From a virus, in the IMG/VR virus record IMGVR_UViG_3300045135_000865, positions 1-25,888 of that record: DNA of 25,888 nt, one strand, 5' to 3'. Shown one piece after another: positions 1-25,888 of this stretch. The notes beneath the pieces were generated by a model. That model made no database searches. It saw only the letters and a list, made by a program, of their open reading frames with translations, and was not told the origin of the DNA. Positions within the stretch are counted from its first letter, which is position 1, and every line of letters starts with the position of its first letter. A program made the translations under genes and the position numbers.

Positions 1-606
1 AAGGGTGCCTTCCCTCTCTTTGATCATCAGTATTTGGAATCTGATTTTGCTAAAACTCTTCCTGATGATATCCGTAACCTCATTGCTGATCATGGTATTC
101 GCAACAGTCATCTTCTATCAGTTGCTCCAACAGGAACGATCAGCTTGTCAGCCGACAACGTCTCTTCAGGAATTGAACCAGTCTTCTCCCATTACTACGA
201 CCGTACTATCCAAACCTTCGACGGTCCAAGAACAGAACGAGTAGAGGACTATGGATACCGTGTGTTTGGTGTCAAAGGTAAAACTGCTGACGAGTTGTCT
301 GTGTTTGATCATGTCAAAGTGTTGAATGTTGCTTCCCGTTTTGTTGACTCAGCTTGCTCTAAGACCTGCAATGTTGGTTCTGACGTGACATGGGAAGAGT
401 TCAAACAAGTCTACATGGATGCATATGACGGTGGTGCTTCTGGCTGTACAACATTCCGTGCAGCAGGTAAACGGTACGGCATTCTTAATGCTTCTGCATC
501 AGAGGATATTGTAGAAGAAGATCCAGTAGAAGAGACACAAGACTTCGTAGATGAAGGCGGTGCTTGCTACTTCGATCCTGCTACAGGCTTACGTCAGTGT
601 GAGTAG
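1..606 (+). CDS. nrdJ: Class II (adenosylcobalamin-dependent) ribonucleotide reductase, C-terminal part
   Basis: Open in frame 1 from the first base, so the gene begins upstream and only the last 201 residues are here. Class II enzymes reduce ribonucleotides to deoxyribonucleotides with a B12-derived radical, supplying precursors for phage replication. Visible family features are the barrel segment NSHLLSVAPTGTIS, followed by SSGIEPVF, then SKTCNVG and GCTTFRAAGKRYGIL. The C-terminal tail has an acidic linker and ends in two cysteines ten residues apart (ACYFDPATGLRQCE), expected to be the redox shuttle to thioredoxin or glutaredoxin. The TTG at 34 is internal and not a start. The next gene overlaps the stop codon or lies just before it. 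Class II rather than class I is judged from the PTGTIS and SKTCN contexts and is likely but not proven. Such RNRs are known from podoviruses of marine alphaproteobacteria. Confidence 0.9.
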   Translation, partial: KGAFPLFDHQYLESDFAKTLPDDIRNLIADHGIRNSHLLSVAPTGTISLSADNVSSGIEPVFSHYYDRTIQTFDGPRTERVEDYGYRVFGVKGKTADELSVFDHVKVLNVASRFVDSACSKTCNVGSDVTWEEFKQVYMDAYDGGASGCTTFRAAGKRYGILNASASEDIVEEDPVEETQDFVDEGGACYFDPATGLRQCE

Positions 607-790
607 GCAACGTAGACGAAAGTTAGGGCAAGTCCCATCACCCTGCGTGAAGATCTGTCGAATAGGTGAGGACAATCTTTGCGTGGGGTGTAAAAGAACT
701 CTTGACGAGATACGTGATTGGTGTATTATGTCTGAGTACGAACAAAATAAATTGTTGTACGAATTGAAATGGAGAAAGGAGCATGGCTAA
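599..790 (+). CDS. DUF1289 small Cys4 protein
   Basis: About 63 residues matching the DUF1289 pattern SPCxxxC-x7/8-CxxC followed by RTLDEIRDW. The four cysteines at residues 16, 20, 28 and 31 (numbered from the GTG at 599) could bind a metal ion. Function of the family is unknown. The start is uncertain. GTG at 599 gives an 8-base overlap with the nrdJ stop and begins MSRQRRRKLG. An upstream ATG at 551 would add 16 residues read entirely out of frame inside nrdJ, and I see no good ribosome site for either. The stop overlaps the next gene by 8 bases, so translation is probably coupled. Its place directly after a reductase with redox cysteines is suggestive, but no role can be assigned. Confidence 0.75.
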   Translation: MSRQRRRKLGQVPSPCVKICRIGEDNLCVGCKRTLDEIRDWCIMSEYEQNKLLYELKWRKEHG

Positions 791-938
791 AGTTCAGATC
801 GTGGGTGCCTCGGCTAACTCACATCAGCCTACAAAGAAGAAAACCTCACAGTCTAAGAGGATTGCTTCAATGAAACTTGGATCTATGAATAAGCATAAAC
901 GTAGATCTACCAAACCTTATAGGGGACAAGGTAAATGA
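783..938 (+). CDS. Short basic protein (51 aa), unknown function
   Basis: A 51-residue frame from ATG 783 to TGA 936-938, too short for many gene callers but well supported. A GGAG at 771-774 lies 8 bases before the ATG, the start overlaps the DUF1289 stop, and the stop overlaps the next start as ATGA. The protein is very basic, beginning MAKVQIVGAS, with a Lys/Ser-rich middle and ending MNKHKRRSTKPYRGQGK. No helix-turn-helix or metal motif is seen. From general familiarity, similar short K/R-rich proteins ending in an NKHKRR...YRGQG tail occur next to nuclease genes in other marine phages. A nucleic-acid-binding role is inferred from charge alone. Confidence 0.75.
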   Translation: MAKVQIVGASANSHQPTKKKTSQSKRIASMKLGSMNKHKRRSTKPYRGQGK

Positions 939-1381
939 AAAGAACTAACAGACCCTTTAGTAAATCTTTGTATGAGGCTTACGACCAGAAGGCTAAGGAA
1001 AAGCTAGTCAGCTATCTCCAAGGCAAAGGTCATTCGATTATGAATGACAAAGAGGACTACAACGTTGACGTTGTTTCAAAGAAGAATGACTTTACATATT
1101 TCAATGAAGCTGAGGTCAAGGTAGCATGGGACGGAGATTGGCCAACACACTGGCATGAGATTCGTATTCCTGCACGTAAACGTAGGCTAGTCGAAAAGTA
1201 CAAAGACAAAAATGGGGTTCTTAACTTCTACGTCTTTAACAAAGATCTAACTAAGGCTTGGCGTATCAAGGACACGTTGATGACTGATGATACAATAAAA
1301 GAGGCTAAAGGTAGGAACATTTGGCGTGGCGAAACTTTCTTCCACATTCCTTACACAAAGGCAGAACTGGTAGAACTATGA
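935..1381 (+). CDS. Putative PD-(D/E)XK-type endonuclease (possible junction resolvase)
   Basis: 148 residues, starting by ATGA overlap with the preceding gene. A candidate nuclease core is D45 in a strand-like NVDVV segment, then E60-V-K62 in EAEVKVAW. This matches the D...ExK spacing of the PD-(D/E)XK superfamily. The C-terminal half is rich in basic and aromatic residues (IPARKRRLVEKYK). Its place beside nucleotide-metabolism genes fits a role in DNA processing, recombination or host DNA breakdown, as for T7 endonuclease I. Sequence identity to T7 gp3 is not evident to me, so the fold call rests on the motif and length. The stop overlaps the DUF3310 start as ATGA. Confidence 0.6.
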   Translation: MKRTNRPFSKSLYEAYDQKAKEKLVSYLQGKGHSIMNDKEDYNVDVVSKKNDFTYFNEAEVKVAWDGDWPTHWHEIRIPARKRRLVEKYKDKNGVLNFYVFNKDLTKAWRIKDTLMTDDTIKEAKGRNIWRGETFFHIPYTKAELVEL

Positions 1382-1596
1382 ATGACAATGTAAATAACCC
1401 CCAACACTACGGTCAGGGGTCTATTGAGTGCATTGATTATATCAAAGACTTTCTCAGTGATGATGAACTTGCAGGTTACTTTCGAGGTAACATTGCAAAG
1501 TATCTACACCGATGGCGTTACAAGAACGGTGTCGAAGATCTAAAGAAAGCTCGTTGGTATCTCGAAGCACTTATCCAACAGCAATCAAAAAAATAG
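1378..1596 (+). CDS. DUF3310 protein (SaV-like)
   Basis: 72 residues from the ATG at 1378, which overlaps the nuclease stop (ATGA). A TTG at 1321 in the same frame would add 19 residues inside the nuclease gene and is rejected. The DUF3310 signature is clear: an N-terminal NPQHY (residues 7-11), ECIDYI, then GNIAKYLHRWRYKNG and EDLKKARWYLE. The family is common in phages of many hosts, usually among early or replication genes. It is a small helical protein of unknown function, sometimes described as nucleotide-kinase-like without firm evidence. It is the last gene of the plus-strand block, and its stop codon enters the terminator hairpin. Confidence 0.9.
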   Translation: MNDNVNNPQHYGQGSIECIDYIKDFLSDDELAGYFRGNIAKYLHRWRYKNGVEDLKKARWYLEALIQQQSKK

Positions 1597-1620
1597 GGGG
1601 CTAAGTGCCCCCTTTTATTT
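1595..1620. terminator. Bidirectional rho-independent terminator between convergent blocks
   Basis: A 7-bp stem (AGGGGGC at 1595-1601 with GCCCCCT at 1607-1613) encloses the loop TAAGT. On the plus strand it is followed by TTTTATTT. On the minus strand the hairpin is followed by a T7 run (complement of 1587-1593). It therefore has the form of an intrinsic terminator in both directions. It begins within the stop codon of the DUF3310 gene and its plus-strand T tract enters the stop of the minus-strand 1169-residue gene. Confidence 0.9.
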
Positions 1621-4600
1621 AGTCTGCATACATTATCTCGTCTGCGTATTTCATTAGGTAAAGTAAAAACTGGAGTTTTTCTTCACCACCCTCCTCACTT
1701 TTTAAATCTGTTATTTCTCCATCATATCCCAGTTGCTCTAGGGCATCCTCTCTTAGTCGTTTTGGTTTACTCAAAACTTCTTGCTCTAGCTTTAACATTT
1801 GATCATCTTTTTTAGGGCTTCCAGCTAGGATTGCTTTGGCTCTTGTTTTAATTTTTGTGACCAACTCTTTATATTTGTTTTCTCTTTTTGACAGTGAAAG
1901 TTCTAGGAATCCATCTTCAATCAGTTTAGATGCTTCCAGGTTAAATACTTCCTGTACAAAATCATCGAGTCTGTTTTTAAGTTCAGGCTCCCCATCAAAC
2001 ATCACTGCTTTCCATGAGGCTTTACCCACAGATGCAGCTACACGTTCTGCAGGAGATGCACCTCTGTCACCTCTGGCACCAAGTGCTACACGACCTGCAT
2101 CAAAGTTACCTCTGTCTCTGGTAGCTATCTTACGATCAGGTTGATCAGTGATCTCTACACCAAACATCTCAGGAATCTTGTCGATGTATCTAATAGACTC
2201 GTTTAGAACTTTGTTACCTTGCCTACGATCAGGAGAAGCAAAGTCACCTGTGGCATACATTGCAAAGGTGTTGATAGGTTCTAGGAATCTGGTACTACCA
2301 GAAGCAATCCTTGAGAATGCACCACTGAGTAGTTCTACACTAGCCATGAAAGAATCTTCTAAGTCTGAGTCAAGCACAGTAGAGAAGTAATCCTTGAACG
2401 TGTCGTAGACTTCACCAGTCTGACGGAAAGTCTGACCAACAAACAACTCAAACATTTCTTCTTTGAGTGGGTCTGGTATCCTACCGTCAATCTGCCTATG
2501 TGCCAAAGCCTGAGCTATGATTCTAGGGTAGTTCTGTGGAGCATCATATGTATAGTCTCTACGAGAACCGTCAGGTAGAATATCGAAGTTCCAACCTTCA
2601 CCGTTTCTAACTCTTTCTTTTGCAGCTTCATACTCCGAAGATCCACCTGTAGAAATTCTAGGTCCAAAGATTACACCTGCACCTACAATACCTTTAGACA
2701 AAAGAACCTGTCCTTCATCATCAAAAGGATTGTCCAGTTTGTAGACTCTGCTTGTCACATGCTTTAATGCATTGAACCCACTGTAATCACCAAACATTGC
2801 TGTAGCAGTGTTAAAGAATCTACCAAATGGAATTAGAAAACCACCACCTGCAGAGTTAGAAAATCTTTCTACGTTCTTAGCAATACCAAGAAACAGTCCA
2901 CCCTCTTTCTTACTTAGCCAAGAAAAAGAATAGGTCTCTTTTTTAGCTCTGTCGATAGCTGGTGTCTGTACTTCATCTAAAAACTTTTTGGTGTGCATTT
3001 CAACAAATGCATCTTTACGTTTCATAAACTGGTTATAGTTTACACCGTAGACCTTCATAATATTCTGGTCCATAGCACTCATAAATGAAATCATTTTAGT
3101 GACTTCATCTTGTAGCTTAACACCAGTTGCTGCTTGGATACCACTAACAGTTTTTTCCGTAGCTTGGTTTATCTTTGATTTGGGATCTAAGTTAAGTCTC
3201 TCAAGTACATTTCTACTTTCAACACCACCAGAAACCTCTGACAAAAGCTCTTCACCAACTTCAGGTCTAAACTTCAGGTAGTTTAAACCTTGTTCGATTG
3301 TAGCATCATAGTCTAAAACGTTGAAACCACGACGAGCTGCACCAAGGATAGATCCTTTTGCTTCTTGTCCCCTTCCCTGCAATCCCAGTACTGCTGCAAG
3401 CACAACGTCAGAGATGTTGTTTAAGCTTGTAGTATATCCCCAACCTTTGATGTTGAGACCAGTTGTACTTGGGTGAGAAGTAAGTGCACGTTTCCACAAA
3501 GATTGTATATACTTCACACGATCAGCAGGACTTGCTAGAGCTTTCTCTGTAGGCTTATCAATCTTGTGCAGATTGAGCATATCTTCGAGTGTAATATTGT
3601 CGATATCTTTGTTCAGGATGTCCTGTGCAGCTTTCCTGTTAAATAAGGTCTTACCTGCAAAGCTCGATCTATTTTTAAACCAGTCAGAAAGTTGTGCACC
3701 AGTTTTAATTTTATTTAGCTTTGTACCTTTTAGGTTAAACTGTTTTCTAAACGAGGTAAGAATAGATTTCACAGTTTCATCTGGTAAGTACTTGATAGCA
3801 TCCCCAATAAAGTTAGAGATGTTATCATCTTTACCCCTTGGCACATACACAAAGCCAGCTTCGGCCATGCTGTAGATCAAACCTTTTTGAGTTAAACCTT
3901 CTTCTGGTTTACCAAACAAAAATACTGATTCAAACAAGTCTTCCATTTCTGCAGAAGATCCGTCAATGTCTGACTTCTTTACAGCTTCTTTAGCTTGATC
4001 TCTTGCCTTTGACCAAGGTAAATATGTATCTACATTTTCACTAAAATTAGAAAACATCTTTCTAAGATTTGTGTCAATTAGCTTTACGTCTGTTCTTTCC
4101 ATTACCTGTTCGGTAATCTCTTCTCCACTACGTCCAGCAAACTTAGAAGATATGTCTACGTATGTTTTAAAGTTAAGGATTTCTCCCATACCTTTAGCAA
4201 CTGTCTTTGTACCTACAGTCAAGGCTGGCATTACTATCACACCTAACGCAGCTCCGACAGACTGTGGCAAACTTCTGCTATCCTGTACCCCACTACCAAT
4301 ACGTAGCCCCTGATACAGTTGGTCAGTACCTACAGCAATAGCTGCATCAGTAGATGTACCAGCAATCACAGCAGGAAGTTTTTCTTTTATGCCAGCTTTT
4401 CTAAAGCCTTTCTTGATAACATCTTTTCTTACTTTTTTAGCTTGTTCTTTAGTCATACCTCTTTTTAAAGCATTCTTGTAAGCTTCCTGTGCTATCTTAC
4501 GCATAGCAAAACCTGCAGTCTTACTACTAGCTTTAGTAAATAGACGACCAATACCAAGACCTAAGACAGTGCTAGGATCCCATATACCTGCTCTAGCATA

Positions 4601-5128
4601 GTCTCTCATACCGTCAAAAGTTTCTCCCCAAGTAACATTATCTTTAAAGATACCTGGCATCTTATCCATGATCTCAAAAGAGGCACCCATCAATGCTCTC
4701 TGTTCATCATCAGCCATAGCAAACCACGCAACGTCATTACCTGTCGTTACGGTCTGACCACCAGTAAGTGATCTCATCCAGTTCTGCCACTCTTGAATCA
4801 GATCCGCATCTGACATATCTCTGTCGTATCTTTCATCAAAGCTAAACTTGTTACGAGTCTCTTCACTGTAACGAGCTTTCATGATGTTACGGATACCTTC
4901 GACAAGGTTTTTATTTTCAAGGATAGCTGTTTCGGTAAGGGAGTCTTGCTCAATACCTTCAAGTTCACGAATGATATTATAAGCCTCAAAGCTTTGCTCT
5001 GGGGCCACGGGAACTCCTTCAGCTTCTTCTACAGGATCAGGAGACCACTCTTCATCAAAGATGCTAGTCTTAGGTGTTTCCTGCGTTGTTTCAGGACTCC
5101 AATCGGAGTCAAAAATAGAACCTGCCAT
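1619..5128 (-). CDS. Large internal virion / DNA ejection-type protein (1169 aa)
   Basis: 1169 residues at the distal end of the late block, the position occupied by the largest internal virion (ejection) protein in T7-like phages. I infer this role from position and size; no sequence motif proves it. The N-terminus carries two near-identical peptides, SIFDSDWSP (residues 4-12) and SIFDEEWSP (22-30), followed by an acidic linker. The middle has several small-residue hydrophobic stretches (around residues 185-200, 250-275 and 290-310) that could insert into membrane, and long charged helices. No lytic transglycosylase motif is seen; that activity sits in a separate gene upstream (6577-7326). 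Starts at ATG 5128, two bases after the stop of the preceding gene, and ends on the shared terminator. Confidence 0.65.
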   Translation of the reverse strand: MAGSIFDSDWSPETTQETPKTSIFDEEWSPDPVEEAEGVPVAPEQSFEAYNIIRELEGIEQDSLTETAILENKNLVEGIRNIMKARYSEETRNKFSFDERYDRDMSDADLIQEWQNWMRSLTGGQTVTTGNDVAWFAMADDEQRALMGASFEIMDKMPGIFKDNVTWGETFDGMRDYARAGIWDPSTVLGLGIGRLFTKASSKTAGFAMRKIAQEAYKNALKRGMTKEQAKKVRKDVIKKGFRKAGIKEKLPAVIAGTSTDAAIAVGTDQLYQGLRIGSGVQDSRSLPQSVGAALGVIVMPALTVGTKTVAKGMGEILNFKTYVDISSKFAGRSGEEITEQVMERTDVKLIDTNLRKMFSNFSENVDTYLPWSKARDQAKEAVKKSDIDGSSAEMEDLFESVFLFGKPEEGLTQKGLIYSMAEAGFVYVPRGKDDNISNFIGDAIKYLPDETVKSILTSFRKQFNLKGTKLNKIKTGAQLSDWFKNRSSFAGKTLFNRKAAQDILNKDIDNITLEDMLNLHKIDKPTEKALASPADRVKYIQSLWKRALTSHPSTTGLNIKGWGYTTSLNNISDVVLAAVLGLQGRGQEAKGSILGAARRGFNVLDYDATIEQGLNYLKFRPEVGEELLSEVSGGVESRNVLERLNLDPKSKINQATEKTVSGIQAATGVKLQDEVTKMISFMSAMDQNIMKVYGVNYNQFMKRKDAFVEMHTKKFLDEVQTPAIDRAKKETYSFSWLSKKEGGLFLGIAKNVERFSNSAGGGFLIPFGRFFNTATAMFGDYSGFNALKHVTSRVYKLDNPFDDEGQVLLSKGIVGAGVIFGPRISTGGSSEYEAAKERVRNGEGWNFDILPDGSRRDYTYDAPQNYPRIIAQALAHRQIDGRIPDPLKEEMFELFVGQTFRQTGEVYDTFKDYFSTVLDSDLEDSFMASVELLSGAFSRIASGSTRFLEPINTFAMYATGDFASPDRRQGNKVLNESIRYIDKIPEMFGVEITDQPDRKIATRDRGNFDAGRVALGARGDRGASPAERVAASVGKASWKAVMFDGEPELKNRLDDFVQEVFNLEASKLIEDGFLELSLSKRENKYKELVTKIKTRAKAILAGSPKKDDQMLKLEQEVLSKPKRLREDALEQLGYDGEITDLKSEEGGEEKLQFLLYLMKYADEIMYAD

Positions 5129-5130
5129 TA

Positions 5131-6075
5131 TTAACCTATAGCTCTTTGGACATCTTCCTCAGTGATCGTATAAGAAGATCCGTTGTAGAATATACGAGTT
5201 CCCTTTTCAATCAACCCAACTTTAATAGCTCTTGCTATATCATCCTTATTTTGGAATCCTAAGTTTTGATTGATCATATAGTTGTATGGTTTATATCTTG
5301 GGTTAGTTTCCATCAACTTGATTGCTGCCTCTGGTCCAGCTATTCTAGATGCTGCAATATAGTCTTCTTTGTCCAAATCTTTAAGTGCTTTTTCTAGTTC
5401 CAAACCCCTTGCCACATCTTCAGGTCTAGCATTACCTGCAGCTTCTCTTTCATTAATAGCTGATATTTCAGCTCTAATAGTAGGTCTTAGGCTAGAGATA
5501 AACAAGTCTCTGATCTTCTCTTGCTCAGAGCCTGATAGAGGCTTGACAGGCTCTCTGAAACTGAATGCTAGTCCAACTTCTTCTTTACCCTCTGCAATAC
5601 TTCTTGCAAGGTCTCCGTAGGTTTTATCACCATAGGCAACTTCGTCTGCCATGTCTTCATCTATACCAAGCATAGCATAGATATCTTCTACGTCTACTTT
5701 ACCACCTGTTTTTATAACTTCTCTGTGAAAACTAGTAACATCTGCTTCAGCTTGTTCTGGCGTATAATCTAGACCATTACCTTTATAAAAAGCTCTTAAT
5801 GTTTCTTGACCCTTGTCAAACAACTCAAGAGTTTCTAAATCAGCACCTACAAGTTGAGGAGCTATCTTACTGTCTTCTGGAAGTCTTGCCTGAATCTTTT
5901 TCAACAATGCAGATTTAGTAGCTACGTTTTCACTGCTGCCACCACGACCAGAGCCACTACTACCACCCCATCTAAGATCCATCTCAATTAACTTGGTGGT
6001 CAACTCTTCTCGACGGGCTGTCTCTTTGTCATTAGCTTCGACCCAGTCCATTATTCCTACTGCACTTAACGCCAT
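5131..6075 (-). CDS. Virion-associated protein of unknown function (314 aa)
   Basis: 314 residues from ATG 6075. The N-terminus (MALSAVGIMDWVEANDKETA) leads into a charged helix and a Gly/Ser linker around residues 38-48 (GSSGSGRGGSS). The remainder is predicted helical and strongly acidic/basic, ending in a compact segment (IFYNGSSYTITEEDVQRAIG). I recognise no family. Its place between a small acidic protein and the largest internal virion protein, with nearly touching start and stop codons, suggests a virion-interior or assembly protein. This is inference from context only. Confidence 0.6.
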   Translation of the reverse strand: MALSAVGIMDWVEANDKETARREELTTKLIEMDLRWGGSSGSGRGGSSENVATKSALLKKIQARLPEDSKIAPQLVGADLETLELFDKGQETLRAFYKGNGLDYTPEQAEADVTSFHREVIKTGGKVDVEDIYAMLGIDEDMADEVAYGDKTYGDLARSIAEGKEEVGLAFSFREPVKPLSGSEQEKIRDLFISSLRPTIRAEISAINEREAAGNARPEDVARGLELEKALKDLDKEDYIAASRIAGPEAAIKLMETNPRYKPYNYMINQNLGFQNKDDIARAIKVGLIEKGTRIFYNGSSYTITEEDVQRAIG

Positions 6076-6077
6076 AG

Positions 6078-6590
6078 TTACATCCTCGCCATTAGCCCAG
6101 TTTTAGCTGGTTCTTCTTCTTGTACTGGTTCTTGTTCTTCTTCCATCATCACTGGAAGTGGATCTCGTTTAGGCTCTTCTTCTTCCTTAGCCTCAGCAAG
6201 CATCTTTCTTGCAGCCTCTACATCACGTCTGTAGGATAGGGCTTTTTCTTCACGTTCATTTGTAAAGCCCTCGTCATAGTCTACTCCAGCTTCATCAGCA
6301 AAGTTTTTAATAAACTCGTGAAGAGCAGGGGCGATGATAAGGCTAACATCAATACTATGAATGCCTTCCATTACAGCACTACGAAGAATACCTTCGACAA
6401 GAGTTACAAGATCAAGTCCATAGTCTAAAAAGTGTAATGCATCTTCCATTGCACCTGGCTCTGAAAGATTATCTAGGTGCATGTCTAGTGCTTCAATAGG
6501 ATCAGATATTTCTGGAGGTCTTTCATACGCCTGACTTCTTGGTTCAGCTGTCAGTGATTGACCTGGAATTGGTCTCTCAAGTGTCTTCAT
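6078..6590 (-). CDS. Small acidic structural-region protein (170 aa), unknown
   Basis: 170 residues from ATG 6590 (MKTLERPIPG). This start has a GGAG at 6599-6602 with an 8-base spacer. A longer reading from GTG 6623 lacks such support and would enlarge the overlap with the upstream gene from 14 to 47 bases. The middle (about residues 40-110) is a helical domain with hydrophobic helices such as LVTLVEGILRSAVMEG. The C-terminal third is very acidic with runs of Glu (EEEEP, MMEEEQEP, EEEP), ending TGLMARM. No family is recognised. It is co-oriented with and overlaps virion genes, so a structural or scaffolding role is possible but unproven. Confidence 0.6.
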   Translation of the reverse strand: MKTLERPIPGQSLTAEPRSQAYERPPEISDPIEALDMHLDNLSEPGAMEDALHFLDYGLDLVTLVEGILRSAVMEGIHSIDVSLIIAPALHEFIKNFADEAGVDYDEGFTNEREEKALSYRRDVEAARKMLAEAKEEEEPKRDPLPVMMEEEQEPVQEEEPAKTGLMARM

Positions 6591-7326
6591 TCTCAGATCT
6601 CCAATTATAAACTGCCGTTGCACCGTCTAGACCATCTCTAGCACCAACACCTGCAGACTTACTTCCGTACCAAGGTGACCAACCTTTATCAATTGCCATA
6701 TCCAGAGCAAACTGAATCTGTGTTGTAATACCTTCTAGGGTATTATCCTCAGCAAGAAGTCTTCCTGTTTCTTTTTCGTACTGGTTACCTAGACCGCCAC
6801 CTGTGTACAGTTGGAAAGGTCCATAAGATGCCTCTTGGCCACCTTCTTTTTTCTGGCTACCACTTCTAATCTTTGACTGGTATGCACCTGCGCCCTCAGA
6901 TTTATACACCTTGATAGCAATTTCAGGGTCCATGTTACGAAGTTTGGCTTCTCTTCTAATGATACCTTCTATCTTTTTGCTTGTCAAACCTTCAGGGTAT
7001 TTTGGAATTAGAGAACTGGTCTTTTTATTTACATGAACTTGGTCTCCAGCTTCTGCACTAGGGGAGATGTCTAGGTATCCATCTTCATCCATTCCTGCAG
7101 CAGCTAGACGAACCCTACGTTCAGCAGCTATTTGGTTGATGTCCTCAAAAGCTTTGAACATTCTAGCAGGAGTCTCTCCAATGTTACCACCAACTCTTTT
7201 ACCAATCTTACCCCTACGAGCACCAAGACCTGCTATCTCAGCCTTACGCATTTCATATAGAGCTGTACCACCAGCATCTAAACCTTTACGGTACATATCT
7301 AATGTGTCTTTTCTGTAGATACTCAT
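6577..7326 (-). CDS. Virion lytic transglycosylase-like protein (249 aa)
   Basis: 249 residues from ATG 7326 with AAGG eight bases upstream. The C-terminal half resembles the SLT/lysozyme-like fold. A helix is followed by KVYKSEGAGAYQSK, with E144 as candidate catalytic acid, and then by SYGPFQLYTGGG (residues 167-178), the counterpart of the S-x-G-x-x-Q-x motif of soluble lytic transglycosylases. The end (GATAVYNWRSENEDT) corresponds to the last helix before the substrate groove. The N-terminal 100 residues are basic and Gly-rich. In podoviruses such an enzyme is carried in the virion and locally opens peptidoglycan during DNA delivery. Here it is a separate gene rather than a domain of the large internal protein. 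The exact family is uncertain. Confidence 0.7.
   Translation of the reverse strand: MSIYRKDTLDMYRKGLDAGGTALYEMRKAEIAGLGARRGKIGKRVGGNIGETPARMFKAFEDINQIAAERRVRLAAAGMDEDGYLDISPSAEAGDQVHVNKKTSSLIPKYPEGLTSKKIEGIIRREAKLRNMDPEIAIKVYKSEGAGAYQSKIRSGSQKKEGGQEASYGPFQLYTGGGLGNQYEKETGRLLAEDNTLEGITTQIQFALDMAIDKGWSPWYGSKSAGVGARDGLDGATAVYNWRSENEDT
6599..6602 (-). promoter_or_regulatory. Ribosome binding site deciding the start at 6590
   Basis: GGAG on the minus strand, 8 bases before ATG 6590. It favours the 170-residue product over a longer GTG-initiated one. Confidence 0.65.
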
Positions 7327-7337
7327 CTTATTACCTT

Positions 7338-10300
7338 TTAAATAATACCACCAAGTAGACCTTTATTACTTGTACCAAACAAGAATCTAAACATCAGTGA
7401 AGTAGAGGCAGCATCTTCTTCTGCTGCAAGCTGTGTTCTAACTGATTCTAGTTCTTTATCTGCAAGAACAATCTGCAAAGCTCTGTCCATTGCTGACTCA
7501 CTAGAAGTAAATGCAAAGCTCATGTTATCACGTTCACGTTGCCAGATTTCATCTAAGTTTTTAGAGGTCAAAGCATTGATAGTCTTTGCAAAGTCCATGT
7601 TACTTTCGTTCTGTGCAGCATTGTTCAGTGTAGCAATATTCTGTCTCCACTGAGCATTTGCCTGTGCTACGACAAGACCATTCTGAGCATTGAACATGTC
7701 CCTTTGGTTTTGTACTTCTGCATTAAACTGTCTCAAAGCATTCACAGTATTTACGTTGAACTGATCCATAGCATTTGCTTGAGATGCATTGAACTGACCT
7801 ACGTTTGCAGTTAGATTTGCAAAGAACTGGTCTGTCTGGTTCTCACTCGTAGCATTAAACTGTTTAGCAGCATTCTCTGCAGCTTGGTCAGTAAGCAGTG
7901 CTTGAATGTTCTGCTGAGATTTAAACAACTCTGTCTGCTGCTCGTTAGACAAATTAGCTAAATCCATTTGCAAAAAGTTTTGTGCATTTACTACAGCAGC
8001 TTGTTGACGGTTATTTAGGTTAGCTATATCTAGCTGCGACAATGCAGCAGCCTCTGCCATAATTACAGCTTGCTTGTTGCTTAGGTTTTGCAACTCCATT
8101 GTATTAGCTGCACGAGAGTTCTCAAGAGCAACCTGCTGTTCAGCAGTAAAGTTCATGTTGGCAATCTCAGAGACTTTAGCTGCATTCATAACCTTAGCTT
8201 GGAATGCTTGATCAAACTCCATTCCCAAGAACTTAGATCTTTGCTCTGCCTTAAACAAAGCCATTTGCTGCTTGTTACCAGCATCAATCTGAGCAATAGG
8301 TAGTGCAGCTTCCATAGCAGCTTGAATAACTGCTTGACCTGCAAGAGACGAAGCACCGAGGCCTCTAGCTGCAAGCATGGCTGTAGCTTTACGCATAGAA
8401 CCAGCAGCCCATGCAGGTGTATCACCACCTTCAAACTGTTGCATAAGCCCTGCTAGTTCGTCTTGAACAGAGGCAGCAGCTACTTCACCAGTACCAAATG
8501 CTGCATCTACTTGAGCTTGATCTACACCAGTTCCTTGGATAACTTCTCCATTTGGACCTGTCTGTAGTGTACGGGTAGGTAGTTCTCCACCTGCAACTTC
8601 TTGTACAGTCTTTGCTTGACCTTCAGCACCTTGTAAGTCAGATACCATAGTAGTGTCTGAGGTTTGACCTGTTACATCTTTTGTAACTGTGCCAGTTTGT
8701 GCTGTAGTTCCTTCAGTTTCTTTTTTAACATCTGCAGCTATGGTCTCAGGAGTCACAGTAGATGTTTTTGCAGTTACAGGCATTCCTACTTGAGAAACAG
8801 TACCTACGGTAGAAGCTTCAGCCATATTTGCTAGGTCAGTAGTCTTACCTGCATTTTGACCAATAAAGTCTGCTTCATCAGTCTGTATTTTATTTACTGC
8901 ACCCTGAACAGGTTGCATAGTTTGGGTAACAAGATTTTTCTGCATCTCTTGAAAGTCTTCAAGACTTAGTCCTGTAGTACCGTCCTGTGCACCTGGTCTT
9001 ACTCTTGCCATACCAGACATTGCTTGTTGGTACTTACCCATACGAGCTGCAGCAGCAGGATTAGCAGCTAGGAAGTTAGTAAGCTGATCTGCTGGGCCTT
9101 GGAATCCTAAGAACTTTCTAGCAAGCTGTACATCACCACCTTCTGCCATAGCTATTATACCACCTTGTGCAGCAGCTTTGCTAAATCCTGGAGGTACATA
9201 CGTTAAAGGCTTACCAGAGGCATCCTCAGTTACAGTCACTGACTGACCAAACTGGTTTGTGTACTGAGCCTGACCACCAAAACCTGCTTGAGATTGTGAG
9301 GTAAGGTTAGCCATATTAGTACCAGTGTAGTTATCTCTTACAGTAACTTGATCTGGTACAGCAGATAATCCTGCAGTTTGTACTGGTTGCTGGAAGGTAC
9401 CCGTAATAGCAGCTTGTTCGTATGTGTTTGTACCTGTACCACCTAAATTAGTAGTGTCTGTTCCAGTACCATTTTGATAAGTAGTCGTAGTTCCTGAATC
9501 AGTATTGTAGGTAGTTTCATCAACATCATAGGTAGTTGTACTAGTTCCAGTATCAGTTGTTGTGTCCGTTCCTGTACCTGTGCCTGTAGTACCTGTACCT
9601 GTTTGACCACCGCCACCAGTAATAGTTTGATCTACAACTTTTGTTTCCTTAATCTCTGGCATTTTAAAGCCAGCAAGAAAGTCTACATTAAGAAGATCTT
9701 GATAATCATCCCACCAAGGATTATAAACTTCATCATATGCTTTTAGGTATACACTATACTTTTCTTGCATAGCAGTAGGCATAGCTGCTTTAAGTATATC
9801 TCCTTGAATACCAAAATTCCTAATGCGACCAAAACCACTACCATTTCTTAAGTTCCAGTCGTTGTTGTTAGGTTGTACAGAAGTAATTAAATTTCCATTT
9901 GCTTTAGAATAAAGTTTTAATACATCTTGACCCTGAATTTGTTCATACTGTACGTCATAACCACCATACATTTGCTCTGTAGCTATGGATGCAGCAGCTT
10001 CAAGTCTTCCTGCATCAATTTCATTACCCCCTGGAGTCTTTGCAGCCTCCATAATAATATCCCAGTTACGAGTTTCATAGTTAGAACCTACCACTCCATA
10101 CAGAAGTTCACTAGCTTTAGTTGATATTGGTTGCCAGTAGTCAGAAGGTTTGTCGTATAAAGACTCAACACTCTCACCTGCAAGAGCCTCCATCATTTCA
10201 CGCATGTTAGGCTTACGAGGCTTACCTGCTTTTACAGAGGCCACATAAGAATCTATGTAACCATCATTAACCCAAGTAGGGATACCAACACCATCTATAG

Positions 10301-10661
10301 TAGCTTTATAGGTTCTTTCTTCTGGCATCGACCAAGTGCCATTTCCGTTAGGATTAACTTCAGGATCACGTTGAGGGGGTATATTTGCCCTAGCTTCAAA
10401 GGCATTAGCTAAAAGACGAGCATCATTAGCAGCACTTAAAGGATTCTTTACAGTAGTATTAGCAGTAGTACCATCAGCCCATGTAATAGTCCAGTTACCT
10501 GATCCCCCAGATATAGTATAGTTATCTGGATCAGCAGGAATATTACCCTCAGATGTAACTCTATCTAGATCATCTTGAATATAAGAAGGTAGATTACCCT
10601 GTTCGTCATAGAACTTTTCATCACCCTCTGGGATAGGCGTATTTGTGTTTTGCTCTGCCAT
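7338..10661 (-). CDS. Large repetitive virion protein, helical C-terminus (1107 aa)
   Basis: 1107 residues from ATG 10661. The N-terminal third is globular and Trp/Tyr-rich. Residues about 345-415 are a Thr/Gly low-complexity linker dominated by TGTG, TTT and TNT units. A QGGIIAMAEGG glycine motif follows near residue 500. The last 400 residues are a long Ala/Gln/Asn-rich helical array with repeated heptad-like units such as NLNNRQQAAV, NLSNEQQTEL and QFNA. No enzyme motif is seen. Proteins of this type occur with internal virion proteins in marine podoviruses, so a role in the ejection apparatus or capsid core is likely. The sugar module ends 11 bases upstream, so translation may continue from the hldD message. 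No paralogue is present in the window. Confidence 0.65.
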   Translation of the reverse strand: MAEQNTNTPIPEGDEKFYDEQGNLPSYIQDDLDRVTSEGNIPADPDNYTISGGSGNWTITWADGTTANTTVKNPLSAANDARLLANAFEARANIPPQRDPEVNPNGNGTWSMPEERTYKATIDGVGIPTWVNDGYIDSYVASVKAGKPRKPNMREMMEALAGESVESLYDKPSDYWQPISTKASELLYGVVGSNYETRNWDIIMEAAKTPGGNEIDAGRLEAAASIATEQMYGGYDVQYEQIQGQDVLKLYSKANGNLITSVQPNNNDWNLRNGSGFGRIRNFGIQGDILKAAMPTAMQEKYSVYLKAYDEVYNPWWDDYQDLLNVDFLAGFKMPEIKETKVVDQTITGGGGQTGTGTTGTGTGTDTTTDTGTSTTTYDVDETTYNTDSGTTTTYQNGTGTDTTNLGGTGTNTYEQAAITGTFQQPVQTAGLSAVPDQVTVRDNYTGTNMANLTSQSQAGFGGQAQYTNQFGQSVTVTEDASGKPLTYVPPGFSKAAAQGGIIAMAEGGDVQLARKFLGFQGPADQLTNFLAANPAAAARMGKYQQAMSGMARVRPGAQDGTTGLSLEDFQEMQKNLVTQTMQPVQGAVNKIQTDEADFIGQNAGKTTDLANMAEASTVGTVSQVGMPVTAKTSTVTPETIAADVKKETEGTTAQTGTVTKDVTGQTSDTTMVSDLQGAEGQAKTVQEVAGGELPTRTLQTGPNGEVIQGTGVDQAQVDAAFGTGEVAAASVQDELAGLMQQFEGGDTPAWAAGSMRKATAMLAARGLGASSLAGQAVIQAAMEAALPIAQIDAGNKQQMALFKAEQRSKFLGMEFDQAFQAKVMNAAKVSEIANMNFTAEQQVALENSRAANTMELQNLSNKQAVIMAEAAALSQLDIANLNNRQQAAVVNAQNFLQMDLANLSNEQQTELFKSQQNIQALLTDQAAENAAKQFNATSENQTDQFFANLTANVGQFNASQANAMDQFNVNTVNALRQFNAEVQNQRDMFNAQNGLVVAQANAQWRQNIATLNNAAQNESNMDFAKTINALTSKNLDEIWQRERDNMSFAFTSSESAMDRALQIVLADKELESVRTQLAAEEDAASTSLMFRFLFGTSNKGLLGGII
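9415..9626 (-). repeat. Thr/Gly low-complexity coding repeat
   Basis: A stretch of short imperfect ACA/GGT/ACT codon repeats inside the 1107-residue gene. It encodes a Thr/Gly-rich linker (TGTGTTGTGTGTD and similar) between the N-terminal globular part and the helical C-terminal part. Confidence 0.7.
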
Positions 10662-10672
10662 TCTACTTTACC

Positions 10673-11443
10673 TTAAACTGAAAGAGTCTCTCTAAATTTT
10701 GTTGTGTCTGCTTTAGTAAACTCTTGGTAATTACCTTTTAGATTATCTGGAAAATCAATAAACTCAATAGAAGCACCAGTTTTGTTAGAAACATCTAAAG
10801 CTACATCATAAAAGCTTTGTGTAGTTCCTGTTCCAAAATTCCATATCCCTGATTCTTCTATGTTAAAAAACTTTTGGTGATCCATCACAACTTTACCAAC
10901 ATGGATAAAATCTCTTACAAACTTTTCTGATCCTTTGAAGAGTTTGATCTTACCTGTTGTTTTAGCTTGCTCCATAAACTTTGTCTGTGGGCTTGCTTGG
11001 TTTCCTTTGTGTTCCTCTTGGGGACCGTGTACGTTGAAGTATCTAAATATGTGTGTAGTAATAGGAGCATTTCTCAACTCTACATACTTTTCAAACAGTG
11101 CTTTGCTACGAGCATAGTGGTTCTGAGGATCAAGAGGTGATGTTTCTTTGAAGTCTGACTTTAGTCCGTACACCGAGGCACTAGAAGCAAACTGAAACTT
11201 AACGTTGTGTTTTATACACTCCTCGTACAACTTGATACTAAACTCTATATTTTGTCTGTATATACGACTGATATTTGTTTCAGTAGTAGAGCTAATAGCT
11301 CCTAAGTGTATTACCCAGTCTAAACCCTTTACTTTAGGAAACGACATACCCCATTCGTTTTTAATCACTTCGTGGTGTGGAGATAGAGCATTGACCATAT
11401 TCTTGCCAATAAACCCATTGCTGCCAGTAACTAGTATTTTCAT
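10673..11443 (-). CDS. hldD: ADP-L-glycero-D-manno-heptose 6-epimerase-like (HldD)
   Basis: 256-residue short-chain dehydrogenase/epimerase. The NAD(P)-binding loop is TGSNGFIG (G7, G10, G13), the catalytic segment is SSASVYG, and YARSK gives Y110 and K114. Matches specific to HldD rather than generic sugar epimerases are GAISSTTE, RYFNVHGPQEEHKG (K146 corresponds to the E. coli catalytic K178), KLFKGSEKFVRDF, GIWNFGTG and FPDNLKGNYQEFTKADT. HldD converts ADP-D-glycero- to ADP-L-glycero-D-manno-heptose, the last step of the LPS-core heptose pathway. It is about 50 residues shorter than E. coli HldD, mainly in the segment after the nucleotide loop and at the C-terminus, so activity is likely but substrate range is unproven. 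The start overlaps the cupin stop as ATGA. Confidence 0.85.
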   Translation of the reverse strand: MKILVTGSNGFIGKNMVNALSPHHEVIKNEWGMSFPKVKGLDWVIHLGAISSTTETNISRIYRQNIEFSIKLYEECIKHNVKFQFASSASVYGLKSDFKETSPLDPQNHYARSKALFEKYVELRNAPITTHIFRYFNVHGPQEEHKGNQASPQTKFMEQAKTTGKIKLFKGSEKFVRDFIHVGKVVMDHQKFFNIEESGIWNFGTGTTQSFYDVALDVSNKTGASIEFIDFPDNLKGNYQEFTKADTTKFRETLSV

Positions 11444-11796
11444 TTCTGGCTATCTCCCCGACCTACACGATAGTTATCCTCTACCGAATCAGGAGTAGAT
11501 ACTTCTATTACTGTGCCTTCCGTTTCACAAATGATTTGATGCGGGACCAAAGGCTCGTTACGCCACGTATCGCCAGCTGTAAGAGTCTTTTCATGAGTGC
11601 TTGCATCTTTTGTATCAATATAGATAACTTTAAATTTTCCCTTAAGGACATACCAAGTCTCATCTTTCTCTTTGTGAAAGTGCATAGAAAACTTAGCACC
11701 TTCGTTAAAATGTAAAAACTTACCACAATATTTGTCGTTGGTTGCCCATATTAGTTCTGACCCCCAACCCTTTTTAACATGTCCATTAAGCCGCAT
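11440..11796 (-). CDS. Single-domain cupin (sugar-module protein)
   Basis: 118 residues with a clear cupin motif 1: H39-F-H41-x4-E46-x6-G53. Motif 2 is GDTWRNEPLVPH, with H86. These residues would bind one metal ion. The fold is the cupin_2 type also seen as a C-terminal domain of type II mannose-6-phosphate isomerases and in stand-alone sugar-modifying proteins. It overlaps the kinase upstream by 11 bases and the epimerase downstream by 4, so it is part of the heptose unit. Plausible roles are sugar isomerisation or epimerisation. It could in principle substitute for the missing sedoheptulose-7-phosphate isomerase, but nothing in the sequence shows this. Confidence 0.75.
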   Translation of the reverse strand: MRLNGHVKKGWGSELIWATNDKYCGKFLHFNEGAKFSMHFHKEKDETWYVLKGKFKVIYIDTKDASTHEKTLTAGDTWRNEPLVPHQIICETEGTVIEVSTPDSVEDNYRVGRGDSQK

Positions 11797-12541
11797 TTTG
11801 TATCTCCTCTAAACGAGGTGCATACACACCGACATGTTGAACAGTTACCGCAGCAGCTTTCATAGCAAACTTAATAGCTTTTTCTATACTGTCTGTTTGT
11901 AGGTAGTTGTACACCAGAGCTGCTAAAAAGGTGTCTCCTGCTCCACAAACATCATGTGCATCTACTTTTGGTGGTAAGTATAGCTTATCCTTGTAGACGA
12001 CTTTATCTGACCCAAACGTGACAATCATGTTGTCTGCATCAGATGTTCTATTTTCGTACTCGTACTGATTTATTTTTACAAAAGCTTTGTTGAACAGTTT
12101 TAAGTCTTGCTTTTTTGTATCAATAAATACTGGACCGTTGTAGCTCTCTAAGATGCTTTGGATAGCAAAGGTAGAGACATAACCTTTATTGTAATCAGAG
12201 ATAACGACAGCATCGTAATCACTAAAGTTGTGTAGGCGATGCTCATCATGTTCTTCTTCTATTAGAGGTACATCAACTCTTACGATCTGTTGACCTGTCT
12301 TTGAGTCTATGTAACGTTTCTTTGTTTCTTTGTATAGAATATCATAGTGACAATCTACACCAAGTGACTGAAAGTTTTGTAGTACATTACCAGCCATTCC
12401 TAATTTACGAATAGTGGTATCCCAATCTAACACTGGTACGGGTGCCTCTGGGTTTAGCCTGTTTACGACACCATAACAGTACTCGTCATAGCATCCGTCT
12501 CCTATCAACAAAATCTTGGAGGGTTTTTGTTGTTGATTCAT
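11786..12541 (-). CDS. rfaE1: D-glycero-beta-D-manno-heptose-7-phosphate kinase-like (PfkB family)
   Basis: 251 residues from ATG 12541 (MNQQQKPSKILLIGDG). The start is set by GAGAGGA six bases upstream. A TTG five codons earlier is part of that ribosome site and is rejected. Features shared with the HldE kinase domain are GDGCYDEYCYG followed by NRLNPEAPVPVL, then GMAGNV, DYNKGY, DTKKQD and the PfkB signature DVCGAGDTF with catalytic base D203. The reaction is phosphorylation of heptose-7-phosphate to the 1,7-bisphosphate. It is shorter than the usual kinase domain of about 318 residues. In E. coli this domain is fused in front of the adenylyltransferase. Here the two are separate genes in the reverse order, overlapping by 56 bases in different frames. 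Confidence 0.85.
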   Translation of the reverse strand: MNQQQKPSKILLIGDGCYDEYCYGVVNRLNPEAPVPVLDWDTTIRKLGMAGNVLQNFQSLGVDCHYDILYKETKKRYIDSKTGQQIVRVDVPLIEEEHDEHRLHNFSDYDAVVISDYNKGYVSTFAIQSILESYNGPVFIDTKKQDLKLFNKAFVKINQYEYENRTSDADNMIVTFGSDKVVYKDKLYLPPKVDAHDVCGAGDTFLAALVYNYLQTDSIEKAIKFAMKAAAVTVQHVGVYAPRLEEIQNAA

Positions 12542-12896
12542 TATTGGTCCTCTCAAAGAATACTACCTCTTTACAGTATTCCTCACCAACAATCTTCTTC
12601 CCCCTCCAATCGGAACCTTTCACCATAACGTCAGGTTCATACCTTTTAATAATAGCTGCCAAGTCTTCATCCGAATCAAACGACACAACAGCATTAACAG
12701 GCTTCAACATTGACATCAGATGCTTCCGATTTTTCAGATTGTTAAAAGGTCTATCTGCTCCCTTGTTATACCTTATTTTGTTGTCTGTGTCAATAGCTAC
12801 GAGTAAATAGCCCCCTAACATACCTGCAAAATCAATAAGATCAAGGTGTCCAGAGTGTATTACATCAAAGGCTCCATTGACAAATACTTTCTTCAT
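12486..12896 (-). CDS. rfaE2: D-glycero-beta-D-manno-heptose-1-phosphate adenylyltransferase-like
   Basis: 136 residues, about the size of the C-terminal HldE domain. The nucleotidyltransferase signature GAFDVIHSGH (residues 8-17) is present, followed by LLVAIDTD, the RPFNNLKNR loop, VVSFDSDED, DVMVKGSDWRG and a C-terminal STTKTLQDF like the STTNII of E. coli HldE. It would join ATP and heptose-1-phosphate to give ADP-D-glycero-D-manno-heptose. Related cytidylyltransferases (TagD/GCT) share the fold, but the downstream match and gene context favour heptose. An AGGA eight bases before ATG 12896 is its ribosome site. It is divergent from gmhB with only 29 bases between starts. Confidence 0.85.
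   Translation of the reverse strand: MKKVFVNGAFDVIHSGHLDLIDFAGMLGGYLLVAIDTDNKIRYNKGADRPFNNLKNRKHLMSMLKPVNAVVSFDSDEDLAAIIKRYEPDVMVKGSDWRGKKIVGEEYCKEVVFFERTNNESTTKTLQDFVDRRRML
12548..12554 (-). promoter_or_regulatory. Ribosome binding site deciding the rfaE1 start
   Basis: GAGAGGA on the minus strand, six bases before ATG 12541, lying inside the end of the rfaE2 coding region. Confidence 0.7.
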
Positions 12897-12905
12897 GTGT
12901 ATTAT
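12877..12905 (+). promoter_or_regulatory. Sigma70-type promoter for gmhB
   Basis: On the plus strand, a perfect -35 TTGACA (12877-12882), a 17-base spacer and -10 TATTAT (12900-12905). Transcription should begin near 12912, just before the AAGGAG at 12915-12920 and ATG 12926. The promoter overlaps the start of the divergent rfaE2 gene. This is a host-polymerase-type promoter inside the late region. Confidence 0.75.
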
Positions 12906-12925
12906 CCTGTTAAAAAGGAGTTGTT

Positions 12926-13573
12926 ATGTCCAGATTTAAACATATCATAGAACAAGACCCACAACAAGTTCAACAACAAAACCTACCTGCTGATTGGCCT
13001 AAAGTGTTTCCTAAATCTATTGTTGGGCTAGACCGTGATGGTGTTATCAACGTAGATAGAGGTCACTACCTTACTGATCCTGATGACTGGGAGCCTATCC
13101 CTGGTTCACTAGAAGCTATCCGTATGCTTAGGTTGAAAGGCTACAAAGTAGTTATCCTGACTAACCAAGGCGGTATTACAAAGAAAGAGCAGACACATGC
13201 ACAAGTGGATGCCATTCATCAACGTATGATGGAAGTGTTTGGCAATGCAGGTATCTACTCCATTGATGGTTTATTTTATTCTGAGTCCTCACTAAAAGAA
13301 GACTACTATGCTAAACCTAATATTGGAATGTTTCATCGTACTGAGAAAGAAATATTCAACAACAAAATTAGATTTAAAGATAAGGGGTTCTACGTAGGTG
13401 ATAAGATGACAGATCTTAAAGCTGCAGAACGTATTGGTGCTACCCCAATCTTAGTACGTACTGGTCATGGGGTAGCTACTGAAAAAGATCTTCAAAAGTT
13501 CTCTAAGGAGAAACTAAGAAAGAAGACTAAGGTGTTTGAGAACCTTCTTCAGTTTGCTCAGAAGCTACCGTAA
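12926..13573 (+). CDS. gmhB: D-glycero-D-manno-heptose-1,7-bisphosphate 7-phosphatase-like (HAD family)
   Basis: 215 residues, the only plus-strand gene in the sugar module. HAD motifs are all present: nucleophile D36 and acid D38 in GLDRDGVINVD, T79 in ILTNQGG, K130 in KPNIGM, and D159/D163 in GDKMTD. The order and spacing match GmhB, which removes the 7-phosphate before nucleotide activation. There is a 30-residue N-terminal extension rich in Gln. The loop before KPNIGM, which in typical GmhB holds a Cys/His zinc site, has no cysteine here (YSESSLKEDYYA). A histidinol-phosphatase-like substrate cannot be excluded, but the neighbours favour heptose. Strong AAGGAG and its own promoter precede it. 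Its 3' end overlaps the carbamoyltransferase end by 47 bases on the opposite strand. Confidence 0.85.
   Translation: MSRFKHIIEQDPQQVQQQNLPADWPKVFPKSIVGLDRDGVINVDRGHYLTDPDDWEPIPGSLEAIRMLRLKGYKVVILTNQGGITKKEQTHAQVDAIHQRMMEVFGNAGIYSIDGLFYSESSLKEDYYAKPNIGMFHRTEKEIFNNKIRFKDKGFYVGDKMTDLKAAERIGATPILVRTGHGVATEKDLQKFSKEKLRKKTKVFENLLQFAQKLP
12944..12973 (-). promoter_or_regulatory. Possible sigma70-type promoter for rfaE2-rfaE1-cupin-hldD
   Basis: On the minus strand, TTGAAC (12973-12968) and TATGAT (12949-12944) are separated by 18 bases. The -10 matches consensus at 5 of 6 positions and the -35 at 4 of 6. It would start about 40 bases before the rfaE2 ATG and lies inside the 5' end of gmhB. Moderate support only. 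Confidence 0.4.
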
Positions 13574-15230
13574 CAAGCTTCCCTACCTCTGGTAGATACA
13601 TGTAGTCAATGTCACAGTTCTTCATGGTGTGTAGTGCATCATGTAGTGTCTCTACAAGTGGTTCACCTGCTAGGTTGAAGCTTGTATTGAACAGGATTGG
13701 TACACCAGTGATCTTACGGAACTCTTCAATCAGATCATAGTAGGCTTCATTCTGCTCTCTGGTTACAGTCTGAATGCGACATGTACCATCTACGTGTGTG
13801 ATAGCAGGAACTTCACCATGCTTGTCAGTCTTGAAGTCCATTGCATACATCATGAATGGTGACTCTTCCATTCCATGTGTCTCAAACCATTCCTCAAAGT
13901 ATTCCTTGAGCATTGATCCTGCAAAGGGTCTAAACCATTCACGGCCTTTGACCTTGTTTACTGTGTCCTTACCATCAGGATCTGTGGGATCGTACAGGAT
14001 AGAACGATTACCCAGTGCTCTTGGCCCTGCCTCTGATCTACCTTGGAACAACGTAACAATGTTCCTATCTGCAATCAGCTTGGCTACATCAGCAGGGGTA
14101 ACATCTTTTGTGTCGTATCCCTCTAGATTGTAGTTTTCTTCACGTTCAGGACCAAGATACAGTGTGCTTAGTGGACGTTTTGTTTTATCTTCTACATTTT
14201 GATAATAGATAAGCTGTGCTAGTCCAATAGCTGTACCACCATCATGTGAGATAGGATCAACGTAGATGTTAAGATCAGGAAAACGTTTCTTGTAGTAGTA
14301 GTTAGCTACACAGTTAAGTCCATAGCCCCCTGCAATCACAATATTCTTGTGTCCTGTCTTGTCTACAGCTTTCTCAATCAAATCCCCAACAAGAGTTTGT
14401 GTTCTATCTTGAACTGCCCAAGCTAAGTCTTTTGCAGCATCTGTTACCTTACTAGGGTCTTTGTGCCAAGCACGAGGATCTTCTTTTAACTCTAGGAAAG
14501 GATGTCTGTTGTGGTCTACGTGTGCACCTGCAGGGTAGTTAGGTAAGAAGAGGTTTTTATTACCCCTACCTTCTATAAATAGTTCAGGAATCTCTGGGTT
14601 TTCTTTTCCATAAGGAGCAAGACCCATAGTTTTTCCTGCCTCAATAAAACCAAAACCAAGGTACTCTGACACAGCTTCGTATGCTTTTACTAATGTAATA
14701 GCACTGTCCATTTCCAAGTCTTCTTTCTTAATACGATGTGTATTATAGTTACCACCATAAGAAGTAAAGACTTGTTTTATACCCTCTTCATAGTCACAAT
14801 TATAAATGGTTTCAGTTTCAAAACCTGGGTTAGTAGAATCTTCAGATACTTGAATATTTCTTTTAGTTCCAGAACCATCTACAATAACAGCAGCAGCTTT
14901 ATCAAAGCCTGAGTTATAAAATGCTGCAGCAGCATGGCCTATGTGGTGGTTAGCACCTACATTAATTATTTGTATGTTTGGATTAAACTTACGAATTAAT
15001 GCAGAAAAAGGGTCTTCACTAGTCCAAGTTAATTTAGGAAACTCTTGACTAGTTCCACCAAGAACTAATACATCTATACGATACTTAAGTGCTTCCAACA
15101 TTCCCCTAAAAGGGTTTCCATCGTATTTGTAACGAGACAGACGTTCTTCTTCGATGTAAAATTTAATTTCACCATCTACTAAAAAGGCAGCAGAACCATT
15201 GTGTCCTGGGTTAATAGCTAAGATATTCAT
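13527..15230 (-). CDS. O-carbamoyltransferase, NodU/CmcH/TobZ family
   Basis: 567 residues, full length for the family. The N-terminal Kae1-like domain starts NILAINPGHNGSAAF and continues with IEEERLSRYK. The metal-binding NHHIGHAAAAFY is at about residue 94, with H95, H96 and H99. The C-terminal carbamoyltransferase domain includes GRSEAGPRALGNRS (from residue 397) and NTSFN near 513, followed by GEPLV. The family uses carbamoyl phosphate and ATP to carbamoylate hydroxyls on sugars or antibiotics. With a glycosyltransferase one base upstream and heptose genes next to it, the likely acceptor is a sugar on host LPS or on the virion. Similar genes are known in marine phages. The acceptor cannot be read from sequence. 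Confidence 0.9.
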   Translation of the reverse strand: MNILAINPGHNGSAAFLVDGEIKFYIEEERLSRYKYDGNPFRGMLEALKYRIDVLVLGGTSQEFPKLTWTSEDPFSALIRKFNPNIQIINVGANHHIGHAAAAFYNSGFDKAAAVIVDGSGTKRNIQVSEDSTNPGFETETIYNCDYEEGIKQVFTSYGGNYNTHRIKKEDLEMDSAITLVKAYEAVSEYLGFGFIEAGKTMGLAPYGKENPEIPELFIEGRGNKNLFLPNYPAGAHVDHNRHPFLELKEDPRAWHKDPSKVTDAAKDLAWAVQDRTQTLVGDLIEKAVDKTGHKNIVIAGGYGLNCVANYYYKKRFPDLNIYVDPISHDGGTAIGLAQLIYYQNVEDKTKRPLSTLYLGPEREENYNLEGYDTKDVTPADVAKLIADRNIVTLFQGRSEAGPRALGNRSILYDPTDPDGKDTVNKVKGREWFRPFAGSMLKEYFEEWFETHGMEESPFMMYAMDFKTDKHGEVPAITHVDGTCRIQTVTREQNEAYYDLIEEFRKITGVPILFNTSFNLAGEPLVETLHDALHTMKNCDIDYMYLPEVGKLVTVASEQTEEGSQTP

Positions 15231-15231
15231 A

Positions 15232-16158
15232 TTACTTCACCTTCTTTTCAATATCTTTTACGATACTGTTATACATTACGTTAATCTCTTCATCACTAAA
15301 GTCCATGATTGTATCATTTGCTCTGTCAGCTAGATGACTTTCAAGATTTGAGATACGAATAGGTGAGTACTTCTTGGCATCCTTCTTTTCAATAATGTTA
15401 AAGTAATCTGGGTAAGTTGTGTTAATTGCAAAAGTAGAACCTACAATAACTGTACCAGGTTTTCCTAATGCTCTTGCCATATGTTGACCAACAGAGTCTA
15501 CACCAATAAAGTAATCTGCTGCGTCAATAAAAGGAACCCACATCCTAATATCTGCAGTAGGTTTTAAGGTGTAGGTATCCTCTTGCATATGAAACTGTTG
15601 CTCTGCCATTAAAACAAGGTTAAATTTAGCAGAAAGTTTTTTAACCAGTTTTAGATATGACTGAGGATCTAAAGAACGAGATGACTCATCAACAAGAACA
15701 CCTGTCTGATGTCTTTGAATTGAACGACCAAATGGCTGCAGGATTATTGTTTTTTGTTTTTGCTGTTGATTCTTAGCATCTAGAATCATACCTGCTGCAT
15801 TTACTTCTTCCATCTTAGCTGTTTTTAAAACAGGTGCACCAAGATCAGAATGATCGTCTGTATTGTTGATTAGGTAATCAAAGGCTTCTGCTAAAGATTT
15901 TTCTTGTTTGTAGTACCCTGGAACTCTGTAAGGCTCAGGGGATATAACTTCTTCAGCTTTAAGAACTATTTGTTCAAAGATACCTTTTTGTTCTGGATTA
16001 AAGGTTTTGTCTTGTAGTTCTGGAATACCCCAGTAAAGTGTATCCCATCCATTTAGTAATACTGCAAAGTCATCATGTTTCTTTGCATATTTGATAAGAG
16101 CAGGTATAGCTGCAATAGCACGACCTGCTCCACCATCTAACATAAACAGTTTTTTCAC
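15232..16158 (-). CDS. GT9-like glycosyltransferase (heptosyltransferase-type)
   Basis: 308 residues from GTG 16158 (MKKLFMLDGG); an internal ATG five codons later is an alternative. The N-terminus LDGGAGRAIAAIPALIKYAK corresponds to the Gly-rich first strand/loop of GT-B heptosyltransferases. The donor-binding segment is FIGVDSVGQHMARALGKPG (around 217-235), close to the GT9 pattern with D221 and H226. The middle is divergent, so family membership is likely but the acceptor is unknown. It is first in its transcription unit, directly after a strong promoter, and one base before the carbamoyltransferase. ADP-heptose from the neighbouring genes is the natural donor to suggest. The acceptor could be LPS core or a virion protein. 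Confidence 0.7.
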   Translation of the reverse strand: MKKLFMLDGGAGRAIAAIPALIKYAKKHDDFAVLLNGWDTLYWGIPELQDKTFNPEQKGIFEQIVLKAEEVISPEPYRVPGYYKQEKSLAEAFDYLINNTDDHSDLGAPVLKTAKMEEVNAAGMILDAKNQQQKQKTIILQPFGRSIQRHQTGVLVDESSRSLDPQSYLKLVKKLSAKFNLVLMAEQQFHMQEDTYTLKPTADIRMWVPFIDAADYFIGVDSVGQHMARALGKPGTVIVGSTFAINTTYPDYFNIIEKKDAKKYSPIRISNLESHLADRANDTIMDFSDEEINVMYNSIVKDIEKKVK

Positions 16159-16190
16159 GAGTCTTCTTTCTTATTATTATCTTTACAGAC

Positions 16191-16206
16191 CCAGTAAAGG
16201 GACTGG
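16191..16206. repeat. Inverted repeat at the GT9 transcription start
   Basis: CCAGT and ACTGG separated by six bases, falling from about +1 to +15 of the minus-strand promoter at 16212-16240. It could be an operator or a small hairpin in the 5' leader. No T run follows on either strand, so it is not a terminator. Confidence 0.35.
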
Positions 16207-16211
16207 TGATT

Positions 16212-16240
16212 AGTATATCATAAAACTAAGTTAGTATCAA
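16212..16240 (-). promoter_or_regulatory. Sigma70-type promoter for GT9-carbamoyltransferase
   Basis: On the minus strand, -35 TTGATA (16240-16235), exactly 17 bases, then -10 TATACT (16217-16212). Both boxes match consensus at 5 of 6 positions. It lies in the longest intergenic gap of the window (16159-16236), with the -35 overlapping the stop codon of the chaperone-like gene. Expected start of transcription is near 16205, leaving a leader of about 45 bases. Confidence 0.75.
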
Positions 16241-16533
16241 GAAGGTTTAGTAGGCCACTGATCTAGTTCTAAATCAGGCCAGTCTTCGTGATTAGTTATA
16301 TCTCTTAGCTGAGTTCTATATGCAGCCCACAAAGCTTTATCTTCGTCACTCAAAGGACTGTCTGGACTCTGTGTCCAATCAGTCTCAAGTAAAAGATTAA
16401 ATCTTTTTTCTTTCTGTTGTATAGAATAACTAGCTATTCTTTTTGCTTCTTCTGCTGCCAACTCTTCTTCAGTTGGATCAGGTTCATCTCTATACCTAAC
16501 ACCATTAGGACTAAAAATCTGAAGTTTTGCCAT
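16237..16533 (-). CDS. Tail fibre assembly chaperone-like protein (98 aa)
   Basis: 98 residues from ATG 16533, with AAGGG eight bases upstream. It has the pattern of small phage tail assembly chaperones: a variable N-terminus, a helix rich in Glu/Ala (residues 21-43), then RFNLLLETDWTQSPDSPLSD and WAAYRTQLRDI (residues 44-79), ending with a WPTKP motif. Such proteins usually sit just after fibre genes and help the fibre fold or attach. It contains no cysteine, in contrast to the two genes before it. It closes the fibre group; a new promoter begins within its stop codon. Confidence 0.75.
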   Translation of the reverse strand: MAKLQIFSPNGVRYRDEPDPTEEELAAEEAKRIASYSIQQKEKRFNLLLETDWTQSPDSPLSDEDKALWAAYRTQLRDITNHEDWPDLELDQWPTKPS

Positions 16534-16544
16534 TTTTTAACCCT

Positions 16545-17252
16545 TTAATTTTCTACGTTTTCTGGCTCATCAAGTAAACCCCATATTGAAAAACAACCCC
16601 CACCAGAATGATTATTTAAGTTTTGATTAACCATAAGCTGAAAACCACCAAAGTTTTCCCAGTGAAGTTTAGCTCCTGCATGAGGGATACAAGGACAAAT
16701 GTAACCCTTTCTAGCCTGTGACCAGTTGTGATATCCTGGTTGCCACCCTGCACAGAATTGCCAACCAATGTAGCTGCACTGTCTAGAACAAGGAACTGTT
16801 CCATTCCACCCAGGGTGTTTGTAGAAAGAGCCTACCCCACCAAATTGTCCACACATACAATAGTTACTTTGGCCTATCTCACAATGACAACAGGTATTCA
16901 TATAATGACAGCTTATACCAATAACTCCATTACCAGAACATAGACAATTACCTAAATCATCTAGTATTCTCATGCAATAGTAGTTCCAACTAGCAGCACC
17001 GTGATGGTAAAAAAAGTAACATATGTGTTTAAAACATTTAAAAGGGTATTCAAAATTAGTACAAAATCCTGTCCCTTGCCAGTCAAGACATTTAGCTATT
17101 GTAACCCACTGACCAGAAGGTGCAAAAGTACCCTCACCTTGTGGGTATTCTGATTTATAACAAGGAGAACAAACTGTCGTAAAACAGGCTGTTGAGGGAA
17201 GGGCCGCAGCCCCTCCTGATGATTGTCCTGCTAATTTTACATATCTAGACAT
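16545..17252 (-). CDS. Cysteine-rich tail-region protein (235 aa), no family recognised
   Basis: 235 residues from ATG 17252, overlapping the upstream stop as TAATG. By my count 22 cysteines (about 9%), with many aromatic residues and glycines. Cysteine pairs include TCCHC (around 120-125), CMCG and CPC. The protein opens MSRYVKLAGQSSGGAAALPS, a segment like the start of fibre or tip proteins. No signal peptide, membrane segment or recognised domain is seen. Its place between a fibre-type gene and a fibre chaperone points to a tail tip or receptor-binding role. Abundant cysteines fit a disulphide- or metal-stabilised external protein, but that is inference. Codons are ordinary TGT/TGC, with no sign of frameshift. 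Confidence 0.65.
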   Translation of the reverse strand: MSRYVKLAGQSSGGAAALPSTACFTTVCSPCYKSEYPQGEGTFAPSGQWVTIAKCLDWQGTGFCTNFEYPFKCFKHICYFFYHHGAASWNYYCMRILDDLGNCLCSGNGVIGISCHYMNTCCHCEIGQSNYCMCGQFGGVGSFYKHPGWNGTVPCSRQCSYIGWQFCAGWQPGYHNWSQARKGYICPCIPHAGAKLHWENFGGFQLMVNQNLNNHSGGGCFSIWGLLDEPENVEN

Positions 17253-19201
17253 TAGTCGTCATACCCCCATATTTGAACTGCTACAGGAGTGGGACTATTG
17301 TTTGATACATAAAGTTTATCTGAGTTAGATAAAACGATACCTGTTCTTTCTAATCTGTTCGCAGATGCTTTGTACTCTAGTGTCCCTTCATTACCAACAC
17401 AATTATCAGAGTTAAAATAGTGGTTAGTATTTTTAAATATATCTGAACCTGTATTTTTAATAACAGTAGAGCATACAGCATTTCCAGAACCACTTGAAGT
17501 TAATTGAATAGTTTCAGTCTCTACTTTTTCCCAAGTAATGAGGTCTGGGGATCTGTAATGGAACATACAACCATTCCAACCACCTTCATCAGGAATAGAA
17601 CCAAAAGTGAAGCACTGCCACCAAATACCAAAGCAGCACTCTGCAACTAGTTGGGGTTGAGTAACAGATTCATAAGCACTTGTTTTTTCAGACCAAGCAG
17701 TAGGAGTTCCTGAAATACATTTAATCATACCTGCTGCAATCCAGTCAGCCATTGTTTTACACTGGTAACAACAGTTCTGATAAGTACTGCCAATAATACA
17801 TCCTGCCGTTGGAGCATACGCAGTATCAATACTGTAAATTCCATCTGTAGGGCTGTTTGAATTGCCAGATAGGGATGATCCTAATATCTCAAAATAGTTA
17901 CAGTCAGTGTATGGGTTATACCATAACCATTTAACCATAGGGGAACCCATACCTATAATAGATGGATAAAAAATACAACAAGCATCAGGCTGAGATGAAG
18001 GGGTACAGAATCTATACATACCATACATTCTGCAAGCCTGGATGGTATTTTCACTACAATCGTAAGATTTATCGTAGAGGATAACTTCTGTAACATATTC
18101 TGGATTAAACCCAGTAAAAAATGCTACGTCACAACCTGCCATCACGTACTTATTAGATATGTGTGTAGATTTCTGCCAAAGATCACAACAGCAACATCCG
18201 CAACAACCACAACATTCCTTCCATTTATTTCTATCACACTCTTGTGACAGGTAATTTGACCTACAATCTTGCCCACCATAAGTGGTTTTTTGGCCAGTAT
18301 TTAGATTTGTTGTAAACAAAGCATAGAAAGGCTGACACTGCGATCCTGCATACACTGGACAACTACTACCACCCAAATAAAACAATGGGGCATGGTCAGA
18401 CCAAAGGTCTTGGCTTTGCCAAGGAAGGTCACAGAAACACGTATAGTCATAGTAACAAGAAGTAAAGCAACAAGCACCACAGAAGTAAAATCTTCTTTTA
18501 CATTCTCTGCTTCCACAAAAAGCTATACAGCAACAAAGATCTTCTTGACCATACCTAATACCCATAGTACATTGAGTATAATTATTACTTAGGTTTTTTT
18601 CAGCACGAGGTGTCCAATAAGCTGTTTTAGACTGTCTTTCCCAAACCTCTCCTGAACCAGTAATAAAAGATGGTATATTTACTTGTTTTTGGAAAATAAG
18701 GCTATCTACATAGATAGCTGCACACACACAACACTGTACTCCTGCACCAAACGAACTGGTAGAAGCAGGTTGAAGTGACCCCCAACAAGTTCCTGCTCCT
18801 GTAATACCACACCAAACTTGTGTACGAATACAACACTGACTTCTTGTATAAGCTACATTATCTGTAGCATCACACCAGTTAAAGTGTCTGTCTTTAAAAC
18901 AGTTTGCACCTGTTTGAGTACACTTACATTCTGTTGACTCAGTATAAGCATATCCACAAAGACTGCTACCTACGTCTGATATGTATGATGTTCTTGCTAC
19001 AGGAGCATCTAATGTACTTATTGTAGTAGTACATTGAATACATCCATCTGTAGAAGAGTACTTTAAACTAATACAAGAATTTTTATCTGCATCTAGTGCT
19101 TGAGCATGAATTGTTATTGAGGCAGGATTACCACTAGAGTTTGTATAAATTTTACAAGCCTCTTGTGCTCCTATTACTGCCTCTGCTAAAGATCCTGACA
19201 T
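17252..19201 (-). CDS. Cysteine-rich tail appendage protein (649 aa), no family recognised
   Basis: 649 residues from ATG 19201, with GAGG ten bases upstream. By my count about 58 cysteines (about 9%), and roughly ten vicinal CC groups. The densest is ECCGCCGCCCCD at about residues 328-339. Cysteines run through the whole chain except roughly the last 60 residues (ASANRLERTGIVLSNSDKLY), which look like an ordinary beta-rich virion domain. The middle is rich in Tyr, Trp and Ser/Thr, and segments such as GCMFHYRSPDLITWEKVE resemble glycosidase-like beta-propeller blades; this is only an impression. It sits between the GNVT-repeat fibre and a second Cys-rich protein, so an external fibre or receptor-binding part is likely. 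No catalytic motif is recognised. Confidence 0.65.
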   Translation of the reverse strand: MSGSLAEAVIGAQEACKIYTNSSGNPASITIHAQALDADKNSCISLKYSSTDGCIQCTTTISTLDAPVARTSYISDVGSSLCGYAYTESTECKCTQTGANCFKDRHFNWCDATDNVAYTRSQCCIRTQVWCGITGAGTCWGSLQPASTSSFGAGVQCCVCAAIYVDSLIFQKQVNIPSFITGSGEVWERQSKTAYWTPRAEKNLSNNYTQCTMGIRYGQEDLCCCIAFCGSRECKRRFYFCGACCFTSCYYDYTCFCDLPWQSQDLWSDHAPLFYLGGSSCPVYAGSQCQPFYALFTTNLNTGQKTTYGGQDCRSNYLSQECDRNKWKECCGCCGCCCCDLWQKSTHISNKYVMAGCDVAFFTGFNPEYVTEVILYDKSYDCSENTIQACRMYGMYRFCTPSSQPDACCIFYPSIIGMGSPMVKWLWYNPYTDCNYFEILGSSLSGNSNSPTDGIYSIDTAYAPTAGCIIGSTYQNCCYQCKTMADWIAAGMIKCISGTPTAWSEKTSAYESVTQPQLVAECCFGIWWQCFTFGSIPDEGGWNGCMFHYRSPDLITWEKVETETIQLTSSGSGNAVCSTVIKNTGSDIFKNTNHYFNSDNCVGNEGTLEYKASANRLERTGIVLSNSDKLYVSNNSPTPVAVQIWGYDD

Positions 19202-19217
19202 TTTGTAATTACCTCTT

Positions 19218-22200
19218 TTAAATTGCTGTAGCTAAGTAGTAAGCTTTTCCAGTGCTGATACCTGCACTTACTCCTGTCAGGGCAGAGCCATCCCCAACAA
19301 AACATGTTGTTGCACAAACGATTGGTGCCTGAATATTACCTGTAAAGGTTTGGCCTGAAGTAGAAGCTTTAGTTCCTAGACATGTTACGATGTTACCTGT
19401 GCAAGTTGTAGAAGCTTTACCAGATAAACATGTAGCTAGTCCGTCAACATTAGCTACTGTATGATTGTGACTATCATCTGCTACTGTTGCAGTAATTGAG
19501 ATGTTAGACGTACCATCAAAAGATGCTGAACCAGAAACGTCACCAGATAGTGCTATGTTTCTGGCAGTTTGTAGTGCAGTTGCTGTAGCTGCATTACCTG
19601 TTGTAGATCCTGAAGATCCAGTTACGTTGCCTGTGACATTACCTGTCACATTACCAGTTACGTTACCAGTAAGGTTACCTGTCACATCTCCTGTAACAGG
19701 AGCACATACCCTTGCAAAGGTTACTGTGTCAGATGTACCTACTGCCTGTCCAATGGCAATATCGTTAGCATTAACTGTAACACCAGTACCTGCACCAATG
19801 TTAAAGGTTGTACCATCTAGTGTCAAGCCTGAACCTGCACTATAAACAGCAGTCTCAGCTACGACAGTAAAGCTGATAGATGTTGTACCAAATGTAATTG
19901 TACCTGATGTGTTCATCACGTACAGTTCACCTGCACCTGTGTCACCTTCTTTTACAAAGAATGCATCACCTTCACCTAGTGCATCTTGATCTGAAGGGCC
20001 ATAAGTATCTGCATCTGTAGCACGAGTAAGCTCCCAGTTAGTAGAAGCAGAACCAGTGTTAGTTACTGTATAAATACCATTTTCAAAACCATTACTTTGG
20101 TTGTAAACAAGTACACGATCATTCAGGCTAAGAGTTACCCCATCAATAACTAAAGCAGCTTGTGTACCTGCGTTGGTAAGTGTAGCATCTACTCCTGGAG
20201 TACCTGCAGCCACCGCAGCAGCACTAGTAGCATAAGTAGCATTAAGAGCACTTGGTGTTTCTACACGTACTGGTGTGTGGTAGTGAATACCTGCAGCAGC
20301 AATCGTATCAACGTACTCTTTTGTTGCAAGATGACCTGCACAAGTAGGATATTCACTAGTTCCTACACAAACAGATCCAAAGCATACATTGCTAGATGTA
20401 CCTACATCCTGTCCAATAGCTATTGTACCATTTGTGTAGGTTACGCCTGTCCCACCTGATAGATGACTATTAACTCTAGCTGTTGTAAAGTATTGATTTG
20501 TACCTTCAGTTAAATCATCTGTTGTAAAGTTACCTAGTGTAGAGACACAACCTGTAACGTTACCTGTCAGGTTACCTGTAAATGCACCATACAAGTTTGT
20601 AGCACAAACACTTGTTGCATTGTAGATGCAGTTTGAGTTAGCATCTAATGCTCCACCGAGTTGTGGTGTAGTGTCTTCAGCAAGTTGAGTAAGAGCATCA
20701 CCAAGGGTAAATGCTGCAGAGGACCAAATAGAGCCTGTGTAAACTTTTAAGGCATTGTCTGTAGTATTCCAGTATAATGCACCAGTTAGTAGGGCATTAC
20801 CATCGTTGTCTACTGATGGGTCTGATGATTTGTTACCAAGGTATCTGTCATCAAATGCGTCATAAGAAGCAGCAGCATTTGTCTCTGAAGTTGCAGCAGC
20901 AGTAGCTGAGTTACTTGCATTGGTTGCACTTGTAGCCGCAGCAGTTTGACTTGCTAGTGCACATGCAGCAGAAGTACATGCTGCAGTAGCTGATTGCAAG
21001 ATACCATCTACGTAACATTTATTTGTGAGGTCACATGCATTTGTTGGTGTGTAGCAAGAAATAATAGGACAAGTAGTCTGAACATTTCCTGTAAATGTGC
21101 CACCTGATAAAGGCATTGCTGTAGCAACACAAGTGTCTGTGTAGTTCTTAGTGCTTGCATCTTGAGCAGCAGTTGGATCACCTAGACCTGTAATCTTAGA
21201 TGTACCCATTGCAATGGCACCAGACATTGTACCACCAGTCAAGTTTAGTTTAAGAGCATCCTGAGTATCTACGTAACCTTTACGAGTCAGTGTGTCGTCT
21301 GTAGCAGGTGTAGCTGTAGATGTAGCCTTATTAGCACCAAGGGTAATATCCCCTGTCATAGTGCCACCTGCAGTACCTAGTTTAGTACCTAGACAAGTAG
21401 TAAGAGTAGTGTAAACATTAGCATCATCGTTGATAGCTGCAGCTAATTCGTTAAGAGTATCAAGAGCACCTGGAGCACCACCAATCAAGTTAGTAATCTG
21501 TGTGTCTACGTACCCTTTTGTACTTGCATCTCCATCAGCAGTTGGTGTTCCAAGAGATGTAATCTTAGCAGAACCCATATCAAGTCCTGCAGTTCCTGTC
21601 ATGTTAATATCACAGAAAGTAGAAGTACCTGTAGATGTTACATTACCAGTTAAATTACCTGTAACGTTTCCTGTAACATTACCTGTGACATTACCAGTCA
21701 GATCACCAGTAACATCTCCTGTTAAGTTACCTGTAACATTACCTGTTAGATTCCCTGTGACATCTCCTGTAACGTCACCAGTAATATTACCTGTAACGTT
21801 GCCAGTTACGTTACCTGCTACATTACCTGTAATGTCTCCTACGAAACAAGTATTAGCTGTAACTGTAGTACCTGTTATAAGACCTGGTGTAGTACCGCCA
21901 ATAGTAGCACCATCAATAGTACCCCCATTGACATCGACTGAAGCAAAAGTACCCTGTCCTGTCGTACTAACTGTAGTAAAGCTACCAGCAGCAGCACTGG
22001 AAGCACCGATAACAGTGCCATCAATATTACCTGCATTAATATCTACTGTGGTTAAAGTTGCTGTGCCTGTAGCAGATAAGTTTGGAACTGTTACTGTGTT
22101 TCCAAAGGCAGAAGTACCTGTTACTGCCAATGTACCTGCTAGTGTGGTGTTACCTGTAACTCCTGCAGTACCACCAACAGTAAGATTACCACTAGCTCCT

Positions 22201-22871
22201 AGAGTTGTAAACTCACCAGAAGCAGCAGTCGTACCACCAATAACTGTGTTGTCGATTGTACCTGCATTAATATCTGCTGTGTCAGCTACAAGGCTGTCAA
22301 TATTTGCCGTACCATCAATGTATAGGTCTTGCCACTCTGCAGTGGAAGAACCTAAATCGTATGTACCATCTGCAGAAGGGATAAGGTCTGAGGCAACATC
22401 AGCATTTACTGTAACAGTATCACTATTGTCACTACCAAGAGTAGTATTCCCATTAACGGTAAGGTTACCCGTAATAGTAGCATTTTCATGCACCGCCAGA
22501 GTGTCGATATAACCCACACCATCAATGTAAAGATCTTTAAACTCAGCAGCCGCAGAACCCAGATCAATATCTTCATCAGTGACAGGAACAATAGCTCCAT
22601 CTTGTATCCTTATCTGTTCTACTGCAGCACTGCCAACATTTGTAAAGAAGTTGATCCTGTTGTTTGCAGTATCAATTACTACTTTAGTAAAGTTGTTTGT
22701 GTCTGAGATCGTTGGGATGTAAGCACCTTCAGCAGAAGATCCATCGTGCTTGTGTCCTGTTGCCTGATTAAAGGCTGCTAGTATCTGCTGAAATTCGTTG
22801 TTGACTGGTTCAGCTTTAATAACCTGACCAGAAACAATATCCGCAGCACTCTGTCTTGTATAACCTGCCAT
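19218..22871 (-). CDS. Long repeat-containing tail fibre (1217 aa)
   Basis: 1217 residues from ATG 22871, abutting the upstream stop. The N-terminal 60 residues (MAGYTRQSAADIVSGQVIKA, then GHKHDGSSAEG) are a typical virion-attachment start. Two DLYIDG units (around 110-125 and 180-190) and three IDGTVIG-like units follow. Residues 345-412 are 17 tandem GNVT-type tetrapeptides, and a second block of six lies near the C-terminus. Several YVDT-type units (KGYVDT, KEYVDT, KCYVDG) alternate with Ala/Ser-rich coiled segments. The fold is probably beta-solenoid or triple-stranded fibre, from its composition. The first 341 residues have no cysteine; the rest have about 22. It would project from the tail and bind the host. 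Confidence 0.85.
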   Translation of the reverse strand: MAGYTRQSAADIVSGQVIKAEPVNNEFQQILAAFNQATGHKHDGSSAEGAYIPTISDTNNFTKVVIDTANNRINFFTNVGSAAVEQIRIQDGAIVPVTDEDIDLGSAAAEFKDLYIDGVGYIDTLAVHENATITGNLTVNGNTTLGSDNSDTVTVNADVASDLIPSADGTYDLGSSTAEWQDLYIDGTANIDSLVADTADINAGTIDNTVIGGTTAASGEFTTLGASGNLTVGGTAGVTGNTTLAGTLAVTGTSAFGNTVTVPNLSATGTATLTTVDINAGNIDGTVIGASSAAAGSFTTVSTTGQGTFASVDVNGGTIDGATIGGTTPGLITGTTVTANTCFVGDITGNVAGNVTGNVTGNITGDVTGDVTGNLTGNVTGNLTGDVTGDLTGNVTGNVTGNVTGNLTGNVTSTGTSTFCDINMTGTAGLDMGSAKITSLGTPTADGDASTKGYVDTQITNLIGGAPGALDTLNELAAAINDDANVYTTLTTCLGTKLGTAGGTMTGDITLGANKATSTATPATDDTLTRKGYVDTQDALKLNLTGGTMSGAIAMGTSKITGLGDPTAAQDASTKNYTDTCVATAMPLSGGTFTGNVQTTCPIISCYTPTNACDLTNKCYVDGILQSATAACTSAACALASQTAAATSATNASNSATAAATSETNAAASYDAFDDRYLGNKSSDPSVDNDGNALLTGALYWNTTDNALKVYTGSIWSSAAFTLGDALTQLAEDTTPQLGGALDANSNCIYNATSVCATNLYGAFTGNLTGNVTGCVSTLGNFTTDDLTEGTNQYFTTARVNSHLSGGTGVTYTNGTIAIGQDVGTSSNVCFGSVCVGTSEYPTCAGHLATKEYVDTIAAAGIHYHTPVRVETPSALNATYATSAAAVAAGTPGVDATLTNAGTQAALVIDGVTLSLNDRVLVYNQSNGFENGIYTVTNTGSASTNWELTRATDADTYGPSDQDALGEGDAFFVKEGDTGAGELYVMNTSGTITFGTTSISFTVVAETAVYSAGSGLTLDGTTFNIGAGTGVTVNANDIAIGQAVGTSDTVTFARVCAPVTGDVTGNLTGNVTGNVTGNVTGNVTGSSGSTTGNAATATALQTARNIALSGDVSGSASFDGTSNISITATVADDSHNHTVANVDGLATCLSGKASTTCTGNIVTCLGTKASTSGQTFTGNIQAPIVCATTCFVGDGSALTGVSAGISTGKAYYLATAI
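19620..19691 (-). repeat. Six tandem 12-bp (GNVT) repeats
   Basis: Six imperfect 12-base units encoding GDVT/GNLT/GNVT near the fibre C-terminus. Units differ mostly at third codon positions, showing selection on the peptide. Confidence 0.85.
21636..21839 (-). repeat. Seventeen tandem 12-bp (GNVT) repeats
   Basis: 204 bases made of 17 imperfect 12-base units that encode G-(N/D)-(V/L/I)-(T/A) tetrapeptides. Synonymous differences between units suggest old duplication kept by selection. The antisense frame stays open through the repeat only because of its composition. Confidence 0.9.
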
Positions 22872-24422
22872 TTAAAGTCTATCCCCCACTCCAAACGTCA
22901 CAACAATACCTTGAATACTGTGTGAAGCATTAGTGTCATTTGTAACATATCTAAAAGATACTGATTTCCCTGAACCTGAAACATTTACCCTTTGAACTGG
23001 TGATGGGTTACCACTCCAAATTGTTGAGGTGTCGTCATACACAGCCTCGTTGTAGTAAGCTGCAGCACCCTCAGTACTTAGTGTAAAGTTTGTAGGGTTT
23101 AAGATAGTGTTGTCATCGTAGTCATATATAACTGACATAATGATTTCACTGTCACCCTCTGATCTGAGGTACGTAGCTACAGTGTGTATAATCTTACGTT
23201 GTTCTGGATCTTGCATATGAAGAAAAGGGGTTTGATATAAGCTTACGATATTAGCCCCACCAAAACTGTTTCCTGATTCTTGTCTGTATACTTTTCCTGT
23301 AGTATCCCCATGAATTACATATTCTTCTTTATCAATATATCCACTATCAGCACAGGTAGCTTCAATACCAATCATCTGACCAAACTCAAAACCAATGCCC
23401 CCTTGCTGACCTAGACGTAACCCTCCAAGTAAGGCAGCACCACTTTCTGTACTGTAGAATAATCTAAACTGAGATTTATTCCTAATAATAACAGAAGATA
23501 CTGCTTCAAGATCATTAGTTAAAACAACGTCAGACATAAAAGACTGAATGTTTTTAGTTAGTGTCTCAAGTTGAACGTCACCAATCTTATCTGTACCTGA
23601 GATAGGTCTAAGACCATCCTGTGATAAAAAGATTAGGTCACCACCAATTTCAAGAACACTATCTGTAGCTAGACATCCAAGGTCATCTGTTACGTGTTGT
23701 ACTTGCCAGTCTGATATATTGTTACCAACAAGTCTTTTGATATTGTTTGTGCCAAATATAAACAATGAATCACGAAATGGTTTAATGGCAACGATAGGGA
23801 AACCTACATTGATAACTCCTGCACCATCTGCAGGTGACCATTTGGTTTCATCATTAGGAGCACTAAAGTATAGATTCTGATCTTCTGCAGGGTCTCCTGC
23901 CAACCACATGTGATTTTTAAAAACTGCAGCAAACTTAGGATCTGTAGGAGCTTCAGTAGCTGTTATCTGCGTATAAGTTGTACCATCATAGGTAGCTGCA
24001 GGGTTTACACCATCTGTCAGCATAACCTTTGGACTGCCCCAGTTAAACTTTGTAAACCTTACTTTAGATACACCTGTCATTGTAGGTGACCCAGAAGTAG
24101 TTACTGCAACCCAAGCTGATGTAGCATTGTCCCAGTAATAAAGGTAATTACTACCAATGTTAGGTTCACGAGCAGCTAGAATACCATCGTTAATCCCATT
24201 TACGACTGCTACACCTAAGATCTTCTTTGCACTGTTACCTGGAACTGTACCGTAGTCATTACTATAACCACTTACACGTCTATAACCACCTGTAATAGCA
24301 GGTTCGTAGTTCAACAAAGATATTGCAGATCCAGGTTGTAGCTCCCCCTGTGACAGAACATCTCTGTTAAGGTTTAAGCCACCCTGTGCAAATACTTTAA
24401 AGGAAGCTAAATTTTCGGGCAT
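22872..24422 (-). CDS. Tail stabilisation / tubular B-like protein (516 aa)
   Basis: 516 residues from ATG 24422, which overlaps the upstream stop as TAATG. The chain is beta-rich with repeated segments typical of the beta-propeller-like tail proteins of podoviruses: GGLNLNRDVLSQGELQPGSA, MLTDGVNPAATYDG, HMWLAGDP, LYFSAPNDETKWS, DSLFIFGTNNIKRL and DLIFLSQDGLRPISG. Proteins with this pattern form the tail tube or stabilise the portal-tail joint (P22 gp10 / T7 gp12-type role). Position directly after a tubular A-like gene and before the fibre supports this. It has only two cysteines by my count, so the Cys enrichment starts downstream of it. Confidence 0.8.
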   Translation of the reverse strand: MPENLASFKVFAQGGLNLNRDVLSQGELQPGSAISLLNYEPAITGGYRRVSGYSNDYGTVPGNSAKKILGVAVVNGINDGILAAREPNIGSNYLYYWDNATSAWVAVTTSGSPTMTGVSKVRFTKFNWGSPKVMLTDGVNPAATYDGTTYTQITATEAPTDPKFAAVFKNHMWLAGDPAEDQNLYFSAPNDETKWSPADGAGVINVGFPIVAIKPFRDSLFIFGTNNIKRLVGNNISDWQVQHVTDDLGCLATDSVLEIGGDLIFLSQDGLRPISGTDKIGDVQLETLTKNIQSFMSDVVLTNDLEAVSSVIIRNKSQFRLFYSTESGAALLGGLRLGQQGGIGFEFGQMIGIEATCADSGYIDKEEYVIHGDTTGKVYRQESGNSFGGANIVSLYQTPFLHMQDPEQRKIIHTVATYLRSEGDSEIIMSVIYDYDDNTILNPTNFTLSTEGAAAYYNEAVYDDTSTIWSGNPSPVQRVNVSGSGKSVSFRYVTNDTNASHSIQGIVVTFGVGDRL

Positions 24423-25153
24423 TAGACAATACTACTTATAGTGTTACTAAATGATTTATTTCTTTGCACAACTGTAGATCTAATGTCTAGTGGATCATCC
24501 ATAAGAATACGTCTCATAGAACGAATACCATCCTGAAAAGTTTGTTGGTGAATTGCAGCACTTTGATCATTAGATCTAAATCTCATCATGTACATCATTG
24601 CCCCATCAACAATAACATGGTTAAACCTATCTGGTATAACTGTTACATCGTCGTAAGACGAAAGATCATTAGGAAATGACCAATATACATATTCTATTTC
24701 GTATGCATCATTAGGGACAGGAGTTACTCCAAACTTACTTTCATAGGTTTGGTAAACTCTTTGTGGTGCAGATATTCCAGAACCTGAATCTCCTTGATCA
24801 TCTAGACCACGATATCTTTGTGTATATTCTTCAAAAGAAATAGTAGGAAGGAAACTTGGAGTATTGCTTGCAGAACCTAGCTGTTTAATATAGAAAGTGT
24901 CCCAATCAACAGTAGCAAAATCTGCAGGAAAACTATAAAGTCTTGTACCCGCAGTTAATGTCTGTGTATATGTAGTTTTTAAAAAAGGCCATTCCTGACC
25001 TGTCTGTAGGATATTTCTAATAGAGTTATTAATAGCTTGTTTAGCTAATGCTTGAACGTTACGTACATCATCAAAACCACTTCCTGCTGTAGAAAGAGTA
25101 ACTTCATTTAATCTAGTAAGAAGTTGATTTACCAACGTAACGTAAGTAGCCAT
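24422..25153 (-). CDS. Tail tubular protein A-like adaptor (243 aa)
   Basis: 243 residues from ATG 25153, with AAGGA eight bases upstream. The N-terminus has a helix LVNQLLTRLNEVTLS, followed by AINNSIRNILQTGQEWPFLK, a hallmark of gp11-like adaptors of podoviruses. Later come LYSFPADFATVDWDTFYIK, FGVTPVPNDAYEIEYVYW and DRFNHVIVDGAMMYMMRFR, then a C-terminal helix. Such proteins form the ring that links the portal to the tail tube. It precedes the tubular B-like gene with a one-base overlap. Confidence 0.85.
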   Translation of the reverse strand: MATYVTLVNQLLTRLNEVTLSTAGSGFDDVRNVQALAKQAINNSIRNILQTGQEWPFLKTTYTQTLTAGTRLYSFPADFATVDWDTFYIKQLGSASNTPSFLPTISFEEYTQRYRGLDDQGDSGSGISAPQRVYQTYESKFGVTPVPNDAYEIEYVYWSFPNDLSSYDDVTVIPDRFNHVIVDGAMMYMMRFRSNDQSAAIHQQTFQDGIRSMRRILMDDPLDIRSTVVQRNKSFSNTISSIV

Positions 25154-25179
25154 TATAAAAATCCTTCAGATAGCCTAAA

Positions 25180-25200
25180 GGGGCCAGTTGCCCAGCCCCC
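25180..25200 (-). other. Intergenic GC-rich stem-loop between decoration and tail genes
   Basis: On the minus strand GGGGC pairs with GCCCC around a short loop, with an alternative inner pairing GGGC/GCCC. Only TTT follows, so it is at best a weak terminator or attenuator. It sits in the 60-base gap between the decoration-like gene and tail tubular A. Confidence 0.4.
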
Positions 25201-25213
25201 AAGGTTAGTTTAG

Positions 25214-25624
25214 TTACGCAAGATAGTCACGATCAACTTCGTCTGCGCCACGAGTTGCTTCGTTAACATCAACAACGATTGCCCATACACGAGCTGTCAC
25301 TGTTGCTGCTGGTGAAGCTGTAGCTGTACCAGTTACGTCGATTGTGTCTGCTGCTGCAATGATACCCTGTGTTTGAGTACCAAATGCAAAGTCACCTGCA
25401 GAACCACTATCTACAGCTGTAGCAGCCATAAATGTAGTTGTACCATCAGTGACTGTAACGTCATAGTCTGCTGAGTCCATTGCATCAATCAACTCAACAC
25501 CTGCTGCTAGTACAAGTGTACCTGCTGCAACAGATGGACCTGTTACTGTACCAGTTGTAGTTGGAAGTTCGACTTCCTTTTCAACCATGACTGCTTTTGA
25601 AAGCAAAGAAGTAGATTTAGCCAT
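25214..25624 (-). CDS. Head decoration-like protein (136 aa)
   Basis: 136 residues from ATG 25624, with GGAGG eight bases upstream. It is Ala/Thr/Val-rich and predicted all-beta, with repeated TGT and VTVTDGTTTF segments, and ends in a charged tail (VNEATRGADEVDRDYLA). It contains no cysteine. Small beta-rich proteins encoded next to the major capsid protein are often decoration or head-fibre proteins; I infer this from position and composition, not from a recognised family. Confidence 0.55.
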   Translation of the reverse strand: MAKSTSLLSKAVMVEKEVELPTTTGTVTGPSVAAGTLVLAAGVELIDAMDSADYDVTVTDGTTTFMAATAVDSGSAGDFAFGTQTQGIIAAADTIDVTGTATASPAATVTARVWAIVVDVNEATRGADEVDRDYLA

Positions 25625-25639
25625 AAGTTAACCCTCCCC

Positions 25640-25888
25640 TTATGCCAAGTTATATTTAGCAGTTGTGATTGCTTCTGGACGAAGAATCTTACGACCGTAT
25701 AGGTGCATACCACGAACGATGTCAGCAAAGCTGTCAGGGTCACGATATGTTTCAGTCTTGCTGATCTGCTCTGCAGTTGCTACTGCTGAGTCATGACCAC
25801 CAACGATCACACCAAAGTTGCTTGACTGTGCAGAGTTATCTACAGTGTCAGAACCTGTACCAACTGATGGTAGGTTTGAAGACTGATA
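25640..25888 (-). CDS. Major capsid protein, C-terminal fragment
   Basis: The last 82 residues of a minus-strand gene that continues beyond the window edge. It stays open from the edge to the TAA at 25642-25640. The end reads HLYGRKILRPEAITTAKYNLA, preceded by FGVIVGGHDSAVAT. This is the typical close of phage major capsid proteins, in which a GRKxxRPEA-like segment forms the last strand of the capsid core. Location next to a decoration-like gene and ahead of the tail adaptor agrees. Which capsid lineage it belongs to cannot be told from this fragment. Confidence 0.75.
   Translation of the reverse strand, partial: YQSSNLPSVGTGSDTVDNSAQSSNFGVIVGGHDSAVATAEQISKTETYRDPDSFADIVRGMHLYGRKILRPEAITTAKYNLA

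Follow-up and report, generated by a model that had tools for sequence, protein, structure and literature searches.

Why should a marine phage carry most of a pathway for making ADP-heptose among its late tail genes, and what would it do with the product? The locus that raises this question lies on a 25.9-kb fragment (IMG/VR record IMGVR_UViG_3300045135_000865; all 25,888 nucleotides were analysed and are called the window here), with a CRP-9-like (HMO-2011-related) backbone. Linked heptose genes were noted in cyanophages by Sullivan et al. (2010; PMC3037559), who left open whether such 'LPS genes' are functional, and the reason why viruses encode manno-heptose donors was still unsolved in 2024 (PMC11573728). 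The roseophage papers on this backbone do not mention heptose genes.

The four enzymes named in the original prediction are real and lie where it placed them. The HldD-like ADP-heptose 6-epimerase (10673..11443, minus strand; 256 amino acids, with a shortened N-terminal half) scores 219 bits against the NCBIfam model TIGR02197 heptose_epim, compared to 89 for the next functional class, GalE, and its best PDB match is HldD (1eq2, 5.7e-43). The RfaE1/HldE-N-like PfkB heptose-7-phosphate kinase (11786..12556, minus strand, with a likely ATG start at 12541; TIGR02198 rfaE_dom_I, 124 bits) is a short form, in which alignment shows about 37 amino acids of the E. coli kinase domain to be missing. The RfaE2/HldE-C-like heptose-1-phosphate adenylyltransferase (12486..12896, minus strand) matches TIGR02199 rfaE_dom_II at 102 bits; taken alone, its preferred PDB match is glycerol-3-phosphate cytidylyltransferase (1coz). 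The GmhB-like HAD phosphatase (12926..13573, plus strand) matches PRK08942 at 133 bits and GmhB in the PDB (4pnh, 1e-21).

Catalytic residues were scored by alignment to HldD, HldE and GmhB of E. coli K-12. The epimerase keeps the equivalents of HldD S116, Y140, K144 and K178, and the kinase retains the RLxPEAPVPV and GAGD motifs of HldE. The adenylyltransferase retains HSGH, KGSDW and STT (HxGH, KGxD and STT in E. coli HldE), but lacks the arginine that comes fifth in the STTR5 motif. The HAD keeps DRDG, TNQ, K and GDK, and has lost the zinc Cys/His loop of GmhB. All four have heptose-specific models as their best NCBIfam matches, and none reaches the equivalog cut-off (219/275, 124/345, 102/182 and 133/178 bits for epimerase, kinase, adenylyltransferase and GmhB respectively). 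These matches and residues indicate that four steps of the ADP-β-heptose route are present in the window, as had been proposed. The genes had also been described as overlapping. This is true of the epimerase, kinase and adenylyltransferase genes, which together with a cupin gene overlap end to end, but not of the GmhB-like gene. That gene runs on the other strand, clear of all four, and the overlap it does have is with the 3′ end of a carbamoyltransferase gene (13527-13573). The inverted position of GmhB is also conserved in sister loci.

The gene set is less unusual than first supposed, because P-SSM2, S-CAM1, S-SSM7 and over 100 IMG/VR loci have the same cassette. Its order is kept: Cys-rich, GT9, carbamoyltransferase, (inverted GmhB), adenylyltransferase, kinase, cupin, epimerase. 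The 'LPS' cassette of the three cyanophages (T4-GC 303-308) has nearly the same order, with GT9-like, carbamoyltransferase, adenylyltransferase, kinase, HAD, cupin and epimerase genes and cysteine-rich proteins just upstream, except that its epimerase is inverted and that a mini-HAD of about 110 amino acids, annotated as 'phosphoheptose isomerase', takes the place of the full GmhB-like HAD. Compared with bacterial ADP-heptose biosynthesis (HldE/GmhB/HldD), the window has the same kinase, phosphatase, adenylyltransferase and epimerase, but the short kinase and the adenylyltransferase are separate genes, GmhA is lacking, and a cupin is present.

The absence of GmhA from the window, as originally reported, is the rule in these phages and not an accident: no SIS_2/GmhA was found in any of 49 phage records carrying heptose genes, complete cyanophage genomes included, while the control for the search, Synechococcus elongatus, has a SIS_2 protein. 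A GmhA elsewhere in the phage, one of the options first listed, is rejected for the cyanophage genomes and for the sister genomes, which are near-complete (55-57 kb). The cyanophage 'phosphoheptose isomerase' (phrog_1238, P-SSM2 gp311) was also considered as the missing GmhA and rejected, since it is the mini-HAD and has no SIS domain; it is of the EcbF/BcbF capsule-phosphatase type, with the motifs DIDGTI, TxR, K and DD. A commentary describes viruses as lacking the phosphatase (PMC11461863), a statement that the GmhB-like and mini-HAD genes contradict at the family level.

The cupin (11440..11796, minus strand) is a candidate for the missing sedoheptulose-7-phosphate isomerase. Its metal ligands H39, H41, E46 and H86 are invariant in 58 sequences, and the best PDB match of its profile is D-lyxose isomerase (2y0o, 2.2e-8), with which it shares a YCxK motif. 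The D-lyxose/D-mannose ketol-isomerases (2y0o, 7nzo) have the same cupin fold and HxH..E..H metal site, and act with the manno/fructo stereochemistry of the sedoheptulose-7-phosphate step; the cassette cupin is shorter and its substrate is presumed to be a phosphosugar. The name 'cysteine dioxygenase', which phrog_7851 gives the cupin, is not supported: the cupin's closest relatives are isomerases, along with generic cupins. The fold search does not by itself pick out an isomerase: isomerases take ranks 19, 30 and 46 in a field of generic cupins, and quercetinase and oxalate decarboxylase rank higher. Of 91 loci, 86 have the cupin close to the kinase, and it is absent from all of 19 viral loci that have GmhA with heptose genes; some loci (L285 and L324) do hold cupin and GmhA together. 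The genomes of two further loci (L217 and L229) contain a SIS_2 protein of about 200 amino acids. DPANN archaea have an operon in the order cupin, epimerase, kinase, (GmhB), adenylyltransferase, with the cupin first, and many of the genomes with such an operon are without a stand-alone SIS_2. We infer from the kinase linkage, the absence beside GmhA, the DPANN operons and the best match to D-lyxose/D-mannose isomerase that the cupin stands in for GmhA, which is the option favoured among those originally listed.

The cassette extends beyond the region first described, to a carbamoyltransferase, a GT9 protein and cysteine-rich tail proteins, and these neighbours point to how the heptose may be used. 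The NodU/Nol-like O-carbamoyltransferase (13527..15230, minus strand) matches PF16861 (7.7e-63), PF02543 (2.6e-21) and phrog_1601 (1.6e-155). It is followed by a GT9 heptosyltransferase-like protein (15232..16158, minus strand; phrog_8954), whose profile gave no meaningful match to PDB sequences, so that only the fold search is informative. AlphaFold2 was used to model it (pLDDT 95.7), and a Foldseek search of the PDB gave TibC as best match, followed by WaaF, the GT9 protein 3tov and WaaC, which together make up the top 30 matches. Where WaaC has its N-terminal catalytic Asp13, all 56 sequences of the GT9-like family have Arg. The autotransporter heptosyltransferases TibC and AAH share the GT9 fold, and an ADP-heptose donor and protein acceptor are presumed for the window protein also; it differs in that the PDB profile search picks up no similarity in sequence, that its presumed acceptor is another one, and that it has no cysteine at all, hence none of the iron-site cysteines. 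That the acceptor is a protein is suggested by gene linkage.

This linkage is to the tail genes. Upstream of GT9 are a tail fibre assembly chaperone (16237..16533, minus strand; PF16778, 8.1e-12; phrog_4912), two cysteine-rich proteins proposed as acceptors (16545..17252, with 22 Cys in 235 amino acids, and the tail protein 17252..19201, with 58 in 649, both minus strand, about 9% Cys), and a tail fibre (19218..22871, minus strand; PHROG tail fibre matches; 22 Cys). AG-345-O18 has a cysteine-rich gene at the place matching 16545..17252. The 17252..19201 protein is hypervariable, with three phmmer matches including itself, and is 27% identical to a 758-residue protein of AG-345-O18. The fibre is 46% identical to CRP-9 gp47, which has no Cys, and its cysteines stand where this homologue has Ser, Asn, Thr, Ala or Pro. 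Five other structural proteins in the window have no Cys. The parity of the Cys number is random (38 of 73 even), and no sequence motif was found around the cysteines, beyond a neighbourhood slightly richer in other Cys, Trp, His and Arg. A cysteine-rich gene lies upstream in 45 of 53 GT9 loci compared with 2 of 47 kinase-only loci, one such neighbour being a PHROG tail spike; GT9 loci without a cysteine-rich neighbour also exist. As a control, sister phages were picked through an unrelated backbone gene: all 9 that have the cassette also have cysteine-rich tail genes, and none of the 23 that lack it do. The association involves three or four independent switches, and at least three. In cultured Vibrio and Aeromonas phages, GT9 adjoins a Cys-enriched tail protein with the rest of the cassette absent.

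The reading that we favour, with slightly better than even confidence, is that the phage encodes a cassette for heptosylation of its own tail proteins. The cupin would act on sedoheptulose-7-phosphate in GmhA's stead. Family and active-site evidence then suggests that the short PfkB kinase would make the 1,7-bisphosphate, the GmhB-like HAD (mini-HAD in cyanophages) would remove the 7-phosphate, the adenylyltransferase would form ADP-heptose and the HldD-like enzyme would epimerise it. Fold and linkage suggest that GT9 would move the heptose onto the cysteine-rich tail fibre/adhesin proteins, where the NodU-type enzyme may carbamoylate it. The sugar would serve to protect the receptor-binding tail or to tune it. 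Linkage does not prove that the cysteine-rich proteins are the acceptor. More tentatively, the cysteine thiols themselves may be the acceptor, so that the linked GT9 and carbamoyltransferase would S-heptosylate hypervariable adhesins with about 9% Cys and carbamoylate the sugar, in a viral S-glycosylation system served by a heptose pathway without GmhA; this is suggested because Cys content goes with the GT9 gene across unrelated phages, and because of the random Cys parity, the fibre substitutions and the five Cys-free structural proteins.

Heptose and carbamoyl could instead be put on the LPS or capsule of the infected cell, for instance as a barrier to superinfection. The LPS heptosyltransferases WaaC and WaaF belong to GT9, and cyanophage LPS genes have been ascribed to surface change (PMC9602691). 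We consider this unlikely, as the cassette lies among the late tail genes and goes with the cysteine-rich ones, which rarely accompany heptose genes without GT9. Moreover, few of 101 genomes from the family of one Rhodobacteraceae MAG have convincing ADP-heptose genes, which makes it improbable that a roseobacter host would offer a heptose core for the phage to extend, though the window's host may differ. It is a little less doubtful that the host supplies GmhA, and hence heptose-7-phosphate, and that the cupin does another job such as sugar modification or metabolite sensing. Cupins are catalytically diverse, the Foldseek result is unspecific, and S. elongatus has a SIS_2 protein; but cupin and GmhA are complementary across viral loci, archaeal heptose operons have the cupin in genomes without stand-alone SIS_2, only 5 of the 101 genomes have GmhA-like genes, and the cupin has YCxK and the metal ligands in common with D-lyxose isomerases.

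The sub-threshold family scores, the shortened kinase and epimerase and the altered GmhB loop would fit enzymes that use another sugar phosphate, giving a product other than ADP-heptose. This is improbable, given that the steps of one known route occur together, with HldD K178 and the HldE motifs, that the GT9 fold is that of a heptosyltransferase, and that viral heptose enzymes are functional according to the accounts of Tang et al. (2024) in PMC11461863 and PMC11573728. Finally, 'stuffer' DNA has been raised for large cyanophage clusters (PMC3037559). A non-functional passenger is very hard to reconcile with intact frames, with order and catalytic residues kept in more than 100 loci and unrelated phage groups, and with genomes of about 55 kb, which have scant room for filler.

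That P-SSM2-type cyanophages have the pathway is not new; what appears to be new is the putative role of the cupin, together with the proposed acceptor and use. A search mostly outside subscription journals found no publication on a cupin that isomerises sedoheptulose-7-phosphate, on heptosylation of phage tails or on fibres of cyanophages that are rich in cysteine. Sugar genes have been known in ocean phages for 20 years with no use assigned to them; they now have a testable candidate role, and tail-protein decoration is a specific prediction for mass spectrometry of cultured P-SSM2, S-CAM1, S-SSM7 and Vibrio SBP1. The cupin is predicted to be a new enzyme, common to phages and DPANN archaea, and if this is true, heptose pathways would be recognised differently in genomes.

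The genes for the adenylyltransferase (12486-12896), the PfkB kinase (11786-12556), the cupin (11440-11796) and the epimerase (10673-11443) overlap on the minus strand of the window, within the late structural block as originally predicted. The four heptose enzymes are all present, as was also predicted, and overlap except for the GmhB-like HAD (12926-13573), which is on the plus strand. Heptose-specific NCBIfam models rank top for all four, with scores below the curated cut-offs. When aligned to the E. coli K-12 proteins, the epimerase keeps S116, Y140, K144 and K178 of HldD, the kinase GAGD and the adenylyltransferase HxGH, KGxD and STT of HldE, and the HAD DRDG, TNQ, K and GDK of GmhB; the kinase is about 37 residues shorter than in HldE, and the HAD lacks the zinc loop. 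GmhB is inverted within the late operon and antisense to read-through transcription, an orientation that dozens of sister loci share.

The cassette is larger than the pathway genes at 10673-13573 to which it was first assigned. In transcription order it consists of two Cys-rich proteins (16545-19201), a tail-assembly chaperone (16237-16533), a GT9-like protein (15232-16158), a carbamoyltransferase (13527-15230), the inverted GmhB, adenylyltransferase, kinase, cupin and epimerase, and dozens of IMG/VR loci have the identical order. P-SSM2, S-CAM1 and S-SSM7 carry a close variant, except that in cyanophages a mini-HAD fills the phosphatase slot; the single-cell phage AG-345-O18 has both HADs. 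The heptose pathway in phages is already known, and T4-GC 304, 305, 307 and 308 were listed among co-occurring 'LPS genes', of function then unknown (Sullivan et al., 2010; PMC3037559). The database label 'phosphoheptose isomerase' for the mini-HAD (about 110 aa; L003:13746-14090, which is P-SSM2 gp311; L004:12725-13048; phrog_1238) is wrong, as shown by its motifs and by its best model, the EcbF/BcbF capsule phosphatase (TIGR01689). A contig of a Rhodobacteraceae MAG (L226, NAT686) has a cassette of the cyanophage type, with GT9, carbamoyltransferase, adenylyltransferase, kinase, mini-HAD, cupin and epimerase, and is probably a phage contig binned with the bacterium.

GmhA, for which supply by the host, another locus or replacement by the cupin had been suggested, is missing beyond the window too. 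SIS_2, the GmhA domain, was found in none of 49 phage records searched whole, among them complete genomes (P-SSM2, S-CAM1 and S-SM2) and sisters of the window with genomes of 55-57 kb; a control search was positive in 9 of 14 named genomes. No more than 4 kb separates the cupin from the kinase in 86 of 91 loci, and in one of the five exceptions the cupin is further off. Among 80 viral loci matching the GmhA profile, 19 also have the kinase or adenylyltransferase, and none of these has the cupin. Two viral loci (L285, L324) have both GmhA and cupin, with only a weak adenylyltransferase match, and are exceptions to this complementarity.

In cellular genomes the cupin heads a compact operon, cupin-epimerase-kinase-(GmhB)-adenylyltransferase, in DPANN archaea (Woesearchaeota, Nanoarchaeota) and a Nomurabacterium (L199, L202, L205, L207, L208, L212, L213, L217, L229, L230). 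Whole-genome searches of these incomplete MAGs often found no stand-alone SIS_2: the genomes of L199, L202, L205, L207, L208, L212, L228 and L230 have none, or only within proteins of ~610-640 aa, which from their length are probably GlmS. The L213 genome has one extra weak match in a 326-aa frame, and those of L217 and L229 have a 200-aa SIS_2 protein. In the PDB, a profile of 58 cupins matched the D-lyxose ketol-isomerase 2y0o best (2.2e-8); for one archaeal cupin searched singly, the first matches were 7nzo and 2y0o. The YCxK motif and four metal ligands are common to the cassette cupin and these isomerases. D-lyxose/D-mannose isomerase converts manno to fructo forms and back, and this stereochemistry matches that of the GmhA step. 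Complementarity, DPANN operons and profile match thus strengthen the suggestion that the cupin replaces GmhA, and it is likely that it carries out this step.

The GT9-like protein was modelled with a pLDDT of 95.7. All 30 best PDB fold matches are GT9 proteins, ranked with the protein heptosyltransferase TibC first, followed by WaaF, the unassigned GT9 3tov and WaaC; the highest TM-score is 0.70, to 3tov. Its chemistry may differ, because the TibC iron cysteines are absent and Asp13 of WaaC is an invariant Arg in this family. Elsewhere, GT9-carbamoyltransferase modules are followed by sulfotransferases, FkbM methyltransferase, 2OG oxygenases or (S-SSM7) tryptophan halogenase, consistent with a tailored protein-bound glycan. 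The S-SSM7 cassette contains an insertion (L424:15040-18648) with this halogenase, a 2OG-Fe(II) oxygenase and a second carbamoyltransferase, which suggests that tail proteins, or the glycan on them, are modified further. While the genes and their residues, the linkage, the lack of GmhA, the complementarity of cupin and GmhA, the GT9 fold and the Cys association are observed, we infer the activity of the cupin, the identity of the donor (ADP-heptose), the Cys-rich tail proteins as acceptor and the role of the carbamoyl group.

Cys-rich proteins lie directly upstream of the GT9-like gene in the window. After removal of near-duplicates, a same-strand upstream Cys-rich gene was found in 45 of 53 GT9 loci, compared to 2 of 47 heptose-kinase loci without GT9. 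The window, an IMG/VR record of 25,888 bases, has a backbone nearest to that of Roseobacter phage CRP-9, itself related to the HMO-2011 group; at its left end (1-1381, plus strand) are the 3' part of a gene for ribonucleotide reductase and a DUF1289 protein, both ordinary in this phage group. A large late protein of unassigned function (7338-10661), with no match in Pfam or PHROG, is conserved throughout the CRP-9-like group and usable as a backbone marker. Sister phages were fetched using this unrelated gene, avoiding selection on the cassette. Cys-rich tail genes (8.9-12.8% Cys) occur in 9/9 sisters with the cassette and 0/23 without, where the maximum on that strand is 1.9% (Fisher 3.6e-8, inflated by kinship). 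The backbone tree has 3-4 cassette changes, and Cys-richness shifts alongside every one.

Cys makes up on average 9.5% of the 73 non-redundant Cys-rich proteins, and the parity of its number is random; the proteins are hypervariable, as are receptor-binding proteins. One Cys-rich neighbour, with 4.9% Cys, matches a tail spike in PHROG, and others have N-termini of virion proteins. The window tail fibre (19218-22871) has 22 Cys, compared to none in CRP-9 gp47, where the aligned residues are Ser, Asn, Ser, Pro, Thr, Ala and Ala; Cys is absent from five proteins of the window's structural block, 3,020 aa in all. Within the literature searched, the proposed replacement of GmhA by a cupin and the association with Cys-rich tails appear to be new.

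A distant GT9 relative (26-29% identity) occurs in three cultured phages, SBP1 and D505 of Vibrio and HJ05 of Aeromonas (L421:11989-15510, L422:10309-12924, L423:9478-15494). It adjoins a tail or late protein that has 41 Cys in SBP1, 41 in D505 and 23 in HJ05, and no heptose genes are annotated nearby. This minimal version supports the proposed placing of heptose on Cys-rich tails, and is a convenient system for experiments. The hosts of these three phages belong to groups that make ADP-heptose. In the family of a Rhodobacteraceae MAG, a convincing GmhA-like gene was found in 5 of 101 genomes, and none passed the adenylyltransferase cut-off. The genes for making the heptose donor thus seem to be carried by phages whose hosts do not have them.

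Follow-up and report, generated by a model that had tools for sequence, protein, structure and literature searches.

Cysteine-dense tail proteins of bacterial viruses are coupled to a GT9-type glycosyltransferase that may glycosylate their thiols

We analyzed a viral DNA of 25,888 nucleotides (IMG/VR record IMGVR_UViG_3300045135_000865, positions 1 to 25,888), referred to here as the window, in which a tail fiber gene and the two genes that follow it encode proteins rich in cysteine. The block and the gene next to it are arranged as follows.

19218..22871, minus strand: tail fiber, 1217 aa, 22 Cys, all distal; PHROG tail fiber matches
17252..19201, minus strand: Cys-dense protein, 649 aa, 58 Cys (8.9%), proposed distal tail; relatives in other glycosyltransferase loci
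16545..17252, minus strand: Cys-dense protein, 235 aa, 22 Cys (9.4%), proposed distal tail; relatives in other glycosyltransferase loci
16237..16533, minus strand: tail assembly chaperone-like protein, 98 aa, no Cys; PF16778

A recount reproduced exactly the cysteine numbers that a first-pass annotation had given for these four proteins and for the 516-aa tail protein upstream of the fiber, which has 2 Cys. That annotation spoke of a gradient; cysteine content does rise along the genes, but it is better described as a series of steps, with none in the proximal fiber (residues 1 to 341; the first Cys is residue 342), a moderate level in the distal fiber, and a very high level in the next two proteins. 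Together, the three proteins hold 102 Cys in 2,101 residues. Since the remaining 18 tabulated open reading frames (ORFs) of the window have 19 Cys in 6,207 residues (0.3%), and since a density of 8 Cys per 100 residues is attained by only 2 of the 480 ORFs with a length of 150 aa or more in loci of the same phage family where the glycosyltransferase described below was not seen (both being fibers truncated by a contig end), the cysteine richness of the block is far beyond chance. The profile searches proposed earlier for the 649- and 235-aa proteins placed neither in a family, with no match in Pfam, PHROGs, or NCBIfam. Scans of viral contigs with the single proteins likewise returned no relatives, which were obtained only via glycosyltransferase loci, and an AlphaFold2 model of the 649-aa protein built from 8 sequences had a pLDDT of 30.4. 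Because their genes sit between the fiber gene and the tail-assembly-chaperone-like gene, the Cys-dense proteins are presumably virion components.

The block is part of a cassette, a link absent from the first-pass annotation, that continues downstream with a glycosyltransferase (GT), a carbamoyltransferase, and genes for synthesis of an ADP-heptose-type sugar.

15232..16158, minus strand: GT9-type GT, 308 aa, phrog_8954; a proposed heptosyltransferase for the Cys-dense tail proteins
13527..15230, minus strand: NodU/Nol-like carbamoyltransferase, proposed to carbamoylate heptose; PF02543/PF16861, phrog_1601
12926..13573, plus strand (opposite to the rest): HAD phosphatase, GmhB-like; best NCBIfam match NF006506, 132.8 bits (cut-off 178)
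12486..12896, minus strand: protein like the adenylyltransferase half of HldE; TIGR02199, 101.7 bits (cut-off 181.5)
11786..12556, minus strand: protein like the kinase half of HldE (PfkB); TIGR02198, 123.6 bits (cut-off 345); PF00294
11440..11796, minus strand: cupin, recurrent in the cassette; PF07883
10673..11443, minus strand: epimerase, HldD-like (ADP-heptose 6-epimerase); TIGR02197, 219.2 bits (cut-off 274.6)

Heptose models were the top NCBIfam matches of the HldD-, HldE kinase-, HldE adenylyltransferase-, and GmhB-like proteins, all four scoring below the curated cut-offs, and there was no GmhA match among the ten proteins scanned. Of the 48 Cys-dense GT loci whose downstream flank reaches 5 kb or more, 27 have a cupin match and the other 21 have none within their limited flanks; in some cyanophage records, this cupin is labeled cysteine dioxygenase. 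The cassette parts themselves belong to known families.

The class of the GT was settled by fold search. An AF2 model (pLDDT 95.3) has a GT-B fold like that of WaaC, WaaF, and TibC, placing the enzyme in the GT9 class: Foldseek returned TibC as the best match (E = 8e-10), along with WaaF (E = 3e-9) and WaaC, at TM values of about 0.5 to 0.6, and VIA Z values were 23.6 for the GT9 structure 3tov, 21.4 for WaaF, and 20.9 for TibC (19 to 24 for GT9 enzymes overall), the next group being at 11.7. PF01075 scored 16.8 bits against the window GT, under its curated cut-off of 22, and matched 8 of 10 GT members at E values up to 0.1, the best being 1e-4. Compared by profile with three E. coli heptosyltransferases, the GT reached a modest probability of 51.9% (E = 1.5e-4 over 85 columns), and a PDB sequence search with GT profiles yielded chance matches and one weak WaaF match (E = 2.3) that was gone in a second search. 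The donor-site motif D-[ST]-x-x-x-H, which aligns with that of WaaF, WaaC, and WaaU, is retained, with D221 and S222 in 59 of 59 phage GTs and H226 in 56 of 59. In contrast to this motif, the invariant Asp13 of E. coli WaaC, WaaF, and WaaU, the catalytic base in WaaC, gives way to Arg13 in every phage GT aligned (59 of 59 and 10 of 10), as might be the case if the acceptor were not a sugar hydroxyl; Arg at this position could also mean that activity is changed or lost.

Cysteine density and the GT are coupled in both directions, and nearly perfectly. With the GT as the query, we took the best 80 of 593 confirmed relatives and scored an ORF as dense if it was 150 aa or longer and had 8 or more Cys per 100 residues. 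Where the contig extended 3 kb or more upstream, a dense ORF lay upstream of the GT at 56 of 66 loci (35 of 41 when the GTs were clustered at 90%); the 14 loci with less than 3 kb, 4 positive and 10 negative, were left out. Within this same sample of the best 80, dense ORFs made up 92 of 265 ORFs on the GT strand upstream of the GT versus 1 of 309 downstream. The ten loci counted as negative despite 3 kb or more of upstream sequence were L046, L054, L055, L056, L058, L068, L084, L086, L092, and L096. L068 became positive once extended (a 3584-aa fiber with 68 Cys, 10 per 100), the L055 contig ends within a fiber related to a Cys-rich one, L054 is similar in layout, and L046, L084, L086, and L092 are negative as seen on contigs of 9 to 14 kb. 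A GT without a Cys-dense tail ORF persists at L056 (58-kb contig), at L058, which is similar in layout, and at L096 (27.8 kb); L186 is likewise such a case.

In the reverse direction, one Cys-rich adhesin family served as the query, and 80 of 454 loci were kept. All 52 of these in which the contig continued for 4 kb or more past the last dense ORF had the GT, these GTs forming 22 clusters at 90%; the 28 loci with less than 4 kb downstream (13 with and 15 without the GT) were left out. A second Cys-rich adhesin family gave 10 loci, all 10 with the GT. Both query families had been chosen from GT-bearing loci, which biases these counts. As a same-backbone control, we used the window's own phage family, with a threshold of 7 Cys per 100 aa and an ORF length of 100 aa. 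Of 80 loci, 23 had 6 kb or more downstream; among these, 14 had both the GT and Cys-dense ORFs, 9 had neither, and none was discordant (Fisher p = 1.2e-6); clustering at 97% left 11 and 8. Relaxing the flank to 2.5 kb gave 14 and 27, plus 3 Cys-dense loci without a visible GT, all on contigs ending inside the fiber gene. In an annotated collection, a Cys-dense ORF lay at most 2 kb upstream of the GT in all 10 GT-matching phage groups. Cultured cyanophages with the GT include P-SSM2, S-SSM7, S-CAM1, and Sf-FS3; P-RSM4 and CRP-1 are phages in which it has no match.

The GT is a better predictor of cysteine density than the carbamoyltransferase, because seven carbamoyltransferase regions lacking a GT match, within the sequence examined and the list of GT matches, contained no tail gene reaching 8 Cys per 100, whereas L075, L078, L080, and Aeromonas phage HJ05 combine the GT and Cys-dense proteins with no carbamoyltransferase match. 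For HJ05, searches for the kinase, carbamoyltransferase, and adenylyltransferase gave no match in a record that had no positive control. The data for the seven regions also include a short antisense ORF above the density threshold (L179, 136-609, plus strand).

Fibers of the two kinds differ in cysteine above all. Mean Cys content was 2.25% in 11 distinct fibers from GT-bearing loci versus 0.02% in 13 from GT-less loci (p = 1.2e-4), a difference of about 100-fold, while the next most different residue gave p = 0.009 and neither Ser (p = 0.3) nor Thr (p = 0.22) differed. At the sites of the window cysteines, the 13 GT-less fibers have Ser (27), Ala (26), Thr (13), and others (47), and none of the 113 aligned residues is Cys, a result that speaks against cysteine being essential to the fiber fold. 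The first-pass annotation had held that relatives with ordinary cysteine content would speak against its proposal; such relatives exist for the fiber, whereas no Cys-poor relative of the 649- and 235-aa proteins was found.

The Cys-dense proteins as a set are diverse: 96 of them fall into 20 clusters unlinked by blastp. No sequon or other motif around Cys was found in the 96, C-x-x-C occurs no more often than expected (ratio of observed to expected, 0.97 at spacing 3), His is scarce (1.7%), even and odd Cys totals number 55 and 41, and relatives often differ by odd numbers of Cys. Cys positions are about 90% conserved in one adhesin family, compared with about 55% for other residues, a pattern equally expected of structural cysteines; in the 221-aa adhesin family, Cys is no more conserved than other residues. 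The 393-aa adhesin of S-CAM8 matches a Cys-rich protein of L075 at 43% over 274 aa, a weak match between glycine-rich sequences obtained with composition correction off.

We consider it fairly probable that the GT places heptose or carbamoyl-heptose on tail-protein cysteines. The phage's own enzymes would make an ADP-heptose-type sugar nucleotide, which would serve as the donor; the GT would move heptose from it to the sulfur of cysteines on exposed parts of the tail proteins, and the carbamoyltransferase would put a carbamoyl group on the sugar. For each set of three chains, the distal tail could thereby bear as many as about 100 S-linked sugars, a coat that may serve host attachment or shield the tail. 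We lean slightly toward a more general reading in which tailed phages have a thiol-glycosylation system, a GT9-derived enzyme hyper-glycosylating Cys with (carbamoyl-)heptose on any adhesin that evolves them, so that unlike adhesins would gain or lose dozens of Cys together with the enzyme. Of the roles suggested in the first-pass annotation, attachment points fit best, because 20 unlike clusters nearly always adjoin one GT, GT-less fibers have no Cys at the aligned sites, C-x-x-C is not enriched, and even and odd totals are mixed; disulfides and metal binding leave the GT coupling unexplained.

We know of no system with S-linked heptose. The glycocin S-glycosyltransferases belong to a GT family other than that of the phage enzyme. 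They resemble our proposal in placing sugar on the Cys sulfur of a ribosomal product, but glycocins are small peptides with a leader and a transporter, carrying one or two sugars, GlcNAc in the case described (PMC12457901) and glucose in another. The LPS heptosyltransferases WaaC and WaaF (GT9) share the fold and donor-site motif of the phage GT but have a conserved G-D13 in place of its G-R13. The BAHT TibC of E. coli has a similar GT9-like fold; it heavily heptosylates a surface adhesin, Ser being the named acceptor and Asp-110 the catalytic base (PMC4358343). Enzymes of the BAHT family are dodecamers with bound iron. The phage GT differs in being shorter, in adjoining Cys-dense tail proteins, and in carrying Arg at the position of the Asp of the E. 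coli LPS enzymes. Model residues 1 to 308 overlie TibC residues 97 to 392, which would put Arg13 near Asp-110, an equivalence inferred from the overall fold alignment rather than residue by residue. Glycans are borne by mycobacteriophage capsid and tail proteins (Freeman 2023, cited in PMC12619734), but there they sit at the C termini of capsid and tail-tube subunits, and the citing passage names no Cys-dense acceptor. Putative carbamoyl transfer to heptose is described for Pseudomonas WapO, whose target is the LPS core and not a virion protein (PMC8005017).

The TibC precedent, with its Ser acceptor, favors an alternative in which the GT glycosylates tail proteins on Ser, Thr, or Asn and the cysteines serve otherwise, for example, in disulfides useful only in glycosylated tails; high Cys conservation in one adhesin family would also fit. 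We regard this as unlikely, given that Ser and Thr contents show no difference between fibers with and without the GT while Cys is about 100-fold apart and that the heptosyltransferase Asp is Arg in the phage GT.

The cassette might instead alter the host surface, through superinfection exclusion or LPS change, the Cys-rich proteins being receptor binders fitted to that surface. "LPS genes" is indeed the name given to such cyanophage clusters, in which, according to Sullivan 2010, T4-GC 304, 305, 307, and 308 co-occur in P-SSM2, S-SM2, and S-SSM7; the clusters are described there as either stuffer DNA or of unknown function, and the word cysteine does not appear in the text (PMC3037559). These are the same genes, the GT being T4-GC 302 and the carbamoyltransferase T4-GC 303. 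However, the LPS of marine Synechococcus WH8102, the strain on record as host of the GT-bearing phage Sf-FS3, is described as lacking heptose (PMC4515613). The GT moreover adjoins tail genes, and a role at the host surface would not account for Cys in tail proteins of undetectable mutual similarity, so we consider it quite improbable.

Disulfides, suggested in the first-pass annotation, might form within or between chains and harden the distal tail once the virus is released into oxygenated water, and the highly conserved Cys positions of one family agree with this. It seems more doubtful still, as Cys density follows the GT, GT-less fibers have no Cys at the window sites, even and odd totals are mixed, relatives often differ by odd numbers of Cys, and matches for 19 of the window's 21 tabulated ORFs include no thiol-oxidase family. 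Binding of Zn, Cu, or Fe in the distal tail, which cysteine density by itself might suggest, is very improbable given the C-x-x-C and His figures and a GT link that it would not lead one to expect. We give least credence to thiol modification by another cassette enzyme such as the cupin, which recurs but has no match within the limited flanks of 21 of the 48 loci.

Among the titles and abstract openings covered in the open-access literature, none linked Cys-rich phage tail proteins to a glycosyltransferase, and we found no described system that ties Cys-dense adhesins to such an enzyme. If our proposal holds, we know of no earlier example of S-heptosylation or of a dense S-glycan coat on a virus, and a new posttranslational modification would be expected on viruses of marine and fresh waters. 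The proposal recasts an odd composition as an enzyme-substrate pair open to testing and offers a possible role for the "LPS gene" clusters of cyanophages such as P-SSM2 and S-SSM7, for which no function was known according to a 2010 account (PMC3037559). Cys density could then serve as a compositional marker for glycosylated adhesins in metagenomes, and the GTs might be a source of enzymes that glycosylate protein thiols. Cys-dense tails accompanied by a heptose-family GT were found in bacterial viruses from both ocean and freshwater.

A first-pass annotation of the window, a 25,888-base virus record, had reported a steep cysteine gradient across the tail genes, and its counts proved exact when the ORFs were recounted. 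The fibre contains 22 cysteines in 1217 residues, none before residue 342, and the 649- and 235-aa proteins encoded after it contain 58 and 22, respectively. The 98-aa chaperone-like protein has none, the 516-aa tail protein upstream of the fibre has two, and the remaining 18 window ORFs tabulated hold 19 cysteines per 6,207 aa in total. Downstream of this block lies a cassette of putative sugar genes.

Cysteine block and downstream cassette
19218-22871, minus strand: tail fibre
17252-19201, minus strand: 649-aa cysteine-dense protein
16545-17252, minus strand: 235-aa cysteine-dense protein
16237-16533, minus strand: tail-assembly-chaperone-like protein, 98 aa (PF16778)
15232-16158, minus strand: GT9-type glycosyltransferase (GT), 308 aa (weak PF01075; phrog_8954)
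13527-15230, minus strand: Nol-like carbamoyltransferase (family matches)
12926-13573, plus strand, beyond the carbamoyltransferase: GmhB-like protein (best NCBIfam match, below curated cut-off)
Further downstream: two HldE-half-like proteins (best NCBIfam matches, below curated cut-offs)
Further downstream: HldD-like protein (best NCBIfam match, below curated cut-off)
Further downstream: cupin (family match)

The 516-aa protein is 67 to 70% identical to its counterpart in Roseobacter phages CRP-1, -2, -9 and -13, in which the fibres and the proteins after them are not Cys rich. As a same-backbone control, we collected 80 loci of this protein, 23 of which extended 6 kb or more downstream; of these, 14 carried both GT and Cys-dense proteins, 9 carried neither, and none was mixed (P = 1.2e-6; 11 both and 8 neither after 97% clustering). 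The GT match was absent from the entire 29.7-kb contig behind one GT-lacking locus, L122. Mean fibre Cys content was 2.25% in 11 distinct fibres from GT-bearing loci versus 0.02% in 13 from GT-lacking loci, with far smaller differences for other residues. At the 20 of 22 window fibre Cys sites that could be aligned with the latter, the 113 residues included 27 Ser, 26 Ala, 13 Thr, and no Cys. In one GT-bearing locus (L139) the fibre is Cys free, yet two Cys-dense proteins follow it. The GmhB-like gene, whose 3' end overlaps that of the carbamoyltransferase gene, is likewise inverted in 9 of the 14 GT-bearing loci, that is, in all 9 where it is visible. The window's arrangement recurs in the single-cell marine virus AG-345-O18, where two Cys-rich proteins (73 Cys in 758 aa and 31 in 290 aa) are followed by a short chaperone-like protein, GT, carbamoyltransferase, and a phosphatase-like gene; GT and carbamoyltransferase were identified by tblastn and the rest by reading the ORF layout. 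The remaining sugar genes of this virus are found upstream of the two Cys-rich proteins.

When GT was used as a tblastn query, 24 phage records matched; these were sorted into ten groups, and one region of each was examined. Cys-dense ORFs were found less than 2 kb upstream of GT in all ten; nine groups showed 7.6 to 12.9% Cys, and the tenth, Aeromonas phage HJ05, showed 4.1%. The HJ05 GT, the most divergent (27% identity by tblastn), adjoins a 559-aa tail-region protein (8309-9988 of locus L018, plus strand) whose C-terminal half holds 21 of its 23 Cys; this phage is cultured and thus convenient for testing. An IMG/VR scan confirmed 593 GT relatives, of which the best 80 were used, with Cys-dense ORFs defined as having at least 150 aa and at least 8 Cys per 100 residues. 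Of these 80 loci, 66 had at least 3 kb upstream and 56 of them were positive (35 of 41 after GT clustering at 90%); Cys-dense ORFs made up 92 of 265 upstream of GT versus 1 of 309 downstream. A species-genome collection yielded nine GT loci, all in MAG records, and Cys-dense ORFs in eight, two of which resemble copies inside one MAG. GT is not always accompanied by visible Cys-dense ORFs: the MAG locus L186 lacks them, L056 and L058 combine GT and carbamoyltransferase but show no tail ORF that is Cys dense (over 58 kb of contig G003 for L056), and L096 has none in 27.8 kb of contig G008. For the last three loci, either the acceptor lies outside the contig or GT has a different target.

Of the two enzymes, GT is the better guide to Cys density. 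In seven carbamoyltransferase regions lacking a GT match, no tail gene reaches 8 Cys per 100 residues; these include S-CAM8 and P-RSM4, in which the carbamoyltransferase gene adjoins fibre-type genes. The converse case is seen in L075, L078, L080, and HJ05, where GT and Cys occur but no carbamoyltransferase was matched. On these comparisons GT is the best predictor.

In the reverse direction, one Cys-rich adhesin family served as query and gave 454 relatives; among the 80 retained, GT was present in all 52 loci (22 GT clusters at 90%) with at least 4 kb past the last dense ORF. A second family gave GT in 10 of 10 loci. Since both families were chosen from GT-bearing loci, these counts demonstrate GT retention among close relatives only, not GT beside every Cys-dense tail protein anywhere. 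Pelagibacter phage HTVC033P, with no GT match in tblastn of phage records, encodes two tail-region proteins with slightly raised Cys content (11 in 598 aa and 10 in 580 aa; 15894-17690 and 18224-19966 of locus L008, plus strand).

The predicted GT model (pLDDT 95.3) retrieved TibC as the top Foldseek match (E = 8e-10), with WaaF close behind and then WaaC; a second fold aligner gave Z scores of 23.6 for the GT9 structure 3tov, 21.4 for WaaF, and 20.9 for TibC, with the next group at ~11.7. TibC is described as a heptosyltransferase acting on adhesins, with Asp-110 as catalytic base (PMC4358343). Phage GTs retain the donor-site motif, but where WaaC, WaaF, and WaaU share a conserved Asp, 59 of 59 and 10 of 10 aligned phage GTs have Arg. 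Judging from the aligned ranges, Asp-110 of TibC may be equivalent to this position; a thiol acceptor may dispense with the Asp base.

Most likely, the phage itself would supply ADP-heptose, GT, working in the reducing cytoplasm, would move heptose onto Cys thiols of distal tail proteins, and this heptose would be decorated by the carbamoyltransferase. Such capping would also protect many thiols against random oxidation after release. Aeromonas produces its own ADP-heptose, and HJ05, in which kinase, adenylyltransferase, and carbamoyltransferase searches gave no match (with no positive control in its record), would therefore fit a phage requiring the transferase alone. The carbamoyltransferase step resembles the carbamoylation of LPS heptose proposed for Pseudomonas WapO in PMC8005017.

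Alternatively, the cysteines could be structural, and their positional conservation is the main argument for this. Cys is conserved at ~90% versus ~55% for other residues in a glycine-rich 260-aa family and at 69 to 81% versus 59 to 71% in a 1390-aa family; in a 221-aa family it is no more conserved than other residues. Replacements in the three families are mainly Asn, Thr, Ser, Ala, and Gly, and Cys conservation between the 649-aa protein and a 56%-identical relative is 84%. Such alignments point to selection on position, which fits obligatory acceptor sites as well as structural cysteines. The 96 Cys-dense proteins form 20 clusters unlinked by blastp at E = 1e-6, a search that could miss remote kinship; among them the cysteines are spaced almost at random, adjacent Cys being slightly overrepresented, no CxxC excess or sequon around Cys was found, and even and odd Cys totals number 55 and 41. 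Host LPS is an unlikely GT target at least in Synechococcus phages, since the LPS of Synechococcus WH8102, the recorded host of the GT-bearing phage Sf-FS3, is described as heptose free (PMC4515613). A 2010 paper had presented the same genes as LPS clusters, either stuffer DNA or without a known function (PMC3037559).

Elsewhere in the window, positions 1619-10661 (minus strand) encode five Cys-free proteins, of which two are very long, at 1169 and 1107 aa, and the others shorter; a Pfam scan of four gave no match, and these are possibly internal virion proteins. Positions 34-606 encode part of the large subunit of a ribonucleotide reductase (PF02867) on the plus strand, opposite to the structural genes.
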